Assembly (NCBI RefSeq): GCF_024171565.1
Contig: NZ_JALJZZ010000002.1
Coordinates: 186,001-250,000 of the forward strand
Reading direction: 5' to 3'
Source of the DNA: Okibacterium sp. HSC-33S16
GTDB taxonomy: Bacteria > Actinomycetota > Actinomycetes > Actinomycetales > Microbacteriaceae
Length of the DNA stretch: 64,000 nt
The position numbers and the translations under genes were made by a program. Position 1 is the stretch's first letter. Every line of letters begins with the position of its first letter. The notes under the pieces were generated by a model. That model worked only from the letters and a program-made list of their open reading frames with translations. It was not told the DNA's origin and did no database searches. This document shows, in pieces, positions 1-64,000 of the stretch.

Positions 1-711
1 CCTGACCGCAAGGTGCACTCGATGCTGTTCGACTACCAGGGGCTCCCGGAGGGCGGCCAGGGCTTCCTGCGTCTGCTGCACTTCGACAACGAGTCCGGCC
101 AGATGATGGTGCGCACCTATTCACCGTCGCTCGATCAGTACAACTCCGATGAGGCCAGCCTGCTCGGCCCGGTGGAGGACCCGTACATGTACCAGGACTT
201 CGAGGTCTCCTACGCGGACCTCGGTATCACCCCGGCGACCAAAACCTTGGCGACGGATGCCTTCAGCGCCGAAATCTTGACGGCTCACGACATCGCGTCG
301 TTCGCTGATGTGCCCAGTGGGTCTGTGCTGACGGCGACCTGGCCGCTCGAGGAGTTCGGTGAGCACGGGTGGTACGTACGCACCGCGGACCCGTTCGGTG
401 CCGTCGACTACTCGGCCGTGAGCCTCTTCAGGGTGATCGCCGCGGCGGAGGAGCCGGAACCCACGACACCGCCCGGCTCAGGTGGTGGCGGTACGCCGAT
501 TCCGGATCCGGCCGGTGATGGGGGAGCGACACCGATCGGGTCGGGCGCAACACCCGGCAAGGGCTCTGGCACGGCGAACACGGCCGACGGGTTGGCTCAC
601 TCCGGCTCGCCGATCGACGGAGGTGGTGCGGCCGCACTCAGTGGGCTCGCGCTCCTGCTCGCCGGGCTTGGGTTGCACCTGTTGCGGCGAGGGAAACGCC
701 AGCGGGTCTAG
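1..711 (+). CDS. C-terminal part of a cell-surface protein with a sorting-signal-like tail (partial)
   Basis: The frame is open to the left edge, so only the last ~236 residues are seen and the true start lies outside. The visible part has an extracellular-type region, then a Gly/Pro/Thr-rich linker (about residues 145-195 of the visible part), then LAHSG, a hydrophobic helix of about 17 residues and a basic tail (RRGKRQRV). That order is the layout of a sortase signal; LAHSG would be a variant of the LPXTG/LAXTG motif, with Ser in place of Thr. If it is not sorted, the tail would act as a simple membrane anchor. No catalytic domain is recognisable in the visible part. A strong hairpin follows the stop codon. 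Confidence 0.7.
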   Translation, partial: PDRKVHSMLFDYQGLPEGGQGFLRLLHFDNESGQMMVRTYSPSLDQYNSDEASLLGPVEDPYMYQDFEVSYADLGITPATKTLATDAFSAEILTAHDIASFADVPSGSVLTATWPLEEFGEHGWYVRTADPFGAVDYSAVSLFRVIAAAEEPEPTTPPGSGGGGTPIPDPAGDGGATPIGSGATPGKGSGTANTADGLAHSGSPIDGGGAAALSGLALLLAGLGLHLLRRGKRQRV

Positions 712-745
712 CGAGCCGTGCTGGTGTAGCTGGTCGCCAACCTCA

Positions 746-787
746 CAGGGTTCCTCGACGATGCCTCGCGCTCGTCGAGGAACCCTG
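746..787. terminator. Perfect 16-bp hairpin, probable terminator
   Basis: CAGGGTTCCTCGACGA (746-761) and its exact complement (772-787) flank a 10-nt loop, 35 nt after the surface-protein stop. No U-run follows, as is common in high-GC actinobacteria. The rest of 712-1065 holds no convincing gene. Confidence 0.65.
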
Positions 788-1029
788 TCTGCGGCCGAGC
801 GGTCCCATACCGTTGCTCGGGCGCTAATGGTCACGGAGGTGATTGCTCGGTCGATTTTGGTCGGAGAATCGCGAAGCTTTTGACCCTTTTAGTCCGGGCA
901 GCTGAGTGTCTGACCGTTACTGTCCGAGCAGGCGGTGCCGAGGAAACGCGCTGGCCGAGTCGTCGAGAGTACAGTGGCTGCCCCAGTAGAGGCCCGTTGT
1001 CAAGTGTTCGTGCCAAGTCCTTTCGGGGC

Positions 1030-1059
1030 TTGACCCTACCCCTGTCCCTCGCCGACAGT
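1030..1059 (+). promoter_or_regulatory. Possible promoter for a leaderless glycosyltransferase mRNA
   Basis: TTGACC (1030-1035) is followed 18 nt later by a weak -10, GACAGT (1054-1059), six bases before the ATG at 1066. No Shine-Dalgarno is visible before that ATG, which fits a leaderless transcript. The -10 match is poor. Confidence 0.3.
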
Positions 1060-1065
1060 AGCGGC

Positions 1066-2205
1066 ATGAGCACGAGTATCGACGCCGCTCCCGCCGTAGT
1101 GGCTCTCACAAACCGCGGACCCGACGACAGGTTCGCCCACCTGTTGAATTGTGCACTCGATGACGACCGGCTGGACGCCGAATACGTCCTCCCGCTCAAG
1201 TGGAAAAATTACCGGGCCGGCGACGTATTTGAGCTCACCGACTACCTCCTCACCATCGCGGAGTACCTCGACGTCACGGTCGTCGACGGGTCACCCGGGT
1301 CTGTCTTCGCGGCACACCACGCGTTGTGGGGAGACCTTGTGCGCCATGTTCAACCCGACGGCCCCAGCACTTCCAATGGAAAGGTCGCCGGCGTGCTCAC
1401 CGGTCTCCGTCTGGCCCGGCACCGTAAGGTGATCCTCGCCGATGACGACGTGCGCTACGACCACCGCGGGCTCATTCGAATGGTTGCGGAACTGCACAGT
1501 GCCGACCTTGTTCGCCCGCAGAACTATTTCACCGCCCTGCCGTGGCACGCCCGCTGGGACACCGCACGCAGCCTGCTCAATCGCGCGGTCGCCTCAGATT
1601 ATCCGGGCACGCTCGGTGTCAATCGCGATCTCGTTCTTGCGTTGGGCGGATATGACGGCGACGTGCTCTTCGAGAACCTTGAGCTGATCCGTACCGTCCG
1701 CGTCGGCGGAGGCCGTGTGCGCTGCGCCGATGACCTCTACGTCGGGCGAATCCCGCCACCCTCGGCTCACTTCGTCCGGCAGCGCATCCGGCAGGCATAC
1801 GACGACTTCGCGCAGCCCGGCCGGCTCGTGGTGGAGTTGGCCCTCCTGCCTTTGCTTGTCTGGAGTATTCACCGACCACAGCACCTGGCCGCGATCGCCG
1901 CCACGTTGCTCACCCTGGCCGAGTCGGGCAGGCAACGATCCGGCGGCTCACGGGTTTTCCCCGCAACGAGCGCGCTGTGGGCACCGGCCTGGCTCCTGGA
2001 ACGTGCGATCTGCGTGTGGCTTGCCGTTGGCGAGCGGATGCTTGGGGGAGCGAAATACGGCAAATCTCGCCTGAAAAAGGCGGCTAATTCGACGGCCGCG
2101 CTGCGGCAGAGGCTGGGGCGGGGCGACTCTGAGGCGCCCACATCTTTTGGGCGCGGGACGCGATTGACCGGGGTCGCGCGGTCACGCAAGCCCGGTTCGC
2201 CCTGA
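1066..2205 (+). CDS. Family 2-like glycosyltransferase
   Basis: 379 aa. Inverting nucleotide-sugar transferases of the GT-A fold bind the sugar nucleotide through an acidic DXD-type motif; here LADDDVRYD lies near residues 124-132, after an N-terminal Rossmann-like half beginning with VALTNRGPDDR. The C-terminal third has hydrophobic stretches (around 250-265 and near 310) that may be membrane-associated, and it ends in a basic tail. The frame stays open upstream to about 880, but that segment is not protein-like, and the ATG at 1066 matches the start of the conserved domain. It stands alone, so acceptor and product are unknown. A polyprenyl-type or cell-wall glycan role is possible but not shown. 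Confidence 0.7.
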   Translation: MSTSIDAAPAVVALTNRGPDDRFAHLLNCALDDDRLDAEYVLPLKWKNYRAGDVFELTDYLLTIAEYLDVTVVDGSPGSVFAAHHALWGDLVRHVQPDGPSTSNGKVAGVLTGLRLARHRKVILADDDVRYDHRGLIRMVAELHSADLVRPQNYFTALPWHARWDTARSLLNRAVASDYPGTLGVNRDLVLALGGYDGDVLFENLELIRTVRVGGGRVRCADDLYVGRIPPPSAHFVRQRIRQAYDDFAQPGRLVVELALLPLLVWSIHRPQHLAAIAATLLTLAESGRQRSGGSRVFPATSALWAPAWLLERAICVWLAVGERMLGGAKYGKSRLKKAANSTAALRQRLGRGDSEAPTSFGRGTRLTGVARSRKPGSP

Positions 2206-2251
2206 CGTCACCGAGCGTAGTCTGACCTCAGCTTTGTGAGGGGAGCCCTTT

Positions 2252-3172
2252 GTGACCGTCATCATCGCGTTCGTCGCGAACGTCCTCGTCGCGGTGGCCA
2301 AATCCGTGGCCGCATTCCTGACCGGGTCGGCGTCCATGGTGGCGGAAGCCGCCCACTCCTGGGCGGACGCCGGAAACGAAATCTTCCTGCTGATTGCGGA
2401 TCGCAGGTCGTCCAAGGAAAAAGACGACAGACATCCGCTCGGGTATGGACGCGAAGCGTGGGTGTGGTCACTCTTTGCGGCGGTGGGTATCTTCACGGCC
2501 GGTGCTGTTGTGTCGGTGATGCATGGCGTTTCGGAGCTGACCAATCCGGAGCCGGTGGAGTCTCCCGCGATTGCATACATCGTCCTTGCGGTGTCGTTTG
2601 TGCTCGAGGGGATATCGTTCACCCAGGCGTTGCGGCAGTCGCGGGCGAGTGCGCGCAAGCGTGAACTGTCGACCGTTCGGTTTGTGCTGACGAGTTCGAA
2701 TGCGACGCTGCGGGCCGTGTTTCTCGAGGATTTCGCGGCGCTCACCGGTCTGGTGATCGCGGCCGTGAGCATCTTCACGCATCAGGTGACCGGGGATGCG
2801 ATTTATGACGCGATCGGTTCGATTCTGATCGGCGTGCTGCTTGGCATCGTGGCGTTGATCCTCATCAACCAGAGCCGTCGGTTTCTGGTCGGCGCGAACT
2901 CGACGCCAGCCCTGCGGAACGCGGTCGGGCACGCCCTCCTGAACTCGCCGGATATTGAGCGGGTGACGTATCTGCACCTCGAGTTCATCGGTCCAGAGCG
3001 GCTTTACCTGGTCGCGGCGGTCGATCTCGCGGGTGATGCGGCGGAGTCGACGGTTGCCGAGCGCCTGCGACGGATCGAGCGGTCGATCGAGGAGCACGAC
3101 GGTATCGAAACGGCGATTCTGTCGCTCTCAGTGAATGACGAGGCATCGCTGGAGTTCGCGCCCGCCGAGTAG
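2252..3172 (+). CDS. Cation diffusion facilitator (CDF) metal efflux protein
   Basis: 306 aa. CDF proteins exchange cytoplasmic Zn2+, Fe2+, Mn2+ or Co2+ for protons. The family pattern is present: about six transmembrane helices, HSWADAGNE in TM2 (His35 and Asp39 are metal-site positions), the HPLGYGRE loop (61-68) and an acidic motif in TM5 (LEDFAAL, about residue 158). The last ~90 residues form the cytoplasmic dimerisation domain. The TM5 site reads ED rather than HD, so the metal cannot be assigned. The start is GTG with a GAGGGGAG ribosome site 9 nt upstream. It is transcribed alone, ahead of the MerR operon. Confidence 0.9.
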   Translation: MTVIIAFVANVLVAVAKSVAAFLTGSASMVAEAAHSWADAGNEIFLLIADRRSSKEKDDRHPLGYGREAWVWSLFAAVGIFTAGAVVSVMHGVSELTNPEPVESPAIAYIVLAVSFVLEGISFTQALRQSRASARKRELSTVRFVLTSSNATLRAVFLEDFAALTGLVIAAVSIFTHQVTGDAIYDAIGSILIGVLLGIVALILINQSRRFLVGANSTPALRNAVGHALLNSPDIERVTYLHLEFIGPERLYLVAAVDLAGDAAESTVAERLRRIERSIEEHDGIETAILSLSVNDEASLEFAPAE

Positions 3173-3197
3173 TGGGTCGGCAAAACCGACTCACCCC

Positions 3198-3236
3198 TTG
3201 ACTCGTCACTATCGGATAGTGCTACTATCCGATAGT
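3198..3236 (+). promoter_or_regulatory. MerR-type promoter with 19-bp spacer and overlapping 13-bp inverted repeat
   Basis: TTGACT (3198-3203) and TACTAT (3223-3228) are 19 bp apart, the long spacer typical of MerR-controlled promoters. A perfect inverted repeat, ACTATCGGATAGT (3208-3220) and ACTATCCGATAGT (3224-3236), spans the spacer, the -10 and the GTG start. Six bases separate the -10 from the GTG, so the mRNA should be leaderless. Confidence 0.8.
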
Positions 3237-3870
3237 GCGAATATCCGAACTAGCCAATCATGCTGGCGTTGCTCTGTCCGCTGTGAAGTACTACCAGCGA
3301 GAGGGGCTCTTGCCGGCCGGAGAACGGACGGCTCCCAACCAAGTTGCGTATAGCGGGGAGCACGTACAGCGCGTTCGGCTGATTCGCGCGCTATTGGAGA
3401 CCGGTGGGCTGTCGATTGCGGCCGCGAAAGACGTCATCTCCGCGCTGGATGCCAGCGATGCGCCTCTCTCGGAGACCTTCGAGGTCGCACAGCACGCCAT
3501 GAGCACGCCCCGTACCAAAGAGTCTGAGCCGAGCGAGTCCGCGCGGGCTCGCGTCGCGGCGATCGTCGTATCCCGTGGTTGGGCATTTAGTGCGGACAAC
3601 CCCGGCATTGACGCGGCCGCTCGAGCGCTGGATGGACTGAGTGCGATCGGTTTCGACGCGCCCGATGCCTATCTTGAGGCCTATGCGAGCGCGGCAGCCA
3701 GTGCCGCGGCGGCCGATCTCCGTGCACTTTCTGAGCGAACGAGCCGAGACGCCATCGCCGAGCTCATGGTCGTCGGCACCGTGTTGGGCGACCCGCTCTT
3801 TGCCGGACTGCGCCGCGTGGCGCACGAAGACGCCACCCATGAGATGTTCGCCACCCAGAGCCCGAAATGA
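3235..3870 (+). CDS. MerR-family transcriptional regulator
   Basis: 211 aa. The N-terminal winged-helix domain (about 1-70) starts directly with RISELANHAGVALSAVKYYQ and continues with the family signature REGLLPAGERT; the coiled dimerisation helix follows (LIRALLETGGLS). The C-terminal ~130 residues are a helical effector domain with no Cys cluster, so a small-molecule inducer is more likely than a metal. The GTG start lies inside its own operator, six bases after the -10, and no Shine-Dalgarno exists. Its stop overlaps the next ATG by 4 nt, so regulator, SDR and membrane protein form one autoregulated operon. Confidence 0.9.
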   Translation: MRISELANHAGVALSAVKYYQREGLLPAGERTAPNQVAYSGEHVQRVRLIRALLETGGLSIAAAKDVISALDASDAPLSETFEVAQHAMSTPRTKESEPSESARARVAAIVVSRGWAFSADNPGIDAAARALDGLSAIGFDAPDAYLEAYASAAASAAAADLRALSERTSRDAIAELMVVGTVLGDPLFAGLRRVAHEDATHEMFATQSPK

Positions 3871-4805
3871 GCCCGTCCATGCCAACTGCAACACATGTCG
3901 TTCTCGGCGCCAACGGCATCATCGGCCGTGAAACTGTCACGAGCCTCCTCAAAAAGGGCCACCCCGTGAAATCCGTTGGTCGTCGACCGTCCTCTATCGA
4001 CGGCGCGGTTTCCGTCATTGCCGATCTGCTTGATCAGACCGACGTCTCCCGAGCTCTCGACGGCACGAAGGTCGCCTATCTGGTCGCCGGACTGCCGTAC
4101 TCCTCGCGGGTCTGGGCAGAGCAGTGGCCCGTCATTCTGCGTAATACCATTCATGCCGCGCTTCAGCACGGCACACACTTGGTCTACTTCGACAATGTGT
4201 ACGCCTACGGGCGCGTCACCGGCTCGATGACCGAGAGCACCCCGATTCTGCCGTCAAGTAGAAAGGGGCGTGCGCGTGCAGCCGCGCTCCACCTCCTGAC
4301 CGAAGGGGTGACGCGGGGGCTCACCGTGACGATCGGACGCAGTGCCGACTTTTACGGTCCCGGAGCGTCGACAAGTGTCTTCAATACCTTCGCCCTCGAC
4401 AAAATTGCGGCGGGTAAAACCGCCACCTGGCTCTACGACGCCGATCAGCCGCATTCGCTCTCCTACACGCCAGACATCGGCAACGCTCTCACCATTCTCG
4501 GTACCGATGATCGCGCACGAGGACAGACCTGGCACCTCCCCACCGCTCCCGCGCTCACCGGTCGCGAATACCTCATGCTCGCCGCGGACGATGAGGCCAG
4601 GATGTCGGTGATGAGCTCGACCACCATGCGGATCGGAGCGCTCTTCAACGGCTCCGCACGCGAGACGCTCGAGATGGATTATCAGTACACGTCGCCGTAC
4701 CTATTCGACTCGCAGCTATTTGAAGGAACTTTCGGTATCCACCCCACGCCGACAGCGGACGGCATCGCGGCGGTGTTGTCCAACACTCCGTCACCATTTC
4801 GATGA
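3867..4805 (+). CDS. NAD(P)-binding epimerase/reductase-like protein (extended SDR)
   Basis: 312 aa. The N-terminal Rossmann motif GANGIIG (about 14-20), then VKSVGRR, marks an atypical extended SDR of the NAD-dependent epimerase/dehydratase type. The segment YFDNVYAYG (about 108-116) is the position where these enzymes carry the Tyr-based active site. The start ATG overlaps the MerR stop (ATGA); a second ATG lies at 3879. It is co-expressed with the MerR regulator and the membrane protein downstream. Substrate unknown; such MerR-linked SDRs often act on electrophiles or quinones, but nothing here shows that. Confidence 0.8.
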   Translation: MSPSMPTATHVVLGANGIIGRETVTSLLKKGHPVKSVGRRPSSIDGAVSVIADLLDQTDVSRALDGTKVAYLVAGLPYSSRVWAEQWPVILRNTIHAALQHGTHLVYFDNVYAYGRVTGSMTESTPILPSSRKGRARAAALHLLTEGVTRGLTVTIGRSADFYGPGASTSVFNTFALDKIAAGKTATWLYDADQPHSLSYTPDIGNALTILGTDDRARGQTWHLPTAPALTGREYLMLAADDEARMSVMSSTTMRIGALFNGSARETLEMDYQYTSPYLFDSQLFEGTFGIHPTPTADGIAAVLSNTPSPFR

Positions 4806-5779
4806 CTGCCGCCCTTCGCCGCGCCTTCGCGTGGCATCCGCCTCTCATGACGGTCGCCGCGTTCATGATTCTGTGTGCGGCGCTGTGCGCCGCAGCCATC
4901 ACTTTTGATCCCCGTGAAATACTCGGTGCGCCCGCATGGGCGAAACCGTTGAAATTCTGCTTATCGATCCTTCTCTATACGGTTACGTGGGCATGGCTCA
5001 TCGCCCACCTTCCGCGGTGGCGGCGGTTCGCGCGCGGGCTCGGCACTGTGATCGCCGTCACCCTGCTCACTGAGCAAGTGCTCATTGTGTGGGCGGCGGC
5101 AACCGGAACGACCAGTCACTTCAACGTCTCCACCGGCCCGCACGCGATCGTCTGGGCCACCATGGCTGTCTCGATCACAGTCATGTACCTCTGTACCTTC
5201 ATCACGTCAGCCGCAGTCTTTTTCCTCCGTCTCCCTTCGCCAGCAATCACCTTCGCGGTGCGTGCGGGAGCGATCATCGCGCTGTTTGGAATCGGTATCG
5301 CGTTCTTAATGACGGCACCGACGTCGGCGCAAATCACGGCGCCGACCGGAATCTATGGTGCTCATTCCGTCGGCGTCGACGACGGAGGACCCGGCGTCCC
5401 GATTCTCGGCTGGAGCACTACGGCGGGCGACTACCGTGTCGCGCACTTTGTCGGCATGCACGCGTTGCAGGTTCTGCCGCTCATCGCGTTGACGCTCCAA
5501 CTAGTGGCGCGCCGCGTTACTCATCTGTCTGCCGCGTCCCTGCAGCTCCGGCTCACCGTCGTCGCCGCGGTCGTGTACGCCGCGGCGACCGTCCTCCTCA
5601 CGCTCCAAGCAGCACTGGGCGAATCGGTCATGCGGCCATCCGGGGCGATACTGGTCGCCGGGTGGGCATTGATCTGCTGCGGTGCGATCGCGGCAATCGC
5701 AGTCGTTGTTGCGGCGTTGCGGACGCCGGTCCAGACCGACGCGACGGCAAGATTCGAACTTGCGAATAACGGGTTATGA
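4802..5779 (+). CDS. Polytopic membrane protein of unknown function
   Basis: 325 aa, with about eight predicted transmembrane helices spread over the whole length (for example near 18-38, 55-70, 80-98, 115-145, 155-175, 215-235, 250-270 and 280-303). I do not recognise the family with certainty. Conserved-looking features are PAWAKPLKFCLS after TM1 and HFVGMHALQVLPL near residues 216-228, which place polar residues next to or inside membrane segments. The ATG overlaps the preceding stop by 4 nt, so it is the third gene of the MerR operon. Its last 41 bases are antisense to the tRNA gene at 5739-5812. Confidence 0.8.
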   Translation: MTAALRRAFAWHPPLMTVAAFMILCAALCAAAITFDPREILGAPAWAKPLKFCLSILLYTVTWAWLIAHLPRWRRFARGLGTVIAVTLLTEQVLIVWAAATGTTSHFNVSTGPHAIVWATMAVSITVMYLCTFITSAAVFFLRLPSPAITFAVRAGAIIALFGIGIAFLMTAPTSAQITAPTGIYGAHSVGVDDGGPGVPILGWSTTAGDYRVAHFVGMHALQVLPLIALTLQLVARRVTHLSAASLQLRLTVVAAVVYAAATVLLTLQAALGESVMRPSGAILVAGWALICCGAIAAIAVVVAALRTPVQTDATARFELANNGL

Positions 5780-5812
5780 GTCCGTTCCCTTGGACCACTT
5801 GGGTACGCCGCG
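5739..5812 (-). tRNA. tRNA with CAT anticodon (Met or lysidine-Ile type), unusual
   Basis: On the minus strand a full cloverleaf can be drawn: acceptor CGCGGCG/CGTCGCG (one G-U pair), TA at 8-9, D stem CCC/GGG, anticodon loop CTCATAA (U33, CAT), 5-nt variable loop, T arm GCAAG-TTCGAAT-CTTGC. Odd points: an A-C mismatch closes the anticodon stem, the discriminator is U rather than A, and CCA is not encoded. It lies one base after the encoded CCA of the second tRNA and overlaps the 3' end of the membrane-protein gene antisense. Confidence 0.6.
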
Positions 5813-5813
5813 G

Positions 5814-5884
5814 TGGACGCGATGACGGGAGTCGAACCCGTTTGAACGGTTGTGCGGACCGTTTCCGTACCCTTCGGCACCGCG
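5814..5884 (-). tRNA. Divergent tRNA-Cys-like gene (GCA anticodon)
   Basis: The acceptor CGCGGTG/CATCGCG, T arm ACGGG-TTCGACT-CCCGT, discriminator U and encoded CCA (5816-5814) are visible; U73 with a GCA anticodon are tRNA-Cys identity elements. Oddities: loop CCGCACA has C instead of U33, the D arm (CCG/CGG) follows the acceptor without the normal two-base linker, and the anticodon stem can extend to 6 bp. The acceptor is nearly identical to that of its neighbour. It may be a specialised or decaying tRNA. Confidence 0.45.
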
Positions 5885-5894
5885 ACTCACAACG

Positions 5895-5923
5895 AGGCTA
5901 TGAACTGAGTTTGCCCCACGCAA
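5895..5923 (-). promoter_or_regulatory. Promoter of the two tRNA genes
   Basis: On the minus strand TTGCGT (5923-5918) is followed after exactly 17 bp by TAGCCT (5900-5895), 10 bp ahead of the first tRNA base at 5884. It supports transcription of the pair. Nothing else is recognised between 5924 and 6194. Confidence 0.55.
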
Positions 5924-6194
5924 GAGATGTGTCGCCGTCTTACGCCGGATGTCGTCACAGACGTCGGGCGTCAACCTTCGCCTCTTCTTGATGACGGCAG
6001 GCCTTCGTCACGGGACTGACTCAGCGCGCCAGCATGGGCGCTGAGTCGAACGACAGCAGGTGCCGTCTACCAGGCCACAGGCACCTACTCGACGCGGGAC
6101 AGGCTGCTGCTCCCGGGCAGAAAGGTTGCCGTAGCTCTGCGGCATCTGCGCTGACGGCACAGGCTGGACCGCTCAACATGGCTAGGCTGGCCAG

Positions 6195-6560
6195 ATGGAC
6201 GAGGAGCTTGTCGGTCGGGTCGTCATGGCGCTCATCCTGATCGCCGGCGGAACCGTCGTGCTGGCGGTGGCACGCGCCACAGCGAGCGCACGAATTGGTC
6301 GGAACCCGATCGCAGGCATTCGGATTCCGGCGACTATGGCCAGCGACGAGGCCTGGCTGGTCGCTCACCGGGCTGCAGAGCGCCATACGACACTCGGGGC
6401 CTGGTGTGCCTTCGCCAGTGTGATTCCGGCGATACTTCCTGTTCCCTTTGGAGTTGCGGTTGTCTCGATCTTGGTCGGGTCGATCGCGATGATGGTTTTG
6501 GTGCTGATCGGTGCGGCGGTTGGTGCCCGAGCGGCCCGGGGTCTGAGCTCCGAGAACTGA
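6195..6560 (+). CDS. SdpI-family small membrane protein
   Basis: 121 aa. The core IGRNPIAGIRIPATMASDEA, followed by WLVAHRAAER, matches the SdpI/YhfL family pattern (GIRTPATLxSDExWxxAHR). Three hydrophobic helices are visible: about 8-27, 68-85 and 88-108. SdpI of Bacillus is an immunity protein against the SdpC toxin and a signalling partner of SdpR; most actinobacterial homologues have no known role. No toxin or SdpR-like regulator is adjacent, so immunity is not supported here. It is transcribed alone towards the convergent arr gene. Confidence 0.85.
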   Translation: MDEELVGRVVMALILIAGGTVVLAVARATASARIGRNPIAGIRIPATMASDEAWLVAHRAAERHTTLGAWCAFASVIPAILPVPFGVAVVSILVGSIAMMVLVLIGAAVGARAARGLSSEN

Positions 6561-6588
6561 GAATCCAGTCGCGTCTCTAGCCCGCGCG

Positions 6589-7014
6589 TCAGTCGTAGAT
6601 GACGTTCTTGCCTTCCCGCTCCAGCTTCGCAAGCCCATCCCGCATGGACTGGATCTGATCGGCCGTGTGGCCCGCCCAATCGATGAGCTCACCGACCACC
6701 TTGACCGGGTCCTTGGTACGGAACGACCGCGTCGGGTTGCCGGGAAACCTCTTGTCCGTCACGTTCGGGTCATCCTCGATTTCACCCGTCGGCTCCACGA
6801 GGTAGATACGACCGGGTCCGTCGCCCGCCGCCAGTTCGGCGCCCCAGGCCGCGGCGTCGAGCGTCTTCGTCATGTAGACGTGGTTCGCCGTGCGCCCGCC
6901 GCCGTAGTTTGACTGCCGTCCGGGAACAAGAAGATCACCCACGGTCAAATCGGCTTTGGTTCCGTGGAGCATCGCTCCCGACTCGTGCACCTCAAAAGGC
7001 TTCAGCGGACTCAT
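6589..7014 (-). CDS. arr: Rifampicin ADP-ribosyltransferase (Arr)
   Basis: 141 aa. Arr transfers ADP-ribose from NAD+ to the C23 hydroxyl of rifamycins and so gives rifampicin resistance. The protein follows the mycobacterial Arr pattern throughout: KPFEVHESGAMLHGTKADL, then GDLLVPGRQSNY, ANHVYMTKTLDAAAWGAELA, RIYLVEPTG, EDDPNVTDKRFPGNPTRSFR and the C-terminal NVIYD. The start at 7014 is chosen because GGAGG lies 8 nt upstream and the product then has the normal family length; two upstream in-frame starts (7029, 7071) would add residues not found in the family. It is divergent from the quinone oxidoreductase gene. Confidence 0.93.
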   Translation of the reverse strand: MSPLKPFEVHESGAMLHGTKADLTVGDLLVPGRQSNYGGGRTANHVYMTKTLDAAAWGAELAAGDGPGRIYLVEPTGEIEDDPNVTDKRFPGNPTRSFRTKDPVKVVGELIDWAGHTADQIQSMRDGLAKLEREGKNVIYD

Positions 7015-7202
7015 ACTCGACGCCTCCATCCGACTCGATTCAGAATCGTAACCGGCGGGACGGCTCGACACTAGAGCGCGGCCTGATGCGAACGGCTGGA
7101 TCGATCAACCCCCGTGCTGCCCACCGATATGCGTGTGACCATGGAGGAGGAACGGCGCATACGATCGACGCCGCATCGGAGGGACGTTCAGTGGGAGAAA
7201 CT

Positions 7203-8180
7203 ATGAGGGTCATCGAGTATCAGGGCGCAGGCGGGCCCGAGATTATGCGTGTCGTGGACCGCCCACGACCTGAACCGGCCGCGGGCGAAGTACAGATTCG
7301 AGTCGCCGCCGCCGGACTCAACCGCGCTGACGTGCAACAGCGGCTGGGCGTCTACCCACCGCCTCCCGGTGCCTCCGACATCCCCGGGCTGGAGGTGTCC
7401 GGCACGATCGAAGCCCTCGGCGACGGCGTCACCGGGTTCAAGTTGGGCGCCGAGGTCTGTGCCCTCCTCGCCGGTGGCGGATACGCCGAGTACGTCGCCG
7501 TCCCGACTGGCCAGGTGCTTCCCGTCCCGGCGAACACCACGCTGATCGACGCCGCGGCCCTGCCCGAAGTCACGAGCACCGTCTGGTCCAACCTCTTCAT
7601 GAACGCCCACGTTAGCCACGGTGACTGGGTCCTCATCCACGGCGGTGCCGGTGGCATCGGCACGATGGCAACCCAACTCGTCGCCGCGTTCGGCGCCCAC
7701 CCCGTCGTCACGGCGGGCAGCGCCGAGAAGCTCGACTACTGCCGCACCTTCGGAGCCGAAGCCGGCATCAACTACCGCGACGAAGACTTCGTCGAACGCA
7801 TCCGCGAGATCTCCGACGGGCATGGCGCGGACGTCATCCTCGACGTGATTGGCGCGAAATACCTTGACCGCAACATCCGCTCCCTCGCGCTCGGCGGCCG
7901 CCTCGTCATCATCGGATTGCAGGGCGGAGCCAAAGCCGAACTCGACCTCGGCTACCTGATGTCACACCGTCAGAGCGTCGCCGGGACGACACTTCGTGCT
8001 CGTCCGGCTGCCGAGAAGGCGCTCATCGTTTCCGAGGTTGCCCAGCACGTCTGGCCGCTGATCGAAGTGGGAACCGTCCGCGCCGCTGTCGAGGCGCGCT
8101 ACCCGCTCGAGCAGGTCGCCGCGGCGCACCAGCACTTCGATTCCGGAAACCACACCGGCAAGATCCTCCTGACGATCTAA
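7203..8180 (+). CDS. NAD(P)H:quinone oxidoreductase (PIG3-like, zinc-independent MDR)
   Basis: 325 aa. These medium-chain reductases reduce quinones or other electrophiles with NADPH. Visible are the N-terminal MRVIEYQGAGGPEIM, the family signature AAAGLNRADVQQRLGVYPPP (about 44-63), GLEVSG, the nucleotide-binding motif HGGAGGIGTMATQL (near 148-160) and the SAEKL segment after it. The zinc ligands of alcohol dehydrogenases are absent, as expected. ATG 7203 is preceded by GGGAG at 5-nt spacing; an in-frame GTG at 7191 is less likely. It converges with the XRE regulator at 8231-9055. Confidence 0.9.
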   Translation: MRVIEYQGAGGPEIMRVVDRPRPEPAAGEVQIRVAAAGLNRADVQQRLGVYPPPPGASDIPGLEVSGTIEALGDGVTGFKLGAEVCALLAGGGYAEYVAVPTGQVLPVPANTTLIDAAALPEVTSTVWSNLFMNAHVSHGDWVLIHGGAGGIGTMATQLVAAFGAHPVVTAGSAEKLDYCRTFGAEAGINYRDEDFVERIREISDGHGADVILDVIGAKYLDRNIRSLALGGRLVIIGLQGGAKAELDLGYLMSHRQSVAGTTLRARPAAEKALIVSEVAQHVWPLIEVGTVRAAVEARYPLEQVAAAHQHFDSGNHTGKILLTI

Positions 8181-8230
8181 CGAATTAATCAATCAAACGG
8201 ATGCCACGGGGCGCGTTGCGGTTCCCTTCT

Positions 8231-9055
8231 CTATCCAACCGCCGGTTCGGCCAGCGATCCGAGCAGGCGAAGTTTTTCCGCCGCGTCACTCTTCTCATCG
8301 GGGTAGTAGATGACGAGAATGACGTCGTCGACGGGCAACTTTTCGCGGTGAAGGTGCAGAGTGCCGACAAGAGGGTGGTGAACGGTCGTCGTCCCACCTT
8401 CGAGTGGTCGAACGTCCTGGCGCGCCCACAAAGTCCGAAAACGTGCGCTCGATAGCGAGAGCTCGCCGACGAGTTCGACCGCGCGTGGATCGCTGATGTC
8501 CTCGCCAAGGGTCTGCCGCGCGAGAGCCACAAAGCTGGTCACCGCCGCTTCCCAACTGTCGTGAAACTCGCGCTCGGCCGGATCCAGCAGAAGCGACCGC
8601 AGCCGATTCTCGCCCGGCGCAAGGCGAGGTGAGAATGCCAGGGCGAGCGAGTTTGACGCGAGGACATCGAAGTATCTGCCCTCTACAAATGCAGGCAGGT
8701 CGAGCGCTGCCAAAAGGTGGTGCAACCGATCTGGCACCCGTTCCATCCGCGGCCGGCGCTGCACCCGCCGACGTGGGTTTGCCAGACCGTGAAGGTATTC
8801 GGACTCCACCTCGTCGAGTTGTAGCACTCGAGCCAGCGCGTCCAACACCTGTGGCGACGGGTTGTGATCACGCCCACGCTCAAGCCGCAAGTAGTAGTCA
8901 CCGCTGATCCCCGCGAGCAGTGCGACTTCTTCTCGCCGCAGCCCCGAGACGCGACGGTTCGAACCCGCGGGAATACCGAATTGCTCCGGCGACACCAACC
9001 CGCGTCGCGCTCGCAGGTACTCACCGAGTCGGTTCGACTCGCCTCCACCATCCAT
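8231..9055 (-). CDS. XRE-family regulator with MmyB-like ligand-binding domain
   Basis: 274 aa. The N-terminal helix-turn-helix (about 12-85) carries the signature SGLRREEVALLAGISGDYYL then RLERGRDHNPS, typical of actinobacterial MmyB-type regulators; the C-terminal ~170 residues (AFSPRLAPGENRLRSLLLDP and following) are the PAS-like MLTR ligand-binding domain that binds fatty-acid-like ligands in MltR/MmyB. ATG 9055 is chosen because the frame upstream lacks domain sequence. It is divergent from the SDR gene at 9194, and regulators of this class usually control such a neighbouring dehydrogenase. Confidence 0.9.
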   Translation of the reverse strand: MDGGGESNRLGEYLRARRGLVSPEQFGIPAGSNRRVSGLRREEVALLAGISGDYYLRLERGRDHNPSPQVLDALARVLQLDEVESEYLHGLANPRRRVQRRPRMERVPDRLHHLLAALDLPAFVEGRYFDVLASNSLALAFSPRLAPGENRLRSLLLDPAEREFHDSWEAAVTSFVALARQTLGEDISDPRAVELVGELSLSSARFRTLWARQDVRPLEGGTTTVHHPLVGTLHLHREKLPVDDVILVIYYPDEKSDAAEKLRLLGSLAEPAVG

Positions 9056-9193
9056 AGCCCTCACCCTACCTACGCTGTGCGCGACAAGAGGGGGCCCTGT
9101 CACTCCCCGGATCGACGGGGACCTTCCTCACCGTGGCCGCCACAGCGAACATTTCGGTGTACCAATCATCGAAACAGAGAAAAGAAGACACTC

Positions 9194-9934
9194 ATGAACA
9201 TCCGCAATCGCACCGTCCTCATCGTTGGCGGCACCTCAGGCATCGGTCTCGGTTTGGCTCGGCGTTTCGCTGCGGCCGGCAGCACCGTAATCGTCGGAGG
9301 GCGCAACACTGGCAAAATCGACGACCTAGAGACCGTCGAGATCGACGTCACCGACGCGGACTCGGTTGCGCGGGCGCGTGACCATGTCCTCGCTACCCAC
9401 CCGGAATTGGACGTCGTCGTGACGATGTCGGGCATCATGCTGATGGAGGACCTCCGCGACCCGGCCCATTTCGCTGAGGCGGAGACCACCATCACCGTGA
9501 ACCTCCTCGGCACTATTCGCGTGATCGACGCGTTCACTCCACATCTGATTCGTCTCGGCGACGCCGACATCATCACCGTCACGTCAGGGATCGCCTTCAT
9601 GCCGTTCCCGCCGATGCCTAGCTATGGCGCTTCGAAAGCGGGCGTGCACGCATATACCGAGTCCCTACGCGCGCAACTTGCCGGGGCAGGGGTTCGCGTG
9701 ACCGAGCTCGTTCCGCCCGCCGTGGCAACGGCGGGTCAAGAGAAAGTCAACCCGGCGGCGCTGCCGCTCGAGGGCTTTCTGGACGAGGTGATCGACCTGT
9801 TGACGGCCACACCAACCCCGAACGAGATCGTCGTTTCGGCCGCGAACCGGCTTCGCTGGGCAGAGCGTGACGGCACATTCGCTGAGCTTCTTGAAGCCCG
9901 TTCGCAATCGCTCGCGTCCCTCTTCGGCCAGTAG
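9194..9934 (+). CDS. Short-chain dehydrogenase (DltE-like SDR)
   Basis: 246 aa. Classical SDR: VGGTSGIGLGLA cofactor motif (about 10-21), GGRN at the end of beta-2, catalytic Ser in TVTSG, Tyr and Lys in YGASK (about 146-150), and NLLGT. The lack of an NAG triad Asn (TMSGIML is found instead) and the overall pattern resemble the DltE-type SDRs. It is preceded by a purine-rich AAAGAAG and is divergent from the MmyB-like regulator, its likely repressor. Substrate unknown. A NIPSNAP gene follows after 27 nt and may be co-transcribed. Confidence 0.88.
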   Translation: MNIRNRTVLIVGGTSGIGLGLARRFAAAGSTVIVGGRNTGKIDDLETVEIDVTDADSVARARDHVLATHPELDVVVTMSGIMLMEDLRDPAHFAEAETTITVNLLGTIRVIDAFTPHLIRLGDADIITVTSGIAFMPFPPMPSYGASKAGVHAYTESLRAQLAGAGVRVTELVPPAVATAGQEKVNPAALPLEGFLDEVIDLLTATPTPNEIVVSAANRLRWAERDGTFAELLEARSQSLASLFGQ

Positions 9935-9961
9935 GGTTGGGGCCAGATCTGAAGGAGTCAC

Positions 9962-10330
9962 ATGCTGGTTGAAGAGCGCACATACGTCCTGCACAGCGAG
10001 GTTCGTCTCGCCGATTACATGGCGGCTTACGAAAATGTGGGGCTACCCATTCAGAAGGAGATCCTCGGCGGATTCCTCGGCTACTTCGTCACCGAGTTCG
10101 GTGTGCAGAATCAACTCACGCACTTCTGGGCATACGAGAACCTCGAGCAGCGCCGCGAACGTCGGGCGCTCCTGGCCGACCACCCGCAGTGGCAAGAGTG
10201 CATGGCCGTCATCAAGCCCATGATCCGCACCATGGAAAACAAGATCATGTACCCGACGGGCTTCTCGCCGATTCGATCACTGCCTGTGGCGAGCACCGAT
10301 GAAAACACGGCGTTCACCTGGTCGATCTAA
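9962..10330 (+). CDS. NIPSNAP-family protein
   Basis: 122 aa. The ferredoxin-like dimeric alpha-beta barrel pattern of NIPSNAP is visible: an opening beta strand with EERTYVLHS, then YMAAYENVGLPIQ, GYFVTEFGVQNQLTHFWAYE and LEQRRERRALL; the HFWAYE segment is the family hallmark. Function is generally unknown; single-domain bacterial members often sit next to oxidoreductases, as here. A strong AAGGAG site lies 6 nt before the ATG. The close spacing to the SDR gene (27 nt) suggests one transcript. Confidence 0.88.
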   Translation: MLVEERTYVLHSEVRLADYMAAYENVGLPIQKEILGGFLGYFVTEFGVQNQLTHFWAYENLEQRRERRALLADHPQWQECMAVIKPMIRTMENKIMYPTGFSPIRSLPVASTDENTAFTWSI

Positions 10331-10452
10331 GCGAGCGGATGCCACGCGGCGCGGTCATTAAGTCCGGCGAACGTCAACCTGTCAACACCTTGCGGGTCTC
10401 ATTGCCGACCCTTTGAATGGGCAACACAGGAAATCACGAGGGAGGACAACCG

Positions 10453-10791
10453 ATGACCGAATCGCTTTCACACAGTGACCTGCCGCTGCCCGAGTTCGAC
10501 CACATCCCGCTCGGCACGCTGCCCCAGCGCATCGCCCCGCTCGACGTCACGGGTGTCACCGCGTTGCTCGACTACGAGAAGGCGCACGGCAACCGCCTGC
10601 CCGTGACTCAGGTGCTCGAGCACCGTATCGAGGCGCTGAACAACGGAGCCGAGCCCAGCGGAACCCTCTCCACCTCCATGCCCGAGGTGCGCACGGGTGC
10701 AGACGCACCGCTTGCCGGACCATCGACCGACGCGCCCCCGATCAACCCGCCGTCGCACGGCGACCCCACGAACCCCGCGCAGCCCCGCTAG
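10453..10791 (+). CDS. Hypothetical protein, Pro/Ala-rich C-terminus
   Basis: 112 aa, not recognised. Residues 1-65 look folded and mostly helical (LPEFDHIPLGTLPQRIAPLD, VTALLDYEKAHGNRLPVTQVL, EHRIEAL); the last 45 are low-complexity and proline-rich, hence probably disordered. ATG 10453 has GGAGG 8 nt upstream. No signal peptide or membrane segment. A 14-bp hairpin follows the stop codon. Because the folded part is short and the tail is disordered, an adaptor or binding role is as likely as catalysis. Confidence 0.7.
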   Translation: MTESLSHSDLPLPEFDHIPLGTLPQRIAPLDVTGVTALLDYEKAHGNRLPVTQVLEHRIEALNNGAEPSGTLSTSMPEVRTGADAPLAGPSTDAPPINPPSHGDPTNPAQPR

Positions 10792-10803
10792 ATCTGCCGG
10801 CCC

Positions 10804-10843
10804 CGTGGCATCCGCTCCTTATATGTAGAGAGCGGATGCCACG
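10804..10843. terminator. 14-bp hairpin with the GGATGCC motif
   Basis: CGTGGCATCCGCTC (10804-10817) pairs exactly with 10830-10843 around a 12-nt loop, 12 nt after the stop of the preceding gene. Its arms carry the intergenic word GCGGATGCCACG found at several gene ends in this window. Confidence 0.6.
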
Positions 10844-11104
10844 TTGTGCGTTAACCGCGCAACGAACGGCTACGGCAGTAACGGACGGAGGATCACGGCG
10901 ATTCCCGACCAGACCGCAGCAATCGGTAAGACAATGGCGGCCAGCGCCCACAGCAACTTCACTCGGCGGGCGCTCGTGGCCCGACGAGTGACATCGCCAG
11001 CCAATTCGTCGAATGCGGCGATATGCGGTCATAGTGAATATTCCGGACGATCTCGATGTGGACGAAGTCAACTGTCCAGCGCAGAATGGATATAGGAGGT
11101 CCCA
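10844..11104. other. Intergenic stretch with a possible membrane-peptide remnant
   Basis: On the minus strand the frame 11028-10870 reads a short polar start, then KLLWALAAIVLPIAAVWSG (a clear transmembrane helix) and stops. It has no start codon and is preceded by a stop, so it looks like a decayed or frameshifted small membrane gene. Nothing else is seen here until the ribosome site of the next gene. Confidence 0.25.
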
Positions 11105-11278
11105 GTGGTTCAAAAAGAAAACAAGCCCAGTGCTCTCCAGCGCCGAATAGAAGCGGGTAAAGCCGAACCGATTAGCGATCGCGAACGCGCGCAACTCGCA
11201 CAACTGCGGGCGACTTATGCCAAGCGCTTCGGGGCCAAGGCTGAGCGTCGCCTTTCCGATGCATTGCGGAGCGCATAG
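11105..11278 (+). CDS. Small basic helical protein (57 aa)
   Basis: GTG start with an almost perfect Shine-Dalgarno, TATAGGAGGT ending 4 nt upstream. The protein is short, charged and helical: VVQKENKPSALQRRIEAGKA, then EPISDRERAQLAQLRATYAK, RFGAKAERRLSDALRSA. It has no Cys, membrane segment or signal peptide. The perfect ribosome site and unbroken frame are the main support; I do not recognise the family. It might be a nucleic-acid- or ribosome-associated peptide given its charge, but that is a guess. Confidence 0.6.
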   Translation: MVQKENKPSALQRRIEAGKAEPISDRERAQLAQLRATYAKRFGAKAERRLSDALRSA

Positions 11279-11437
11279 GGCGATTCGCCTCCTGTCCGCG
11301 GCTTTCCTCCAGTGCCATTAGTTGGCCGCGTTCAACGTAGTCATGACGCGCTGAGGTGGCCTGAACGCCGGTGTGCGGGGCATGGCCTGATCGTGTTCAG
11401 CACTCCAGCGGCGTTGATCTGTCTGCGGCTCAGCGGG

Positions 11438-12013
11438 TCAGCGCTGCATCAGTGCGTCCATGCCCACTGCGACCGATGCGGCCAGGCGGAAGTCAACGCG
11501 CTGGTCCGGCACGGTGACCGTGTACCGGTCGCGGAGGCTGAACTGGCGTTCGCTGGTTAGCACCGGAGCGCCGGTTGCACGATCGGTGAAGTCGAAGTGG
11601 AACGCCACCGGGATATCGACAAACCGGCGAATGAGGGCAACCGCTTGGTTGCGTTCCTGGCCGTACGCCTCGAGCCCCGGAGCGTGGAGGTGGAAGGAGG
11701 AGCGGAGCAAGCTGGCGCCGAAGTCCTTCTGGAACGAGCCGAGAACGGTCCCGTCGGCGGCGGTTATGTCGTATGACGCAGCGAGATCGAGCGCTTGCCT
11801 AGCCCTGAAACCGAACAGCGGCTGCGTCTTGCCTTCATCGGCGAAAAACGTAACCTGCTCGCGCATGGCGAGGCGTTTCTGCTGGGCGAGCGCGAACATC
11901 CGCCCCTCTGAACCGTCCGGGTTCACCTCGCGAATCTCGTAGCGGTTCACCATCATGGTGATCCGCTGCGTCACGTAGAACTGCGGGAGGTATTGGAAGG
12001 TGGGGGCAGGCAT
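11438..12013 (-). CDS. LURP-one-related / scramblase-like protein
   Basis: 191 aa. The pattern is that of the Tubby/LURP-one-related family: YLPQFYVTQRITMMVNRYEI at the start, RMFALAQQKRLA, then strands ending in LGFQK-like GSFQKDFGASLLRSS, and a C-terminal DRYTVTVPDQRVD. Members have a beta-barrel around a central hydrophobic helix; bacterial ones have no proven function. ATG 12013 opens at the family start, with GGAAGA about 8 nt upstream. It is divergent from the coiled-coil protein gene at 12284. Length is normal for the family. Confidence 0.85.
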   Translation of the reverse strand: MPAPTFQYLPQFYVTQRITMMVNRYEIREVNPDGSEGRMFALAQQKRLAMREQVTFFADEGKTQPLFGFRARQALDLAASYDITAADGTVLGSFQKDFGASLLRSSFHLHAPGLEAYGQERNQAVALIRRFVDIPVAFHFDFTDRATGAPVLTSERQFSLRDRYTVTVPDQRVDFRLAASVAVGMDALMQR

Positions 12014-12067
12014 AGGGCAAGTCTTCCATGGGCCCCCGTCGGCGCCGAAGCCGTTGAATCCCTGATG

Positions 12068-12097
12068 ACGGGCCCCAGCCGCTGGGTTGGGGCCCGT
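12068..12097. repeat. 10-bp inverted repeat (hairpin) in a divergent promoter region
   Basis: ACGGGCCCCA (12068-12077) and TGGGGCCCGT (12088-12097) can pair around a 10-nt loop. It lies upstream of the LURP-like gene rather than after a gene, so it may be a leader hairpin or an operator rather than a terminator. Confidence 0.4.
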
Positions 12098-12283
12098 CGC
12101 TGAAGCCTCCGAGTGTCGACCGCTCACTCCGCTCGGTAGCCCCCGCATTGGGCAGCCCTCGAGCACCCCAGCGACGCGTGTGAAGTTCAGAGCCATTACA
12201 GGCCGTGGAACCATTACCCCCGTGTTGGAGTCTCGACCGACCAATGTAGGGCAGATAGCCTTCCGCATAAGCAAAGGAAAATG

Positions 12284-13003
12284 ATGGGCAACGAACACGA
12301 CACAGAAGTCGAGCACTCAGAGTTGGCTCTTGATCTCGGCTCCGAACACAGCGTCGTCGTGGAACCGAATTCCTCGCGTCTCGCGTCCACACGTCTGAGG
12401 TTGGGAGCTCTTCCGCCATGGGCCAGAAAAGGGCTGTTCGTGCTCAGCGGTGCGACGGTCCTTCTGTTGGTCGCGTCCATTGTGGGGTTTGCCCTCAACG
12501 CATCCAGCCAACAGGTGGCAGCTGATCGTCTCGCCACGTCAGAGAAGCTCGAGGAAAGCCTGACCGAAGCGAAAGAGGACCTTTACGCCGCGAATGGAAT
12601 GGTTACTGATCTCGAAAAGGAAGTTGACACTATTGAGAGTCGCGAACGAGTCGTTGCTGATCGCCAGACCGGATTAGACGCTCGCGAGAAGCTTGTTGTT
12701 GAACGGGAGACCGCCGTTCAAGCCCGAGAAACAGCAATCGACGCAAAGGAGAAGCAGGTCGAAGCCTCCACGTTCGGAGACGGTGTGCGTGTCGTTGGCA
12801 CGACCGTGCAGCCTGGAACGTACACGACACAGGGCGGCGATGGATCGAATTCTGTTGGTTGTTACTACGCGTGGAAGACGGGGACGGGGAGTGATTCAGA
12901 CATCGTTGACAACAACATCGTTAACGGTGCTGCCACCGTGACTCTTCGTGCGGGCGAGATCTTCGAATCGTCGTCGTGTCAGGATTGGATCAAAGTCGGT
13001 TAA
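12284..13003 (+). CDS. Membrane-anchored coiled-coil protein with a C-terminal beta domain
   Basis: 239 aa. Order: acidic cytoplasmic N-terminus (1-45), one transmembrane helix (about 50-72, FVLSGATVLLLVASIVGFAL), a long charged coiled coil (about 80-160), and a C-terminal domain with the pattern VGTTVQPGTYTTQ ... CYYAWKTG ... TVTLRAGEIFESSSCQDW. That last pattern is found in many actinobacterial secreted proteins of unknown function; its two Cys could form a disulphide. So the domain is probably exposed on the cell surface on a stalk. Of two adjacent ATGs, 12284 sits better behind AAAGGAAA. Confidence 0.8.
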   Translation: MGNEHDTEVEHSELALDLGSEHSVVVEPNSSRLASTRLRLGALPPWARKGLFVLSGATVLLLVASIVGFALNASSQQVAADRLATSEKLEESLTEAKEDLYAANGMVTDLEKEVDTIESRERVVADRQTGLDAREKLVVERETAVQARETAIDAKEKQVEASTFGDGVRVVGTTVQPGTYTTQGGDGSNSVGCYYAWKTGTGSDSDIVDNNIVNGAATVTLRAGEIFESSSCQDWIKVG

Positions 13004-13038
13004 CGAATGGTGTGTGTCGGCCGGATGGTTGTCGCGCT

Positions 13039-13974
13039 CTAGCCGACCTCGAAGTAGAACGGCTCAGTATCGGTGTCTCCGTCGTCGTAGGAGAGCGCCC
13101 AGTACCCGCTCGTTGGATCGTCCACCGGAACAGCGATCACGACATTGCCCGTCGTGCTCTCGCCCAAGTTGAGGTCCGGGAGCAGCGCGAACTCCGGTTC
13201 CGGCGCGATCACGTACTCGTCGTCGGGGCTGAAGCTGTGGCCGTCGGGTGAGACGTATTCCACGATCATCTCGGTGGCCGCTGAGGTGTGCGTCGCTGAC
13301 AGCGATGTGACCGTCACTCGCGCGAGCGCCCACTGCATGCCGGCAGGCGCTTCGATGTTGCGGGCATTGCCGAGGACCTGCTCGGTGGCATCGACAACGG
13401 ATGCCGTCACCGTCGCCTCGTAGGCCGGCTCGCCAGCCTCGTCGAGAAGGTCAACGACCGTGCCGAGTGGAAGCAGCTCGATCGGCGCGGAGAACGGAGC
13501 CTCTGTTGCCTCCTCGGAACTGCGCGGCACCTCGCTCGAGTACTCATCGACCGCTCCACCCACGGCGAAGATGAAGCCGAAGGTGTACACGAAGATCATG
13601 ATGAACGCGACGATCATCGAGACGCCCGACAGTACGAGCCCCCAGATCGCCTGGCGGCGGGGCCGGTCGGCAAGCGCGAGCCCGACGATCCCCACGATGA
13701 CGCCAGCGGGTCCGAGTAAGAACGAGAAGAAATTCGCGATCGGGATGAACGCCACGACGATCGACCCGATGCCGATGATGAGGGCCGCGAGTCCGGGTCC
13801 GTTGCTGCGTTTCGGTGGCGTCGGCCCGACCGCGGTGTAGCCGTACGGCAGCTGTGGCTGCGGGTAATAGTGGGCTGCGCTATACGGCGGCTGCGGCGTC
13901 GGGGATGGCAGCGGGTTCTGGCCTTGGCCTGCGGGATCCGCGGGTCCGTAGGGGCTCGGCGGGGAGTTCGTCAT
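13039..13974 (-). CDS. DUF4190-type membrane protein with C-terminal Ig-like domain
   Basis: 311 aa. A proline/glutamine/tyrosine-rich N-terminus (1-55) precedes two membrane segments with the DUF4190 pattern (AALIIGIGSIVVAFIPIANF, GPAGVIVGIVGLALA, and a further helix at GLVLSGVSMIVAFIMIFVYT). The outer part (about 150-311) resembles DUF4352-type Ig-like domains, with WALARVTVTSLSATHTS as a core strand. Such proteins are usually extracytoplasmic and of unknown role. It is divergent from the M20 amidohydrolase gene and convergent with the coiled-coil gene. Confidence 0.8.
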   Translation of the reverse strand: MTNSPPSPYGPADPAGQGQNPLPSPTPQPPYSAAHYYPQPQLPYGYTAVGPTPPKRSNGPGLAALIIGIGSIVVAFIPIANFFSFLLGPAGVIVGIVGLALADRPRRQAIWGLVLSGVSMIVAFIMIFVYTFGFIFAVGGAVDEYSSEVPRSSEEATEAPFSAPIELLPLGTVVDLLDEAGEPAYEATVTASVVDATEQVLGNARNIEAPAGMQWALARVTVTSLSATHTSAATEMIVEYVSPDGHSFSPDDEYVIAPEPEFALLPDLNLGESTTGNVVIAVPVDDPTSGYWALSYDDGDTDTEPFYFEVG

Positions 13975-14078
13975 ACTCCCCAGTCTTCCGCATCACAAGT
14001 TCTCGCTCGAGGGGAGTGACGCGCACCCGTGCAGGTATAACGTGGCCATCACCGAAACGGGTCGAGGGAGAAACGACA

Positions 14079-15332
14079 GTGACTGTTGAAGCATCGGTAC
14101 TTTCACGGCTGGCCGAGATTCGCGCCTGGCAGGAGGACCTGTACCGCGACCTGCACGCGCACCCGGAGTTGTCGCACCAGGAGCACGAGACTGCTCGCAA
14201 AGTCGCCGAACGGCTCGCCGAGTTCGGCTTCGACGTGCACGCGGGCATCGGCGGCACCGGCGTCGTCGGCATCCTGAACAACGGCGACGGGCCGACCGTG
14301 CTGCTGCGCGCCGACATGGACGCGTTGCCAGTGAAGGAGTCGACCGGGCTCGATTACGCCAGCACAGCGACGGCAACCGATGCGGCGGGCAACGAGGTAC
14401 CGGTTGCGCACGCGTGCGGACACGACACCCACGTCGCCAGCCTCGTCGGCGCTGCCGAACTGCTCGCGAACGCGACCGACCAGTGGAGCGGCACTCTCGT
14501 CGCCCTGTTCCAGCCAGCGGAAGAGACCGGCGACGGCGCTCAAGGCATGCTCGAGAGCGGGCTGGCCGAGCTCATCCCGACACCCGACGTCGCGTTCGCC
14601 CAACACGTCCTGCCGGGCATCGCTGGCACCGTCAACACTCTCGCCGGCCCCGTGCTCTCGGCCGCAGACAGCATGCGCATCACCGTGTTCGGTCGCGGCG
14701 GCCACGGTTCGATGCCGCAGGCGACGATCGACCCGGTCGTCCTCGCAGCCATGATCGTCGTCCGCCTACAAACCGTCGTCTCGCGTGAGGCCCCGCCGAG
14801 CGAAACTGCCGTGCTCACCGTCGGCAGCCTGCAGGCCGGAACCAAGAGCAACATCATCCCCGACCGCGCCGTCATCCAACTCAACGTGCGCACCTACAGC
14901 GACACCACCCGCACGACGATCCTCGACGCCATTCGACGCATCGTCACCGCGGAATGTGACGCGTCCGGGTCGCCACAGCCGCCCGAGTTCGAGCTTTTCG
15001 ACCGCTTCCCGCTGACCGACAACGATGCCGAAGCCACGCAGAAAGTGACGGATGCCTTTGACGCATTTTTCGTTGATCGCGCCGGTTCACTGCCGCAACA
15101 GACCGCGAGCGAGGACTTCAGCGACATCCCGACGGCACTCGCTACTCCCTATACCTACTGGGGCATCGGCTGCACGGATCCCGGGCTGTGCCGCGCGGCG
15201 GTGGAGGCGGGCCGGGTCTCGCAGGACGTGCCGGTGAACCACGCGCCGAACTTTGCGCCCGTGCTTCAACCGACACTCGACACCGGAACCGAGGCGCTCG
15301 TCGTCGCCGCGCTCGCGTGGCTGGCCCGATGA
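14079..15332 (+). CDS. M20-family amidohydrolase (hippurate hydrolase-like)
   Basis: 417 aa. Di-metal peptidase/amidohydrolase of the M20D group, which cleaves N-acyl amino acids. Metal motifs are in place: DLHAHPELSHQEHET (about 24-38), RADMDALPV (75-83), AHACGHDTHVA (about 108-118) and FQPAEE (about 145-150), with the C-terminal His supplied by the NHAPNFAP segment near 390. The dimerisation domain lies between about 190 and 300. GTG 14079 follows GAGGGAG. The next gene starts inside the last codons (ATGA), so the two are coupled. Confidence 0.9.
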   Translation: MTVEASVLSRLAEIRAWQEDLYRDLHAHPELSHQEHETARKVAERLAEFGFDVHAGIGGTGVVGILNNGDGPTVLLRADMDALPVKESTGLDYASTATATDAAGNEVPVAHACGHDTHVASLVGAAELLANATDQWSGTLVALFQPAEETGDGAQGMLESGLAELIPTPDVAFAQHVLPGIAGTVNTLAGPVLSAADSMRITVFGRGGHGSMPQATIDPVVLAAMIVVRLQTVVSREAPPSETAVLTVGSLQAGTKSNIIPDRAVIQLNVRTYSDTTRTTILDAIRRIVTAECDASGSPQPPEFELFDRFPLTDNDAEATQKVTDAFDAFFVDRAGSLPQQTASEDFSDIPTALATPYTYWGIGCTDPGLCRAAVEAGRVSQDVPVNHAPNFAPVLQPTLDTGTEALVVAALAWLAR

Positions 15333-15748
15333 GCGACTGGAACCAACGGATCATTGACGAGTTCCGAGCCAACGGCGGGCAGGTCGAGACGGCGGGGTTC
15401 GGTCGACGGCTGGTGCTCGTGCACCATGTCGGCGCGAAGAGCGGCACGGAACGTATCGCGCCGGTTATGGTTATCCGCACCGACCCCGACACCTGGCTGA
15501 TCGCTGCGTCGAAGGGGGGAGCGCCCGACAACCCGTCCTGGTTTCACAACCTCCTCGCGCACCCCGACGTGACTATCGAAACGCCCGACGACGGTGTCGT
15601 GCCGGTGCGCGCCGAGCGGCTCGAGGGCGAGGCACGAGACGACGCGTGGGCCCGGTTCAAGGAAACGAGTCCCGGGTTCGGTGAGTACGAGCAACGAACG
15701 CACCGAGTGATCCCCGTGTTCGCGCTGCGTCGCCGAGCCGCGGAGTAG
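15329..15748 (+). CDS. Nitroreductase-family (F420-type) oxidoreductase
   Basis: 139 aa. The small split-barrel fold of the DDN/F420 family is indicated by RRLVLVHHVGAKSGTERIAP (about 23-43), then WLIAASKGGAPDNPSWFHNL (61-80) and HPDVTIE. Members use the deazaflavin F420 to reduce diverse substrates; the Mycobacterium DDN enzyme activates nitroimidazoles. It overlaps the amidohydrolase stop by 4 nt, so the two are translationally coupled, although a joint pathway is not obvious. Confidence is high for the family and low for substrate. Confidence 0.88.
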   Translation: MSDWNQRIIDEFRANGGQVETAGFGRRLVLVHHVGAKSGTERIAPVMVIRTDPDTWLIAASKGGAPDNPSWFHNLLAHPDVTIETPDDGVVPVRAERLEGEARDDAWARFKETSPGFGEYEQRTHRVIPVFALRRRAAE

Positions 15749-15754
15749 TCCTGG

Positions 15755-16408
15755 TTAGTCGTCGGCTCTGTCACTGTCGTCGGTGCGGACCCCGGGCGGC
15801 ATGGGCGCGTTGAGGTTGAAGCGAACGCCGAGCACCCGGATGACAAAGCACACGGCGGCGGCGATCATGGCTGCGACGAAACCCTCGACGCCCAGCAGAA
15901 TCGCCACAACGATGATGAGCGCGCCGATGAGCGCAGGGATCGCATAGAGCCCGTCGCTCATGACGGAGGGCACCCGTCGAATGAGGGTGTCGCGCAGGGT
16001 TCCGCCACCGACTGCGGTGATGGCACCGAGGATGACCGCTTGCGCCGGGCCGAGTCCGAAGTCGAGCGCCTTCGTCGCACCGGTGACAGCGAAGACGCTG
16101 AGCCCAACGGCGTCGAGGATCTCGATCGGCCAGGCGAGCCGGTCGAGCCGCTGGCTGAAGGCGAAGGCGATCAGTGCGCCGGCTGCGGCGACCGTGAGGT
16201 AGCGCCAGTCGCTGAATGTCGCCGGGGGAGTCGCGCCGAGGATGAGATCCCGGATGATGCCGCCGCCGATGGCGGTGAGCATGCCGAGTGTGAGGACGCC
16301 GACGATGTCGAGCCGCGCGAAGCGCACGGCGGCGAGTGCGCCGTTGAGCCCGAAAGCGAAGGTGCCGAGCAGGTCGAGCGTGAGCAGGAGCGGAGACTCA
16401 AATCCCAT
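15755..16408 (-). CDS. TRIC-type cation channel (UPF0126)
   Basis: 217 aa, seven membrane helices. Two repeats carry the Gly-rich TRIC signature: GMLTAIGGGIIRDLILG (about 42-58) and GAITAVGGGTLRDTLIR (about 128-144), each followed by a charged Arg-Asp, as in bacterial trimeric intracellular cation channels. These pass K+ as homotrimers. The protein starts with MGFESPLLLTLDLLGTFAF and ends in a short acidic tail. It is convergent with the F420-type gene with only 6 nt between them, and it is downstream of GntR on the same strand. Confidence 0.9.
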   Translation of the reverse strand: MGFESPLLLTLDLLGTFAFGLNGALAAVRFARLDIVGVLTLGMLTAIGGGIIRDLILGATPPATFSDWRYLTVAAAGALIAFAFSQRLDRLAWPIEILDAVGLSVFAVTGATKALDFGLGPAQAVILGAITAVGGGTLRDTLIRRVPSVMSDGLYAIPALIGALIIVVAILLGVEGFVAAMIAAAVCFVIRVLGVRFNLNAPMPPGVRTDDSDRADD

Positions 16409-16484
16409 GGCGACCCTTCTGGCTGCTCATCATGCAAGAAGTCTGCCGCACTCTGCGTTCGAGTGCGGGATCACTGCAGCGCGT

Positions 16485-17186
16485 TCAGGCGGCTGGCTCG
16501 ACGGCGATCTCTCGCCACACTCCGAGGAGGTGGGCGCGTGAGTGGGCCTCTGCTTCGTCGCCGTCTCCCGCAGCAATGGCCTGAGCGATCACGAGGTGTT
16601 GTTCCAGCGTCCCGGGGGCGGGGACCGTCGGGTGCAGTCCGAGGTGTGTGCGCCCCGCAAGCTCCTCGCGCACGGGAGTCTCCAGTGCAACGAGCAAGGG
16701 GTTGGCCGACGACGTCAGCAGGAGCGTGTGGAACGCGAGGTCGACCTCGAGGTACTCGGGGCTTTGCCCGAGTCCGCGTTTGCCGAGATCATGCAGCCGC
16801 TCCGCGACGCGGAGGAGTTCGGCACGCTGAGCCGGCGTGGCGCGTTCGGCGGCGAGTCGCGCAGCCATCGGCTCGACAGCCACGCGCAACTCCATGAGTG
16901 ACTCGAGTTGTTGTTGCCGGAGAGGTCCGTGAAGCGTCCAGCGGATGAGGGAGGGGTCGAGTGCATCCCACTTCTCCCGCGGTTGGACCGTGATTCCGAC
17001 GCGGCGTCGCGAGGCAACCATGCCCATGTTCTCGAGAACGCGGATGGCCTCACGGATCACGGTTCGTGACGCGGAGAGTTCCTTCTCAAGCAAGGCAAGT
17101 TTCAGCACGGAGCCAGGCTGAGGGTTGCCCGCGGCGATTCGCCCACCAAGCTCGTTAAGCACGTCTCCGTGCATCCCTGTTGCCAT
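16485..17186 (-). CDS. GntR/FadR-family repressor of the gluconate/idonate operon
   Basis: 233 aa. Winged helix-turn-helix at 10-75 (LALLEKELSASRTVIREAIR then VLENMGMVASRRRVG), followed by an FCD effector domain (about 90-220) with the metal-binding His/Asp pattern (EVDLAFHTLLLTSS, HLVIAQAI, HSRAHL). FCD proteins bind sugar acids and relieve repression. The gene is divergent from gntP with about 110 bp between, in which two inverted repeats are seen. This position and the downstream gluconate genes make it the operon's regulator by inference. ATG at 17186, or 17174. Confidence 0.88.
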   Translation of the reverse strand: MATGMHGDVLNELGGRIAAGNPQPGSVLKLALLEKELSASRTVIREAIRVLENMGMVASRRRVGITVQPREKWDALDPSLIRWTLHGPLRQQQLESLMELRVAVEPMAARLAAERATPAQRAELLRVAERLHDLGKRGLGQSPEYLEVDLAFHTLLLTSSANPLLVALETPVREELAGRTHLGLHPTVPAPGTLEQHLVIAQAIAAGDGDEAEAHSRAHLLGVWREIAVEPAA

Positions 17187-17207
17187 TACCGCTCCTTTGC
17201 CGTACCG

Positions 17208-17240
17208 ATACGTAGTATCTTATCGCTCAAATAAGTAGTA
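17208..17240. promoter_or_regulatory. Candidate GntR operators between the regulator and gntP
   Basis: ATAC-GTA-GTAT (17208-17218) is a short inverted repeat; CTTAT (17219-17223) pairs with ATAAG (17231-17235); the word GTAGTA occurs at 17212 and 17235, 23 bp apart. The AT-rich block sits centrally in the divergent promoter region, as expected for FadR-type control. Confidence 0.45.
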
Positions 17241-17299
17241 CCTTTGTCGAGGCTTCGTGCGATGGCCGCGCGAATTGAACGAATTCAATGGAGAAGCAG

Positions 17300-18682
17300 A
17301 TGGAAGATTGGACCCAGACGCTGGGCACCGGACCCCTACTCGGGATCGCGGCCGCGGCGGTGGCACTCATCCTGTTCTTGGTGATCAAAGTCCGACTGCA
17401 CGCCTTCCTGGTGCTCATAGTCGTCTCGTTGCTCACCGCGATCGCAACCGGAATCCCCGCGGCGAACATCGTGAACGACGTCCTGGTGACGTCATTCGGC
17501 GGAACCCTCGGGTCGGTTGCCCTGCTGGTTGGTCTCGGTGCGATCCTCGGACGGATGATTGAATCCTCCGGTGGAGCCCGTGTGGTCGCCGAGAAGATGG
17601 TGTCTATCTTCGGCGAGAAGCGCGCGGCATTTGCCCTTGGTATTACCTCGCTGATCCTCGGTTTCCCGATCTTCTTCGACGCCGGCCTGATCGTGATGCT
17701 TCCGATCATGTTCGCTGTCGCCCGCCGCATCGGTGGCAAGAACCTTCTTCTCTACGGTTTCAGCGGTGCCGCCGCATTCTCTGTGATGCACATCTTCCTG
17801 CCGCCGCACCCGGGCCCGGTCGCCGCGACGGAGTTCTTCGGCGCCAACCTCGGTGTCGTCCTCATCATCGGTCTGATCATCGCCTTCCCGGTCTGGTACA
17901 TCAGCGGTTACCTGTGGGCCAAGGTCGTCAACAAGCGCTACCCGATGATCGTCCCCGACCTCTTCGGTTTCAAGGATGAGGACGAGATTGCCAACCCCCC
18001 GAAGTTCGGCACGATCATCGGAATCCTGCTGCTGCCGATGGTGCTGATCCTCATGAACACGGGTCTCGCTGCACTCGCTTCAGCGGGCGCCGTCGACGAC
18101 TCGCAGCTCTGGGTCCAGGGCCTGCAGATGATCGGCACCTCGCCGGTTGCCCTGCTCATCTCGGCTCTGGTTGCACTCCTCGTTCTCGGCAAGGCGCGGG
18201 GCGAACACGGCACCGCGCTGGAGAAGCTGGTCGACCAGACGCTGGGCTCCGTGGCATCCGTCATTCTGATCACCGGTGCCGGTGGAATGTTCGGTGGAGT
18301 GCTTCGCGCATCGGGCATCGGTGACGCGCTCGCCGACTCGCTCTCCGGTCTCGGTGTGCCGATGATCTTCGCGGCCTACCTCATCGCGGTCGCGCTCCGC
18401 GTCGCACAGGGTTCGGCAACGGTCGCGCTCGTCACGACCGGTGGACTGCTTGCCCCTGCCGTCATCGCCGGTGGATTTGGACCGATCGACACCGCAGCGA
18501 TCACCCTGGCCGCCGCTGCCGGTTCGGTGTTCGCCTCGCACGTCAATGACTCCGGCTTCTGGTTGGTTGGTCGCCTGATGAACATGGATGTGAAGACCAC
18601 GCTGAAGACCTGGACCGTGCAGCAGACGCTGGAATCGGTGGTCGCCTTCGTTCTGATCCTCGTCATCTACTTGATCTTCTAA
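17300..18682 (+). CDS. gntP: Gluconate:H+ symporter (GntP family)
   Basis: 460 aa with about 12 membrane helices across the whole length. The GntP pattern is clear: LLVGLGAILGRMIESSGGA (about 78-96), FFDAGLIVMLPIMFAVAR, FLPPHPGPVAA (about 170-180), and the C-terminal VALVTTGGLLAPAV and HVNDSGFWLVGRLMNMD (about 413-429). It imports D-gluconate or related sugar acids with protons. ATG 17300 is preferred over 17288 because GGAG lies 6 nt before it. It is the first gene of the operon with idnO, idnD and the kinase, under the divergent FCD repressor. Confidence 0.92.
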   Translation: MEDWTQTLGTGPLLGIAAAAVALILFLVIKVRLHAFLVLIVVSLLTAIATGIPAANIVNDVLVTSFGGTLGSVALLVGLGAILGRMIESSGGARVVAEKMVSIFGEKRAAFALGITSLILGFPIFFDAGLIVMLPIMFAVARRIGGKNLLLYGFSGAAAFSVMHIFLPPHPGPVAATEFFGANLGVVLIIGLIIAFPVWYISGYLWAKVVNKRYPMIVPDLFGFKDEDEIANPPKFGTIIGILLLPMVLILMNTGLAALASAGAVDDSQLWVQGLQMIGTSPVALLISALVALLVLGKARGEHGTALEKLVDQTLGSVASVILITGAGGMFGGVLRASGIGDALADSLSGLGVPMIFAAYLIAVALRVAQGSATVALVTTGGLLAPAVIAGGFGPIDTAAITLAAAAGSVFASHVNDSGFWLVGRLMNMDVKTTLKTWTVQQTLESVVAFVLILVIYLIF

Positions 18683-18696
18683 GCCGGGAGGTTTTT

Positions 18697-19461
18697 GTGA
18701 GCTTGTTCGATATCACCGGGCGGGTGGCGCTCGTCACCGGGTCGTCTCGAGGTCTGGGCCGATCGCTGGCTGAAGGCCTGGCGGACGCCGGGGCATCCGT
18801 CATTCTTCACGGACGCAACCAGGATGCTCTCACAGACACCGCAGACGCCATCGAGCGCTCGACCGGTTCGCGGCCCGCCGCGGTGAGCTTCGATGTGACC
18901 GACGCTGACGCTGTGAAGGATGGCGTCGCGCAGGTGATTGCGGAGCACGGTGTGCCGGACATTCTGGTGAACAATGCGGGTGTGCAGCGGCGTGCGCCGT
19001 TCGAGGAGTTCGCGGTCGAGGACTGGGATGCGGTGATCAGCAGCAACCTCTCCAGTGCGTTTTACGTCTCGCGCTTCGTCGTGCCGGGCATGGTGGAGCG
19101 TCGCTCCGGCAAGATCGTCAACATTGCGTCGGTGCAGTCGAAACTGGCGCGGCAGACGATTGCGCCGTACTCCGCGTCGAAGGGTGGGCTTGCCCTTCTC
19201 ACACAGGGCATGGCCGCGGACCTCGCGCGCTACGACATTCAGGTCAATGCCATCTCGCCCGGTTACTTCGCCACCGAGATGAACAAGGACCTCGTCGAGG
19301 ACGAAACGTTCAACAACTGGCTCGTGAACCGCACCCCAGCTCACCGCTGGGGAAACTTCACCGAGCTGCGCGGAACCCTGCTGTACCTGGTGTCGGACGC
19401 ATCGAGCTTCGTGTCGGGGCAGAACATCTTTGTCGACGGCGGCATGACCGCGGTCGTGTGA
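18697..19461 (+). CDS. idnO: Gluconate 5-dehydrogenase (IdnO-like SDR)
   Basis: 254 aa. Reversibly interconverts 5-keto-D-gluconate and D-gluconate with NAD(P)H. SDR landmarks: VTGSSRGLGRSLA (about 15-27), LHGRN, NNAGVQRRAPFEEF (near 88-101), catalytic Ser in NIASVQSK, and YSASKGGLALLTQ (about 156-168). The NNAGVQRR segment is typical of gluconate 5-dehydrogenases. Start GTG, 14 nt after gntP, with GGGAGG upstream. The pairing with IdnD, a gluconate transporter and a kinase supports the assignment. Confidence 0.88.
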   Translation: MSLFDITGRVALVTGSSRGLGRSLAEGLADAGASVILHGRNQDALTDTADAIERSTGSRPAAVSFDVTDADAVKDGVAQVIAEHGVPDILVNNAGVQRRAPFEEFAVEDWDAVISSNLSSAFYVSRFVVPGMVERRSGKIVNIASVQSKLARQTIAPYSASKGGLALLTQGMAADLARYDIQVNAISPGYFATEMNKDLVEDETFNNWLVNRTPAHRWGNFTELRGTLLYLVSDASSFVSGQNIFVDGGMTAVV

Positions 19462-19475
19462 GTGGGAGGACAGTA

Positions 19476-20492
19476 ATGCGCGCAGTCATCATTGAAGGAA
19501 AAGACCAGCTCGACGTGGTCGACCTGCCGCTTCCGGTGCCCGGCGACGGACAGGTGCGGGTGCGAGTGTCGGCCGTGGGGATCTGCGGGTCGGACCTGCA
19601 CTATTACTTTGCGGGAGCGAACGGCGAGTACGTCGTGCGGGAGCCGCTGGTGCCCGGACATGAGCTGTCCGGGTGGGTGGACGAGGATCCGTCGGGCGAA
19701 CTTGAGGTCGGCGCCCCCGTCACCGTGCACCCGGCCCGCTTCGGCACGTCGGTTGACGGAATCGAAGACGCCGCGCACCTGTGGCCGGGCGGTTCGTACC
19801 TGGGGAGCGCCGCGACAACTCCGCACACCCAGGGTGGAATGAGCGAGTACCTCGTTGTCGAGCGCCAGATGATTCGGGTGCTCCCGGCTGAGCTCAACGT
19901 CGTAGATGCTTCTCTGGCAGAACCGCTCGGTGTCGCGCTGCACGGCGCCGCCCGTGCCGGCGATCTGACCGGGCGTCGGGTGCTGGTGTCCGGCGCCGGG
20001 CCGATCGGCCTGCTCGCCCTTGTTGCTGCGAAGGCTCGCGGTGCCGCGCACGTCACCGTCAGCGATGTGCTGGCTGCTCCGCTCGCTCGGGCTACCGAGC
20101 TCGGCGCTGACGCCGTCGTGCAGGTGAGTGCTGAGGCGCTTCCGGCCGAAGCGTTCGACGTGATTCTGGAGTGCTCGGGCGCTGCTGTCGCGATCTCGGC
20201 CGCGGTCGTTGCCGTGCGCCGTCGGGGCACCGTGGTTCAGGTGGGCATGGTGCCGAACGAGGCCCGGCCGATCAACCTGGCTCCGTTCATCTCGAAGGAA
20301 GTGACGATGGTTGGCTCGTTCCGCTTCCTCGAGGAGATCGATGAGGCGATCGAGCTTCTCGCCGCTGACCCGAGCATCGCCCGGATCATCACACACCGAT
20401 TCCCCATCGACGAGGTGCGTGAGGCTTTCGCTGTCGCCCGAGATTCGGAACAATCGGGCAAGGTTGTTGTGACCTTTCCGGACGCGAACTAA
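19476..20492 (+). CDS. idnD: L-idonate 5-dehydrogenase-like MDR, without structural zinc site
   Basis: 338 aa. Oxidises L-idonate to 5-keto-gluconate, which IdnO turns into gluconate. Catalytic zinc ligands are in place: GICGSDLHYY (Cys37 region), PGHELSG (His and Glu near 61-62) and EPLGVALHGA; the Rossmann motif is SGAGPIGLL. The region that holds four Cys for the structural zinc in the E. coli enzyme instead reads HPARFGTSVDGIEDAAHLWP with no Cys, although the flanking LGSA and HTQGGMSEY match. ATG 19476 has GGGAGGA 6 nt upstream; the gene follows idnO directly. Confidence 0.85.
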   Translation: MRAVIIEGKDQLDVVDLPLPVPGDGQVRVRVSAVGICGSDLHYYFAGANGEYVVREPLVPGHELSGWVDEDPSGELEVGAPVTVHPARFGTSVDGIEDAAHLWPGGSYLGSAATTPHTQGGMSEYLVVERQMIRVLPAELNVVDASLAEPLGVALHGAARAGDLTGRRVLVSGAGPIGLLALVAAKARGAAHVTVSDVLAAPLARATELGADAVVQVSAEALPAEAFDVILECSGAAVAISAAVVAVRRRGTVVQVGMVPNEARPINLAPFISKEVTMVGSFRFLEEIDEAIELLAADPSIARIITHRFPIDEVREAFAVARDSEQSGKVVVTFPDAN

Positions 20493-20510
20493 GTAGAGAA
20501 AGCGGAGAGT

Positions 20511-22028
20511 ATGAGCAGCGCTGACGTCGTCATCGGGGTCGACATGGGCACCACGGCGACAAAATCCGTGGCGTACACCGCGGACGGCGTGCAGGTCGCT
20601 TCGGCGGCGCAGGGCTATCCACTCGATGAGCCGTTCCCCGGCCACGCGACCCAGGACCCTGAGCTCATCCTGGCCGCGGTCTACGAGACGGTCCGCGCGG
20701 TTGTCGCCGAGGTGGGTGTTGCTCGCATCGCCGGCCTGTCGTTCTCCTCGGCGATGCACAGCCTGCTTGCTCTCGACACCGAACTGAAGCCGCTCACACC
20801 GGTGATCACCTGGGCCGACACCCGCGCCTCCGTGCAGGCCGAGCGTCTCCGGGCCTCGGCAACCGGTCTCGCCCTGCACCGGCGAACGGGAACACCGGTC
20901 CACCCAATGTCCCCGCTCGTGAAACTCATCTGGTTCCGAGAGCAGGAGCCCCGCATCCGCCAGAATGCCGCCTTCTGGGTCGGCATCAAAGACTGGATCC
21001 AGCTGCGGATGTGCGGCGCGCTCGTCATGGACCACTCGCTCGCGTCGGCCTCCGGCCTGATGGACATCTTCCGCCTGCAGTGGGACGACGAAGCCCTGAG
21101 CCTCGCCGGCATCCGCCCAGACCAACTCCCCGAACTCGTTCCGACCACAACCATCCTGCCCGAGCTGACCGAAGAGGCCGCGCTGGCCACCGGCCTCCCG
21201 CTCGCAACCCGCGTCGTCGTCGGTGCCGGTGACGGCCCCCTCGCCAATCTCGGCGTCGGCGCCGTGCGCCCCGGCGTCGCCGCGGTCTCCGTCGGCACGA
21301 GCGGTGCCCTGCGTGTCGCCGTCGACCGACCCGCCGTCGACCCGCGGGGTGGCGTCTTCTGTTACGCGCTCACCGAGAACCGCTGGGTCATCGGCGGCGC
21401 GATCAACAACGGTGGAGTCACGCTCGACTGGGTGCGCGAAGAAATCGGTGCGGGCCCCGACGTCACGACGGCCGAACTCCTCGACGCCGCGCAAACCGTC
21501 CCGGCCGGTTCCGGCGGACTGATGATGCTTCCCTACCTGCTGAGCGAGCGCGCCCCGCACTGGAGCAGCCTCGCCCGCGGCGCCTACATCGGCCTCACCC
21601 GCGCACACCGGCGTGAGCACCTCGTCCGCGCCGCCGTCGAAGGAGTCTGCCTCCAACTCGCCCTCGTACTGCAGTCCATGCGCGCCGCGGGCCTCGACAT
21701 CGACGAAATCCGCGCCACCGGCGGGGTGATGAAGCACCCGCTCTGGACCCAGACCCTCGCCGATGCACTCGGCTCACCGATCGGCCTGCTCGAAAGCCAG
21801 GAAGGCTCCGGCTTCGGCGCCGCCCTCCTCGGCATGTCGGCACTCGGACTCGTCGAGTCCATCGACGACGCCGCCAAATACATCCCCGTCACAGAGACCG
21901 TCCGGCCGAAACCCGCAGACGCCGCTGTGTACCGCAGCCTGCTGCCGATGTTCGACGAGTTGTACGACGCCCTGATCCCGACCTTCCAGCGCCTGAAACG
22001 CCTCGCACCCTCGCTTCCGCTGAACTGA
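20511..22028 (+). CDS. gntK: Gluconokinase, FGGY family
   Basis: 505 aa. Phosphorylates gluconate to 6-phosphogluconate for the pentose phosphate or Entner-Doudoroff route. FGGY features: VIGVDMGTTATKSVAY at the N-terminus (ATP phosphate-1 loop), GLSFSSAMHSLLALD and TWADTRASVQ (about 102-111), the second-domain VSVGTSGALRV, and ATGGVMKHPLWTQTLADALG (about 402-421). It is the FGGY type, not the small P-loop gluconokinase. Last gene of the operon, 18 nt after idnD; a GCGGATGCCACG word follows the stop. Confidence 0.9.
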   Translation: MSSADVVIGVDMGTTATKSVAYTADGVQVASAAQGYPLDEPFPGHATQDPELILAAVYETVRAVVAEVGVARIAGLSFSSAMHSLLALDTELKPLTPVITWADTRASVQAERLRASATGLALHRRTGTPVHPMSPLVKLIWFREQEPRIRQNAAFWVGIKDWIQLRMCGALVMDHSLASASGLMDIFRLQWDDEALSLAGIRPDQLPELVPTTTILPELTEEAALATGLPLATRVVVGAGDGPLANLGVGAVRPGVAAVSVGTSGALRVAVDRPAVDPRGGVFCYALTENRWVIGGAINNGGVTLDWVREEIGAGPDVTTAELLDAAQTVPAGSGGLMMLPYLLSERAPHWSSLARGAYIGLTRAHRREHLVRAAVEGVCLQLALVLQSMRAAGLDIDEIRATGGVMKHPLWTQTLADALGSPIGLLESQEGSGFGAALLGMSALGLVESIDDAAKYIPVTETVRPKPADAAVYRSLLPMFDELYDALIPTFQRLKRLAPSLPLN

Positions 22029-22102
22029 GAATCGCGAGGTACCAGGCTCGTCCCGAAAACCATACGGCGAGCGGATGCCACGTGGTCGCGACCGCAGAAC
22101 AC

Positions 22103-23059
22103 TTACGTTCGATGTTGGCGCTTGTCGCGCTTTCTTCGCGCGCGAATTCCGCCATCCACCGTCACTCCCTCGGCCATCGGGATGTGCAGCGTCCCGGCGG
22201 TGGGCGGGACTCGACTGCCGGTGCTGAACTCGACGTTCACGACCTTCGCGGAGAAGTAGCGGGCGAGCGAGGGGAACAAGTGATGGACCATACCCGCTGC
22301 CCGAGGCTTGGCGCCGACGGAGACCTCGGCCTTCGGATTCACGCACGCGGACACAATCGCGTTCACGACGTCAGCCGGGTCGCTCATCGCGTCGATTCCC
22401 ACCGCATGGCCGGTGTAGTTTGCTGCGTGAGTCCAGCAGGGCGTGTCGACAGCCCACGGCATAATCGTGCTCACTCGGATCCTTCTGTGCTCCCCGCTGA
22501 GGCGAAGCTCTTCGTTGAGTGACCGACCGAGACTCAGCACCGCGGCCTTCGACGCGGCGTACGAGGCTTGATTAGTGAGCGGCACCTTGCTGTCGATCGA
22601 CGCCACGTTGATCAGGATCCCCGCGCCTTGCGAGCGGAAGTGGCGAAGTGCCACGTGGGCTCCGTAAACGAGACCGGTGAGGTTCACGTCGATCAGCCGC
22701 TTGTGGTCCTCGATCGGAATGTCCCAGAACATGCCCAGGGCGGCAACGCCGGCGTTGTTGATCCACACGTCGATGCGGCCGAAGCGCTCCACGGCAGTGG
22801 TGGCCAGAGTGGAAATGGCATTTGGGTCACTGATGTCTACCGCCGTGGCGACCACCCTTCCGCCGGACTCTGTGATCAGCTGGGCGACCTCGCTTAACAC
22901 CTCAACGCGGCGCGCGGCGAGCACCACATCGGCGCCGAGCTCTGCGAGCCGCAGCGCGACACCGCGCCCGAACCCGCTCGATGCGCCGGTAATGACGATC
23001 GTTTTACCCACAAAGTTCTCGTGGCGTCCCATGCGTTCATCTTGAGGCGATGCCGTCAT
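22103..23059 (-). CDS. Short-chain dehydrogenase of unknown substrate
   Basis: 318 aa, longer than a typical SDR because of ~55 extra C-terminal residues. Landmarks: VITGASSGFGRGVA (about 20-33), VVLAARR, NNAGVAALGMFWDIPIEDHK (about 97-116), catalytic Ser in NVASIDSK and YAASKAAVLSLGRSL (about 167-181), then VSTIMPWAVDTP. The C-terminal extension is basic at the end (RARRKRDKRQHRT). A second possible start is the Met at 23032. The gene is transcribed alone on the minus strand behind the remnant at 23140-23719. Confidence 0.85.
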   Translation of the reverse strand: MTASPQDERMGRHENFVGKTIVITGASSGFGRGVALRLAELGADVVLAARRVEVLSEVAQLITESGGRVVATAVDISDPNAISTLATTAVERFGRIDVWINNAGVAALGMFWDIPIEDHKRLIDVNLTGLVYGAHVALRHFRSQGAGILINVASIDSKVPLTNQASYAASKAAVLSLGRSLNEELRLSGEHRRIRVSTIMPWAVDTPCWTHAANYTGHAVGIDAMSDPADVVNAIVSACVNPKAEVSVGAKPRAAGMVHHLFPSLARYFSAKVVNVEFSTGSRVPPTAGTLHIPMAEGVTVDGGIRARRKRDKRQHRT

Positions 23060-23139
23060 GACCTCAAGCGGTTGCTCCGTCGTTGCCTTCGGTCTAGTTT
23101 CGAGAACGCCTCAGCGCGTTCACTCACCACGCAAACCTC

Positions 23140-23719
23140 TCAACGCGACAGCTTCCGCGAGTTCAGCCAAGCGGTTGCACGGGCCGACTCCGCGGGGGTG
23201 AAGGCTCCTCGCGACGTGAAAGGAACAACGCTCCGTGCTCAACCGACGGCACCTTCATCTCGGTGCCGTCCGCAGCGCCGACTATCGAAGGAACCTGCCG
23301 CGCACGCAACAACTCCGCAATGGCGTCCCTCACAGCATCCGGGTCCCTCGCGACTCGGGCCGCAATAGTCAGAGCCCGGGTCTGATTGTCAATCGCGGCG
23401 ACGGAAGTCGATGGATCGACCGAAACGTTCCGACCGCAGATATCAGCAGTGCCGCGTGAATACGATCCGAATTGACACCTTCCGGTGCGCTCAGAAGCAG
23501 CTCATCGAGCACACCATCCGGGAGCGGGCGAACATGCAGGCTTACGATGTTGACGCCGAATTTGCTCGGCCCGCCGGTAACCGCGGAATACCTCCGTCGC
23601 CGGCCAGTCACCCGTGCTTTGTTCTGTAGCGGATCGTGGGACGCACGCTGTTGCCCAGCCAGTATGGCGGCACATTGGAGCTCGGCAATCGGCCGGAAGA
23701 CCGAGTAAGCGTAGATCAC
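23140..23719 (-). pseudogene. Frameshifted ACT-domain protein remnant
   Basis: Three frames each carry a different piece. Near 23570-23440 the minus strand reads GVNIVSLHVRPLPDGVLDEL then LLSAPEGVNSDRIHAAL, the pattern of an amino-acid-binding ACT domain. A frameshift near 23440-23425 is needed to continue into VAAIDNQTRALTIAARVARD, then PDAVRDAIAELLRAR and VEHGALFLSRREE; a second shift near 23190 leads to FTPAESARATAWL and a stop at 23142-23140. Such a chain of conserved-looking pieces in different frames indicates a decayed gene. It marks the left side of the defence island. Confidence 0.6.
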
Positions 23720-23789
23720 TCACACGTTCTGGACTGCAGCGCCTGGGGTGGCAGAACCCTTTCGGAGTGATTGCTGGCGGGCCCCTGAT

Positions 23790-25313
23790 CTAACTCAAGT
23801 CGAGCACGCCCTTCAAAGCCGCTGCTGCAACGGTCGTGCCGATGGTAGTCGCCGTATCCACCACCCACTTGCCCAATTTCCGAAAGCCTTGAATCGCCGC
23901 ATCGTCATTGCCAAGCGCGAGCTGTTCCGTTGCCGCTTTGAGCGCTTCAGAGTCTCCATAGGTGAGAGCACCCTCCGCTGACGTCACTTCTTCGAGGAGA
24001 GTGCTCAGTTCGTCCAATAATGCCTCACGCTGTATTTGTTGACTCCCGATGGCGATAGTACCGTTGAGCCCGCCGATGACACTGCGGTCTACGCGTGCAT
24101 TGTCGCCGACGGCCCCGTAGGTTCCGCCCGAAAACTCGTACTTCGGCATACTCAAATTCCCTTCGACGTTAATCGTGAACGCTCTGTTAAGGCCCCGGTC
24201 GCGGTCTGCGATCTTATTAGCGCGCGATCGCGCCTCCTCAGCTTCGCGGAATGCGGTCAACTCCGCACGCAATTTGGGGCGCATGACGTCAATCGTTCGA
24301 TCGAGCACTTCCTCTAGATCGCGGCCGGAAAAACTGCGAGAAAAGAAGGCCGTGTCTAGGACGGCGCCGGGGTCCGCTCCGCCCGGGTGCGCCTTATTCT
24401 GAACCGTCCGGACACACGAGAGTAGGGTTCGTTGAATCGCCTCGAAGCCAGAAGAGCCCTTGATATCTGAAACTGCGCCGTGATTGGAATGGACTGCGGG
24501 TGAGGCGAGGTACAACATGAGTTCATATATGGAGTGAAGGCGAAGAAGATGAATGCGCAACTCCCGGATCCTTTTCCGGTCTCCACTGCTCCCTGTGGTG
24601 TCCCAAAGGACATGGCACATCAATGAACCACCGCCCGTGACGGGTGCGTCAAAGCTTGCGAGGCGTACTCCGCCGATGCGCAGTTGTTGCATCTTCAGTT
24701 TTTCGTGCGTGTCCGCCATAAGGCCGGGGGCCTCTACGACTACCGCTATTTTTCCCGCACGAACAAACGAGCTCGAAGCCGTATCTAGGGTAGACGTGTG
24801 ACCTGCAAATCGCGCGGCGAGTTGCTTCCCGGCGGTCAAGAGCCGCACTGGGGAGCCCGGTTGTTCAGAACGAACTCGAACCGGCAAGGCGGCAGCGGCG
24901 CCGACGACGTGCCGGACTTCAGCGAGAGAAAAGACGCCACGGCGCGGGTACTTGAGCCAACGGTCCGAAGCTGGAGCTGTTTGAAGCGCCAAGTCCACAT
25001 CAATTAGTGCCGACGAATTCGGCAGCGCCATCCATGCGCGCTTGCGCACTGCATGGATCGTGTGGTCGCGAAAATTCTTGTTGAAGGTTGCCAGCGGCAC
25101 ATTTTCGAACGAAACAGTGCGCTGCAAATCAGCAAACGATGATTCGTGGGACCAAGGCTCCACGCCTCCGGACGGTCGCCGCGTCACACGGCCGAAACCC
25201 CGAACAAAATCGCCGTCGGCCCATGCGGCGGGCAATACGACTGACTCCGCAATGGTGGGGTCTGCCGCGAACCGCCGGCCGTCAGTGATGGGTAGGCGAA
25301 ATGTCATCAACAC
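23790..25313 (-). CDS. Large protein with a GDNAR-type C-terminal domain, defence-island candidate
   Basis: 507 aa. Residues 1-200 are not recognised. Residues ~215-330 contain VTGGGSLMCHVLWDTTG and RELRIHLLRLHSIYELMLYL, then a helical part to ~395. The C-terminal ~120 residues begin with SMPKYEFSGGTYGAVGDNAR and end in GFRKLGKWVVDTATTIG and VAAAALKGVLDL. From memory this GxVGDNAxx plus LKxxGKW...IGTxxAAAAIKxxL pattern recurs in bacterial conflict-associated proteins, and the Gly-rich part resembles amyloid-like signalling motifs; no function can be named. The final helix is short and small-residue-rich and could enter a membrane. It is monocistronic. Confidence 0.75.
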   Translation of the reverse strand: MLMTFRLPITDGRRFAADPTIAESVVLPAAWADGDFVRGFGRVTRRPSGGVEPWSHESSFADLQRTVSFENVPLATFNKNFRDHTIHAVRKRAWMALPNSSALIDVDLALQTAPASDRWLKYPRRGVFSLAEVRHVVGAAAALPVRVRSEQPGSPVRLLTAGKQLAARFAGHTSTLDTASSSFVRAGKIAVVVEAPGLMADTHEKLKMQQLRIGGVRLASFDAPVTGGGSLMCHVLWDTTGSSGDRKRIRELRIHLLRLHSIYELMLYLASPAVHSNHGAVSDIKGSSGFEAIQRTLLSCVRTVQNKAHPGGADPGAVLDTAFFSRSFSGRDLEEVLDRTIDVMRPKLRAELTAFREAEEARSRANKIADRDRGLNRAFTINVEGNLSMPKYEFSGGTYGAVGDNARVDRSVIGGLNGTIAIGSQQIQREALLDELSTLLEEVTSAEGALTYGDSEALKAATEQLALGNDDAAIQGFRKLGKWVVDTATTIGTTVAAAALKGVLDLS

Positions 25314-25770
25314 GCCCGAAGTCTAGAGGAGAGTGTCGAGAAACACTTCCCCTTCGCGCGAAGTCCGGGGGAAGTCGGTGACTCGGACGAGGGCACCCTA
25401 CAAAGTAGGTGTCCACATCGAACGACCACCAAGCGCCGCTGGGGAACGCTGACTCCGATGGTCAAGCGTCTGCCTGAGCGACAATGACCACCTTAGCGTC
25501 GGAACTCGGTTGTGGCGCCATTCCTGCTTGTCTCGACTTGGATAATGGTTCAGCTGAGCCCACGCATCTATGCAGTGTGGTCCAAGTCGGGCACCCGCAG
25601 GACCCGGAGATTGAACGCTTAATGCCAACCTCCCGCGTCGTGCCGGAGGCCCTGACTATGCCGCCGCACGCGCACCAGCAGACGCAAAAGCTCCCCAAGC
25701 TTGAGAAGTCCTCGCTACCGCACCGAGAACTGACTAGTGGCACCGCCTTCCTCGATGTCTAATAGTGAGT
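25314..25770. other. Intergenic stretch, no supported gene
   Basis: Open frames exist on both strands (for example 25484-25762 plus, 25462-25743 minus), but neither has a ribosome site or a recognisable pattern. The stretch separates the 507-aa protein gene from the zinc-ribbon peptide gene. Confidence 0.4.
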
Positions 25771-25902
25771 ATGGACGAGCTGTCGGACGACCCTGCGCGC
25801 ACTCCTAACTGCCCCAATTGCCTCACGCGAATGGTGGTCAGCGGTACTGATAACGACCCGTACTGGCTGTGCGACGATTGCGGACTTATTCGATTGACTT
25901 GA
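25771..25902 (+). CDS. 43-aa zinc-ribbon protein
   Basis: MDELSDDPARTPNCPNCLTR followed by MVVSGTDNDPYWLCDDCGLIRLT. Two CxxC knuckles (Cys14/Cys17 and Cys34/Cys37) 16 residues apart make a compact zinc ribbon, as in many DNA-binding or adaptor peptides. An in-frame GTG six bases upstream (25765) could be the real start. No clear Shine-Dalgarno is visible, so the evidence is the motif itself and the matching frame. Between defence genes such peptides are sometimes regulators or small accessory factors. The following 400 bases (25903-26314) hold nothing I can support. Confidence 0.5.
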   Translation: MDELSDDPARTPNCPNCLTRMVVSGTDNDPYWLCDDCGLIRLT

Positions 25903-26314
25903 GTAACCGCGGTTGTGTTCGCCGAGGTCTGGCACCCGCCACCGATTGCAGGTTGTGACCTGGCCCTTCCCCTTTTTCTGGCGACCGGCTACGTGCCGTT
26001 TACTGAACTCAATGGGATCTTGTACTTCTCAGACCTGATAATGGCCTTCTCTAACCGCACCCTGCTTTGAGCGCGACAACGCTCGGGCCGGGGTGTTCGC
26101 CTAAGCGGAGAAGACACAGATACGCCTCCGCGTTCTGGCTTTGATATCTGTGGGTTGTGTCACCGCGACAATTGCCAGGTCCTACCAGCCCTAACCTTCA
26201 GCGTTTGAGACTCGAATCGGTCCACGCATCCGGAAGCCGCTCGTGCAGGTCTATGAAACCGAGCCTTCGGGCCCGACGCAGGAACGAGCAACTGCTCTGC
26301 TTGTTGAGCTTGTA

Positions 26315-27172
26315 CTACTCGATCCCGTTCTCGGCGCTCGCTACCAGGAGCCCCTGTGCTTCGCTCTCGGCGGCCTTTACCAAGGCGCGAAAATCGCTAT
26401 AGGAAAGGATCGTTAGATCTTCGTCGCGAACCCATCTGAACTCTTCAATGAGGACCGGGTGTCCCGCAGCTCCCGCTTTCCAGTCTGGCTTCGAGTCGTC
26501 ACTCACCCAAACATAATGGTCGCGGCCTTCTGACGGGTCCATACGGAGAGCGCCAAGCAGGAAGTCACACCATACGAAGAAGTCGCCGCCAGCGGCAGAC
26601 TTGAGTTTTTCGTCGGCGAATCCCGGAGGAGTCCTCGTCGCCATGCGAATCGCCGCCAGGTCAGCGAATCGCGTGCGCGACACGCGAGTGCATATGGCGA
26701 TGTCTAAGAGTGACTGGATCAGCTTCCGCGACTGATCGAAGAACTCCGGTTTTTTCGAATCGAGTAGGTCGCCAGAAACTTCCTCGACTAGCTCTTGGAG
26801 CTGACGCACCGCCCCTTGGTCATACCCTCCAAGCTTGCCGGACTCAATTCCTTTCGCCAATCTGGTCAACTCACCCTGGAAAGAGTCCAACTCGCCGCCT
26901 GCGAAAACGTGGAAGTTGTTCCAGTACTCGGTGATTGTCTGTCCAGGAGCGATAAGACCCACATTGCTCGCCTCAAGGGTAAGAAACAGTTGATCGGCGG
27001 ACGAAACATCTTTGCGAAGTAGCTTCAAAATGTTCGTGTCCAAACCAATGGCGACAACTTCCTTGAGAGACGCAGGCGGTGCAACCTCGAGTGCCGCGAG
27101 GTGGTGTGTGACAGAGTCTGTAGCCGCACCCATGCGCTCAAGAATTCGATCCTCGGCTTCAGAGATCTCCAT
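26315..27172 (-). CDS. PIN-like ribonuclease-domain protein (DUF4935 type)
   Basis: 285 aa. PIN domains cut single-stranded RNA with three or four acidic residues around Mg2+. All are in place in DUF4935 spacing: AIGLDTNILKLLR (first Asp), PGQTITEYWNNF (Glu), RTPPGFADEKLKSAAGGDFF with VWCDFLLG (two Asp), and VWVSDDSKPDW (last Asp). The region between (about 70-160) is helical. The gene overlaps the 3' end of the DUF262 gene by 14 nt (ATG 27172; an in-frame GTG at 27184 is an alternative), so it is translated with it. It is probably the effector nuclease of a two-gene module. Confidence 0.85.
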   Translation of the reverse strand: MEISEAEDRILERMGAATDSVTHHLAALEVAPPASLKEVVAIGLDTNILKLLRKDVSSADQLFLTLEASNVGLIAPGQTITEYWNNFHVFAGGELDSFQGELTRLAKGIESGKLGGYDQGAVRQLQELVEEVSGDLLDSKKPEFFDQSRKLIQSLLDIAICTRVSRTRFADLAAIRMATRTPPGFADEKLKSAAGGDFFVWCDFLLGALRMDPSEGRDHYVWVSDDSKPDWKAGAAGHPVLIEEFRWVRDEDLTILSYSDFRALVKAAESEAQGLLVASAENGIE

Positions 27173-28766
27173 ACCAGAGCTCACCCACTCTATTCAGGAT
27201 CGCCTCTGTCCGCTCCCTCACCATTTCGGCAGTCCAAAGATCTAATTCAAAGCGGTCAACCGATTCCGTGCCGATCAGATTGGGAAGGATGCGCTCCCTG
27301 ACGGTCGCTGGAGTGTGAGAGTTCTGTGGCCTTCGCTCCTGCTGGGTCAGCACCCAATTGCCGACAAAGCCACCCAACTCCCGGTATTGATTTGCATCAA
27401 AACCGGGCCATTCCACGCCATTCCGCGGGCGGACTTGGTGCGGGAAGCCTAAGAGTGTGGGCGTCCGAACTTCTTGTAGATAAGCAGCCCTCACAACGTG
27501 GGCCTGAGCCTTACTGAGATTTCGGGAAAGCCGGATTGTGAATATATCCCGACCGGGGCGCAATTCGCGGAGTTTGCGCAGCTCGGAGGCCCATTCTGCA
27601 CCGTTATGGACGCGCCGAGCGGCGCGGGCAAACTGCGCTTCGATGCTCCCCGTCCCGAACTCGTTCGCGAGGACGCCGGGAACCAGAATGTCCAGAAGGT
27701 CTTCTAAGAGTGGGTCGGGGTCAGCGGTCAGGCTGGCAGCGAGGAGAATCGGCCGGAACCGGGACATCGACAGAGTGTCAGCTAAGGCGAACGCGCGGGT
27801 ACGGGTCTCGCTGGATTCCACGTCTGCGGACGGATCTAGCATCTGCGCGTACACCGGTAGGCGTGACTCGAGCCTTTCGAATAGGCGCTCGACCCCTCGT
27901 TCGTCCCTGTAATTAGTGGAAACGACGTGATACAACTCCCGTGGAATGACGTAGCCGTGATCCAGAGTGACGACGTGCCTCACAAAAGTGGTCAATTGGT
28001 CGAGGGCATCGAGCCCGTCCAGTAAATCCTCGATTGCGTTCCACCGCTCGTGGGTTCTCCGTTGATCACCCGCTGCGCTGCTCCCAATAAGGAACGATTT
28101 GATCAGCTCTGCCGGCGTCAAGTTCCTCCCGCGGGTGTTTACGACCTCGTAAACCTTGAACGCGGCCTCGCGGTTAGGGTGCATAAACACCGCGAAGGTG
28201 ACACCTTTAGTGATGAACTCGGTCCATTGGCCAACGCGCAATGCAGGGTTTTCATGGCGTTCCAAGTCCTCCCGAAGCCAAAGATACATTACTCGGTGGG
28301 CCTCGTGAATCACCGAATCAGGCCGAAGAATCAGCTCGTCGACACTCTTTGCGTTGAGCAGCATCGCCAAGTCGTCTCTATCCGAAGGGTCGGTCAGTTC
28401 GATTCGCCCCACCTGCTCTTCCGTTTGGAAGTCCATCGAGAAGAGAAAGTCAGAACGGACGCTTTCCGCCACAAGACGCCGTCCGAGTTGCTGCGCCGAC
28501 AAGCGCAACACGTTCGCCAGAATGGTCAGCGTCACGAGACGCTGCTGACCATCGACGACTTCGAGCCGGTCGGGGCCGTCGGAGAGGATAACAAGCCCCA
28601 AGAAGTACTCTTTTTGGGTGATTCCACCGGAAAGGTCTCGCCAGAAGTCAACAACCTGTGTGTCTTTGTCCCAGCTGTATTTGCGCTGATAGTCAGGAAC
28701 CAGGAATCGGTTCTTTGCGAAGAACCGGCCGGCGGCCTCTGTCGATGCGTCAACTTGCGAGTTCAT
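27159..28766 (-). CDS. DUF262-domain protein with a degenerate C-terminal nuclease region
   Basis: 535 aa. The N-terminal DUF262 (ParB/Srx-like) domain has VPDYQRKYSWDKDTQVVDFW (about 23-42), the hallmark VVDGQQRLVTL (about 70-80) and VNTRGRNLTPAELIKSFLIG. In GmrSD-type restriction proteins this NTP-using domain is joined to a DUF1524 HNH nuclease. Here the C-terminal third keeps the late DUF1524 landmarks (GGFVGNWVLT, then LWTAEMVRERTEAILNRVGELW), but the expected catalytic EHxxP-type His motif is missing; LLGFPHQVRPRNG stands near that place. The nuclease may be inactive, with the following PIN protein taking over. First gene of a two-gene operon. Confidence 0.85.
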   Translation of the reverse strand: MNSQVDASTEAAGRFFAKNRFLVPDYQRKYSWDKDTQVVDFWRDLSGGITQKEYFLGLVILSDGPDRLEVVDGQQRLVTLTILANVLRLSAQQLGRRLVAESVRSDFLFSMDFQTEEQVGRIELTDPSDRDDLAMLLNAKSVDELILRPDSVIHEAHRVMYLWLREDLERHENPALRVGQWTEFITKGVTFAVFMHPNREAAFKVYEVVNTRGRNLTPAELIKSFLIGSSAAGDQRRTHERWNAIEDLLDGLDALDQLTTFVRHVVTLDHGYVIPRELYHVVSTNYRDERGVERLFERLESRLPVYAQMLDPSADVESSETRTRAFALADTLSMSRFRPILLAASLTADPDPLLEDLLDILVPGVLANEFGTGSIEAQFARAARRVHNGAEWASELRKLRELRPGRDIFTIRLSRNLSKAQAHVVRAAYLQEVRTPTLLGFPHQVRPRNGVEWPGFDANQYRELGGFVGNWVLTQQERRPQNSHTPATVRERILPNLIGTESVDRFELDLWTAEMVRERTEAILNRVGELWYGDL

Positions 28767-29079
28767 CGGATCTCCGTCCCCTCAACCTTCTTGGCAAGGC
28801 TCGGAGATTTCTGTCGTGGGTTACGCCCGCTTCTCGCAGGTGCTATCCCGAGCGTAGTGGAGCACGCCGCGCCCGCGCATTCACGGGATATCGGGTTAGC
28901 CGTAACGCGACTAGGGAAGTCAATTGAATGCGCGTCCGACGCGACCCTGTGATCAAAGTGTCGGTGGCATAGGGCAATCTTTCGCGAGGGTAATTCGACG
29001 TCGAATGCCCTGCTCTTCGCCGAGACTAGACTCAGCGAGGCGTTCATAGTGAGCAGCTCATTTCTAACTAAGGATTTAT
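28767..29079. promoter_or_regulatory. Divergent control region with a 14-bp palindrome
   Basis: This gap lies between the DUF262 and the modification-gene starts. ATTCGACGTCGAAT (28993-29006) is a perfect palindrome 73 bp ahead of the methylase start and may be an operator or a recognition-type site. AAGGA lies just ahead of the GTG at 29080. No gene is seen in the gap. Confidence 0.4.
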
Positions 29080-30744
29080 GTGAAGCCAGAAGAATCGGTC
29101 CGACAAGACGTCATCAGGCGGCTCGAGTCCATTGGGTGGTCGTCCGACAGGTTGCGGTGGAGGCCCGAATGGTCCATTCCAGCAACACCACACGACCTGT
29201 CCAAACGCGAAAAGGGCCAGAGATACGCGGTGGCGGGGTCGGCCGACTTGGTCGCCTTCGCGGACGACAGCGGAGGCTCGCATGCCCTGCAGGTCATCTT
29301 CGAGTTCAAAGCGCCTTCCATCGACGCGGGGCGTGAACAGTTGCTCAGATACTTGTCCATGGAGCCGATGGCAAAACTTGGCTACTGGACGAACGGTACT
29401 GCAAGCCTGGCGATCTACAAGCGGCACGTAAACGATTGGCTATTTATTGAAGGGGCTGCGCTCCCTCAACCAGACGACGACCTCACGCGGCCGCCGGAAA
29501 AACCTCTGACATGGGACTCGCTGCGACTCCCAACCGAGGTGGAGCTTAGCGCTGCGCTCAAAAGACTAGTCGCAACAGTCATCGTGGCGGATTCACGCGC
29601 TACACGTAGGGAGGATCAGCTCAGGGAACTCCTGCATGTGATGCTCGTTAAGCTCGACAACGACTCGTATTTCTCCAAGTCAAAGAACGCGGACAAGCCT
29701 GTAGCCTTCCGCATCTACGGGGATGAGCACAACCGTGTAGAAAAAACGGCTGAGCAGGTGAGAAAGCAATATCGGGAGTATTTTGCTCGGCAACAGAACC
29801 GCGTGTTCAATCAGGACGACAGAAACGAGATTCAGCTAACCGACACCACGCTTTATCGTGTGGTCGCGGAGCTGAGTGGCTACCGCATCCTGGGCGATGA
29901 CATGGACGTTCTATCAAAGGCTTTTCAGGTATTCCGAGCCAGCGCGTTGAAGTCGGGCGAGGGACAATTTCTGACGCCCCAGCGCGTTATTCGACCGTGC
30001 ATCATGGCTCTGGATATCACATCTCAGGACACTGTTATCGACCCGGCGTGTGGCACTGGTGGCTTCCTTCACGAGGCTCTGCGCCAGGTGAAAGAGAACG
30101 AGTTCCCGGGCGCCGATGAGAGCTATCACATCGTCAAGTACGCCAATGAGAGTCTTTACGGCGTCGATATGGACAACATCGGCGTGAAGTTGACGAAAGC
30201 GCTCATGATTGCCTTTCGTGACGGGTCAACGCACGTCTTGCAGGGCGACTCCATTCGGGTGAAGAACTGGCGGACCGAATTTCCGGGCCTCGCACAAGAG
30301 CTGGGTAGCTCCCAGATGGCCGACGGTATTGCTAGGAAGTTCACCGTTGTCGTGACTAACCCGCCATTTGGCGAAAAACTCAAGGTTTCCGCGGCGGAGG
30401 CGAGAGCCAGCAAATATACGATCTCCCAAGCTGCGGCTATGGGTCGGAAAAATGGCTATGCAGATCTCGAGATTGGGCTGATTTTTCTCGAGCATGCATA
30501 CCGGCTGTTGCAGGTGGGCGGTCGAATTGGCATCGTTCTGCCCGAGACTTACTTTTTTTCGTTTAGCTACCGGTGGCTCCCCGGTTGGTTGGAAGGGCGG
30601 CTCAAGTTGCGCGGCATGGTCAACATTCCCATGGAAGCGTTCGAAGAATTCTGCCGAGCCAAGACAAATTTCTACATATTCGAAAAAGTCGGCGAAATCC
30701 AGTTCATTGAACCGCAGACAGAAAGGGAAGGTGTCAAGGCATGA
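29080..30744 (+). CDS. Fused restriction endonuclease-N6-adenine methyltransferase (BcgI-like RM subunit)
   Basis: 554 aa. Residues 1-115 form an HsdR-N-like PD-(D/E)XK nuclease: GSADLVAFADD supplies the Asp and QVIFEFKAPS the ExK. A helical linker (about 130-250) follows. The gamma-type N6-adenine methylase then shows FLTPQRVIRPC, motif I DPACGTGGFLHEAL (about 325-338) and motif IV VVTNPPFGEKL (about 422-432), then YADLEIGLIFLEHAYRLL. No DEAD-box translocase is fused or adjacent, so this is not a classical type I enzyme; nuclease and methylase in one chain with a separate specificity protein is the type IIB/IIG plan. GTG start; overlaps the S gene by 4 nt. Confidence 0.85.
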   Translation: MKPEESVRQDVIRRLESIGWSSDRLRWRPEWSIPATPHDLSKREKGQRYAVAGSADLVAFADDSGGSHALQVIFEFKAPSIDAGREQLLRYLSMEPMAKLGYWTNGTASLAIYKRHVNDWLFIEGAALPQPDDDLTRPPEKPLTWDSLRLPTEVELSAALKRLVATVIVADSRATRREDQLRELLHVMLVKLDNDSYFSKSKNADKPVAFRIYGDEHNRVEKTAEQVRKQYREYFARQQNRVFNQDDRNEIQLTDTTLYRVVAELSGYRILGDDMDVLSKAFQVFRASALKSGEGQFLTPQRVIRPCIMALDITSQDTVIDPACGTGGFLHEALRQVKENEFPGADESYHIVKYANESLYGVDMDNIGVKLTKALMIAFRDGSTHVLQGDSIRVKNWRTEFPGLAQELGSSQMADGIARKFTVVVTNPPFGEKLKVSAAEARASKYTISQAAAMGRKNGYADLEIGLIFLEHAYRLLQVGGRIGIVLPETYFFSFSYRWLPGWLEGRLKLRGMVNIPMEAFEEFCRAKTNFYIFEKVGEIQFIEPQTEREGVKA

Positions 30745-31745
30745 TCCACAAGCCATCCTGGTTCCGAGACGGTGAAGTAATGGTCTCTACGGCACCAACC
30801 TGTGGACTCGCAAAGGGCGGGCGTCTACTTCCTCTAGTCGATCGCAAGACTGGTAAGAAGGTGCAGGTAGAGGATCCCGAGACTCGCGAGTTGGTCGACG
30901 CTGTCGACGATCAACTGAAGGCAGACATGGAAGCCCTCCGGGACGGGAATGAGACTCCCACACTGCGATTCGTGCCCATGGACGGTCTCTCTCTTCGTAC
31001 GGCAGTGCCGACCTACTTCGATCGGCGGTTTGACAGCGCCTTCGATGAGGCGATGAGAACCGAGAAATTCGCGGGATTCACTTCGATGAGTATCGGAGAA
31101 ATGGTCGAGGCGAAGCTATTGACATTCCGCAACGGCCACGGCTCACCAACCCAAAGTGTGCGGGTTGGTAAGGTGCCGTACATCAAAGTCAGCGATCTCC
31201 GTGCAGGGCTGGTGAACATCAACCCGACCAATCGGGTCCCCACGGCAGTGGCCGAGCAGTTTTGGAAGGGCACAAGTTCAGGCCTAAAGGCCTGGGATCT
31301 CATTTGTCCTGAAAGGACCTCAAAAAATATTGGCGACTTCTGTATGCTCATGCCGGGTCAGGAGCAGGTTGTCACAACAAAAGAAGTGATCGTCTTGCGA
31401 CCCGGTGACCGAGCAACCTTTGACCCGTTCTATCTCATGTGGGCGATGTCGTTGACAATAGTGCGCGATCAGTGGCGGCGCGTCGTTTTCATGCAGACAA
31501 ATCGAGAAGACGTTGGCGATCGGTTCCTGGAAATTCGCATTCCCGTTCCGACCGACCGTAGGCATGCGGATAGTGCATCGGAGCCCTTCCGCGGTTACTA
31601 CCGAGGTCTCGCCGCTGCTCGCGAGCAGCTCAGTTCTTATCTGACTAGTGAAGATGACCACCACTTCTTCCTCGGTACTGCCGCAGAGCCTGTTGCGGAC
31701 GTGCTCGCGATAGAAGAGGACGCGGCTCTGGCTGACCCAAACTAG
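30741..31745 (+). CDS. Specificity (S-like) subunit with one target-recognition domain
   Basis: 334 aa. The first ~65 residues (CGLAKGGRLLPLVDRKTGKK and following) look like the C-terminal end of a type I methylase, shifted onto this chain. After a linker, residues ~120-270 form one target-recognition domain with VGKVPYIKVSDLRAGLVNIN, TSKNIGDFCMLMPGQEQVVT, TTKEVIVLRPGD and YLMWAMSL; a coiled spacer (REQLSSYL) follows. Only one TRD is present, so it probably works as a dimer that reads a symmetric or interrupted sequence. ATG overlaps the RM stop (ATGA), making the pair one operon. DNA target unknown. Confidence 0.8.
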   Translation: MIHKPSWFRDGEVMVSTAPTCGLAKGGRLLPLVDRKTGKKVQVEDPETRELVDAVDDQLKADMEALRDGNETPTLRFVPMDGLSLRTAVPTYFDRRFDSAFDEAMRTEKFAGFTSMSIGEMVEAKLLTFRNGHGSPTQSVRVGKVPYIKVSDLRAGLVNINPTNRVPTAVAEQFWKGTSSGLKAWDLICPERTSKNIGDFCMLMPGQEQVVTTKEVIVLRPGDRATFDPFYLMWAMSLTIVRDQWRRVVFMQTNREDVGDRFLEIRIPVPTDRRHADSASEPFRGYYRGLAAAREQLSSYLTSEDDHHFFLGTAAEPVADVLAIEEDAALADPN

Positions 31746-31860
31746 CTATCAGATCTCAGCTTGCAGGTAGATACAGACTGTTTCGCGCCTCTCGCGAGAA
31801 CTGCACGTGCGGGCGCTGGATCTTCCAGCCACGACAGGGCAGCTCGACCTCTCGGCGCTG

Positions 31861-31905
31861 CCGCCAGCCGCCTTCGGTGCGTGTCGCGCCTCCGGCGGCT
31901 GGCGG
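31861..31905. repeat. 12-bp inverted repeat (hairpin)
   Basis: CCGCCAGCCGCC (31861-31872) pairs perfectly with GGCGGCTGGCGG (31894-31905) around a 21-nt loop. It lies 116 bp after the S-subunit gene, too far for a typical terminator, but could be a repeat element or the end of a remnant. Confidence 0.5.
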
Positions 31906-32748
31906 GGGAGCCGGGGCATTCCCCGCACAGGACCTGAGCCCTCCGTCTCGGGTACGGTAGCGGCAGGTGGGCCGCGCCACCCGGCTTACTCGTTGTGTAT
32001 AGGGTCTAATTTGAATAGCGCGAGTTCCCCCGCCATCGCAAGACGTCCGCTTGCCGCCGGGCGCCGGATTCGTCGGTATCGATCCGTTGGCGGACTTGCC
32101 TGACCCAGTTATTGAATCGATGAACGATTCGGTCTCGCATTCGGCTGTGGGCGCTTGAGCCTCCACCAGCCTGCTCACGAGTCCAATTCGCCTTCATGCG
32201 GTGTAGAGGACCGCGGCCTTGTAATGTTCGTCCCCAGCCATTCGCCGACCCACGATTCGCCCGGAAGGCTCAAAGTTTCAATAGATTCGTTGAAAGCGGG
32301 ACGTCCGACGTCGCTGCACCGGCTCACGGTGAGTGCTTCCAATCGTTGGGCGCAATTGCGGGTGTACGCACGCTCGATGGATTGTGCGCAGTAACACCGA
32401 GCGGCCGCTTTGCGTAACAGCGCGAGCGACGCCCTCCGGACGCAGGATGCAGCCCACAGAACCATCGCACTGAGGACTCGATACGACGTTTGTTCATTTC
32501 GATCAGCCGATTTCCGTCAGTCCCATGATCAATCAGGTTGATGCAGAGAAACCACCGCTCACCGAGCCCGATACAAGGGCTTCCCGGCCCTGCAAACGGG
32601 CCGCCTCGCGTCGCGCCGAGGACCCTTTGGGCATCCGGTGGGCGCTGCGCTTGTCGGTCTAGCGGCGCTCGAACTCGTCGGGTTGTATGACGACGTGACG
32701 TAGTTTCTCCTGCGGTCTGTTGTAGAAAGCTGCGACAGAGCGAGCGAC

Positions 32749-32786
32749 GGAGGCGCCGGGCGATTGGAGGCGCCGGGCGATTGGAG
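32749..32786. repeat. 17-bp tandem duplication
   Basis: GGAGGCGCCGGGCGATT occurs twice head to tail (32749-32765, 32766-32782), followed by a third partial GGAG. Each unit has the palindromic core GGCGCC. It may be a slippage duplication. Confidence 0.8.
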
Positions 32787-32881
32787 AATGTTAACAACTC
32801 TTCTGCAAGCGTCTGCGACCGTTCGGAGATCTAGCTGCTGGGGTAGTTTGTACGGCTCGTAGTTTCAATCCATGCTGTCTC

Positions 32882-33466
32882 CTAGGAGTTGGCGACGCCA
32901 ATAGCGATCGCAATTGCTGCAACAAACGCGCCGGTCGCCAGCGCCGAACGAATAGCCCATTTCGCGAACTCTGCCTTCACCGTCGCAATTTTGGCGTTGG
33001 CGTGGATCTGATCAGCCAGATCTTTGGTCAACTCAGCTGGATCCGCTGTAAGAGTGTGAAGGACATCGCCGTAATGCTGCCGCCTGCCTTTGAAATTTCG
33101 GGAAATGCTCGCGAAGAATAGGCGGTTGATAGCGTCGCGATCGGCGTCCTTGTCGTTGACTCTGGGTGTCAACGTCCATGCGCAAAGAGCGCCCGTGAGA
33201 ACGAGCAACGCGCACGCGGTGACCACGAGGGCGTCGAAAAGTAATGAACGATACTCGAAGCCATTAGCGAGGTTGAAGGTCATTGTGCCGAGCGCTCCTG
33301 TGAAGGCAAGGGTCACACCCGCCTTTGCGTCAGAATGGCGGATCCACTCATTGACGAGTGTCAGTGCTTTCCATGCATGATCTGGGTTCGGTGGGAGCGC
33401 TGAACCACCGCGCATTGATACAGCGTTGCTCGGGCGGAGCTGGCGCGGAAAGGGCCTTCGGGTCAT
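32882..33466 (-). CDS. pycTM: Pycsar membrane effector (PycTM)
   Basis: 194 aa. PycTM proteins sense cyclic CMP or UMP and disrupt the inner membrane to stop infection. The family pattern is visible: WKALTLVNEWIRHSDAKAGV leading into the first membrane helix (TLAFTGALGTMTFNL, about 49-63), a second helix (FDALVVTACALLVLTGALCA, about 75-94), a cytoplasmic charged helix region (about 105-165) and a third helix at the end (LATGAFVAAIAIAIGVA). Three helices and the SDAKAG motif match the two-gene Pycsar type. It lies 64 nt after the cyclase stop on the same strand. No Shine-Dalgarno is obvious at 33466; a Met at 33415 is an alternative start. Confidence 0.85.
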   Translation of the reverse strand: MTRRPFPRQLRPSNAVSMRGGSALPPNPDHAWKALTLVNEWIRHSDAKAGVTLAFTGALGTMTFNLANGFEYRSLLFDALVVTACALLVLTGALCAWTLTPRVNDKDADRDAINRLFFASISRNFKGRRQHYGDVLHTLTADPAELTKDLADQIHANAKIATVKAEFAKWAIRSALATGAFVAAIAIAIGVANS

Positions 33467-33530
33467 GCCGTTAGATTAGTAGCAGAGCTCACAGAAGTTA
33501 GAGATTCGCGCCGCCACGAGCGTCCGACGT

Positions 33531-34472
33531 TCACTTGAGACCAATTCGGCGATTTCTAGCATCCCTGCGCTTCTGCTGAGCAGTGACTGACAGTGCGTTC
33601 GCGAACAGTTTCTTCCTTAATGCCGCTCGAGCATCCTCCGCGTCATCTCGCTTCTTCAGGCCATCGAGGACCGCAGAAACATACTCGTCACCGTGAACAG
33701 TGCACCAGCTGGCCGACAGTAGGCGACCCTCCCGCTCGGAGTTTGACTCCGGAATTTTTGCAACGGTCACGTCGTCCCAGAGACTTGCACTCGGCCCACC
33801 GTTGCACGGGCACGTAAGCGTCAGGTAGTCATTGCGCTCAATGTGATCCCATACGGAGCCTGTGACTATAAGTTCGTGGCGCTCGGCCTGCTGAGCAGCT
33901 TTTGTTGCGAAGTTGACTGGCGTGCCGGCCCAAACAGGCTCTTGTTCGGACAGGTTCCGTGGGGTTCCGATTCGCTTGACCAGAACCCGGCCAGAGGCAA
34001 CACCGACCTTGAATCCGGTCGGAAAGTCTTCCGCATGCGTCTCCCATTTGTTTTCCAGCCGAGGGACGAGATGAAGCGAGCTGAAGGTTTTTACCGTAAT
34101 TCCCGAGCACAATGCTCGCTCATATCGTTTGTCGCCCCAAAATAGTGCGAAAGCGCCATCGCCCTGGATCGCAATGAAGTCCGCGCCGAAGCGGTTGTAG
34201 ATGCTTACCGTGCCACCTGTCGCCGCCTGGTAAATGCTGGCTGTAGATGCTGCGTGCTTTCCCGTGCCCAAGTGGGTTGAGTTCTTAAGGTCCGCTACTA
34301 CGGCCACCACATCGGGGATCTGTATCCACTTACGGGCTTCAATAGGCAGCTCGGTGACGTCGAAGTCGTCGTCCCATTCTTCGACGGTCGGCTTTGACCC
34401 GAACTCTTCCTTGCCCATTTCATCGAGCTCCGCAAGGAGCGTGTCAAGGCTGACAGTTGATTCTTGTGGCAT
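33531..34472 (-). CDS. pycC: Pycsar pyrimidine cyclase (PycC)
   Basis: 313 aa. Class III-type nucleotide cyclase of the Pycsar anti-phage system, which makes cCMP or cUMP on infection. The first metal Asp lies in PDVVAVVADLKNSTHLGTGK (about 68-87); the second in DFIAIQGDGAFALFWGDKRY (about 116-135), followed by VGVASGRVLVKRIGTPRN. The C-terminal ~80 residues (CPCNGGPSASLWDD, then a basic helical tail) are specific to this group. ATG 34472 is preceded by GGAGG at 5-nt spacing; 41 upstream codons without domain sequence are discarded. Which pyrimidine it uses cannot be told by eye. Operon with pycTM. Confidence 0.88.
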   Translation of the reverse strand: MPQESTVSLDTLLAELDEMGKEEFGSKPTVEEWDDDFDVTELPIEARKWIQIPDVVAVVADLKNSTHLGTGKHAASTASIYQAATGGTVSIYNRFGADFIAIQGDGAFALFWGDKRYERALCSGITVKTFSSLHLVPRLENKWETHAEDFPTGFKVGVASGRVLVKRIGTPRNLSEQEPVWAGTPVNFATKAAQQAERHELIVTGSVWDHIERNDYLTLTCPCNGGPSASLWDDVTVAKIPESNSEREGRLLSASWCTVHGDEYVSAVLDGLKKRDDAEDARAALRKKLFANALSVTAQQKRRDARNRRIGLK

Positions 34473-34655
34473 ATGGCCCTCCTGTGTGAACCATAAAAGA
34501 AGCCACCGACACAGTGGTGACAGCCCGAGGACGCTTGCCAAGCGATGGGGCCACAATCGGAAGTTGGACTCTGAGTGCCTTCTGTGTGCTGTCATCGCAC
34601 CTTCGTGTTTCGTGGTCGGTGCATGCGTAAGTGCAACACCCGGCAGAATTGACCC

Positions 34656-35585
34656 ATGACCATTCCTCTCTCCGGGACCCAGTTCGAGCTCACCAGCGGT
34701 GACTACACCGCGACCATCGCCAGCGTCGGCGCCTCGCTGCGCTCACTGAAGCACAAAGGCCGTGACCTCGTTGTGTCGTATGACGCTGACGAGGTTCGCC
34801 CGGCCTACCGCGGTGCGACGCTCGCGCCGTGGCCGAACCGTGTGGTCGACGGGCTCTACAGCTTCGAGGGCACCGATTACGAGCTCGCGCTCACCGAACC
34901 GAAGCGCGGCCACGCCCTGCACGGGCTCGTCGCCTGGCACGACTTCATCGCGATGGACGAGGCCGCCGACCGCGTGATGCTCGCCACCACGGTTGAGGCG
35001 CAGGAAGGCTACCCGTTCCGCGTCCAGGTTCGCGTCGAGTTCGTTCTCGACGCCGACGGCCTCCACACCACCGTTGCTGCCCGCAACACCGGCACCGCAC
35101 CCGCCCCGTTCGGCACCGGCCCGCACCCGTACCTCGTCGCTGGTGAGGGCACAGTCGACGACTGGACCCTCTCCCTTCCTGCCGAGCAGGTTCTGACGGT
35201 CACCGAAGATCGCCTGATTCCCATTGAGAAAGCGGATGTTTCCACCGAATCAGGCGGAACGTTCGACTTCCGCACACCCCGCGTCATCGGCGACACGTTC
35301 ATCGACCACGCGTTCACCGGTCTGATTCGGGACGAGAACCGCACCGCCGAAGTTCGAGTCACCGCGCCGTCGGGAACCGGCGTGAAGATGCGTTGGGACT
35401 CCTCGTGCAAATGGGTGCAGGTGCACACCGCCGACCAAAAACCGGAGACGGGGCTGCCCAGCCGCATCGGCCTCGCTGTCGAGCCGATGACCTGCCCGCC
35501 CGACGCGTTCAACTCCGGTGAAGACCTGCTCGTGCTTCAGCCCGGCGCCGTGACGTTCGCGTCGTGGAGTATCGCCGCGATCTAG
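34656..35585 (+). CDS. galM: Aldose 1-epimerase
   Basis: 309 aa. Mutarotase that interconverts alpha and beta anomers of aldoses. Landmarks: ASVGASLRSLKHKGRDLVVS (about 23-42), APWPNRVVDGLYSFEG (64-79), RGHALHGLVAWHDF with the first catalytic His (about 86-99), FGTGPHPYLVAGEGT with the second His (about 147-161), and a C-terminal GLAVEPMTCPPDAFNSGEDL carrying the catalytic Glu. Length and order are normal for the actinobacterial family. It starts 60 bp outside the unlinked Pycsar region, so it marks the return to housekeeping-type chromosome. Monocistronic or with the permease at 35669. Confidence 0.93.
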   Translation: MTIPLSGTQFELTSGDYTATIASVGASLRSLKHKGRDLVVSYDADEVRPAYRGATLAPWPNRVVDGLYSFEGTDYELALTEPKRGHALHGLVAWHDFIAMDEAADRVMLATTVEAQEGYPFRVQVRVEFVLDADGLHTTVAARNTGTAPAPFGTGPHPYLVAGEGTVDDWTLSLPAEQVLTVTEDRLIPIEKADVSTESGGTFDFRTPRVIGDTFIDHAFTGLIRDENRTAEVRVTAPSGTGVKMRWDSSCKWVQVHTADQKPETGLPSRIGLAVEPMTCPPDAFNSGEDLLVLQPGAVTFASWSIAAI

Positions 35586-35668
35586 GTTCGCCGCTTGTGG
35601 GTGCTGGCCACGTGGCATCCGTTTCGATATTTCGCGCCATGCGCGGGCTTGATAGGTAAGGAATTCTC

Positions 35669-37078
35669 TTGGAACCGACATTGAATCGCCGACTCGGCGT
35701 GCCCGGAATCGTCTTCATGGTGATTGCGGCGGCTGCGCCGATCACCGTGGTGGCGGCGAACTTCCCACTCATTCTCACCGTGTCTGGATCGATCGGTGCG
35801 CCGTTGATGGTGCTCGTCGCGACCGTCATTCTGCTGCTGTTCTCGGTCGGATACGCGTGGATGACACCGCGGGTGCCGGATGCTGGTGCGTTCTACTCCT
35901 ACGTGAGTCGCGGGCTGGGGCGCCGTGCCGGGCTCGGAACCGCGTCGATTGCGCTGCTCTGCTACGTGCTACTGACCGTGTCGATGACGGCGTACCTCGG
36001 TGTGCAGGCCGGCAACCTGATCGAGCTGTGGACGGGGCTCGAGCTGCCGTGGTGGCTCATCTCCGGTGTGATGCTCGTGATCGTCGGACTGCTCGGGTTC
36101 CGCAGTATCGACCTGTCGGCGAAGGTGCTCGGCGTTGTGCTGGTGCTCGAGGTCGTCGCGGTGATCGCCATCGACCTCGGCGTGCTGTTCTCGGGGCGCG
36201 AACTCACCGCGACCCCGTTCAGCCCGGCTGAAGCTTTGTCGGGCACGCCCGGACTCGGGTTGCTGTTCGCGTTCCTCGGGTTCTTCGGATTTGAGGCCAC
36301 GGCCGTGTTCCGCAACGAGGCTCGGAACCCGGAGAAGACGGTGCCGCGGGCGACGTACATCGCGGTCATCTCGGTTGGTGTCCTGTACTTTGTCTCGTCA
36401 TGGCTGGTGATCGCCGGGCTCGGTGGCAAAGACGCGATTGCTGCCGCTTCAGCGAACCCAGACAGCGTCGTCGTCGGACTGGCCGGTGAGGTGATCGCTC
36501 CAATCGTGGGTGACATCGTGCAGGTGCTCGTCGTGACCAGCATGTTCGCGTGCATGCTGGCCTTCCACAACATCGTGACGCGCTACCTCTTTACCCTCGG
36601 GCAACGTGGTGTTCTGCCGCAGAAACTGGCGGATGTCCACCCCAAGCACCGCGCGCCGTCGCGGGCGTCGCTGTGGGTGAGTGGCATCACATCCGTTGTT
36701 ATTGTGGTGTCGGCTCTCGCCCAGCTCGACCCGGTGGTGCAGATCTACACCTGGTACTCGGGTGCTGGCGCTGTCGGAGTCATCGTGATGATGGCGCTGA
36801 CGAGCTTTGCGGTGCTCGCCTTCGGCGCGAAGCACCGTGGACCGTCTGGTGACGCGCCGTCGCGGTGGGTGACCGTCGCGTCGGTTCTCGGCGGCATCGG
36901 GCTTCTCGGTGTACTTGCCCTCTCGGTGTGGAACTTCCCGTTCCTCGTCGGTGGCACGGTGGCCGCGATCATCTGGGGAGTGGTGCTCCTCGGAGTCTTC
37001 GTTGCGGGAACGTTCCTGCCGCAGCGAGACGTCAGGCTGACGCGGGCTGAACCGGTTCTCGAGGATGCCGCGAGCTGA
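35669..37078 (+). CDS. APC-family amino-acid/polyamine permease
   Basis: 469 aa with 12 membrane helices. The APC signature is present at the start (LGVPGIVFMVIAAAAPITVV, about 7-26), with DAGAFYSYVSRGLGRRAG (about 71-88, helix 2 to 3 region), GFFGFEATAVFRNEARNPEK (TM6 end, about 207-226) and TRYLFTLGQRGVLPQ (about 304-318). Substrate unknown; the FGFEA segment fits amino acids or amines. TTG start with AAGGA 6 nt upstream. It is 83 nt after galM, without obvious functional link. Confidence 0.88.
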   Translation: MEPTLNRRLGVPGIVFMVIAAAAPITVVAANFPLILTVSGSIGAPLMVLVATVILLLFSVGYAWMTPRVPDAGAFYSYVSRGLGRRAGLGTASIALLCYVLLTVSMTAYLGVQAGNLIELWTGLELPWWLISGVMLVIVGLLGFRSIDLSAKVLGVVLVLEVVAVIAIDLGVLFSGRELTATPFSPAEALSGTPGLGLLFAFLGFFGFEATAVFRNEARNPEKTVPRATYIAVISVGVLYFVSSWLVIAGLGGKDAIAAASANPDSVVVGLAGEVIAPIVGDIVQVLVVTSMFACMLAFHNIVTRYLFTLGQRGVLPQKLADVHPKHRAPSRASLWVSGITSVVIVVSALAQLDPVVQIYTWYSGAGAVGVIVMMALTSFAVLAFGAKHRGPSGDAPSRWVTVASVLGGIGLLGVLALSVWNFPFLVGGTVAAIIWGVVLLGVFVAGTFLPQRDVRLTRAEPVLEDAAS

Positions 37079-37133
37079 CGTTCAGGGGAGAAGAGGTCAC
37101 AATCTGACCTCAGCGGATGCCACAGTGGGCACT

Positions 37134-37739
37134 ATGGAAAACTTGCGCTCGTCGGACCGGCTCCTCGTTGCTGATGCGGCCGCGTGGCGCGCCTGGCTTG
37201 ACGCAAATGAATCCCGCTCCGACGGCATCCGCTTGGTGCTCGCTAAGAAGGGCGTGACGGAGCCAACGTCCCTGACCTATGCGGAAGCGCTCGAGGAAGC
37301 ATTGTGCAGCGGCTGGATCGATGGCCGTCGCAACGCGCTCGATGAACTCACCTTTCAGCAGCACTTCACTCCGCGTCGGAGGGCCTCGATCTGGTCGCTG
37401 CGAAACGTCGACATTGTCGCCAGGCTGAGTGCGGACGGTCGTATGCGGGAACGTGGACAGGCTGAAATCGAGCGCGCGAAGGACGACGGCCGGTGGGATC
37501 GGGCGTACGCCGGCCAGGCAGCAGCCGAGGTTCCCGATGACCTCGTTGCGGCGCTCGCTGAGTCGCCTGAGGCAGCAACTCGTTTCGCCTCGCTGAACCG
37601 GGCAGAACGGTACGCCGCGATTCACCAGGTGATCACCGCGTCGAGCCCAACCAGTCGAGCGAATCGAGTCGGCAAATTCGTCGCCACGTGGGCGACTTCC
37701 GACCTCGACCTCCCGAGCCGTCACACGAAAAGCCGATAG
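37134..37739 (+). CDS. YdeI/OmpD-associated-type protein
   Basis: 201 aa. The family core SDGIRLVLAKKGVTEPTSLT then YAEALEEALCSGWIDGRRNA (about 29-68) and FTPRRRASIWSLRNVDIVAR (82-101) is clear; these small soluble proteins occur widely and are linked in some species to resistance to antimicrobial peptides, but no reaction is known. The C-terminal part (AAEVPDDLVAALAESPEAAT and following) is the second conserved helical block. ATG 37134 is chosen as the first start before the conserved part; the frame extends upstream without family sequence. It stands alone. Confidence 0.85.
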   Translation: MENLRSSDRLLVADAAAWRAWLDANESRSDGIRLVLAKKGVTEPTSLTYAEALEEALCSGWIDGRRNALDELTFQQHFTPRRRASIWSLRNVDIVARLSADGRMRERGQAEIERAKDDGRWDRAYAGQAAAEVPDDLVAALAESPEAATRFASLNRAERYAAIHQVITASSPTSRANRVGKFVATWATSDLDLPSRHTKSR

Positions 37740-37820
37740 CCACCTTTCTTCCGCCCTGTCGTCCACGGTGGTACTGTCCCGGCATGAGCTCGTGCTCCCG
37801 CAATGGCAGGGTTCCAGCGC

Positions 37821-38081
37821 TCACAAATTGGTGTAGTCGTATCCTTCACCGCGGAACAGATTGCGACGGAAAGCGTAGGCGAGGGCGCAAGTGATGGCGA
37901 GCGCCCCCAGCGCACAAACCGGCAACGGTAGCGAAGTCACAAACGCGAGAACGAAGGTGAGCGCGGCGGCGAAGACCGCCACAGCCACGGCAAGAAGGAT
38001 CCGCAGCCGCCAGCGCAGCGATCTGGCGGATTTTCGTGTGTGTCGGGAAGCGCTTGTATCCCGATATTTATTCGCGGTCAT
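37821..38081 (-). CDS. Small membrane protein (86 aa)
   Basis: Two hydrophobic helices are clear (about 27-49, LRILLAVAVAVFAAALTF region, and 52-69), between a strongly basic N-terminus (RHTRKSARSLRWR) and a polar tail (RRNLFRGEGYDYTNL). That arrangement fits a two-helix inner-membrane protein with the basic ends inside. No family is recognised. The frame is unbroken and lies in a gap between two plus-strand genes. No strong ribosome site is visible. Confidence 0.6.
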   Translation of the reverse strand: MTANKYRDTSASRHTRKSARSLRWRLRILLAVAVAVFAAALTFVLAFVTSLPLPVCALGALAITCALAYAFRRNLFRGEGYDYTNL

Positions 38082-38263
38082 CGTGTTCTCATCATCTCAT
38101 CAGCATTCGAACGAAGAGGTGGGTAGGAACTCACGGTGGTGCTTTCCTCGTCGTTTCCGTCGTGACGAGCCCCGTCAAGGCCCCCGAGGCCGAGCGCACC
38201 GGCTGTAGATTTAAGGACGGCAGCGCAGACGCGATTCGCCCACCACACTCCCGGAGGTAATTC

Positions 38264-39322
38264 TTGACCACCACCGTGCCCGCACTTGTTGCAGCAACCC
38301 CCGGAGCCTCCTTCGAGCGCTCCACCATCGAACGCCGCGACGTCGGCCCGAACGACGTGCAAATCGATATTGCCTACGCCGGAATCTGCCACTCCGACAT
38401 CCACCAGGCTCGTGAAGAGTGGGGAGCAGGGATCTTCCCCATGGTTCCCGGCCACGAGATCGCCGGCATCGTTTCCGCCGTTGGCTCCGACGTCACCAAG
38501 CACAAGGTCGGCGACCGCGTCGGCATTGGCTGTTTCGTCGATTCCTGCCGTGAGTGCGAGAACTGCCTCGCCGGCGAAGAGCAGTTCTGCCTCAAGGGCA
38601 ACGTCGCCACCTACAACGGCCGCGAGTACTCGGGCGAAGAGACCTACGGCGGATACAGCACGTCGATCGTCGCCAACGAGAACTACGTGTTGAGCATCCC
38701 CGAGGGCATCGACCTCGACGTGGCCGCACCGCTGCTGTGCGCCGGAATCACCACCTACTCGCCGCTGAAGCACTGGGGTGCAGGCCCCGGCAAGAAGGTC
38801 GCGATCGTCGGTATGGGCGGACTTGGCCACATGGGTGTCAAAATCGCCGCGGCGCTCGGCGCCGAGGTAACCGTGCTCAGCCAGACCCTGTCGAAGAAGG
38901 AAGACGGGCTCCGCCTCGGTGCGACCGATTACTTCGCGACGAGCGACGACGAGACGTTCAAGACGAACAGCAAGCGCTTCGACCTCATTATCAACACGGT
39001 GTCGGCTGATCTGCCCATCGACAAGTACCTCTCGATGCTCACCCTCGACGGATCGATGGTCTTCGTTGGTCTGCCGGAAAAGCCGCAGACGTTCCGTGTG
39101 TTCTCCCTCACGGGTGGACGTCGCAGCCTCGCCGGATCCAACATCGGCGGCATTCGAGAGACCCAGGAGATGCTCGACTTCTGTGCGGAGCACGGCTTGG
39201 GTGCCGACATCGAGGTCATCGGCGCCGACCAGGTCGACGAGGCGTACGAGCGTGTTGTGAAGAGCGATGTGCGCTACCGCTTCGTGATCGACACCGCGAC
39301 AATTCCGGAGAACGCCGCGTAA
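38264..39322 (+). CDS. Zinc-dependent alcohol/aldehyde dehydrogenase (CAD/YahK-like)
   Basis: 352 aa. NADP(H)-linked medium-chain dehydrogenase that reduces aldehydes. Catalytic zinc ligands lie in [13 protein letters not shown] (Cys43 region) and [10 protein letters not shown]; the structural zinc is held by the four Cys of [19 protein letters not shown] (about 97-115). The cofactor motif is [10 protein letters not shown] (about 184-193). The order matches cinnamyl-alcohol-dehydrogenase-like enzymes such as YahK. TTG start with GGAGGT 5 nt upstream. A perfect terminator hairpin follows. Physiological substrate unknown. Confidence 0.92.
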
Positions 39323-39340
39323 GCATCCGCTCGAGACTTA

Positions 39341-39378
39341 AAACCGGCCGCTGCCCTTCACGGGGCAGCGGCCGGTTT
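39341..39378. terminator. Bidirectional terminator, 16-bp perfect stem
   Basis: AAACCGGCCGCTGCCC (39341-39356) and its exact complement (39363-39378) flank the loop TTCACG. A-run on one side and T-run on the other fit termination of both the plus-strand dehydrogenase and the minus-strand glycan operon. Confidence 0.85.
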
Positions 39379-39409
39379 CGTCGTTAGCTTGAAAGTACCT
39401 CGACTGTGC

Positions 39410-41158
39410 TCAGACCGCCGTCACTCGAATCGCCATGAACTGCCGGCCTGGAAGCGGCACCTGGAAGAACCCCTCCACCGTGCCGTCGAGCCGCTCGATG
39501 GTCATGTTCCAGGTGTCGATCACGTCGACGACATACTCCTGACCGGGCGGAAGGACGATGTTGCGATAGCGTGCCTGACCGAAGCCCAGGTAGAGCAGGT
39601 AGTACGCGCCCGAAACTCCTGCCCATGGCACATCCCAGTCGGACGGCAGGGGATCGAGCACGCCATCGGGGGCGTCAGCGGTGATCTCTGCCAAGAACCG
39701 AATGCGGTCGGGGCTGGAACCGACGAGGGCGCCGCCCTTCGACCACCACAGTTCTTCGCGGTCGTTAAGGTAGGTCTCGCCGTGGCCGACATATCCGCCT
39801 CGGACGGCGCCCTCCCAGAACCGTCGCACCATTTCCTGGCCGGTAATGTTGCCCCAGCCCTGGTCGATGTCGCCCTCGTACGCGCACTCGTCAATAACAA
39901 TCGGCTTGTGCCACTCGTTGCGCCAGGCATCGGTGTTTTCAGCGGTTTTGTAGACGTCAACGCGCTGCACGCTGCAGTGAGTGATCCACGGCCTCGAGTA
40001 GTCATAGAACCCGAAACAGTTGTGGATTGACAGCAGGTGGCCGACCGGGTCATTGGACGTCACGACGGTCGCGATGCGCTCCCAGTCCTCGATCGACTTC
40101 CACGGCAGGAGGTCGTACTCGTTGGCGAGCGACCACCACACCGACGGGTGTGCGGCGAGGCGGCGAACGACGTAGGAGACGAATCTATCGTCCCCGGCCG
40201 CTCCCATTTTTGAGAAACCCCACCGGTCGTAGGCGTGGAAGAGGATGAGGTCCGCTTCGATTCCCAGCTCCGCAAGCTGCTCGATCCGACGCTCCAGCTT
40301 CTGGAAGTACTCCGGATCGAATCGGGTGAAGTCCCACCCCTCGTCGAGTGAGCCTTCAAAGGGATACAGCTCTGGTTCATTCGCGTTAAAGAGGTACGCC
40401 TTCGGGAAGACGCACATCCGCACCTTGTTGAACGGTGAGTTCGCCAGCGTGGCGAGCGTCGCCTCCTCGAGCTCGTCGGTCTGGTGGGTCCAGGCGTATG
40501 CGGTCGTTCCGATCGGTAGGTAGCGCGTGCCGTCGGCGTATCGGAAGTGGTGGGTGTCTGCGACCGCGACCGGACCGCGGGATGCGGGTTCCTCCGTGCA
40601 GGTCACCGCTCCGGTGTGCCCGTCGAGGGAACGCGCGTTCGATGACGTCGCGAAGGTCCACTCGCCCGGCGAATCCGCCAGGAACCGAATCCGCCAGATC
40701 CCATCACCGTCATAGAACCCACCAACCGTGCGGCTCCGACCGCCACCAGTAACGGTCGCGGTCAGTTCGACATCGGTGAACGGGTTGCCGTGGCTTGGGC
40801 CGTCGAGAGTGATCTCCACGCGGCCGCGCAGGCCAACCGTGCTTGGTGCGCTGAGGGTCGCCGAGGCGATCGGCACCGTCGATGCTTCATAGTTTGGGTC
40901 GACGTCAACGTATCCGGCTTCGGCGGGGGCGCTCGCCGCTGAGTCACTCAAAGCGCCCAACCGGCTCCACAGTCTCTCGAGCACATCGCTGTCATCGCGG
41001 ACCGTCGGCGACACCATGACGACGTTGCCGACCGGCATCCAGGCGAGCTGTTGTGCCATCGGAGCGTTGATAATTCCCGGAATGAGCTCCGCGAGAATTC
41101 GGTTGCCCTCCGGGTGTGCGAGCACCTCGGCGAGCGAGTCGGTCTTGACGAATCCCAC
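39410..41158 (-). CDS. DUF5060/DUF4038 (apiosidase-like) glycoside hydrolase
   Basis: 582 aa. Order: a short helical N-terminus (1-60), a DUF5060-type beta sandwich (about 100-195, VGGFYDGDGIWRIRFLADSP), a DUF4038-type (beta/alpha)8 barrel (about 205-470) and a DUF5605-like C-terminal sandwich. Barrel landmarks: FRYADGTRYLPIGTTAYAWT, NKVRMCVFPKAYLFN, PSVWWSLANEYDLLPWKS (candidate acid/base Glu) and WHKPIVIDECAYEGDIDQGW (candidate nucleophile Glu). The DUF4038 fold was named from the GH140 apiosidase of rhamnogalacturonan II breakdown; activity here is inferred only. No signal peptide, so intracellular. Last gene of the transporter operon; GTG start, 3 nt after GH43. Confidence 0.78.
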   Translation of the reverse strand: MGFVKTDSLAEVLAHPEGNRILAELIPGIINAPMAQQLAWMPVGNVVMVSPTVRDDSDVLERLWSRLGALSDSAASAPAEAGYVDVDPNYEASTVPIASATLSAPSTVGLRGRVEITLDGPSHGNPFTDVELTATVTGGGRSRTVGGFYDGDGIWRIRFLADSPGEWTFATSSNARSLDGHTGAVTCTEEPASRGPVAVADTHHFRYADGTRYLPIGTTAYAWTHQTDELEEATLATLANSPFNKVRMCVFPKAYLFNANEPELYPFEGSLDEGWDFTRFDPEYFQKLERRIEQLAELGIEADLILFHAYDRWGFSKMGAAGDDRFVSYVVRRLAAHPSVWWSLANEYDLLPWKSIEDWERIATVVTSNDPVGHLLSIHNCFGFYDYSRPWITHCSVQRVDVYKTAENTDAWRNEWHKPIVIDECAYEGDIDQGWGNITGQEMVRRFWEGAVRGGYVGHGETYLNDREELWWSKGGALVGSSPDRIRFLAEITADAPDGVLDPLPSDWDVPWAGVSGAYYLLYLGFGQARYRNIVLPPGQEYVVDVIDTWNMTIERLDGTVEGFFQVPLPGRQFMAIRVTAV

Positions 41159-41161
41159 CGT

Positions 41162-42670
41162 TTAATCCTTCCCGGCATAGCGGAATGAGTCGAACGCAAC
41201 GGTTCCACGCACGGCATAGAGTCCGATGACACGGCCGGTGAATGACGCGGCCGTCTCTTGAGAGAGATATCGTCCATCGACTCGGGCCAGCTCGAAGCGA
41301 TCGTCACCCTCACCAGCGCTGAGCACAACGATGTCGCTGGTCAGAGCCGACAGCATGCTGTCGCCGACCGAGCGAATGAAATCGATGCTCAGTGTGGTCG
41401 CACCCTTCGGTGCGTCATGGGTCCAGGTCTGCCGAATTCCGGCGACCGAAGCACGAGCGGTCACGCGCCCCTCACCGACCTCGATCTCGTAGTGGTGATC
41501 TTCGTCATAACGCACGCTGAGGCCACCGAGTCCGGTTCCCGGATCGATAACCACGGATGCAGTCGCCCATGGATGCTGCTGCCTCCAGCCCACGAGTGCG
41601 GGGCGTTGGTCATCGAGGGTTGAGCCGTCACCGGTGAGGGTGAGCCAGCCTGGCCGCTCGCTGAGCGAGGACACCTCGGCCGGGAACTGCCGGATCGAAA
41701 TCCACTGCGGGGAAAGAGTCTGCTCGTCGAAGTCGGTTTCGAAGACCGACTCACCCTCGCGGGGGTTGAGCAGCACGGGTTCGGCAACGAGCCAGTCGTT
41801 CTCCCACCGCGCCTCGGTGATAAACGTCTCGCGCCCAAGGGCAGAGAACGCTTGCGTCATGCCACCCGGGCGCATGCCGAGCATGATGAGTGCCCAACCG
41901 CCGTCCGGCGTCTCAACGAGGTCGCCGTGCCCGGTGTTTTGGATTTCGCGACCGGTGCTCCGGGCCGAGAGGATCGGGTTGGTTGGTCCGCCTTGCCCAG
42001 CACCATCGGCGAACGGGCCGGCCGGTGAGTTGCCACGAGCAACGCTGATGCCGTGGCCTCGTTCGGTCCCGCCTTCCGCGATGAGCAGATACCAGTAGTC
42101 GCCGTGCTGATAAAGGTGCGGTGCCTCCGGAAACTTGAGTCCGGTGCCCGACCACAACTGTTTCGGTTCGCTCGTCGGGGTTCCCGACTCGAGGTCGACG
42201 GTGATCTGCAGGATCCCGCCGTGCGGTCCCGGTTCCGCACCCGAAGTGGTGTCGAGCCCGGAGTACGTTATGTACGCCGTTCCGTCCTCGCCCCAGGCGA
42301 GGTCGGGGTCGATGCCATGGATGCCCTTCACGAGGATGCCGTCATCCCACGGCCCCTCGACGGATGCGGAGGTGAAGATCAGCATTCCGCGCGCCATGGC
42401 ATCCGTTACCACAACATAAAACAGGCCATCTCGGTGCCGGATCGTCGGCGCCCACGCACCACCGAGTGTCGGCACGTTCTCCGAGTGGAGTTGCCCTGGG
42501 CGATCGACAACGTTGCCGATCTGCGTCCAGCTGACCAGGTCGCGGCTGTGGAAGATCGGGATGCCGGGCAGGTACTCGAAGGTCGAGGTGGCGAGGTAGT
42601 AGTCCTCGCCCACCTTCACGACACTGGGGTCCGGATAGAAACCGGAGATCAGCGGGTTGGGGTAGATCAT
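41162..42670 (-). CDS. GH43-family beta-xylosidase/arabinosidase
   Basis: 502 aa. The five-bladed propeller starts with MIYPNPLISGFYPDPSVVKV (catalytic base Asp14 in YPDPSV), continues with EYLPGIPIFHSRDLVSW, GGAWAPTIRHRDGLFYVVVT, the pKa-setting Asp in IDPDLAWGEDG and the acid Glu in GTGLKFPEAPHLYQHGDYWY. Residues ~305-500 form the C-terminal concanavalin-like sandwich usual in beta-xylosidases of this family. No signal peptide, so it acts on imported oligosaccharides. It overlaps the GH3 stop by 4 nt and precedes the apiosidase-like gene by 3 nt. Confidence 0.9.
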   Translation of the reverse strand: MIYPNPLISGFYPDPSVVKVGEDYYLATSTFEYLPGIPIFHSRDLVSWTQIGNVVDRPGQLHSENVPTLGGAWAPTIRHRDGLFYVVVTDAMARGMLIFTSASVEGPWDDGILVKGIHGIDPDLAWGEDGTAYITYSGLDTTSGAEPGPHGGILQITVDLESGTPTSEPKQLWSGTGLKFPEAPHLYQHGDYWYLLIAEGGTERGHGISVARGNSPAGPFADGAGQGGPTNPILSARSTGREIQNTGHGDLVETPDGGWALIMLGMRPGGMTQAFSALGRETFITEARWENDWLVAEPVLLNPREGESVFETDFDEQTLSPQWISIRQFPAEVSSLSERPGWLTLTGDGSTLDDQRPALVGWRQQHPWATASVVIDPGTGLGGLSVRYDEDHHYEIEVGEGRVTARASVAGIRQTWTHDAPKGATTLSIDFIRSVGDSMLSALTSDIVVLSAGEGDDRFELARVDGRYLSQETAASFTGRVIGLYAVRGTVAFDSFRYAGKD

Positions 42671-45144
42671 GCGGTCACCTCGACTGTCGTTCCGAGCGGC
42701 AGGTCGGCGACGCTGGTACCGGCGAACAGCTGGAAGACGCCGGGCTCGTAGTGCCAGCCGTCCTGCCAGTCCGCGAATGACCGTGCCGGGATCGTCACGG
42801 TGGCCGTCACGCTCTGGCCGGCTTCCGCAGAAACCGCCGCGTAGCCCACCAGCCAGCGCACCGGCCGGTCGATCGAGCTGTCGGGCCGCGACGCGTAAAC
42901 CTGCACCACCTGTTTTCCGACGCGCTCGCCGGTGTTTGTCAGGCGAACGGATGCTGTGAGCTCGATTTCTGAGGTCACCGTCGGTGAATCGATGGTCAGG
43001 TCAGTCAGCTCCCAGGTGGTGTAGCCGAGACCGTGACCGAACGGGTACGCCGGTTCGGTGCCGGCCTTGAGCCAGGCCCGGTAGCCAATGTGGATGCCCT
43101 CTTCATAACGCACGATGCCGTCCTTCGGAGTGACATCCAGAACGGGCACGTCCTCCTGCGCAACCGGCCAGGTGGTGGGCAAGCGACCGCCGGGCTCAGC
43201 CAGACCGAGCAGAATGTCGGCAAGGGCGTCGCCGTACTCCTGTCCGCCGAACCAGGTGAGCAGCACAGCGGCGACGTCGTTACGCCAGGGCAGCAGCACG
43301 GGGGAGCCGGAATTGACCACGACGACCGTGCGCGGGTTGACCGCAGCAACGGCGGCGACGAGCTCATCCTGTCGACCGGGGAGCACGAGCGAGTCACGGT
43401 CGTAGCCCTCGGACTCCACCTTCGCGTTCGTGCCGACCACGACGACTGCGACGTCAGCTTCCCGGGCAGCAGCGACAGCCTCCGCGATGAGTGCGTCGGG
43501 GTTCGAGCGGTCGGGTTCGATGCCGATGGTGATGCCGAGAACGCCGTCGAGGGCGGTCGGGCCGGATGTGTCGAACTCGACCTTGATTTCGATCGGTTCG
43601 CCCGCGCGCACGGCGACCGGTGCTGACGCCGACGGCGGAGCGAGGAATGCGGCTCCGAGGTCGGTGCCAACCGATTCGACGGTGGCTTCGCGAACGAGTT
43701 CCCCGTCGATGTAGATGCGCCCGACTCCGACGGCTGCGAAGCCGACCAGGATGTCACCCGACTCCTCGGGAAGGTATCGGGTGCTGAACTCGAGCACGCT
43801 CGACCGGGTGATCGGGGCATCGCCGCCGAACCAGATGAGGGCGCTGGCGAGGCGATCTTCACGGAACAGCTCGGCGCCGTCTGCGTCGAGGAAACGCACG
43901 AGCGCACCGGGCTGTCCGTTCGACGGGTTCGTCATGCTGTCGAGCGGGAATTCGGAAATGCCCTCCTGCACGACGGCACCGGTCGAATAGCTGATTTCCG
44001 CATTCGGGAGGGCAGAGCGGATGCCATCGAGCGGCGTCACAATCTTCTCGGGCAGCACTGTCGCACTACCCCCGCCCTGCGTGCGGGCGTGGCGGGCGTT
44101 GTCACCGATCACGGCAACGCGGCTAAGCATGTCAGCCGACCACGGCAGTTCACCGGTGTTGCGGACGAGCACCGATCCAGCAATCTCGGCTTCACGCACA
44201 AACGCGATTCCGTCTTCGACACGAACCGGAGCGGCAACAGCGGGTTCGAACCCTTCGAGGGCTCCGACCCGAGCCGCCAGCGTCAGGATCCGGAGGACTT
44301 TGCGGTCCACGGCGGACTCGTCCACTTCACCGGCACGGACCGCCCCCACGAGGGCATCGCCCCACGGGCCAGCCGGGCCGGGCATGACCAGGTCCTGCGA
44401 GTGCTTTGCGCTCTCGACGCTGCGCACGGCGGTCCAGTCGCTCACGACCACGCCGTCGAATCCCCACTCGGAGTTGAGCGGGGTTTCGAGCAACTCGTTC
44501 TCGGTCGCCGTTGCACCGTTGATCGAGTTGTATGAGCTCATGATGAGCCAAGCGTGCGACTCGCTGACAGCTTTCTCGAAGGCGAGCAGGTAGAGCTCAC
44601 GAAGTGTGCGGTCGTCGACCTTCACGTCGACGGTGAAACGGTCGGTCTCAAAATCGTTGGCGATGTAGTGCTTGGGCGTCGCGCCGACGCCATTTTCCTG
44701 AACACCAGATACGTAGGCGGCCGCGAGTGTGGACGTGAGGATGGGGTCTTCACTGAAGCACTCGAAGTGACGTCCACCGAGGGGCGAGCGATGCAGGTTG
44801 ATGGTCGGGCCGAGGACGACGTCGACGCCCTTCCTCCGCGCCTCGACCGCTGCGACGTTGCCGTAGCGTCGGGCGATCGACGGGTCCCAAGACGAACCGA
44901 GTGCCGTGGCCGACGGCAGGTTGAGGGAGGGGCTGCGCTCGTCCCACACCTCACCACGCACACCGGATGGACCGTCGGAGACGAGGATGCGGCGGAGCCC
45001 GATCTTCTCGATCGGCCAGGTGGCCCAGAAGTCGTGGCCGGTCAGAAGGAGAACCTTCTCTTCGAGGCTCAGCTGCTCGAGCAGGTCAACGAGGCGGGCA
45101 TCGGTGCCGGCCGTGACGGGTGGGGTGGGAGTGGTCTGAGTCAT
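42667..45144 (-). CDS. GH3-family beta-glycosidase with PA14-like insert
   Basis: 825 aa, intracellular (no signal peptide). Domain order: GH3 barrel (about 15-310) with KHYIANDFETDR and the nucleophile Asp in GFDGVVVSDWTAVRS; the second GH3 domain interrupted by a PA14-like sandwich (about 410-560, FREDRLASALIWFGGDAPIT); then VVVGTNAKVESEGYDRDSLV with the usual acid/base Glu loop, and a C-terminal fibronectin-III-like domain (about 720-825). Such enzymes remove terminal beta-glucose, xylose or arabinose. Specificity cannot be read by eye. Follows GH42 by 44 nt. Confidence 0.92.
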   Translation of the reverse strand: MTQTTPTPPVTAGTDARLVDLLEQLSLEEKVLLLTGHDFWATWPIEKIGLRRILVSDGPSGVRGEVWDERSPSLNLPSATALGSSWDPSIARRYGNVAAVEARRKGVDVVLGPTINLHRSPLGGRHFECFSEDPILTSTLAAAYVSGVQENGVGATPKHYIANDFETDRFTVDVKVDDRTLRELYLLAFEKAVSESHAWLIMSSYNSINGATATENELLETPLNSEWGFDGVVVSDWTAVRSVESAKHSQDLVMPGPAGPWGDALVGAVRAGEVDESAVDRKVLRILTLAARVGALEGFEPAVAAPVRVEDGIAFVREAEIAGSVLVRNTGELPWSADMLSRVAVIGDNARHARTQGGGSATVLPEKIVTPLDGIRSALPNAEISYSTGAVVQEGISEFPLDSMTNPSNGQPGALVRFLDADGAELFREDRLASALIWFGGDAPITRSSVLEFSTRYLPEESGDILVGFAAVGVGRIYIDGELVREATVESVGTDLGAAFLAPPSASAPVAVRAGEPIEIKVEFDTSGPTALDGVLGITIGIEPDRSNPDALIAEAVAAAREADVAVVVVGTNAKVESEGYDRDSLVLPGRQDELVAAVAAVNPRTVVVVNSGSPVLLPWRNDVAAVLLTWFGGQEYGDALADILLGLAEPGGRLPTTWPVAQEDVPVLDVTPKDGIVRYEEGIHIGYRAWLKAGTEPAYPFGHGLGYTTWELTDLTIDSPTVTSEIELTASVRLTNTGERVGKQVVQVYASRPDSSIDRPVRWLVGYAAVSAEAGQSVTATVTIPARSFADWQDGWHYEPGVFQLFAGTSVADLPLGTTVEVTA

Positions 45145-45188
45145 GACACAAAGTCGCTTTCTCTAGCGGAGTGGGAAGGAAAAGAAGA

Positions 45189-47345
45189 TCAGTTAGAAGC
45201 GGAGGTGACGACCCGCACGTCCCAAGCGCCGAGGGCAAGAGTGTCGCCTCCGGTGAGGGCATCGCCGTTGATCAGATCGCGGACGGAAGAAGGGACGACA
45301 ACGGATGCCGGCTCCCATGACCAGTTGTGAACGAACCAGGTGCGGACGCCGTCGGGAGCGGTTGAACTGCTTACGGTCACCGACTCGGGAAGGCCTGTCC
45401 AGCCCGCGACCGGCTCGGGGACGAGCCATGCGGCGATCGAGTGGGCGAGCGCCTGGTTGGGAACCGTGCCGACGAGGGTGACCCGACCGTTCCCGCTCTC
45501 GCGAGAGGTGACGGCCGGCCAGCGACCAAGGTGCGGATGCTGATAGGAGACGAGCGGCTGTGCGGGGCCCGATTTCGCGAGGGTCAGCCCATCGGCCCAG
45601 TTGCTGGCCGCGGCCCCGTCCCTGAGTGCGAAACTCTCGGACGTGGCGGTGACCGGAACCGGCTCAGTCAGGTTGGCGAACTCGTTGTACCAGGTGCCCG
45701 CTGCATCGGCGAGTCGGGCGGGCTGAACGTCGAGTCGGGCGCGACCCTCACGGTCGGCGTAGGCCGATCGCGGTCCGAGCACGAGGTGACCTCCGGCTCC
45801 CGCGTATGCGTCGAGCCAGTCCAGCTCCTCGTCGGCCGCCGTGAAGAAGGCGGGGATCAGAAGAACCGGGTACCGGGCAGCGAATGCAGCCGGGTCCCCA
45901 CCCTCAATCGCATCCACCCCGGGGGTCGCCCTGGTTGGGAACACCTGCTGCGGCCGCACGAGCCGGGTCTGTAGTCCGGCATCGAAAGCGCCCCGCACAA
46001 ACGACGCCAGAATCTTGCGGTAGGCATCCGGGTCCATGTACTGCCCGGGAGCTCCGAACGGTGACTGCGAGGCGAGGGCGAACTTGCTATCCGAGTCGTA
46101 GAGCACGGCGATATCGGCGTCAGGGGCTCCGCGGCGAACCGCGGCACCGGCCACGGCGAACTCGGAGCCGAGCTGCGCAAGTTCCCGGTAGGTTCGGCCG
46201 GGTTTCTGGCTGTGCGGAAGGATCCCGCCCCAGTAGGTTTCCGTACCGAAATGCAGGGTGTGCCAGTGCCAGTACTCGATCATGTCGGCACCGCGTGAGA
46301 CGAGAGCCCAGGCAGCTTGTCGCCATTGGCCGTCGTACGGCGAGAAGTTCAGCGATGAGTGGCCGATCGATGACGCGTTCGTCTCGGTGACCAGGAACGA
46401 CGATTGTTTCGACGAGTACATTAGATCGGCGAGGTGGTACAGCGCCCAGGTGCCGCGGACGATCCAATTGTCCGACCGTTCAGCGGTCGAAGGGTGCGCG
46501 AGGGAGGCTTCCATCTCGTAGTACGCGTTTCCCGAGGAGATGTCGAGCTGCGCAGACAGGTCCACGTCCTCGACCCCATCCTGCTCGTACGAGATGCAGG
46601 TCGTGACGAAGTGTTCGGGGTGAGCGATCTCCCGCACGATGTCCGCCTGCCAGCCGATGTACTCGGTGACGAGCTTCGTCTGAAAGCGGCGCCACGCCAG
46701 CGCGTACTGCGGCTGGAAGTTGCGGTCGGGCACCCAGAGGTCTGCCCAGGTCGAAAGACGGTGTGACCAGTAGACGAGACCCCACTCGCGGTTGAGGGTC
46801 TCGACGTCGCCATAGATGCCCCGAAGGTAGTCGATGAACTGCTGGAAGACGCCGTGGTTGTACAGCAGGTGGATGCCGGGTTCGTTGTCGACTTGGTAGC
46901 CGATGAGAGCCGGGTGGTCCTTGTAGCGCTCGATGATGTGACGGATGATCCGCTCGGCGTGGAAGCGGAACGCCGGGTGAGTGAAGTCCATCTCCTGACG
47001 GCTGCCCCACGTAAACGGAACACCTGTGGCCTGGTCGCCAGCGATCTCAGGGTAAAGACGAGCCAGCCACATCGGGAGCGCGTAGGTGGGGGTGCCGAGG
47101 ATGACGCCAATGCCGCGTTCATGGGCGCCGTCGAGGACCGGCTGAAGCCAGTCGAGATCGAAGACGCCGTTCTCCGGTTCCCAGGTGGACCAGACGGACT
47201 CGCCCACCCGGATGACGGTGAATCCGGCGTCGAGCATCAGGTCGAGGTCTTCGTCCAACCGCGGACTTGGTTGGTACTCGTGATAGTAGGCGGCGCCGAA
47301 TCGGATGCCGTCGAACGAGTCGGATCCTTCGCCCTGACTCGTCAC
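45189..47345 (-). CDS. GH42-family beta-galactosidase / alpha-L-arabinopyranosidase
   Basis: 718 aa. Domain A barrel with FGAAYYHEYQPSPRLDEDLD at the start, then GVILGTPTYALPMWLARLYP, the acid/base Glu in HPALIGYQVDNEPGIHLLYN (about 158-177) and the nucleophile Glu in SSFLVTETNASS (about 317-328); the trimerisation domain B (about 390-620, class-I-amidotransferase-like fold) and the small C-terminal sandwich follow. No signal peptide. Its ATG overlaps the ATPase stop by 4 nt, coupling it to the transporter, so it should process what is imported: galacto- or arabinopyranosyl oligosaccharides. Confidence 0.92.
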   Translation of the reverse strand: MTSQGEGSDSFDGIRFGAAYYHEYQPSPRLDEDLDLMLDAGFTVIRVGESVWSTWEPENGVFDLDWLQPVLDGAHERGIGVILGTPTYALPMWLARLYPEIAGDQATGVPFTWGSRQEMDFTHPAFRFHAERIIRHIIERYKDHPALIGYQVDNEPGIHLLYNHGVFQQFIDYLRGIYGDVETLNREWGLVYWSHRLSTWADLWVPDRNFQPQYALAWRRFQTKLVTEYIGWQADIVREIAHPEHFVTTCISYEQDGVEDVDLSAQLDISSGNAYYEMEASLAHPSTAERSDNWIVRGTWALYHLADLMYSSKQSSFLVTETNASSIGHSSLNFSPYDGQWRQAAWALVSRGADMIEYWHWHTLHFGTETYWGGILPHSQKPGRTYRELAQLGSEFAVAGAAVRRGAPDADIAVLYDSDSKFALASQSPFGAPGQYMDPDAYRKILASFVRGAFDAGLQTRLVRPQQVFPTRATPGVDAIEGGDPAAFAARYPVLLIPAFFTAADEELDWLDAYAGAGGHLVLGPRSAYADREGRARLDVQPARLADAAGTWYNEFANLTEPVPVTATSESFALRDGAAASNWADGLTLAKSGPAQPLVSYQHPHLGRWPAVTSRESGNGRVTLVGTVPNQALAHSIAAWLVPEPVAGWTGLPESVTVSSSTAPDGVRTWFVHNWSWEPASVVVPSSVRDLINGDALTGGDTLALGAWDVRVVTSASN

Positions 47346-48205
47346 GCTGTTGCTCCGGCCTGCAGTCCCTGAGCCTTCTGCTCGGCCAGCAGACGGTCAC
47401 GGTCCGCCCGGCGAACCTCTTGCCGGTCGGGGTCCGGCACCGGAGCGGCCAGGAACAGCCGCTGGGTGTAGGGGTGCGTCGGCGCGCTGGTGACCTGGTC
47501 GCCGTCGCCCCATTCGACGATCTCGCCGTGGAACATCACAGCGACTCGGTGGCTGAGGTGACGCACAACGGCGAGGTCGTGCGAGACGAAGAGGTAGGCG
47601 ACGCCGGTGCGCTCCTGAATCTCTTTGAACAGGTCGAGCACCCGTGCCTGGGTTGAAAGGTCGAGTGCGGAAACTGGTTCGTCGCAAACGATCAGTGCGG
47701 GGTCCAGTGCGAGTGCCCTCGCGATGGCGATCCGCTGGCGCTGCCCGCCGGAGAACTCCCGGGGAAGTCGATCGCCCGCATCGCTCGGCAGGCCCACCTG
47801 ATCGAGCAAATCGGCAACGCGACGAGCGGCTGCCTTGCCCTCGATCTTGCGCATGGTGAGCGGCTCGACGAGGATCTGCTCGATCGTCAGTGACGGGTTG
47901 AGCGAGGTGTACGGGTCCTGGAACACGACCTGAATGTCGCTCGAGAGGCTGCGTCGCTCACGGCGGCCCAGGTGGGCGATGTCTTTGCCCTTGTAGAGGA
48001 TCTCGCCACCAGTCACCGGTGCGAGACCGAGGACAGCGCGGCCAAGGGTGGTCTTGCCTGAGCCCGACTCCCCAACCAGGCCCACCGTTTCTCCGGGCCG
48101 GATGTCGAGGGACACGCCCTTGAGGGCACGGAAGGGATCCTTCCGGAACCCTTTGACGGGGTATTCAACAATGACGTTCTTGACGTCGAGGAGAGGTTCG
48201 GTCAT
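47342..48205 (-). CDS. ABC transporter ATP-binding protein (OppF/DppF type)
   Basis: 287 aa. One nucleotide-binding domain: Walker A GLVGESGSGKTTLG (about 38-51), Q-loop FQDPYTSLNP, signature EFSGGQRQRIAIAR (about 145-158), Walker B ALIVCDEPVSALD (about 165-177) and switch His in LFVSHDLAVVRHL; the C-terminal oligopeptide-type extension (HPYTQRLFLAAPVPDPDRQE) follows. ATG 48205 overlaps the previous stop (ATGA); the frame upstream of it is not conserved. With the permease-ATPase fusion it completes the two-NBD engine of the importer. Confidence 0.92.
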   Translation of the reverse strand: MTEPLLDVKNVIVEYPVKGFRKDPFRALKGVSLDIRPGETVGLVGESGSGKTTLGRAVLGLAPVTGGEILYKGKDIAHLGRRERRSLSSDIQVVFQDPYTSLNPSLTIEQILVEPLTMRKIEGKAAARRVADLLDQVGLPSDAGDRLPREFSGGQRQRIAIARALALDPALIVCDEPVSALDLSTQARVLDLFKEIQERTGVAYLFVSHDLAVVRHLSHRVAVMFHGEIVEWGDGDQVTSAPTHPYTQRLFLAAPVPDPDRQEVRRADRDRLLAEQKAQGLQAGATA

Positions 48206-50016
48206 GACTGGGCTCCCTGCGTGGTGGCGCGCGTCGTCGGGGCAATGAGTTCTCCTCGTGGTTCGCCCTCTTCGAGGATGGCGTTGAGGAGTGACTGGGT
48301 GTACGGGTGGCGTGCAGCTTTGAAGATCGCTCGCACGGGTCCGGATTCGATGACTCGTCCCTCTCGCATGACCGAAACGCGGTCGCACAGATCGGCGACG
48401 ACACCGAAGTTGTGGGTGACCAGGACGACACCCATGTTGAGCTCGGCTTGCAGTCGTCGGAGCAGCTGAAGGATTTCGGCTTGCACCGTCACATCCAGTG
48501 CCGTTGTCGGCTCGTCGGCGATCAGGAGGTCTGGTTCACAGGAGATCGCGCCAGCGATGAGAACACGCTGAGCCATTCCGCCGGATACCTCGTGGGGATA
48601 GGCGTTGAACGTGCGCTGCGGGTTCGGGATGCCGACGTGCGACAGCAGTTCGAGCGCCCGCTTCGTTGCCTCCTTTTTCGAGATGCCGAGGCAGATCCGC
48701 ATCGGCTCGACAAGCTGGCTGCCGATGGTGAACGACGAGTCGAGGTTCGACATCGGCTCCTGCGGAATGTAGGCAATCTTTTTGCCCCGGATGCGATCCA
48801 TCTCACGTTCGCTTGCTTCGGCAAGATCCTTGCCCTCGAAGACGATGGCGCCACCGGTGATGTGACCGCCCTCGGGCAGCAACCGCAAAATGGACCACGC
48901 GGTTTGCGTCTTGCCCGATCCCGATTCACCGATGAGGCCGTGTACTTCACCACGGCGGACAGTGAGCGAGACGTCGTGCACGACCGTCTTCACGGAGCCG
49001 TCCGGCTGTCCGTATCCAACGGACAGGTCGCTGATGTTGAGAAGGACCTCTCCGGTGAGCGCAGCCGTTCGGGCATCGTCAGCGTGAGTGACGGCTGCGA
49101 CCTTGCTGAAGTCCATCAGGGCCGTGGCGATGAGGGGTTTGCGCTTCTTGGGCTTCGCGCTGCGCTCGAGCTCGTCGCGCATCGCGTTGGCCAACAGCGT
49201 CAGTGCCATACAGGTCAGCGCGAGGATGAGACTGGGCCACAGGATGAGCAGCGGCTCTTTGTAGATGTTGGTGAAGCCGTCGTTGAGCATTGTTCCCCAG
49301 GTGGGGATCGTCATGTCGCCGAGTCCGAGGAAGTCGAGTCCAGCTTGAATGGCGATCGCGATTCCGAGCACCATGGCGGACTGGATGATCGCGGGAGCAC
49401 GGACGACCGTGAGGATGTGACGGCCGATGATGCTGCCGTCGCTCAGGCCGGACACCCGGGCCGCGTCGATATAGAGTTCGTCGCGCACCGCGGTCACCGA
49501 CGCATACACAAGCCGGAAGAACGCGGGCGACAACATCACGCCGAAGATGGCCATCGAAAGCCACATCGATGGACCGAGGACCGCGCGTGCGGCGAGCAGT
49601 ACGACGATTGCGGGCATGGCCATGAGCAGTCCGGCAAGCCAGGACGACACGCTGTCGAACCAGCCGCGGTAGTAGCCGGCAAGCAATCCACCGATTACAC
49701 CGATCACTGCGGCGATGACGAGAGCAAGCAAGCCGCCAGCGAGGCTGAATCGCCCGGCATAGACGAGTCGCGCGAAGACGTCACGGCCTGCGCTGTCGAA
49801 TCCGAGGGGGTGTCCCTCGCGGGCTGGACCGAGGAAGTCCTGAAGCGAGGCCTGGTTCGGGTCGACCGAGGTGAGCAGGGGAGCGAAGATCGCACTGAGA
49901 ACCAGGAGAGTCAAGAAGATCATCGACGCCAGGCCGACGGGGTTCTTCAGTAGTCGAACGAACAACGAAGTTCGTTGCGCCTTCGGTGGGATGGTGGCAG
50001 GAGTCAGGTCGATCAT
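48202..50016 (-). CDS. Fused ABC permease (DppC type) and ATPase (DppD type)
   Basis: 604 aa. Residues 1-290 are a DppC-type permease: one N-terminal helix, GHPLGFDSAGRDVFARLVYA, five more helices and the EAA-loop YIDAARVSGLSDGSIIGRHI (about 177-196). After a linker (about 290-330), residues 330-600 are a full ATPase: Walker A GLIGESGSGKTQTAWS, signature EVSGGMAQRVLIAG, Walker B LLIADEPTTALDV, switch His VLVTHNFGVVADL. No stop separates them. The fusion is seen in some actinobacterial glycan-linked Opp systems. Overlaps its neighbours by 4 nt on both sides. Confidence 0.92.
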   Translation of the reverse strand: MIDLTPATIPPKAQRTSLFVRLLKNPVGLASMIFLTLLVLSAIFAPLLTSVDPNQASLQDFLGPAREGHPLGFDSAGRDVFARLVYAGRFSLAGGLLALVIAAVIGVIGGLLAGYYRGWFDSVSSWLAGLLMAMPAIVVLLAARAVLGPSMWLSMAIFGVMLSPAFFRLVYASVTAVRDELYIDAARVSGLSDGSIIGRHILTVVRAPAIIQSAMVLGIAIAIQAGLDFLGLGDMTIPTWGTMLNDGFTNIYKEPLLILWPSLILALTCMALTLLANAMRDELERSAKPKKRKPLIATALMDFSKVAAVTHADDARTAALTGEVLLNISDLSVGYGQPDGSVKTVVHDVSLTVRRGEVHGLIGESGSGKTQTAWSILRLLPEGGHITGGAIVFEGKDLAEASEREMDRIRGKKIAYIPQEPMSNLDSSFTIGSQLVEPMRICLGISKKEATKRALELLSHVGIPNPQRTFNAYPHEVSGGMAQRVLIAGAISCEPDLLIADEPTTALDVTVQAEILQLLRRLQAELNMGVVLVTHNFGVVADLCDRVSVMREGRVIESGPVRAIFKAARHPYTQSLLNAILEEGEPRGELIAPTTRATTQGAQS

Positions 50017-50954
50017 GCGAGCCTCACCTTCGGGTTGAGCCAGCCCTGGAGCAGGTCGATGAGCAGATTAATAATGACCACCATGGCCGCAATGGCGACG
50101 ACCAGGCCCATCACCATGGGAATGTCGCCCTGGCTGGTCGCCGTGACGGCGACCTGTCCGAGACCGGGTATGGCGAAGATTCGCTCAACAATGACAGCAC
50201 CTCCGAGGAGGCCGACAAACTGAACGGCGAGTACGGCGAGGGCGGGTCCACCCGCGTTTCGCAACACGTGCTTGAAGACCACACGGTTGAAGGAGAGGCC
50301 GCGGCTGCGGAGCGTACGAACGTAGTCGCGCTGAAGCGCGTCTACAACGGAACCGCGCACTTGTTGCGCGACACCAGCGATGCCGCCGATCGCCAGCGCA
50401 ATGATAGGGAGCGTGACGGTTGCGAGCCAACCGGTTGCCGACTCGGTCAGCGGAACGTATCCCGTTGGCTTGAACCACTTGAGGTTGAGCGCGAAGAGAG
50501 TGACGAGGCCCAAAGCGATGAGGAAGCCGGGGATCGCAAAGCCGAGGATGGAAACGCCTTGGACGACCTTGTCGACCCAGCCGCCGCGAACCGCGGCCCA
50601 CACGCCGATGATGACGGCGACGATCGCGGTAATGACGGTCGCCCCGATGACGATCGACAGGGTGACGCCCAGTCGCGAGGTGATCCCCGAGGAGACCATC
50701 TCACCCGTGAACCAACTGGTTCCGAAGTCGCCAGTGACGGCGTGGGACAGCCAGTCGATGTACTGCACGAGCAGAGGTCGATCGAGACCGAGTTCTGTGG
50801 TCTTCTGGGCGACCGTCTCTGCGGTGGCCTGCTGACCGAGGATGCGTCGCGCAATGTTGCCACCGCCGACATACAGCAGCATGTAGGCGAGCGTGGATAT
50901 GACGAACAGGAGAACGACTCCGGAGAGTAGCCGTCGCAGAATAAAACCAAACAC
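50013..50954 (-). CDS. ABC transporter permease (DppB/OppB type)
   Basis: 313 aa, six membrane helices. DppB family pattern: MFGFILRRLLSGVVLLFVIS start, GLDRPLLVQYIDWLSHAVTG then DFGTSWFTGEMVS (about 53-85), and the EAA-loop DYVRTLRSRGLSFNRVVFKH (about 208-227). It pairs with the DppC-like half of the next protein to form the channel. ATPase interaction is through that loop. The gene overlaps the fusion gene by 4 nt and follows the binding-protein gene by 70 nt. Confidence 0.92.
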   Translation of the reverse strand: MFGFILRRLLSGVVLLFVISTLAYMLLYVGGGNIARRILGQQATAETVAQKTTELGLDRPLLVQYIDWLSHAVTGDFGTSWFTGEMVSSGITSRLGVTLSIVIGATVITAIVAVIIGVWAAVRGGWVDKVVQGVSILGFAIPGFLIALGLVTLFALNLKWFKPTGYVPLTESATGWLATVTLPIIALAIGGIAGVAQQVRGSVVDALQRDYVRTLRSRGLSFNRVVFKHVLRNAGGPALAVLAVQFVGLLGGAVIVERIFAIPGLGQVAVTATSQGDIPMVMGLVVAIAAMVVIINLLIDLLQGWLNPKVRLA

Positions 50955-51024
50955 CGTTGTTCCTAGCTTTGTGAAGCGAGAGGGAGTGCCTGGTCGCGCG
51001 TCGCCGCGCGACCAGGCCGAGGTC

Positions 51025-52545
51025 CTAGGACTTCGGAGTGAAGTTCCAGAGGTAGGGGTAAGCGTTGCCGACCTGCGTCTTTACGTCGGTCTTGGCATCG
51101 GTGACGAAGCTGGACTGCATGCGGTACCAGGGAGCGAACCACGCCTGCTCAACGATGTATGTGTTGAGTTCCTTCACGGCTGCGTCCGACTCGTCCTTTG
51201 AACCGTTGTGGACGGTCTCGATGAGCGCGTCGACCTTCGGGTCCTGGTACTTCGTCGGGTTGAAGGTAGCGGTTGGTGCGATCGAGAAGTTGATCAGCGC
51301 CCAGTCCGGGTCCTGCTGCAGGATCATGTAGGTCGATCCGTACTTGGGAGCCAGGATGTCCTGAATGAAGTTGTTACCAGCATCCGTGAAGTTGACGGTG
51401 ATTCCGACGTCCTTCAACTGCTGCCCGATCAGGGTGAAGACCGTGTTGCCGAGCAGAGCGCTTGACGGCATGTTGAGGGTGAGGCCGTCTGCGTAACCCG
51501 CTTCTGCGAGCAGGTCCTTGGCCTTTTCGGGATCGTACGAGTAGTAGGAGTCCAGCTCCTTGTCGTAGCCGACGGAGTTGGTCGGGAAGATCTGGGTCGT
51601 CGGTGTGCCGAGGCCCTGGCCGACGGCTTCAAGGAGTGCCTTGGTGTCGAATGCGTAGTTGATCGCCTGGCGGACACGGACATCGCCGAGCGCCGGCTCG
51701 ATGGTTCCACCGCGGTCGAAGAGGATAAGACCCGTCCAGTTGAGTTCGAACGCGTTGACTGTGTAGCCGGCCGCTTCCATCTCTCCGAGGTCGTTGTTGC
51801 TTGGGGTGTTCGCTGCGTTAACCTGTCCACCCTTGATCGCGTTCAAGAGCGATGTCGGGTCTGCGTAGACCTTGAGTGACAGTGCGTCGTAGTGCACGGT
51901 GTCGGGGTTCCAGTAGTCCGGGTTCTTTTCGAACTCGTACGACGTTCCTACGACCGTCTTGCCTGTGTCGAGGATGTACGGCCCTGAACCGACCGGGTTC
52001 GTCTTGATGTCTTTGTTTTCGAACGAGGCGGGGCTCTGCACCATGCCGGCGTTCTGCGTGAGCGCGATCAGGAGCGCCGGGTCGGACTGGCTGAGTGTGA
52101 TCTCGACCGTGGTGGCATCGACGGCCTTGGCGTCCGCGACGGCCGCCAGGAGCGACTTGTTGGGCGACGTGCCATCGCGGAAGCGAAGCAGGTTCTGCGC
52201 TGCGGCCTCTGCGTCGAACTTGGTGTCATCGGTGAATGTGACGTCGTCGCGGAGCGTGAGGGTCAGGACGGTGTTGTCCTCGTTGTACTCCCACTTGGTG
52301 GCGAGGTTTTCTTCGATCTCGCCCTCGGGGTTCGCCTTGAGAAGCGTGTCGTAGACCGCCTGACCGTATGGCGATTCATTGGCGAAGTTGATCGCCTGCG
52401 CCTCGAATGTCGTCGCCGGAGCGAGGACTCCAAGGGTGAGCTTGTCGGAGCTTGCGGAATCGTCGGTACTGCCGCCTGCGGAGCATCCCGTCAGGCCAAG
52501 TGCGAGCACGGCCACAACTGCGGCGGCTCTCTTCCATCGGAACAT
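51025..52545 (-). CDS. ABC transporter substrate-binding lipoprotein (SBP_bac_5)
   Basis: 506 aa. A lipoprotein signal opens it: KRAAAVVAVLALGLTGCSAG with the lipobox LTGC at about 18-21. The family-5 binding fold follows (about 36-500), with SPYGQAVYDTLLKANPEGEI, TKWEYNEDNTVLTLTLRDDV and VRQAINYAFDTKALLEAVGQ. Family 5 includes peptide binders and also oligosaccharide binders, as in some plant-glycan operons; the downstream glycosidases favour a sugar ligand here. First gene of an eight-gene operon, divergent from the TetR regulator. Confidence 0.92.
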   Translation of the reverse strand: MFRWKRAAAVVAVLALGLTGCSAGGSTDDSASSDKLTLGVLAPATTFEAQAINFANESPYGQAVYDTLLKANPEGEIEENLATKWEYNEDNTVLTLTLRDDVTFTDDTKFDAEAAAQNLLRFRDGTSPNKSLLAAVADAKAVDATTVEITLSQSDPALLIALTQNAGMVQSPASFENKDIKTNPVGSGPYILDTGKTVVGTSYEFEKNPDYWNPDTVHYDALSLKVYADPTSLLNAIKGGQVNAANTPSNNDLGEMEAAGYTVNAFELNWTGLILFDRGGTIEPALGDVRVRQAINYAFDTKALLEAVGQGLGTPTTQIFPTNSVGYDKELDSYYSYDPEKAKDLLAEAGYADGLTLNMPSSALLGNTVFTLIGQQLKDVGITVNFTDAGNNFIQDILAPKYGSTYMILQQDPDWALINFSIAPTATFNPTKYQDPKVDALIETVHNGSKDESDAAVKELNTYIVEQAWFAPWYRMQSSFVTDAKTDVKTQVGNAYPYLWNFTPKS

Positions 52546-52628
52546 CTTCGGTCCCTTTCAGCTGTGGTGTAGACCCCCGTTGGGCTACGTCTGGAGAGAA
52601 ATTAGCACGAAAAGCGAATGATCACTAG

Positions 52629-52649
52629 GTTTTCACCAAACTGTAATAG
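52629..52649 (+). promoter_or_regulatory. Possible TetR promoter/operator
   Basis: GTTTTCACCAAAC (52629-52641) has GTTT/AAAC half-sites and is followed by the -10-like TAATAG (52644-52649), 9 nt before the TetR ATG. It lies between the divergent TetR and binding-protein genes. The match is short. Confidence 0.3.
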
Positions 52650-52658
52650 AGTTCGGTC

Positions 52659-53264
52659 ATGACCATTACCGGGAAACCGCGAGGCAATTACGCCAAAACC
52701 GCAGGTCGGCGCAGAGAAATTCTCGAGGCAGGAATCGAAGTTTTTTCTGCGGGAGGATTCCGAAGCGGCTCAATTCGGGAGATCGCCGAGCGCGTCGGCA
52801 TGAGCCAAGCGGGTCTTCTGCACCACTTTGCGAACAAGAATGAGCTGCTCGCGGCCGTACTCGAATTGCGCGACGATCTATCCCGCGAGTACACGACCGG
52901 TGAAGAAGAAGACGGTCTCGAGACGATTCGCGGGCTCATCAAGCTGGTCGAGTACAACTCGAGCGTGCCCGGGCTCGTCGAGCTTCACACAACACTCTCC
53001 GCAGAGGCAACGGCGCCCGATCATCCGGCTCACGAGTACTTCGTGCGCCGGTATGTGTGGGTGAGCTCGTTTATCACTGCGGCTTTCGAGCGCATGAAAG
53101 CCAAAGGTCAACTGGTGCCAGGCGTGGACCCTGAAGCAGCAGCTCGCGGAATGATCGCCATCATGGACGGCGCTCAGGTGCAGTGGCTCCTCGATAAGGA
53201 GTCACTGGACATGGCCGAGGAGACCCGGATGTTTGTGCGTCTGCTGATCACCGTCGACCTCTAG
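52659..53264 (+). CDS. TetR-family regulator of the glycan operon
   Basis: 201 aa. The DNA-binding domain (about 12-60) has TAGRRREILEAGIEVFSAGG then SIREIAERVGMSQAGLLHHF with the recognition helix. The C-terminal domain (about 80-200) is of the TetR_C_6 type (LVEYNSSVPGLVELHTTLSA, RGMIAIMDGAQVQWLLDKES). In actinobacteria this subgroup often controls glycoside and sugar-transport genes. Its position, divergent from the ABC importer and glycosidase operon, makes it the likely local repressor; the inducer is inferred to be a sugar from the imported glycan. Its stop is 6 nt from the convergent SDR stop. Confidence 0.88.
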   Translation: MTITGKPRGNYAKTAGRRREILEAGIEVFSAGGFRSGSIREIAERVGMSQAGLLHHFANKNELLAAVLELRDDLSREYTTGEEEDGLETIRGLIKLVEYNSSVPGLVELHTTLSAEATAPDHPAHEYFVRRYVWVSSFITAAFERMKAKGQLVPGVDPEAAARGMIAIMDGAQVQWLLDKESLDMAEETRMFVRLLITVDL

Positions 53265-53270
53265 GTTGGC

Positions 53271-54023
53271 CTAGAGCGTCGTCATGCCTCCATCAACCTG
53301 GAACGTGGCGCCCGTTGCGAAGCTGGATTCGTCGCTGGCCAGGAACACGGCGATTCCCTCAACATCTGACGCCTGACCGGGGCGGCCAAGCGGGATGCGC
53401 GAAACGATAGCCGCCCGGTCCACCGGATCGGTGGAGATCGCTGACACCAGTGGCGTCTCCGTGTACCCAGGGACGATGGTGTTTACCCGAATACCCTGGC
53501 TCGCGTATGCGCCGGCCACCGCGCGGCCGAGTCCGTGCATGCCCGCCTTCGATGAACTGTAGGCGGTGAAGGCCTGACCTTCTCCGTTGAGCGCCGTTGG
53601 GCTGCCGATGAGGACGATGGACCCACCACGCTGGAGCATCGAACGGACCCCGTGCTTGACGCTGAGGAAGGCGCCGGTGAGATTGATATCGATCGTCCGT
53701 CTCCAAACATCGAGGTCGAGGTCGGCGATCGGTGCGTCCTTGCCGAAGAGCTGAACCCCGGCACTCACTACGAGGATGTCGGGTGCGTACCCATCGGCCG
53801 TGAGGCCTTCGAACGCCGCCGAGACGCTGAGTTCATCGGACACGTCCATATGAACCGCGAGTGAATTCTCGACCTGGCCCGCAGCATCCGTTGCCGCCTC
53901 GATATTGACGTCGGTGAAGACGACTCGGGCGCCTTCGTGAGAGAACCGCTGCGCAATGGCGCGTCCAATGCCCGATCCGGCGCCAGTTACGACGGCGGTT
54001 TTTCCCTGCAAGCGATCGCTCAT
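53271..54023 (-). CDS. SDR, candidate D-apiose dehydrogenase
   Basis: 250 aa. Classical SDR: VVTGAGSGIGRAIAQRF (about 11-27), SAGVQLFGK (where NNAG is usual), catalytic Ser in VLIGSPTALNGEGQAFTAYS and Tyr/Lys in YSSSKAGMHGLGRAVAG (about 149-165); C-terminal GATFQVDGG. The ATG overlaps the ApnL stop by 4 nt, so the two are made together. ApnL opens D-apionolactone, and the step before that is oxidation of D-apiose; no Gfo/Idh-type apiose dehydrogenase is seen in the window, so this enzyme may do it. That is an inference from context. Frame upstream of 54023 is not SDR-like. Confidence 0.85.
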   Translation of the reverse strand: MSDRLQGKTAVVTGAGSGIGRAIAQRFSHEGARVVFTDVNIEAATDAAGQVENSLAVHMDVSDELSVSAAFEGLTADGYAPDILVVSAGVQLFGKDAPIADLDLDVWRRTIDINLTGAFLSVKHGVRSMLQRGGSIVLIGSPTALNGEGQAFTAYSSSKAGMHGLGRAVAGAYASQGIRVNTIVPGYTETPLVSAISTDPVDRAAIVSRIPLGRPGQASDVEGIAVFLASDESSFATGATFQVDGGMTTL

Positions 54024-55870
54024 GATGGTCTCTTTCGTTCGACGATGTCGTTGGTGTCCGGCGATGATGTTGTGGTGTTGGCCGCAGACGAAAGTCTGAG
54101 TACTGCGTACGGCGCTATTTCGATGGATGACGTGTGGCCGCCGACGGTGACAACAACTGCGGCGGCGGGTCCGCTGCCGAGGTTGGTCAGAAGTGCCGAC
54201 CACGATCCATCCGGCTTTCTCGAACCGATGCACCAGACGCCGCGTGGAACTGACGAAGGCAGAAGGAGTTCGCCGCCTCCCAGTCTTGCCAGGGCGGTGA
54301 TTGCGTGAGCCACCGGATAGGCTCCAGCGTGATTGCGAAGCCCACGGGGACCAAACGCTTCAAAGTAGCTCACGCTCGCGACGTTTGCCTTGTCTGTCGC
54401 CGAGGCGATGGCCGCAAAACTGGCGATGGTCCATGCTTCGAGGGCGTCCGAAGACTGGCGGGCATCGGTCGCATCGGTGGTGAGTTCGGCGCCGTAACCG
54501 CTCGAGAGGTCGGAGGGCGCGTCCTGGTTAGAGGTGCTCGTAGCGACGGCATTGAACCGGGAACGCAAGGTGATCGGGCCGATGTGAAGCGGTCGCCCGA
54601 GCGCGATGTCGCCTGCGCTGCGCGCGACGACGGCTTGCATCGGAATGGATTCGATGAGTTGTGCGCGCTCTGTGGCATGCATTTGCGGGGTGAGTGAAAA
54701 GGTGAACTCTGGAATAGCGTCAGGCAGTCGACCGTGCTCGCGGTTGAGCTCGGTGAAATGGGATCGCGCTCCACCGAGGAGTGTCACCCCCGGGAGTAGT
54801 TGCTTCGCCGCCTCGGCGAGGGCCGCCCACAGCGGCGGTTCGGTGACGTGGCTACTGCCCGAGAAAACTCCCAACCTCGCTACTTCCGCGCCACTTCTCT
54901 CGACGACAGCAACGGCCTCGCGAACGTCATCGGGGGTGTCGGCAACAATTCGAACGTCAAGTGTGAGGTCGCCGGCTTCGGAGATAGCGCGGGACAGGGC
55001 CGCAGGCCAGCTCGGTGTTCGCGTATCAAGTTCGACGAGAAGAGCTCGAACCCCGGTTGGAATCGGAGGCGCCTGCTCGCTCGGCATTGCAGCATCCGGG
55101 GCGGTCGACGCCCCCAACGTCAGGTCAGGAACCTGCCGGCCAGTTCGGATTAGTTCGATGGTTGCCGCGGGTTCCAGAGCCACCGGGGGCCATACGCGCT
55201 CTGAGGAGAAGGACACCGACTGCGTCACGCTCTCGCCGCTCTCGAGCGGGTATGGGAACGGGAGCGCGAGCGGCCGGCTGTACGTCTTATAGCTCGCGTC
55301 AGTCCAGTTGCGCTGGTCCTCCATCTCGAAAATGTCGCCCGCGAAAGTCGCTTGAGTGTGCACCCCGTCGTTGTCCCAAGTGAGTGAGCGGATGTCGAAT
55401 GCCGGCTGATGTGGTGACACGTTCGACGGGAATCGAGTTGTCTTCTCGTCGTCGGCTGTTGCGACGATGAGCGGCGTTCCGGAGAGTTCGGGAGGATGCA
55501 GGACGACGAGGCCGAGTCGATTGGTGAGGAACTCCCGGGACGTTGTTGCCGTGAGGCTGATGGTCAGAATGTCTTCGTGATGAACGATGTCGACCGCGGC
55601 GGTGATGTCGACGCCGAACCCGCGCATGCTCAAGCGGAGCCGGTGGCCATCCTTCGTGGGCTCGAATGCCTCTACCGTGGCCGGCACGGTGTTCCAGTCC
55701 TGGTCACGTGCGACGGCACGCACGCTGCGAACCACAGGGCTGTCGTCGAACGTCAGATCGGCGATCTCATCGCCGCGAAGTTCGAAGGCCCACCGGCCGA
55801 GTTCAACAGGGATAGGCGTCGGCTCGGGTGACCACAGCCGGTCCAGCCGGTCAGCCTCGGTTTCGCTCAT
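54020..55870 (-). CDS. apnL: D-apionate lactonase (ApnL)
   Basis: 616 aa. ApnL hydrolyses D-apionolactone to D-apionate in D-apiose catabolism. From memory of the family, the diagnostic part is DIFEMEDQRNWTDASYKTYS followed by RPLALPFPYPLESGE (about 202-236), preceded by FLTNRLGLVVLHPPELSGTP (about 131-150). The first ~245 residues are a beta-rich domain, the middle a TIM-barrel-like domain (VRALLVELDTRTPSWPAALS, FTELNREHGRLPD), and the end a beta domain (WCIGSRKPDGSWSALLTNLG). AAGGAG lies 5 nt before the ATG. It sits 31 nt after the nucleoside-hydrolase-like gene and overlaps the SDR. Confidence 0.8.
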   Translation of the reverse strand: MSETEADRLDRLWSPEPTPIPVELGRWAFELRGDEIADLTFDDSPVVRSVRAVARDQDWNTVPATVEAFEPTKDGHRLRLSMRGFGVDITAAVDIVHHEDILTISLTATTSREFLTNRLGLVVLHPPELSGTPLIVATADDEKTTRFPSNVSPHQPAFDIRSLTWDNDGVHTQATFAGDIFEMEDQRNWTDASYKTYSRPLALPFPYPLESGESVTQSVSFSSERVWPPVALEPAATIELIRTGRQVPDLTLGASTAPDAAMPSEQAPPIPTGVRALLVELDTRTPSWPAALSRAISEAGDLTLDVRIVADTPDDVREAVAVVERSGAEVARLGVFSGSSHVTEPPLWAALAEAAKQLLPGVTLLGGARSHFTELNREHGRLPDAIPEFTFSLTPQMHATERAQLIESIPMQAVVARSAGDIALGRPLHIGPITLRSRFNAVATSTSNQDAPSDLSSGYGAELTTDATDARQSSDALEAWTIASFAAIASATDKANVASVSYFEAFGPRGLRNHAGAYPVAHAITALARLGGGELLLPSSVPRGVWCIGSRKPDGSWSALLTNLGSGPAAAVVVTVGGHTSSIEIAPYAVLRLSSAANTTTSSPDTNDIVERKRPS

Positions 55871-55901
55871 GACTCTCCTTCTTGAGCAGCGTTCAGGCCA
55901 T

Positions 55902-56942
55902 TCATTCGTTCGCTGCTTGCCAGCGGCCGAACTCGGAGAGCTTGAGATAGAAGTCCTCGAACATCAAACGGTTATCAAGCCGTGTGTACACCCGCATCGG
56001 CCTGGCACCGGCAACGGCTTCATAGTTGCCACCCTCCGTGATTGCTGGTGTGGGCATCGAGACGTAGTCACTCGACGACGGGTCTGCTTCGAAGGTCGAC
56101 TGCAACGCGGTCAGCAGCACGAGGGGCGAATCTCCCATCGCGTACGTTTCTGCGGGGCCGCTGGGGCCAGCCGCCAAGCGCAGGATCTGTGCAACTTCGG
56201 CGTACAGATACTCGCCGAGCGAGCCGGTCGTCGCGACGCGAAGCCGCAGCTCGGCGTCGGATATCAGGCACTGTCGATAAGCGTCTCGAGGCACCTGCCA
56301 AACACGCAGCGTGGAGTCGTTGAACACGACCTGTGCAGCGAGAAGATCGATGAGAAGGTTGTACTCAATTGGCATCGCGTTCGGGGGTGGAACGGCGATT
56401 CCGTCGTGCTCGGCGCCGCCAATCCAGATCACCGTCAAGCGCTCCGCGATCCGCGGTTCACGCAGGTAGGCGGATGCCAAGTCGGTTAGCCCGCCGCCAG
56501 CTGCGTAAAACAACGGCGAGGCGGTGTCATCCCTCATCGCTTCCGCGATGATCGCGTCGACCGCTGCCGACTCGCGTGGTGTTTTCCGATCGGAGAGCGC
56601 GGTGTTCGACCCGGCAAAGATCCGTTCGTGCGCTTCCAGGCCCATGCGGTCGAACACGTGCCGCACGACCGCGACGGCATTTTCTGCCGAGTGAGAGCTG
56701 GGATCGAAGGGATCCTCCTCCCGAAGATGCGAGCCCACGACGAGTCGAATGTCGACAGAGGGGGACAAGAGATGATGAACCAGCTGAAACAGGTCATCGG
56801 GGTCACCGGAGAAGTCATTGTCGATGATCACTCGTGCCCGAGAGGAACCGAGAGGAACTATCGCCTGCCAGGGACTCGTGTTCAACGACCATCGTTTCGA
56901 CGTTGACAGAGGAGGGACAGGAGAGCGGGGGATCGACGTCAT
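55902..56942 (-). CDS. Nucleoside-hydrolase-fold protein
   Basis: 346 aa. Ca2+-dependent N-ribosyl hydrolases of this fold have an N-terminal Asp cluster; here SRARVIIDNDFSGDPDDLFQ (about 34-53) matches DNDxxxDPDD. Other landmarks are FAGSNTAL, FYAAGGGLTDLASAYL, VIWIGGAEHD (about 173-182) and EYNLLIDLLAAQVVF (about 193-207). In ribonucleoside hydrolases a catalytic His follows further on; none is obvious at the usual place. It is first in an operon with ApnL and the SDR, so it may act on an apiose glycoside rather than a nucleoside; this is speculation. AAGG lies about 6 nt before the ATG. Confidence 0.8.
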   Translation of the reverse strand: MTSIPRSPVPPLSTSKRWSLNTSPWQAIVPLGSSRARVIIDNDFSGDPDDLFQLVHHLLSPSVDIRLVVGSHLREEDPFDPSSHSAENAVAVVRHVFDRMGLEAHERIFAGSNTALSDRKTPRESAAVDAIIAEAMRDDTASPLFYAAGGGLTDLASAYLREPRIAERLTVIWIGGAEHDGIAVPPPNAMPIEYNLLIDLLAAQVVFNDSTLRVWQVPRDAYRQCLISDAELRLRVATTGSLGEYLYAEVAQILRLAAGPSGPAETYAMGDSPLVLLTALQSTFEADPSSSDYVSMPTPAITEGGNYEAVAGARPMRVYTRLDNRLMFEDFYLKLSEFGRWQAANE

Positions 56943-56983
56943 TGGTGACCTTAGGTTCGCGCACGGCGATCGAGAGATTGACT

Positions 56984-56999
56984 AACCGGTTGACCGGTT
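56984..56999. promoter_or_regulatory. Candidate operator between the apnL operon and GH78
   Basis: AACCGGTTGACCGGTT (56984-56999) contains the palindrome AACCGGTT and a second 7-bp copy, ACCGGTT, directly after it. It lies in the divergent control region and may control both directions. TTGACT (56978-56983) just before it could be a -35. Confidence 0.5.
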
Positions 57000-57160
57000 G
57001 TCGCTAACTTAGTACGCCGTTCCCGGGTAACCTAAAGCCGAAGGGTGAGCGTTACCCGTTCGTTATAAATTGAACACCCACGACTTGATTTGAAAACCGA
57101 ATGTCCATAAGGTTTTGGGCACGCCTCAATTGTCGAGCGCCCTACCTCAATGGAGAGTTC

Positions 57161-60007
57161 ATGCCTGAAGTCGTACCCGTGTCTGTCTTGTGGGCGGAGG
57201 GACGCGGCCGCCCCGAGTTTCTCGCCACCGCATCACCCAGCCTGTCGTGGCGGGTCACTACGGATCTCCCCAACTGGGTGCAAAAGGGCTTCACCCTCGA
57301 CTGTCGCACCAATGCTGGTACGACGAGTGTCAAGGTTTCGACCGGCAATTCGCAGCACGTTCCGTGGCCATTCGAGCCGCTCACTGCCTACGACTCCGTC
57401 GACGTGCGAGTCCACGTAGACGGTCTCAGTGACGCGGGAGAAGGGCCCACCCCTTCAACAGCGTCTCCCAGCGCTTGGATTACTCTGCGTACGGGTCCGC
57501 TGAGCGTCGCCGACTGGACCGCCGACTTCATCGCTGCCGAACCAACCGGTGCTGAGCCTGACGAGTCGCGAGGAACCTCGCTCTTCCGTTCCGTCTTCTC
57601 CCCGCGATCTGACGTGGCCACGGCGATCCTGTCCATTTCATCCCATGGGATCTACGAGGCAACTCTCAATGGAGAGACCATCGGCGACGAGGTCCTCACG
57701 CCGGGCTGGACGAGCTACGACGCTCGCCTGACATTCCAGAGCTTCGACGTCACTGCTGGCGTCCGTTCCGGACGCAATGTTTTGGGCGCGACCGTTGCGG
57801 ACGGCTGGTACGGCGAGCGATTCGGCTTCGACGGGAACTTCTCACGCAGTTACGTCGGGCCTCGCGCCCTGACAGCGCAGCTTCGCATCACATACGCCGA
57901 TGGAACATCGGAAATGATTACAACGGATGCCACGTGGTCGGCCGCAACGAACGGTCCGGTTTGTCGCGCTGGAATCTATCCCGGCGAGCACTACGACGCT
58001 CGACTCGAGACCGCGGCGCTTTCGGACCCCGACACCGATTTTGTGAACTCCGTACGCGCGACTGTTATCGGGGCGGACGCGTCGCGCCTAACCCCGTCAT
58101 TTGCCCCACCGGTTCGGCGAATCGAGCGGGTCGCGGCCCGAAAGATCTTCACCACGCCCGCAGGCAAAACCGTCATCGATTTCGGCCAGAATCTCGTCGG
58201 ATGGCTCGAGATTCGGGTTGATGCTCCCGAGGGGCACACCGTCACTCTTCGTCACGCCGAGGTACTCGAGGACGGCGAACTCGGTGTCCGACCTCTGCGA
58301 TTCGCCGAGGCGACCGACTCGTTCACCGGGTGTGGGGATGGTGTCCGGACCTGGAGTCCTCGATTCACCTTCCACGGCTTTCGTTATGCCGAGATCGAGA
58401 ACTGGCCGGGTGAGCTGTCGATCGACGACGTCACGGCGGTCGTCATTCACAACGACATGGTGCGCACGGGTGCGTTGGAGACGAGCAACCCGAAGCTCAA
58501 CCAGCTGCATCAGAATGTGCTGTGGGGCATGCGCGGAAACTTCCTGAGCCTGCCGACAGACTGTCCGCAGCGAGACGAGCGCCTCGGCTGGACGGGCGAC
58601 ATCCAGGTTTTTGCCCCGACCGCAAGCTACCTCTACGACGTGTCAGGTTTCCTAGGGTCCTGGCTCCGCGATGTCGACCTTGACCAACAGCGCGCCGACG
58701 GAGTCGTACCCTTCGTGGTGCCCAATCCACTGCCGATGCCGCCGCTCGCCGCGGCGGCATGGGGTGACGCGGCCACGTTGGTGCCGGACACGCTCTTCAC
58801 CCGCTATGGTGACTCCGCGGCGCTCAATCATCAGTACTCGAGCATGCGCTCCTGGGTCGAGACCGTAGCGGCGCTCGCTGGCGACAATTACCTCTGGACC
58901 GGCGGGTTCCAGTTCGGCGACTGGCTCGACCCCAGCGCTCCGCCAGAGAACCCGGCGCAGGCAAAGACGGACTCCGATATTGTCGCCACGGCGTACTTCT
59001 TCCACTCGACAGCACGGTTGGCTGCGGCCGCAACGGAACTCGGCCACGAAGATGACGCGCGCCGCTTCGCGGACCTTGCCGAACGCATCCGCTCTGCATT
59101 CCTTCGTGAATACGTCACTCCGGCCGGACGCATAGTCTCGGACGCCCACACGGCGTACGCCCTTGCGCTCGCGTTTCGCATTGTCGTCGAGCCCGACATG
59201 GTCGCGTTGGCTGGTGCACGCCTCGGAGAGCTCGTCCGGGCACACGGCTTTCGGATCGGCACCGGCTTCGTCGGCACGCCGCTCATCGCGGACGCACTGT
59301 GTCTCGGTGGGCAAAGCGACGTGGCTTACCGTCTGCTGCTCGAGGAAGGCTGCCCGTCCTGGCTGTACCCGATCTCGATGGGGGCAACGACGATTTGGGA
59401 GCGGTGGGATTCGATGCTGCCCGACGGCAGTATTAACCCGGGCGAGATGACCTCGTTCAACCACTACGCGCTTGGTGCGGTCGCCGACTGGATGCACCGG
59501 GCGATCGGCGGCATCGCGCCTGCTGAGCCTGGATATCGCACCATTGAAATCGCGCCGATTCTGGGCGGGGGCCTTACCTCGTCGACGGCCAGTCTCGATA
59601 CCGGTTATGGAACCGTGTCAGTCGAGTGGTCGCTCAAGGGCACGACCCTCTCGGTGCGCGCCGTCGTGCCGCCCAACACACAGGCGCGCGTCGTTCTTCC
59701 CGGTCGTGATGCGGAAGTTGTGGGGTCGGGAACGCATGAATGGACGACGAATGCCGCCTCTGTGCTCACCGATGCGGCTCGGCCGGTGTACTCACTGGAA
59801 TCTTCACTGGCTGACATCGTGACGGATGCCGACGCGCGTGCCGCTGTTGAAGGTGCTTTCGCTGATCTCGGCTACTTCATCGGTTTGGGCTGGACCTCGG
59901 GCGGCAAGTGGAAGAGCGACTCGACTCTGGCCGATGCACTCATCATGTTCCCGCCGGAAGGGCTCACCCACCTTCACGAAGTCTTCGCGCGGTTGAACGC
60001 CCGCTAG
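57161..60007 (+). CDS. GH78-family alpha-L-rhamnosidase
   Basis: 948 aa, no signal peptide. The rhamnosidase plan is complete: N-terminal sandwich (about 1-130), GH78 N domain (about 135-310, SHGIYEATLNGETIGDEVLT, VLGATVADGWYGERFGFDGN), the (alpha/alpha)6 barrel (about 420-780) with LPTDCPQRDERLGWTGDIQV (catalytic Asp/Glu cluster), TGGFQFGDWLDPSAPPENPA and MGATTIWERWDSMLPDGSIN, then a C-terminal sandwich. An extra ~75 residues after the last sandwich resemble the C-terminal helical module of some GH78 and GH3 enzymes. ATG 57161 has GGAGAG upstream; the frame extends to 57101. Rhamnose is a partner sugar of apiose in pectin and flavonoid glycosides. Confidence 0.92.
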   Translation: MPEVVPVSVLWAEGRGRPEFLATASPSLSWRVTTDLPNWVQKGFTLDCRTNAGTTSVKVSTGNSQHVPWPFEPLTAYDSVDVRVHVDGLSDAGEGPTPSTASPSAWITLRTGPLSVADWTADFIAAEPTGAEPDESRGTSLFRSVFSPRSDVATAILSISSHGIYEATLNGETIGDEVLTPGWTSYDARLTFQSFDVTAGVRSGRNVLGATVADGWYGERFGFDGNFSRSYVGPRALTAQLRITYADGTSEMITTDATWSAATNGPVCRAGIYPGEHYDARLETAALSDPDTDFVNSVRATVIGADASRLTPSFAPPVRRIERVAARKIFTTPAGKTVIDFGQNLVGWLEIRVDAPEGHTVTLRHAEVLEDGELGVRPLRFAEATDSFTGCGDGVRTWSPRFTFHGFRYAEIENWPGELSIDDVTAVVIHNDMVRTGALETSNPKLNQLHQNVLWGMRGNFLSLPTDCPQRDERLGWTGDIQVFAPTASYLYDVSGFLGSWLRDVDLDQQRADGVVPFVVPNPLPMPPLAAAAWGDAATLVPDTLFTRYGDSAALNHQYSSMRSWVETVAALAGDNYLWTGGFQFGDWLDPSAPPENPAQAKTDSDIVATAYFFHSTARLAAAATELGHEDDARRFADLAERIRSAFLREYVTPAGRIVSDAHTAYALALAFRIVVEPDMVALAGARLGELVRAHGFRIGTGFVGTPLIADALCLGGQSDVAYRLLLEEGCPSWLYPISMGATTIWERWDSMLPDGSINPGEMTSFNHYALGAVADWMHRAIGGIAPAEPGYRTIEIAPILGGGLTSSTASLDTGYGTVSVEWSLKGTTLSVRAVVPPNTQARVVLPGRDAEVVGSGTHEWTTNAASVLTDAARPVYSLESSLADIVTDADARAAVEGAFADLGYFIGLGWTSGGKWKSDSTLADALIMFPPEGLTHLHEVFARLNAR

Positions 60008-60019
60008 ACCTGAAGAAAT

Positions 60020-60057
60020 AGGAGGGGCGATCGTTCTCGCGAACGACCGCCCCTCCT
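60020..60057. terminator. Terminator between convergent GH78 and apnO operons
   Basis: AGGAGGGGCG (60020-60029) pairs with CGCCCCTCCT (60048-60057), and after one mismatch TCGTTC (60031-60036) pairs with GAACGA (60041-60046) around TCGC. It lies 13 nt after the GH78 stop and can serve both strands. Confidence 0.8.
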
Positions 60058-60064
60058 CGTCTTA

Positions 60065-60928
60065 CTACCGCTCGATCTTGTCGAGGTGCAGCATGGCGGC
60101 GAGGTTCTTGTCGAGCTCCTCGTCGGTGAAGACCTTTTTCCAGTCGTCCTTGATAATCGAGGACTTGCCGTAGTCCATGGCGATGAGGCACGCGTCGCTG
60201 AACGGGTTGTCACCGCGGAGGCCGTTTGCGAGGGCAACCTGGGTGTGACCGAGAAGGATCGACCGTGCGGCAGGCTCCGGCACACCCATCGTGTTCACGG
60301 CTTCGTCGAGTGCTTCCTTGAGGAGCGCCCCAATCATGCAGGCGATGGTCTCGACGAGGGTCGGCTCAAGCTGGGCGAGCTGCTTGATGGTGACCCAGTG
60401 CACGTCGACGACCGGTGCATAGATGGCGCGGACGGTGGCCTCAACAATGGCCCGCTTCTCGGGGTCGTCCGATTCGATCGCCGCGATGGCGTCCTGCGGT
60501 GCCGCGATTCCGCCGAAGGTGTCTGCGTACTCTTCGGGAGTGGTGCGCTGCAGGAAGATTGAGGGGTGGCACGGGTGTGCAACGGCCTGGATGACGTCCT
60601 CGCGCGTGGTGAGCAGGCCCGCGTAGGCAGCAGCCGGGTCGAGCGTCAGCACGATGGCTCCTGGCTTGAGCTGCGGAACGATTTCAGCGGTGACCGGCCC
60701 GAGCGCGAGGTCCGGAACGGCGAGAACGATGATGTCTGCGTCGACGATCGCCTCCGCGGTCTCGGTGAGCTCGCGGCCTGCCGCGCGGACGCGGTCCTGG
60801 CCGACGGGCGAGTTTTCACTGTAGAAAACGGTGTGGTCAGTCTTCGAGAGGTTGTCGGAGACGCGGGTCCCCATCTTTCCTCCGGCGCCGATCACGGCGA
60901 TGGTGGGGTTGAACGTTGTGGTGCTCAT
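60065..60928 (-). CDS. apnO: D-apionate oxidoisomerase (ApnO)
   Basis: 287 aa. Converts D-apionate to 3-oxo-isoapionate with NAD+. The Rossmann motif VIGAGGKMGTRVSDNL (about 12-27) and the family-specific TLDPAAAYAGLLTTREDVIQ then AVAHPCHPSIFLQ (about 94-126) agree with ApnO as I know it. The C-terminal half is an all-helical domain (about 165-287) with EPTLVETIACMIGALLKEAL and ILLGHTQVALA. ATG 60928 lies within the last codons of oiaC, whose sequence supplies AAGGAG. It is the last gene of the five-gene operon. Confidence 0.88.
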   Translation of the reverse strand: MSTTTFNPTIAVIGAGGKMGTRVSDNLSKTDHTVFYSENSPVGQDRVRAAGRELTETAEAIVDADIIVLAVPDLALGPVTAEIVPQLKPGAIVLTLDPAAAYAGLLTTREDVIQAVAHPCHPSIFLQRTTPEEYADTFGGIAAPQDAIAAIESDDPEKRAIVEATVRAIYAPVVDVHWVTIKQLAQLEPTLVETIACMIGALLKEALDEAVNTMGVPEPAARSILLGHTQVALANGLRGDNPFSDACLIAMDYGKSSIIKDDWKKVFTDEELDKNLAAMLHLDKIER

Positions 60929-61719
60929 CTGTTTCTCCTTAGGTAATCCAGGGTGGTGGTTGTCCAGGCAATTTCTGCCTGGACGGTGGTTTCGGGGTCG
61001 CCTTGCCAGGGCAACCAGTGTTCGACGATTTCATTGATGTTGCGGGCCTGCGGCTGAACCACGTCGAGCAGGTGGCGGTAGTCGTGCAGCCCGTCGCCCA
61101 TCGGTGCGCCGCTGTAGGAAAACCCGACCCAGCCGTCCTGCCGCGCGAAGGCGAAGTCCTTGACATGGACATTGCGGGTGAGTGGTGCGCATCGTTCGAC
61201 GGCGTCTCTAGGTAGTTCCAGCCCGGCGACGACGTTCGCCGGGTCAAGGCAAATGCCGAGGGAACCACTGTCGACGCGTTCGATAAGCCCGACCAGATCT
61301 GCCGTGGGAATCTGCTCGTAGGTCTCGAGCGCGAGGGTCACTCCGGCCGCCTCGAACGACGGCATCGCGTCGGTGAGAATCTGTTCTGCTTCGCCGAGGC
61401 TCGGGCGATGATCCGGGGCGAACACCATGCTGCGGATAAGGGTGGCGTCGAAGATCTCGGCCAGTCGCAGGAATGACGTGAGGTGCCCGGGCTCGATGCC
61501 TTTGGTCCCCAGCTCGATCGTCAGTCCGAGGTCGCGTGCTTCGGCCGCAGCCGCGGCGAGCTCGGAATGCGACATGGAGAGCAGAGGGGCATAGTCGCAG
61601 ATCTGGAACAGGTCGACGTCGAGCTCACGGGTGCGCTCGAAAGCCCCGACGAGACTGAGTGGTTCGGACACCCGTGACGAGTGCTGCCAGAAGAAGGCGT
61701 AAGTGCCGAGTCCGATCAT
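60925..61719 (-). CDS. oiaC: 3-oxo-isoapionate decarboxylase (OiaC), TIM-barrel isomerase-like
   Basis: 264 aa. Xylose-isomerase-like (AP2Ec) barrel. OiaC removes CO2 from 3-oxo-isoapionate to give L-erythrulose. Metal residues expected in this fold are seen in VTLALETYEQIP (Glu, about 137-148), LGICLDPANVVAG (Asp, about 166-178), TRNVHVKDFAFAR (His) and NEIVEHW (Glu). The assignment to OiaC instead of a generic sugar isomerase rests on its place between LerI and ApnO, overlapping both by 4 nt; the fold alone would not decide. Confidence 0.78.
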   Translation of the reverse strand: MIGLGTYAFFWQHSSRVSEPLSLVGAFERTRELDVDLFQICDYAPLLSMSHSELAAAAAEARDLGLTIELGTKGIEPGHLTSFLRLAEIFDATLIRSMVFAPDHRPSLGEAEQILTDAMPSFEAAGVTLALETYEQIPTADLVGLIERVDSGSLGICLDPANVVAGLELPRDAVERCAPLTRNVHVKDFAFARQDGWVGFSYSGAPMGDGLHDYRHLLDVVQPQARNINEIVEHWLPWQGDPETTVQAEIAWTTTTLDYLRRNR

Positions 61720-62486
61720 GAGCGCACCGCCGATTCAGCCAGTGTTGCCGCTTCGTCGAGCACGGACCCCAGCGCCGTCGGGTCGTGCGCGAAACGGCCG
61801 AGGAACAGTCCGTCGACATCGGAGCCAAGTGTGGTCAGCAGGCCCGGTCCGGCGCTTCCGCCGTAGATCACCGAGCTGCCGTCGCGACCGTCCATCGAAT
61901 CGAGGACGGTGCGCAGTTCGGCGCAGACAGCTCGGATGTGGTCGGCGCTGGCGGGTTCGGCCGCACCAATCGCCCACACGGGTTCGTAAGCGACGATGAC
62001 CCGGCCGGCGGGTGCACCGTGCAAGGCGGATCGCAATTGGCGGATGACGTCGCGAGCAGCGGCATCCGCTTCACCTTGATGAATTTCGCCGATGCAGAGA
62101 ACCGGAGCAATGCCGTTGCGGAGGGCCGCCGTGGTTTTCGCCGCCACGATCTCCTCGGTCTCTGCGAAGATGCGTCGTCGTTCTGCGTGCCCGACTTCGA
62201 CCACACCGACACCGAGCTCGGCGAGTTCGACTCCGCTGACCTCGCCGGTATACGCGCCGTTGTCGTCCCAGAACAGGTCTTGGGCTCCAACCACGACATC
62301 GGTGCCGTCCAGGGTGTCGATCGCCGCGGGGATTGCGACAAAACTCGGGATGACGAAGAGTTCGACATCGCCGCTCTTCAGTGCTTCGCTGTCGCGAGCC
62401 AGGTCAGCAATGCTCGAAAACCACTCCCGCGCGCGGGCGTACCCGAAGTACATCTTCAGGCTTACCCCGACGACGACGGGAGCCAT
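61716..62486 (-). CDS. lerI: L-erythrulose-1-phosphate isomerase (LerI), TIM-like
   Basis: 256 aa. A triose-phosphate isomerase homologue: SLKMYFGYARA (active Lys11), VEVGHAERR with the catalytic His (about 97-105), IVAYEPVWAIGAAEP with the catalytic Glu (about 165-179) and YGGSAGPG near the phosphate site. SLKMYFGY in place of the NWKMN of true TIM marks the LerI/EryH branch, which turns L-erythrulose 1-phosphate into D-erythrulose 4-phosphate. ATG 62486 overlaps the derI stop by one base (TGATG). A frame extension to 62573 is discarded because it runs into derI and is not TIM-like. Confidence 0.85.
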   Translation of the reverse strand: MAPVVVGVSLKMYFGYARAREWFSSIADLARDSEALKSGDVELFVIPSFVAIPAAIDTLDGTDVVVGAQDLFWDDNGAYTGEVSGVELAELGVGVVEVGHAERRRIFAETEEIVAAKTTAALRNGIAPVLCIGEIHQGEADAAARDVIRQLRSALHGAPAGRVIVAYEPVWAIGAAEPASADHIRAVCAELRTVLDSMDGRDGSSVIYGGSAGPGLLTTLGSDVDGLFLGRFAHDPTALGSVLDEAATLAESAVRS

Positions 62487-62953
62487 CAGCAGCTTCCGAA
62501 CTCTTCGTACGCGTCGAGGACCGCAACCTTCTCGGCGCTCGCCGACGATTCGTCGAAACGGTAGGTGAGCCACTCGCGCACCAGGCGACGGGCAAGTTCA
62601 ACACCGATCACGCGCTGACCCAACGCGAGCACCTGGGCGTTGTTGGACAGAACCAGCCGTTCGACGGAAAAGCTGTCGTGGGCGACGGATGCGCGGATGC
62701 CTTTCACCTTGCCCGCTGCCATGGCGACGCCCATGCCGGTTCCGCAGATCAAGAGCCCGCGGTCCGCTTTGCCTGCAGCGATGGCCTCACCGACGGTAAC
62801 GCCGACCTTGGGGTATGGGGTGTGTCCGTTCGCGTCGACGCCCACGTCGGTGACGCTTTCGACCAGATCGTGAGCGAGGAGGTCCTTCTTGAGGATCTCT
62901 TTGTAATCGAAACCAGCGTCATCCGATCCGATGACGATGCGGAGCTTGTCCAT
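62486..62953 (-). CDS. derI: D-erythrulose-4-phosphate isomerase (DerI), RpiB-like
   Basis: 155 aa. RpiB fold; DerI converts D-erythrulose 4-phosphate to D-erythrose 4-phosphate, an entry point to the pentose phosphate pathway and aromatic synthesis. Landmarks: IVIGSDDAGFDYKEILKKDL at the start, the active-site Cys in LLICGTGMGVAMAAGKVKGI (about 68-87), ASVAHDSFSVERL and NNAQVLALGQRVIG (about 103-117). A ribose-5-phosphate isomerase role cannot be excluded from sequence alone, but the operon speaks for DerI. ATG 62953 overlaps the lerK stop (TAATG). Confidence 0.85.
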   Translation of the reverse strand: MDKLRIVIGSDDAGFDYKEILKKDLLAHDLVESVTDVGVDANGHTPYPKVGVTVGEAIAAGKADRGLLICGTGMGVAMAAGKVKGIRASVAHDSFSVERLVLSNNAQVLALGQRVIGVELARRLVREWLTYRFDESSASAEKVAVLDAYEEFGSC

Positions 62954-64000
62954 TAGTTGTCTCGTTTCTGTTCCGAAAGAACGATCGCGATGCGCTGCAC
63001 GATGAGCGCGAGGGAATGGGCGCCCGCGTCGGGCGTGCCGAGAGACTTCTCGGCATGCGGGCGCGCGCGGCCCATGAGGGGGAGGAGATCGGCCGTTGCG
63101 GCGGCGGCAGCGGTCGACGCGTTCGCGGCGGTGGCCCAGGCGTCCGCCAGCCGTGCTCCGGCAGCGACTTCGGTCGACAGGGTGTCGGCGAACGGCACCA
63201 GTGAATCCACCATGGTTTTGTCGCCGGGTACAGCGCCGAACTTCAGGACGCTGTCTTTAGCCGCGTGCACTCCGGCCACGACGGTTTCTCGAGTCGGCGC
63301 TGCGGTGTTGCCGAGTTCGGCGCCCACCGCGGTGAGGGCTGCGCCCCAGAGTGCACCCGAAGTGCCGCCGGCGCGGTCCGACCAGGCATCGGCGGCCAGG
63401 GTGAGGAGCGTCTGAGCGCCCGCGCCGCGGGTGAGGGCGTCGGCGGCTGCCGCTTGAGCGGCCTGCGCTCCACGGTTCATTCCGATGCCGTGGTCGCCGT
63501 CACCCGCGACGGCGTCGATGCGTCCGAGCTCGTCGGCGTTCTCGTTCACAACCGCGGCGATGGCCTCGATCACTTCAGCGGCGATTGCTGCCGCTGCCTT
63601 TGATTCCTCGCTGGCGTCGGGGATGTCGTCAATCGCGTCAGTGAGCTCGACGATCGGAGCCTGTTCCGCGGCAACGACAGAACCCTTGCGGTAAGCCGGA
63701 GTGTCGGCGGGAGCCCGCCAGAAGGTTTCAAGTTCGTCGTCCAGCCAGAAGAGGGTGAGCGAGGCGCCGGCCATGTCGAAGCTGGTCACGAGCTCGCCGA
63801 CCTCGGGGTCGACGACGGTCACTCCGGCCTCAGTGAGAAGCTCGGCGACCTTGCGGTAGACGACGAAGAGTTCTTCGTATTTCACGGACCCAAGGCCGTT
63901 GAGGATCAGCCCAACACGCTGGCCCTCTGCTGATTCCACTCCGTCGGGCAGTTCACCCAGGAGTGTGGAGACGAAGAGCTCTGCCAGGCCGTCGGCCGTG
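62953..64000 (-). CDS. lerK: L-erythrulose kinase (LerK), DhaK-DhaL fusion, cut by the right edge
   Basis: At least 348 residues; the frame is open to base 64000, so the N-terminal part of the DhaK domain is outside. The visible end of DhaK has LILNGLGSVKYEELFVVYRK and VTSFDMAGASLTLFWLDDEL. After a linker the DhaL domain shows DAVAGDGDHGIGMNRGAQAA (Mg-ATP site), DAWSDRAGGTSGALWGAALT, KFGAVPGDKTMVDSLVPFAD and MGRARPHAEKSLGTPDAGAH. DhaK and DhaL in one chain means an ATP-dependent kinase of the dihydroxyacetone kinase family; the operon points to L-erythrulose as substrate. Confidence 0.85.
   Translation of the reverse strand, partial: TADGLAELFVSTLLGELPDGVESAEGQRVGLILNGLGSVKYEELFVVYRKVAELLTEAGVTVVDPEVGELVTSFDMAGASLTLFWLDDELETFWRAPADTPAYRKGSVVAAEQAPIVELTDAIDDIPDASEESKAAAAIAAEVIEAIAAVVNENADELGRIDAVAGDGDHGIGMNRGAQAAQAAAADALTRGAGAQTLLTLAADAWSDRAGGTSGALWGAALTAVGAELGNTAAPTRETVVAGVHAAKDSVLKFGAVPGDKTMVDSLVPFADTLSTEVAAGARLADAWATAANASTAAAAATADLLPLMGRARPHAEKSLGTPDAGAHSLALIVQRIAIVLSEQKRDN

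Follow-up and report, generated by a model that had tools for sequence, protein, structure and literature searches.

D-apiose is a component of rhamnogalacturonan II as well as of numerous flavonoid and saponin glycosides, and to our knowledge only a small number of enzymes for its release or oxidation have been described. In the OiaC branch of its oxidation, reportedly described by Carter et al. 2018, the action of ApnO is followed by decarboxylation to L-erythrulose. In rhizobia and Rhodobacteraceae, the oxidative pathway consists of an apiose dehydrogenase, ApnL, ApnO, OiaK and OiaX, and growth on D-apiose has been reported for strain LCG007, which carries such a cluster (PMC11747546). PMC6302742 and PMC13001218 cite the OiaC branch, and PMC13001218 also covers a non-oxidative route (isomerase, kinase and AptAB) in Pectobacterium and E. 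coli ST131. In PMC10733421, the LerK-LerI-DerI module of tetritol catabolism comprises a kinase and two isomerases, with D-erythrose 4-phosphate as end product.

The locus analysed here, from Okibacterium sp. HSC-33S16, has in common with the rhizobial pathway the ApnL and ApnO homologues and an RbsABC-DUF2291 importer and, as near the apiose locus of R. leguminosarum, a DUF5060-Apiosidase gene. It differs in having an SDR instead of a Gfo/Idh/MocA protein, a predicted OiaC (which would lead to L-erythrulose) instead of OiaK/OiaX, a divergent ApnL with 29% identity, and an attached glycoside importer and nucleoside-hydrolase-fold protein (IUNH). With the OiaC branch it would share ApnO and the decarboxylation to L-erythrulose, and it differs in dehydrogenase type and attached upstream module. 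Compared with the tetritol module, the kinase, both isomerases and the predicted end product are the same, whereas L-erythrulose would come from OiaC and not from a tetritol dehydrogenase. Finally, four members of the family have a version of the non-oxidative route next to this IUNH-TetR-Opp module (in L127, the transketolase halves and the kinase are 47/38/40% identical to those of E. coli SE15); its isomerase-like gene is absent from the Okibacterium genome. Judging from sequence, we propose that the region is very probably a D-apioside utilisation locus, leading from import through D-apiose release to D-erythrose 4-phosphate.

Sequence and genome sets

The window is the whole stretch of 64,000 nt analysed (GCF_024171565.1, NZ_JALJZZ010000002.1, 186,001-250,000, forward strand). 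It was compared with 199 genomes of the family Microbacteriaceae, in which strong matches were defined as E < 1e-40 for ApnO (46 genomes; 19 weaker ones dropped) and E < 1e-80 for IUNH (20 genomes including the window's own; 72 weaker ones dropped). Some of the dropped IUNH matches are paralogues at 33-41% identity. Wider loci were read for 32 of the 46 strong ApnO genomes, plus the window's own. In addition, 80 named ApnO loci were fetched, 68 of them full-length; counts out of 68 use the identity limits of the script. Fisher p values count genomes as independent; at genus level, with genus sets counted by hand, p was 3.8e-8 for IUNH and 4.3e-8 for the Apiosidase-domain protein.

Locus organisation

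The first-pass annotation had confined the locus to 52,659-64,000 and grouped it in two operons. In fact the locus extends down to 39,410, and the ApnO operon continues beyond the window end as far as an MFS transporter gene. The frames, which do lie at or near the places given (Table 1), belong to three or more units on the minus strand (Opp-GH, IUNH-ApnL-SDR and MFS-to-ApnO), with TetR and GH78 divergent. These frames are real, with LerI starting at 62,486 and LerK cut by the window end. The annotation's interpretation is largely supported; it overlooked the possible roles of the SDR and IUNH, and also the Opp importer and the glycosidases. Its overlapping starts and stops throughout 60,065-64,000 were also found: genes overlap by 1-4 bases, with the minus-strand junctions TAATG (LerK/DerI), TGATG (DerI/LerI) and ATGA (LerI/OiaC and OiaC/ApnO), the last also present at ApnL/SDR. 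Outside the window, the LerK gene is followed by those of the MFS protein, of a FadR-type regulator (divergent), of RbsABC-DUF2291 and of an SMP-30-like protein.

The terminator-like hairpin next to ApnO has the longest stem of the four such sites detected across the stretch (chance expectation 5.4), and no sigma-70-type promoter was found in 52.4-60.2 kb (1.2 expected). Composition gave no signal of recent foreign DNA (GC 0.634 in 39.4-64 kb, 0.623 in 1-38 kb). No strong match to ApnO, ApnL or the Apiosidase-domain gene was found in the three congeners searched.

Table 1. Predicted features of the locus, in window coordinates.
Feature	Position	Strand	Basis or remark
DUF5060-'Apiosidase' (PF13204)-DUF5605 protein, candidate apiosidase	39410..41158	-	Pfam
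GH43, beta-xylosidase-like	41162..42670	-	PF04616
GH3 glycosidase	42667..45144	-	PF00933/PF01915
GH42 glycosidase	45189..47345	-	PF02449
Second Opp/Dpp-type ABC ATPase (OppF-like)	47342..48205	-	Open frame; pairwise identity
Opp/Dpp-type permease-ATPase fusion (OppC-OppD)	48202..50016	-	
Opp/Dpp-type permease (OppB)	50013..50954	-	
Opp/Dpp-type substrate-binding protein (OppA)	51025..52545	-	Lipobox-like N-terminus by eye
TetR-family regulator	52659..53264	+	PF00440; divergent to OppA
SDR, candidate D-apiose 1-dehydrogenase	53271..54023	-	PF13561; ATGA overlap with ApnL
ApnL-type D-apionolactonase	54020..55870	-	NF049900 under cut-off; motif block; predicted model
IUNH, candidate apiose-releasing furanosidase	55902..56942	-	PF01156
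Operator-like palindrome	56978..56997	.	IUNH/GH78 divergent promoter
GH78 alpha-L-rhamnosidase	57101..60007	+	PF17389
Terminator-like hairpin	60020..60057	-	Directly 3' of ApnO; 17-pair stem
ApnO-type D-apionate oxidoisomerase	60065..60928	-	PF16896, solved chain 5t57
OiaC-type 3-oxo-isoapionate decarboxylase	60925..61719	-	PF01261, residues, context
LerI-type L-erythrulose-1-phosphate isomerase (TIM family)	61716..62486	-	Solved chain 11ef
DerI-type D-erythrulose-4-phosphate isomerase (RpiB family)	62486..62953	-	TIGR02133
LerK-type L-erythrulose 1-kinase, DAK1-DAK2 fusion	62953..64000, full gene C2:248953-250683	-	

Core operon

ApnO-OiaC-LerI-DerI-LerK is a conserved gene set and not a chance assembly: among the 68 full-length named ApnO loci, OiaC is found in all 68, LerK in 61, LerI in 60 and DerI in 59. 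The profile searches proposed with the first-pass annotation gave a divided result. ApnO (192 bits against PF16896, cut-off 25, nearest solved chain 5t57), full-length LerK (734 bits against NF011049, cut-off 492) and DerI (184 bits against TIGR02133, cut-off 168) scored over the cut-offs, whereas ApnL and, with the DerI-specific model NF051858, DerI (137 bits, cut-off 240) scored under them. We take PF16896 to be the family of ApnO, which fits the rhizobial locus. The second-best solved chain for LerI is 11ef, an 'L-erythrulose-1-phosphate isomerase'. OiaC had no match in NCBIfam, a library that may have no OiaC model, so that its assignment rests on fold, invariant residues (E132, D159, H185 and E233) and context.

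Homologues of LerK, LerI and DerI are all present, as a putative module from L-erythrulose to erythrose-4-phosphate. The three are known from tetritol catabolism (PMC10733421), as an erythritol or threitol pathway with ApnO and OiaC in other roles would have it. This reading, the one that the first-pass annotation had set against its own, is disfavoured and in our view highly improbable: no tetritol dehydrogenase model scored over its cut-off in ten locus proteins among the models listed (for the SDR, the best 25 of 233), the GolD/DthD model reached 155 bits (cut-off 286), OiaC accompanies ApnO in every full-length named locus, and OiaK-/OiaX-type genes of another known oxidative branch (scoring under their own cut-offs) lie next to ApnO and ApnL in two members of the family.

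Compatible with the D-apioside reading, and in itself less likely than not, is the view that the 60-64 kb genes form a D-apionate (sugar-acid) operon fed by the MFS protein, with SDR-ApnL as an optional add-on. Erwinia and Pantoea plasmids carry MFS-LerK-LerI-OiaC-ApnO and an RpiB, ApnL being absent from the stretch examined. The best-fitting model for the MFS protein is that of a galactonate transporter (score under the cut-off), a GntP gluconate-type transporter takes its place in one relative, and no ApnL match was obtained in eight of the 46 genomes with strong ApnO. Since ApnL was not found in 21/68 full-length named loci, within the stretch examined, the ApnO operon may often serve apionate alone. 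In the Okibacterium genome, however, SDR-ApnL is separated from ApnO by about 4 kb and belongs to a unit that carries the operator-like site, and RbsABC resembles its counterpart in the rhizobial apiose locus (RbsB 61% identical).

ApnL and the candidate D-apiose dehydrogenase

ApnL scores 212 bits against NF049900 (curated cut-off 750) and is 27-30% identical to two rhizobial ApnL, with which it shares the invariant block EDQRNW-x-D-x-S-x-KTY. Among the 199 genomes, 38 of the 39 with ApnL also have ApnO (Fisher p 1e-31, genomes taken as independent).

The missing D-apiose dehydrogenase step is probably encoded by the SDR gene, because it overlaps ApnL, adjoins ApnL in 41 of the 47 full-length ApnL-bearing named loci (44 of which have it) and sits beside ApnL where rhizobia have the Gfo/Idh/MocA gene. 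The ApnL-linked SDRs are 59-72% identical, the next full-length SDR 38%. A search with the rhizobial gene for a Gfo/Idh dehydrogenase elsewhere gave no match in the Okibacterium genome at E 1e-30 and three among the 199 genomes (31-38% identity). It has also to be considered that the substrate of the SDR is a different one (aglycone or polyol) and that a remote enzyme oxidises apiose; SDR specificity cannot be inferred from sequence, and the protein meets no equivalog cut-off among the best 25 of 233 models. We regard this as unlikely: at 55% identity or more the SDR never occurs without ApnL in the 68 full-length named loci (0 of the 21 lacking ApnL), it adjoins ApnL in 41 of the 44 with both, and the operator-like site is also found at SDR-ApnL pairs distant from ApnO.

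Import and release of D-apiose

In the Opp-GH unit, the OppF-like ATPase is 38% identical to the ATPase half of OppC-OppD, and GH42 is in the same position in L126, L127, L130 and L134; GH78 occurs in 22/68 full-length named loci. The Apiosidase-domain protein scores 63.6 bits against PF13204 (cut-off 26.5) and shares 46% identity with its counterpart at the apiose locus of R. leguminosarum; its sole solved chain at E 0.01 is 4n0r. The GH140 apiosidase family, of which it would be a candidate member, was founded on BT1012, which has a solved structure. The Apiosidase-domain protein is encoded in 26 of the 199 genomes, and 24 of these also have ApnL or the isomerase; its gene directly precedes SDR-ApnL with a 4-base overlap in L145 and lies 78 bases from the ApnL match in G179. 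By hand tally, both IUNH and the Apiosidase-domain protein are lacking in 14 of the 39 genomes with ApnL, so that the apiose-release step is not constant.

The predicted model of IUNH (pLDDT 88) matches nucleoside hydrolases, and the fold and the presumed metal-site Asp residues are kept. Identity to the solved nucleoside hydrolases listed is 13-22%. Base-cleaving nucleoside hydrolases typically have a catalytic His before the C-terminal metal Asp, at the position of Gly270 in IUNH; here Gly270-Asp271 is invariant (22/22 alignment rows) and the leaving-group His position is without His. Close homologues occur in 20 of the 199 family genomes, 16 with ApnL and four with an apiose-isomerase-like gene, and all 14 genera concerned have one or the other. 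As all 20 genomes thus carry markers of either apiose route, IUNH becomes a candidate hydrolase for the release of apiose, one with an unexpected fold. Two genomes depart from the usual company: G072 (IUNH and ApnL) has no ApnO match, and G090 (IUNH and isomerase-like gene) also has ApnO.

We give even weight to the possibility that IUNH is an ordinary ribonucleoside hydrolase nearby by chance, or cuts another furanoside, e.g. arabinofuranose. Its fold and kept metal site would suit such a role, an Apiosidase-domain protein is already in the locus (both are present in 14 of the 20 IUNH genomes), and apiose use does not depend on IUNH, since 23/39 ApnL and 3/7 isomerase genomes have no close IUNH. 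The low identity to solved nucleoside hydrolases, the Gly-Asp pair in place of the usual His and the constant company of ApnL or isomerase-like genes argue against this possibility. We know of no O-furanosidase of nucleoside-hydrolase fold. No joint treatment of apiose with nucleoside hydrolase, or with Microbacterium, was found in the open-licence library searched, where one mechanistic comparison brings together nucleoside hydrolase, furanosidase and glycoside hydrolase family.

Predicted regulon

With a matrix from other genomes, the palindrome is the window's best site (17.7 bits; next 12.9). Operator-like sites lie at three promoters here (MFS/FadR, IUNH-ApnL-SDR and RbsABC-DUF2291); sites of at least 15 bits number three in 78 kb, all in locus promoters, and none in 20 Markov simulations. 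In a relative, such a site is found at an SDR-ApnL pair 1.66 Mb from ApnO. Sites of at least 15 bits are present in 23/29 family FadR promoters, in 9/13 separate family SDR promoters (two of the nine, L045 and L059, being divergent promoters shared with MFS or OiaC) and in 1/3 separate named SDR promoters. The control value of 1.7% is that of random segments taken from these loci, true sites included. At least six of the 32 family loci apparently repeat named loci (L048/L159, L050/L204, L053/L182, L054/L197, L055/L185 and L057/L208), which makes the family promoter counts partly dependent on the matrix. For the window's sites there is no such dependence, the nearest named ApnO being 94% identical. 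At one mismatch, the 12-base core occurs within 250 bp of FadR in only 23/72 named loci. A 14-mer search of the window (up to three mismatches) found 6 against 3.5 expected, which is not significant; only the matrix separated the site.

The shared site supports one regulon, with both the catabolic and the RbsABC units probably under the control of the predicted FadR-type regulator; the TetR regulator, whose homologue adjoins Opp and IUNH in many loci, probably controls the Opp unit.

Proposed pathway and significance

From homology and context we infer the following route. Briefly, the Opp importer would take up apiose-bearing plant oligosaccharides or glycosides, from which cytoplasmic-looking glycosidases (GH78, GH43, GH42, GH3, the Apiosidase-domain protein and perhaps IUNH) would free D-apiose; RbsABC-DUF2291 could import free apiose and the MFS protein may import apionate directly. 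The SDR would convert D-apiose into D-apionolactone, ApnL would open the ring to give D-apionate, ApnO would oxidise and rearrange this to 3-oxo-isoapionate, OiaC would decarboxylate the latter to L-erythrulose, and LerK, LerI and DerI would lead to D-erythrose 4-phosphate. That the whole set is used as one pathway, as first suggested, gains support from the shared operator-like site; the co-occurrence of ApnL and ApnO and the conserved gene set favour the D-apioside reading.

The core chemistry is known; the dehydrogenase type, the hydrolase candidate and the regulon look new within the open-licence library searched. The full combination of a nucleoside-hydrolase-fold apiofuranosyl O-glycosidase, an SDR as second, unrelated D-apiose dehydrogenase and a hydrolase-importer module serving two unrelated apiose pathways is put forward tentatively, at somewhat less than even confidence. 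The locus offers two candidates, for a new D-apiose dehydrogenase type and a possible new apiosidase fold, together with a predicted regulon. If IUNH is an apiosidase, it would be a possible tool to deglycosylate apiose-capped saponins. For the family, the locus represents a putative full route from plant glycoside to erythrose-4-phosphate that recurs in many genera.

Gene content and extent of the predicted D-apiose locus

The first-pass annotation had read ApnL, ApnO, OiaC, LerI, DerI and LerK between 52,659 and 64,000 as one D-apiose route to D-erythrose 4-phosphate. This pathway reading is supported, and its predicted steps completed, by family matches, a conserved gene set, a candidate D-apiose 1-dehydrogenase (SDR) and operator-like sites. 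The named genes do lie in that interval, but the lower border does not hold and the locus continues down to 39,410.

Main features of the locus (window coordinates)
Feature	Position	Strand	Remarks
ApnO, OiaC, LerI, DerI, C-terminal part of LerK	60,065-64,000	minus	open frames
Terminator-like hairpin, 17-pair	60,057-60,020	minus	3' of ApnO
IUNH (nucleoside-hydrolase-fold protein)	55,902-56,942	minus	second unit, with ApnL and SDR
ApnL	54,020-55,870	minus	ATGA overlap with SDR
SDR	53,271-54,023	minus	same unit as IUNH and ApnL

The window covers positions 186001-250000 of contig C2 in a 3.23 Mb genome. The ApnO-LerK operon, with a 1- or 4-base overlap at every junction, continues past the window end with the remaining LerK and an MFS transporter, and a FadR/GntR-type regulator is divergent from it. 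GH78 is divergent from the IUNH-ApnL-SDR unit. Below 52,659 are found an Opp-type importer, GH42, GH3, GH43 and a DUF5060-Apiosidase-DUF5605 protein (Apiosidase-domain protein), with a divergent TetR gene. Since, by crude hydropathy, the glycosidases have no signal-like N-terminus and OppA is lipoprotein-like, glycoside hydrolysis is probably cytoplasmic. GC content drops to 0.57-0.58 at 24000-32000, versus 0.63-0.65 upstream.

Concerning family assignment, ApnO matches PF16896 (nearest solved chain 5t57), full-length LerK lies above the NF011049 cut-off, DerI lies above the actinobacterial RpiB cut-off but below the DerI-specific one, and L-erythrulose-1-phosphate isomerase is the second-best solved chain for LerI. 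OiaC matched no NCBIfam model; its residues E132, D159, H185 and E233 are kept in 14/14 aligned sequences. ApnL, with 212 bits, stays below its 750-bit cut-off; its homologues in two family loci with OiaK-/OiaX-type genes reach 220 and 268 bits against the same cut-off, and these OiaK-/OiaX-type genes 387-468 bits, below their 700-bit cut-offs. The EDQRNW-x-D-x-S-x-KTY block of ApnL is unchanged in all 14 aligned sequences, two rhizobial ones included, and its predicted structure (TIM barrel plus N-terminal beta-sandwich) is closest to GH30/36/97-type folds, the TM-scores being at most about 0.5.

Conservation of the gene set

Strong ApnO matches (E below 1e-40) occur in 46 of 199 family genomes and ApnL in 39, 38 of which also have ApnO. 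Loci around ApnO relatives (named loci) were the best 80 of 479 candidates encoding a relative, and 68 of the 80 are full length. These 68 contain OiaC (68), FadR (66), LerK (61), LerI (60), DerI (59), ApnL (47), SDR (44), MFS (42) and GH78 (22). The usual order is FadR divergent from MFS-LerK-DerI-LerI-OiaC-ApnO, with SDR-ApnL next in many; the window transcribes ApnL then SDR, opposite to the orders listed for named loci, and adjacency therefore outlasts the order change. Among these best 80, the nearest ApnO relatives belong to a Mycetocola MAG (94%) and Agromyces (84-92%).

In family members L034 and L035, OiaK- and RuBisCO-like OiaX-type genes adjoin ApnO-ApnL and RbsABC, and L034 retains an OiaC-like gene alongside them. 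A GntP gluconate-type transporter (L037:8696-10174) adjoins ApnO-OiaC in genome G174, which has no ApnL match. Plasmids of Erwinia sp. E602 (L229) and Pantoea sp. At-9b (L230) carry MFS-LerK-LerI-OiaC-ApnO plus RpiB; identity to the window's proteins is 45-68% for the Erwinia set, against 41% for rhizobial ApnO, which hints at gene transfer between actinobacteria and Enterobacterales. An archaeal ApnO homologue (H4, 44% identical) lies on Haloarcula sp. JP-L23 plasmid CP050017.1:229965-230771.

A candidate D-apiose dehydrogenase

Rhizobial ApnL (R. leguminosarum, S. meliloti) shares a four-base overlap with a Gfo/Idh/MocA gene; in the window, the SDR stands in that place. At E 1e-30, the rhizobial gene has no match in the window's genome and three among the 199 family genomes (31-38% identity). 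The SDR is present in 44 of the 47 full-length ApnL-bearing named loci (best 80 of 479), next to ApnL in 41; none of the 21 full-length named loci without ApnL has it at an identity of at least 55%. ApnL-linked SDRs are 59-72% identical to that of the window, and the next full-length SDR 38%. The rule is imperfect: the L056 match spans just 52 residues, and in L035 the match reaches only 45-47% and covers a fragment at the edge of the locus. The SDR thus probably takes the place of the rhizobial gene as the dehydrogenase otherwise missing from the pathway. It has a YSSSK motif and, after the second strand, an Asp, a mark of NAD+ preference, which suggests NAD+ as cofactor. The LCG007 cluster, from a strain that grows on D-apiose, lists a D-apiose dehydrogenase (EC 1.1.1.420; PMC11747546).

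IUNH and the proposed release of apiosyl residues

Structure model comparison gives IUNH a nucleoside-hydrolase fold. The Asps that we take to be the metal site are kept, and Gly270-Asp271 replaces a His-Asp presumably characteristic of base-cleaving enzymes. Close homologues (E below 1e-80) occur in 20/199 family genomes, with an OppA or OppB match alongside in 17; the IUNH-flanking stretches examined in G101, G016 and G071 (short in G071) contain no such match. ApnL is present in 16 of the 20. In each of the other four (L127, L130, L132, L134), IUNH is a few genes away from those for an FGGY kinase and an AP_endonuc_2 protein; in the three loci scanned for transketolase halves, L127 has both and L130 and L132 one each. 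L127, which also has a SorC/DeoR-type regulator, shows 47/38/40/38% identity to the transketolase halves, kinase and regulator of E. coli SE15, and E. coli strains carrying that cluster grow on D-apiose (PMC13001218).

No genome of the 199 has both ApnL and an apiose-isomerase-like gene. Their union (46/199) takes in 20/20 IUNH genomes (p 3.9e-15, genomes assumed independent) and, at genus level, 14/14 IUNH genera (p 3.8e-8). The converse fails: close IUNH is missing from 23/39 ApnL and 3/7 isomerase genomes. We consider IUNH a candidate furanosidase acting on apiosyl residues. A competitor for this role is the Apiosidase-domain protein, which occurs in 14/20 IUNH genomes. It is 46% identical to its counterpart in the R. 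leguminosarum apiose locus, and 24 of the 26 family genomes encoding it have ApnL or an apiose-isomerase-like gene (exceptions G036 and G058). Its gene lies directly 5' of SDR-ApnL with a 4-base overlap (L145), between TetR and IUNH (L141) or 78 bases from the ApnL match (G179). By hand count, 14/39 ApnL genomes have neither protein. A second IUNH-like group (L129:5614-6513, L047:2190-3038; 36-38% identity) differs in its N-terminal motif, DxDxKNEADD; its L047 member lies near apiose genes.

Platycosides combine Api-Xyl-Rha-Ara chains with glucosides (PMC9952785), and the Apiosidase-GH43-GH78-GH42-GH3 set would fit such compounds; apiin and pectin fragments are equally likely substrates.

A predicted regulon

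A palindrome close to GGTCAACCGGTTGACC lies in the MFS/FadR promoter. With a matrix built from 30 sites of named loci, the window's genome excluded, the best site in the 64 kb scores 17.7 bits and lies at 56,978, in the promoter between IUNH and GH78, the next one scoring 12.9. Beyond the window, a 28.4-bit site lies in the MFS/FadR promoter, and an 18.7-bit site (L002:12617-12636) separates DUF2291-RbsABC from an SMP-30/gluconolactonase-like gene, possibly a second lactonase. This RbsB is 61% identical to that of the rhizobial apiose locus, and DUF2291 is common to both. These three promoters hold the only sites of at least 15 bits in 78 kb, and no such site arose in 20 Markov simulations of equal length. 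Across family loci, such sites occur in 23/29 FadR promoters and 9/13 separate SDR promoters (1/3 in named loci), compared with 1.7% of random 330-bp segments. Among the nine are G168 (L144) and G134 (L136), where SDR-ApnL lies 1.66 Mb and about 190 kb from ApnO. These sites support one predicted regulon of the catabolic, IUNH-ApnL-SDR and RbsABC units. The 12-base core, with one mismatch allowed, is absent from all 17 IUNH loci without ApnL (L126-L135, L137-L143), an absence consistent with regulation of these loci by TetR instead of FadR.

Significance

The oxidative D-apiose chemistry was reportedly described by Carter et al. in 2018; the core chemistry is known, and the reactions assigned here are predicted from sequence. 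The SDR, the IUNH link and the regulon are new as far as the open-licence literature searched shows. Curtobacterium is, we assume, a family relative of the window's organism. Isolation on L-erythrulose yielded a relative of Curtobacterium citreum, and PMC12780249 calls the genes for uptake and for the kinase unknown. The LerK-LerI-DerI genes would be candidates in that strain.
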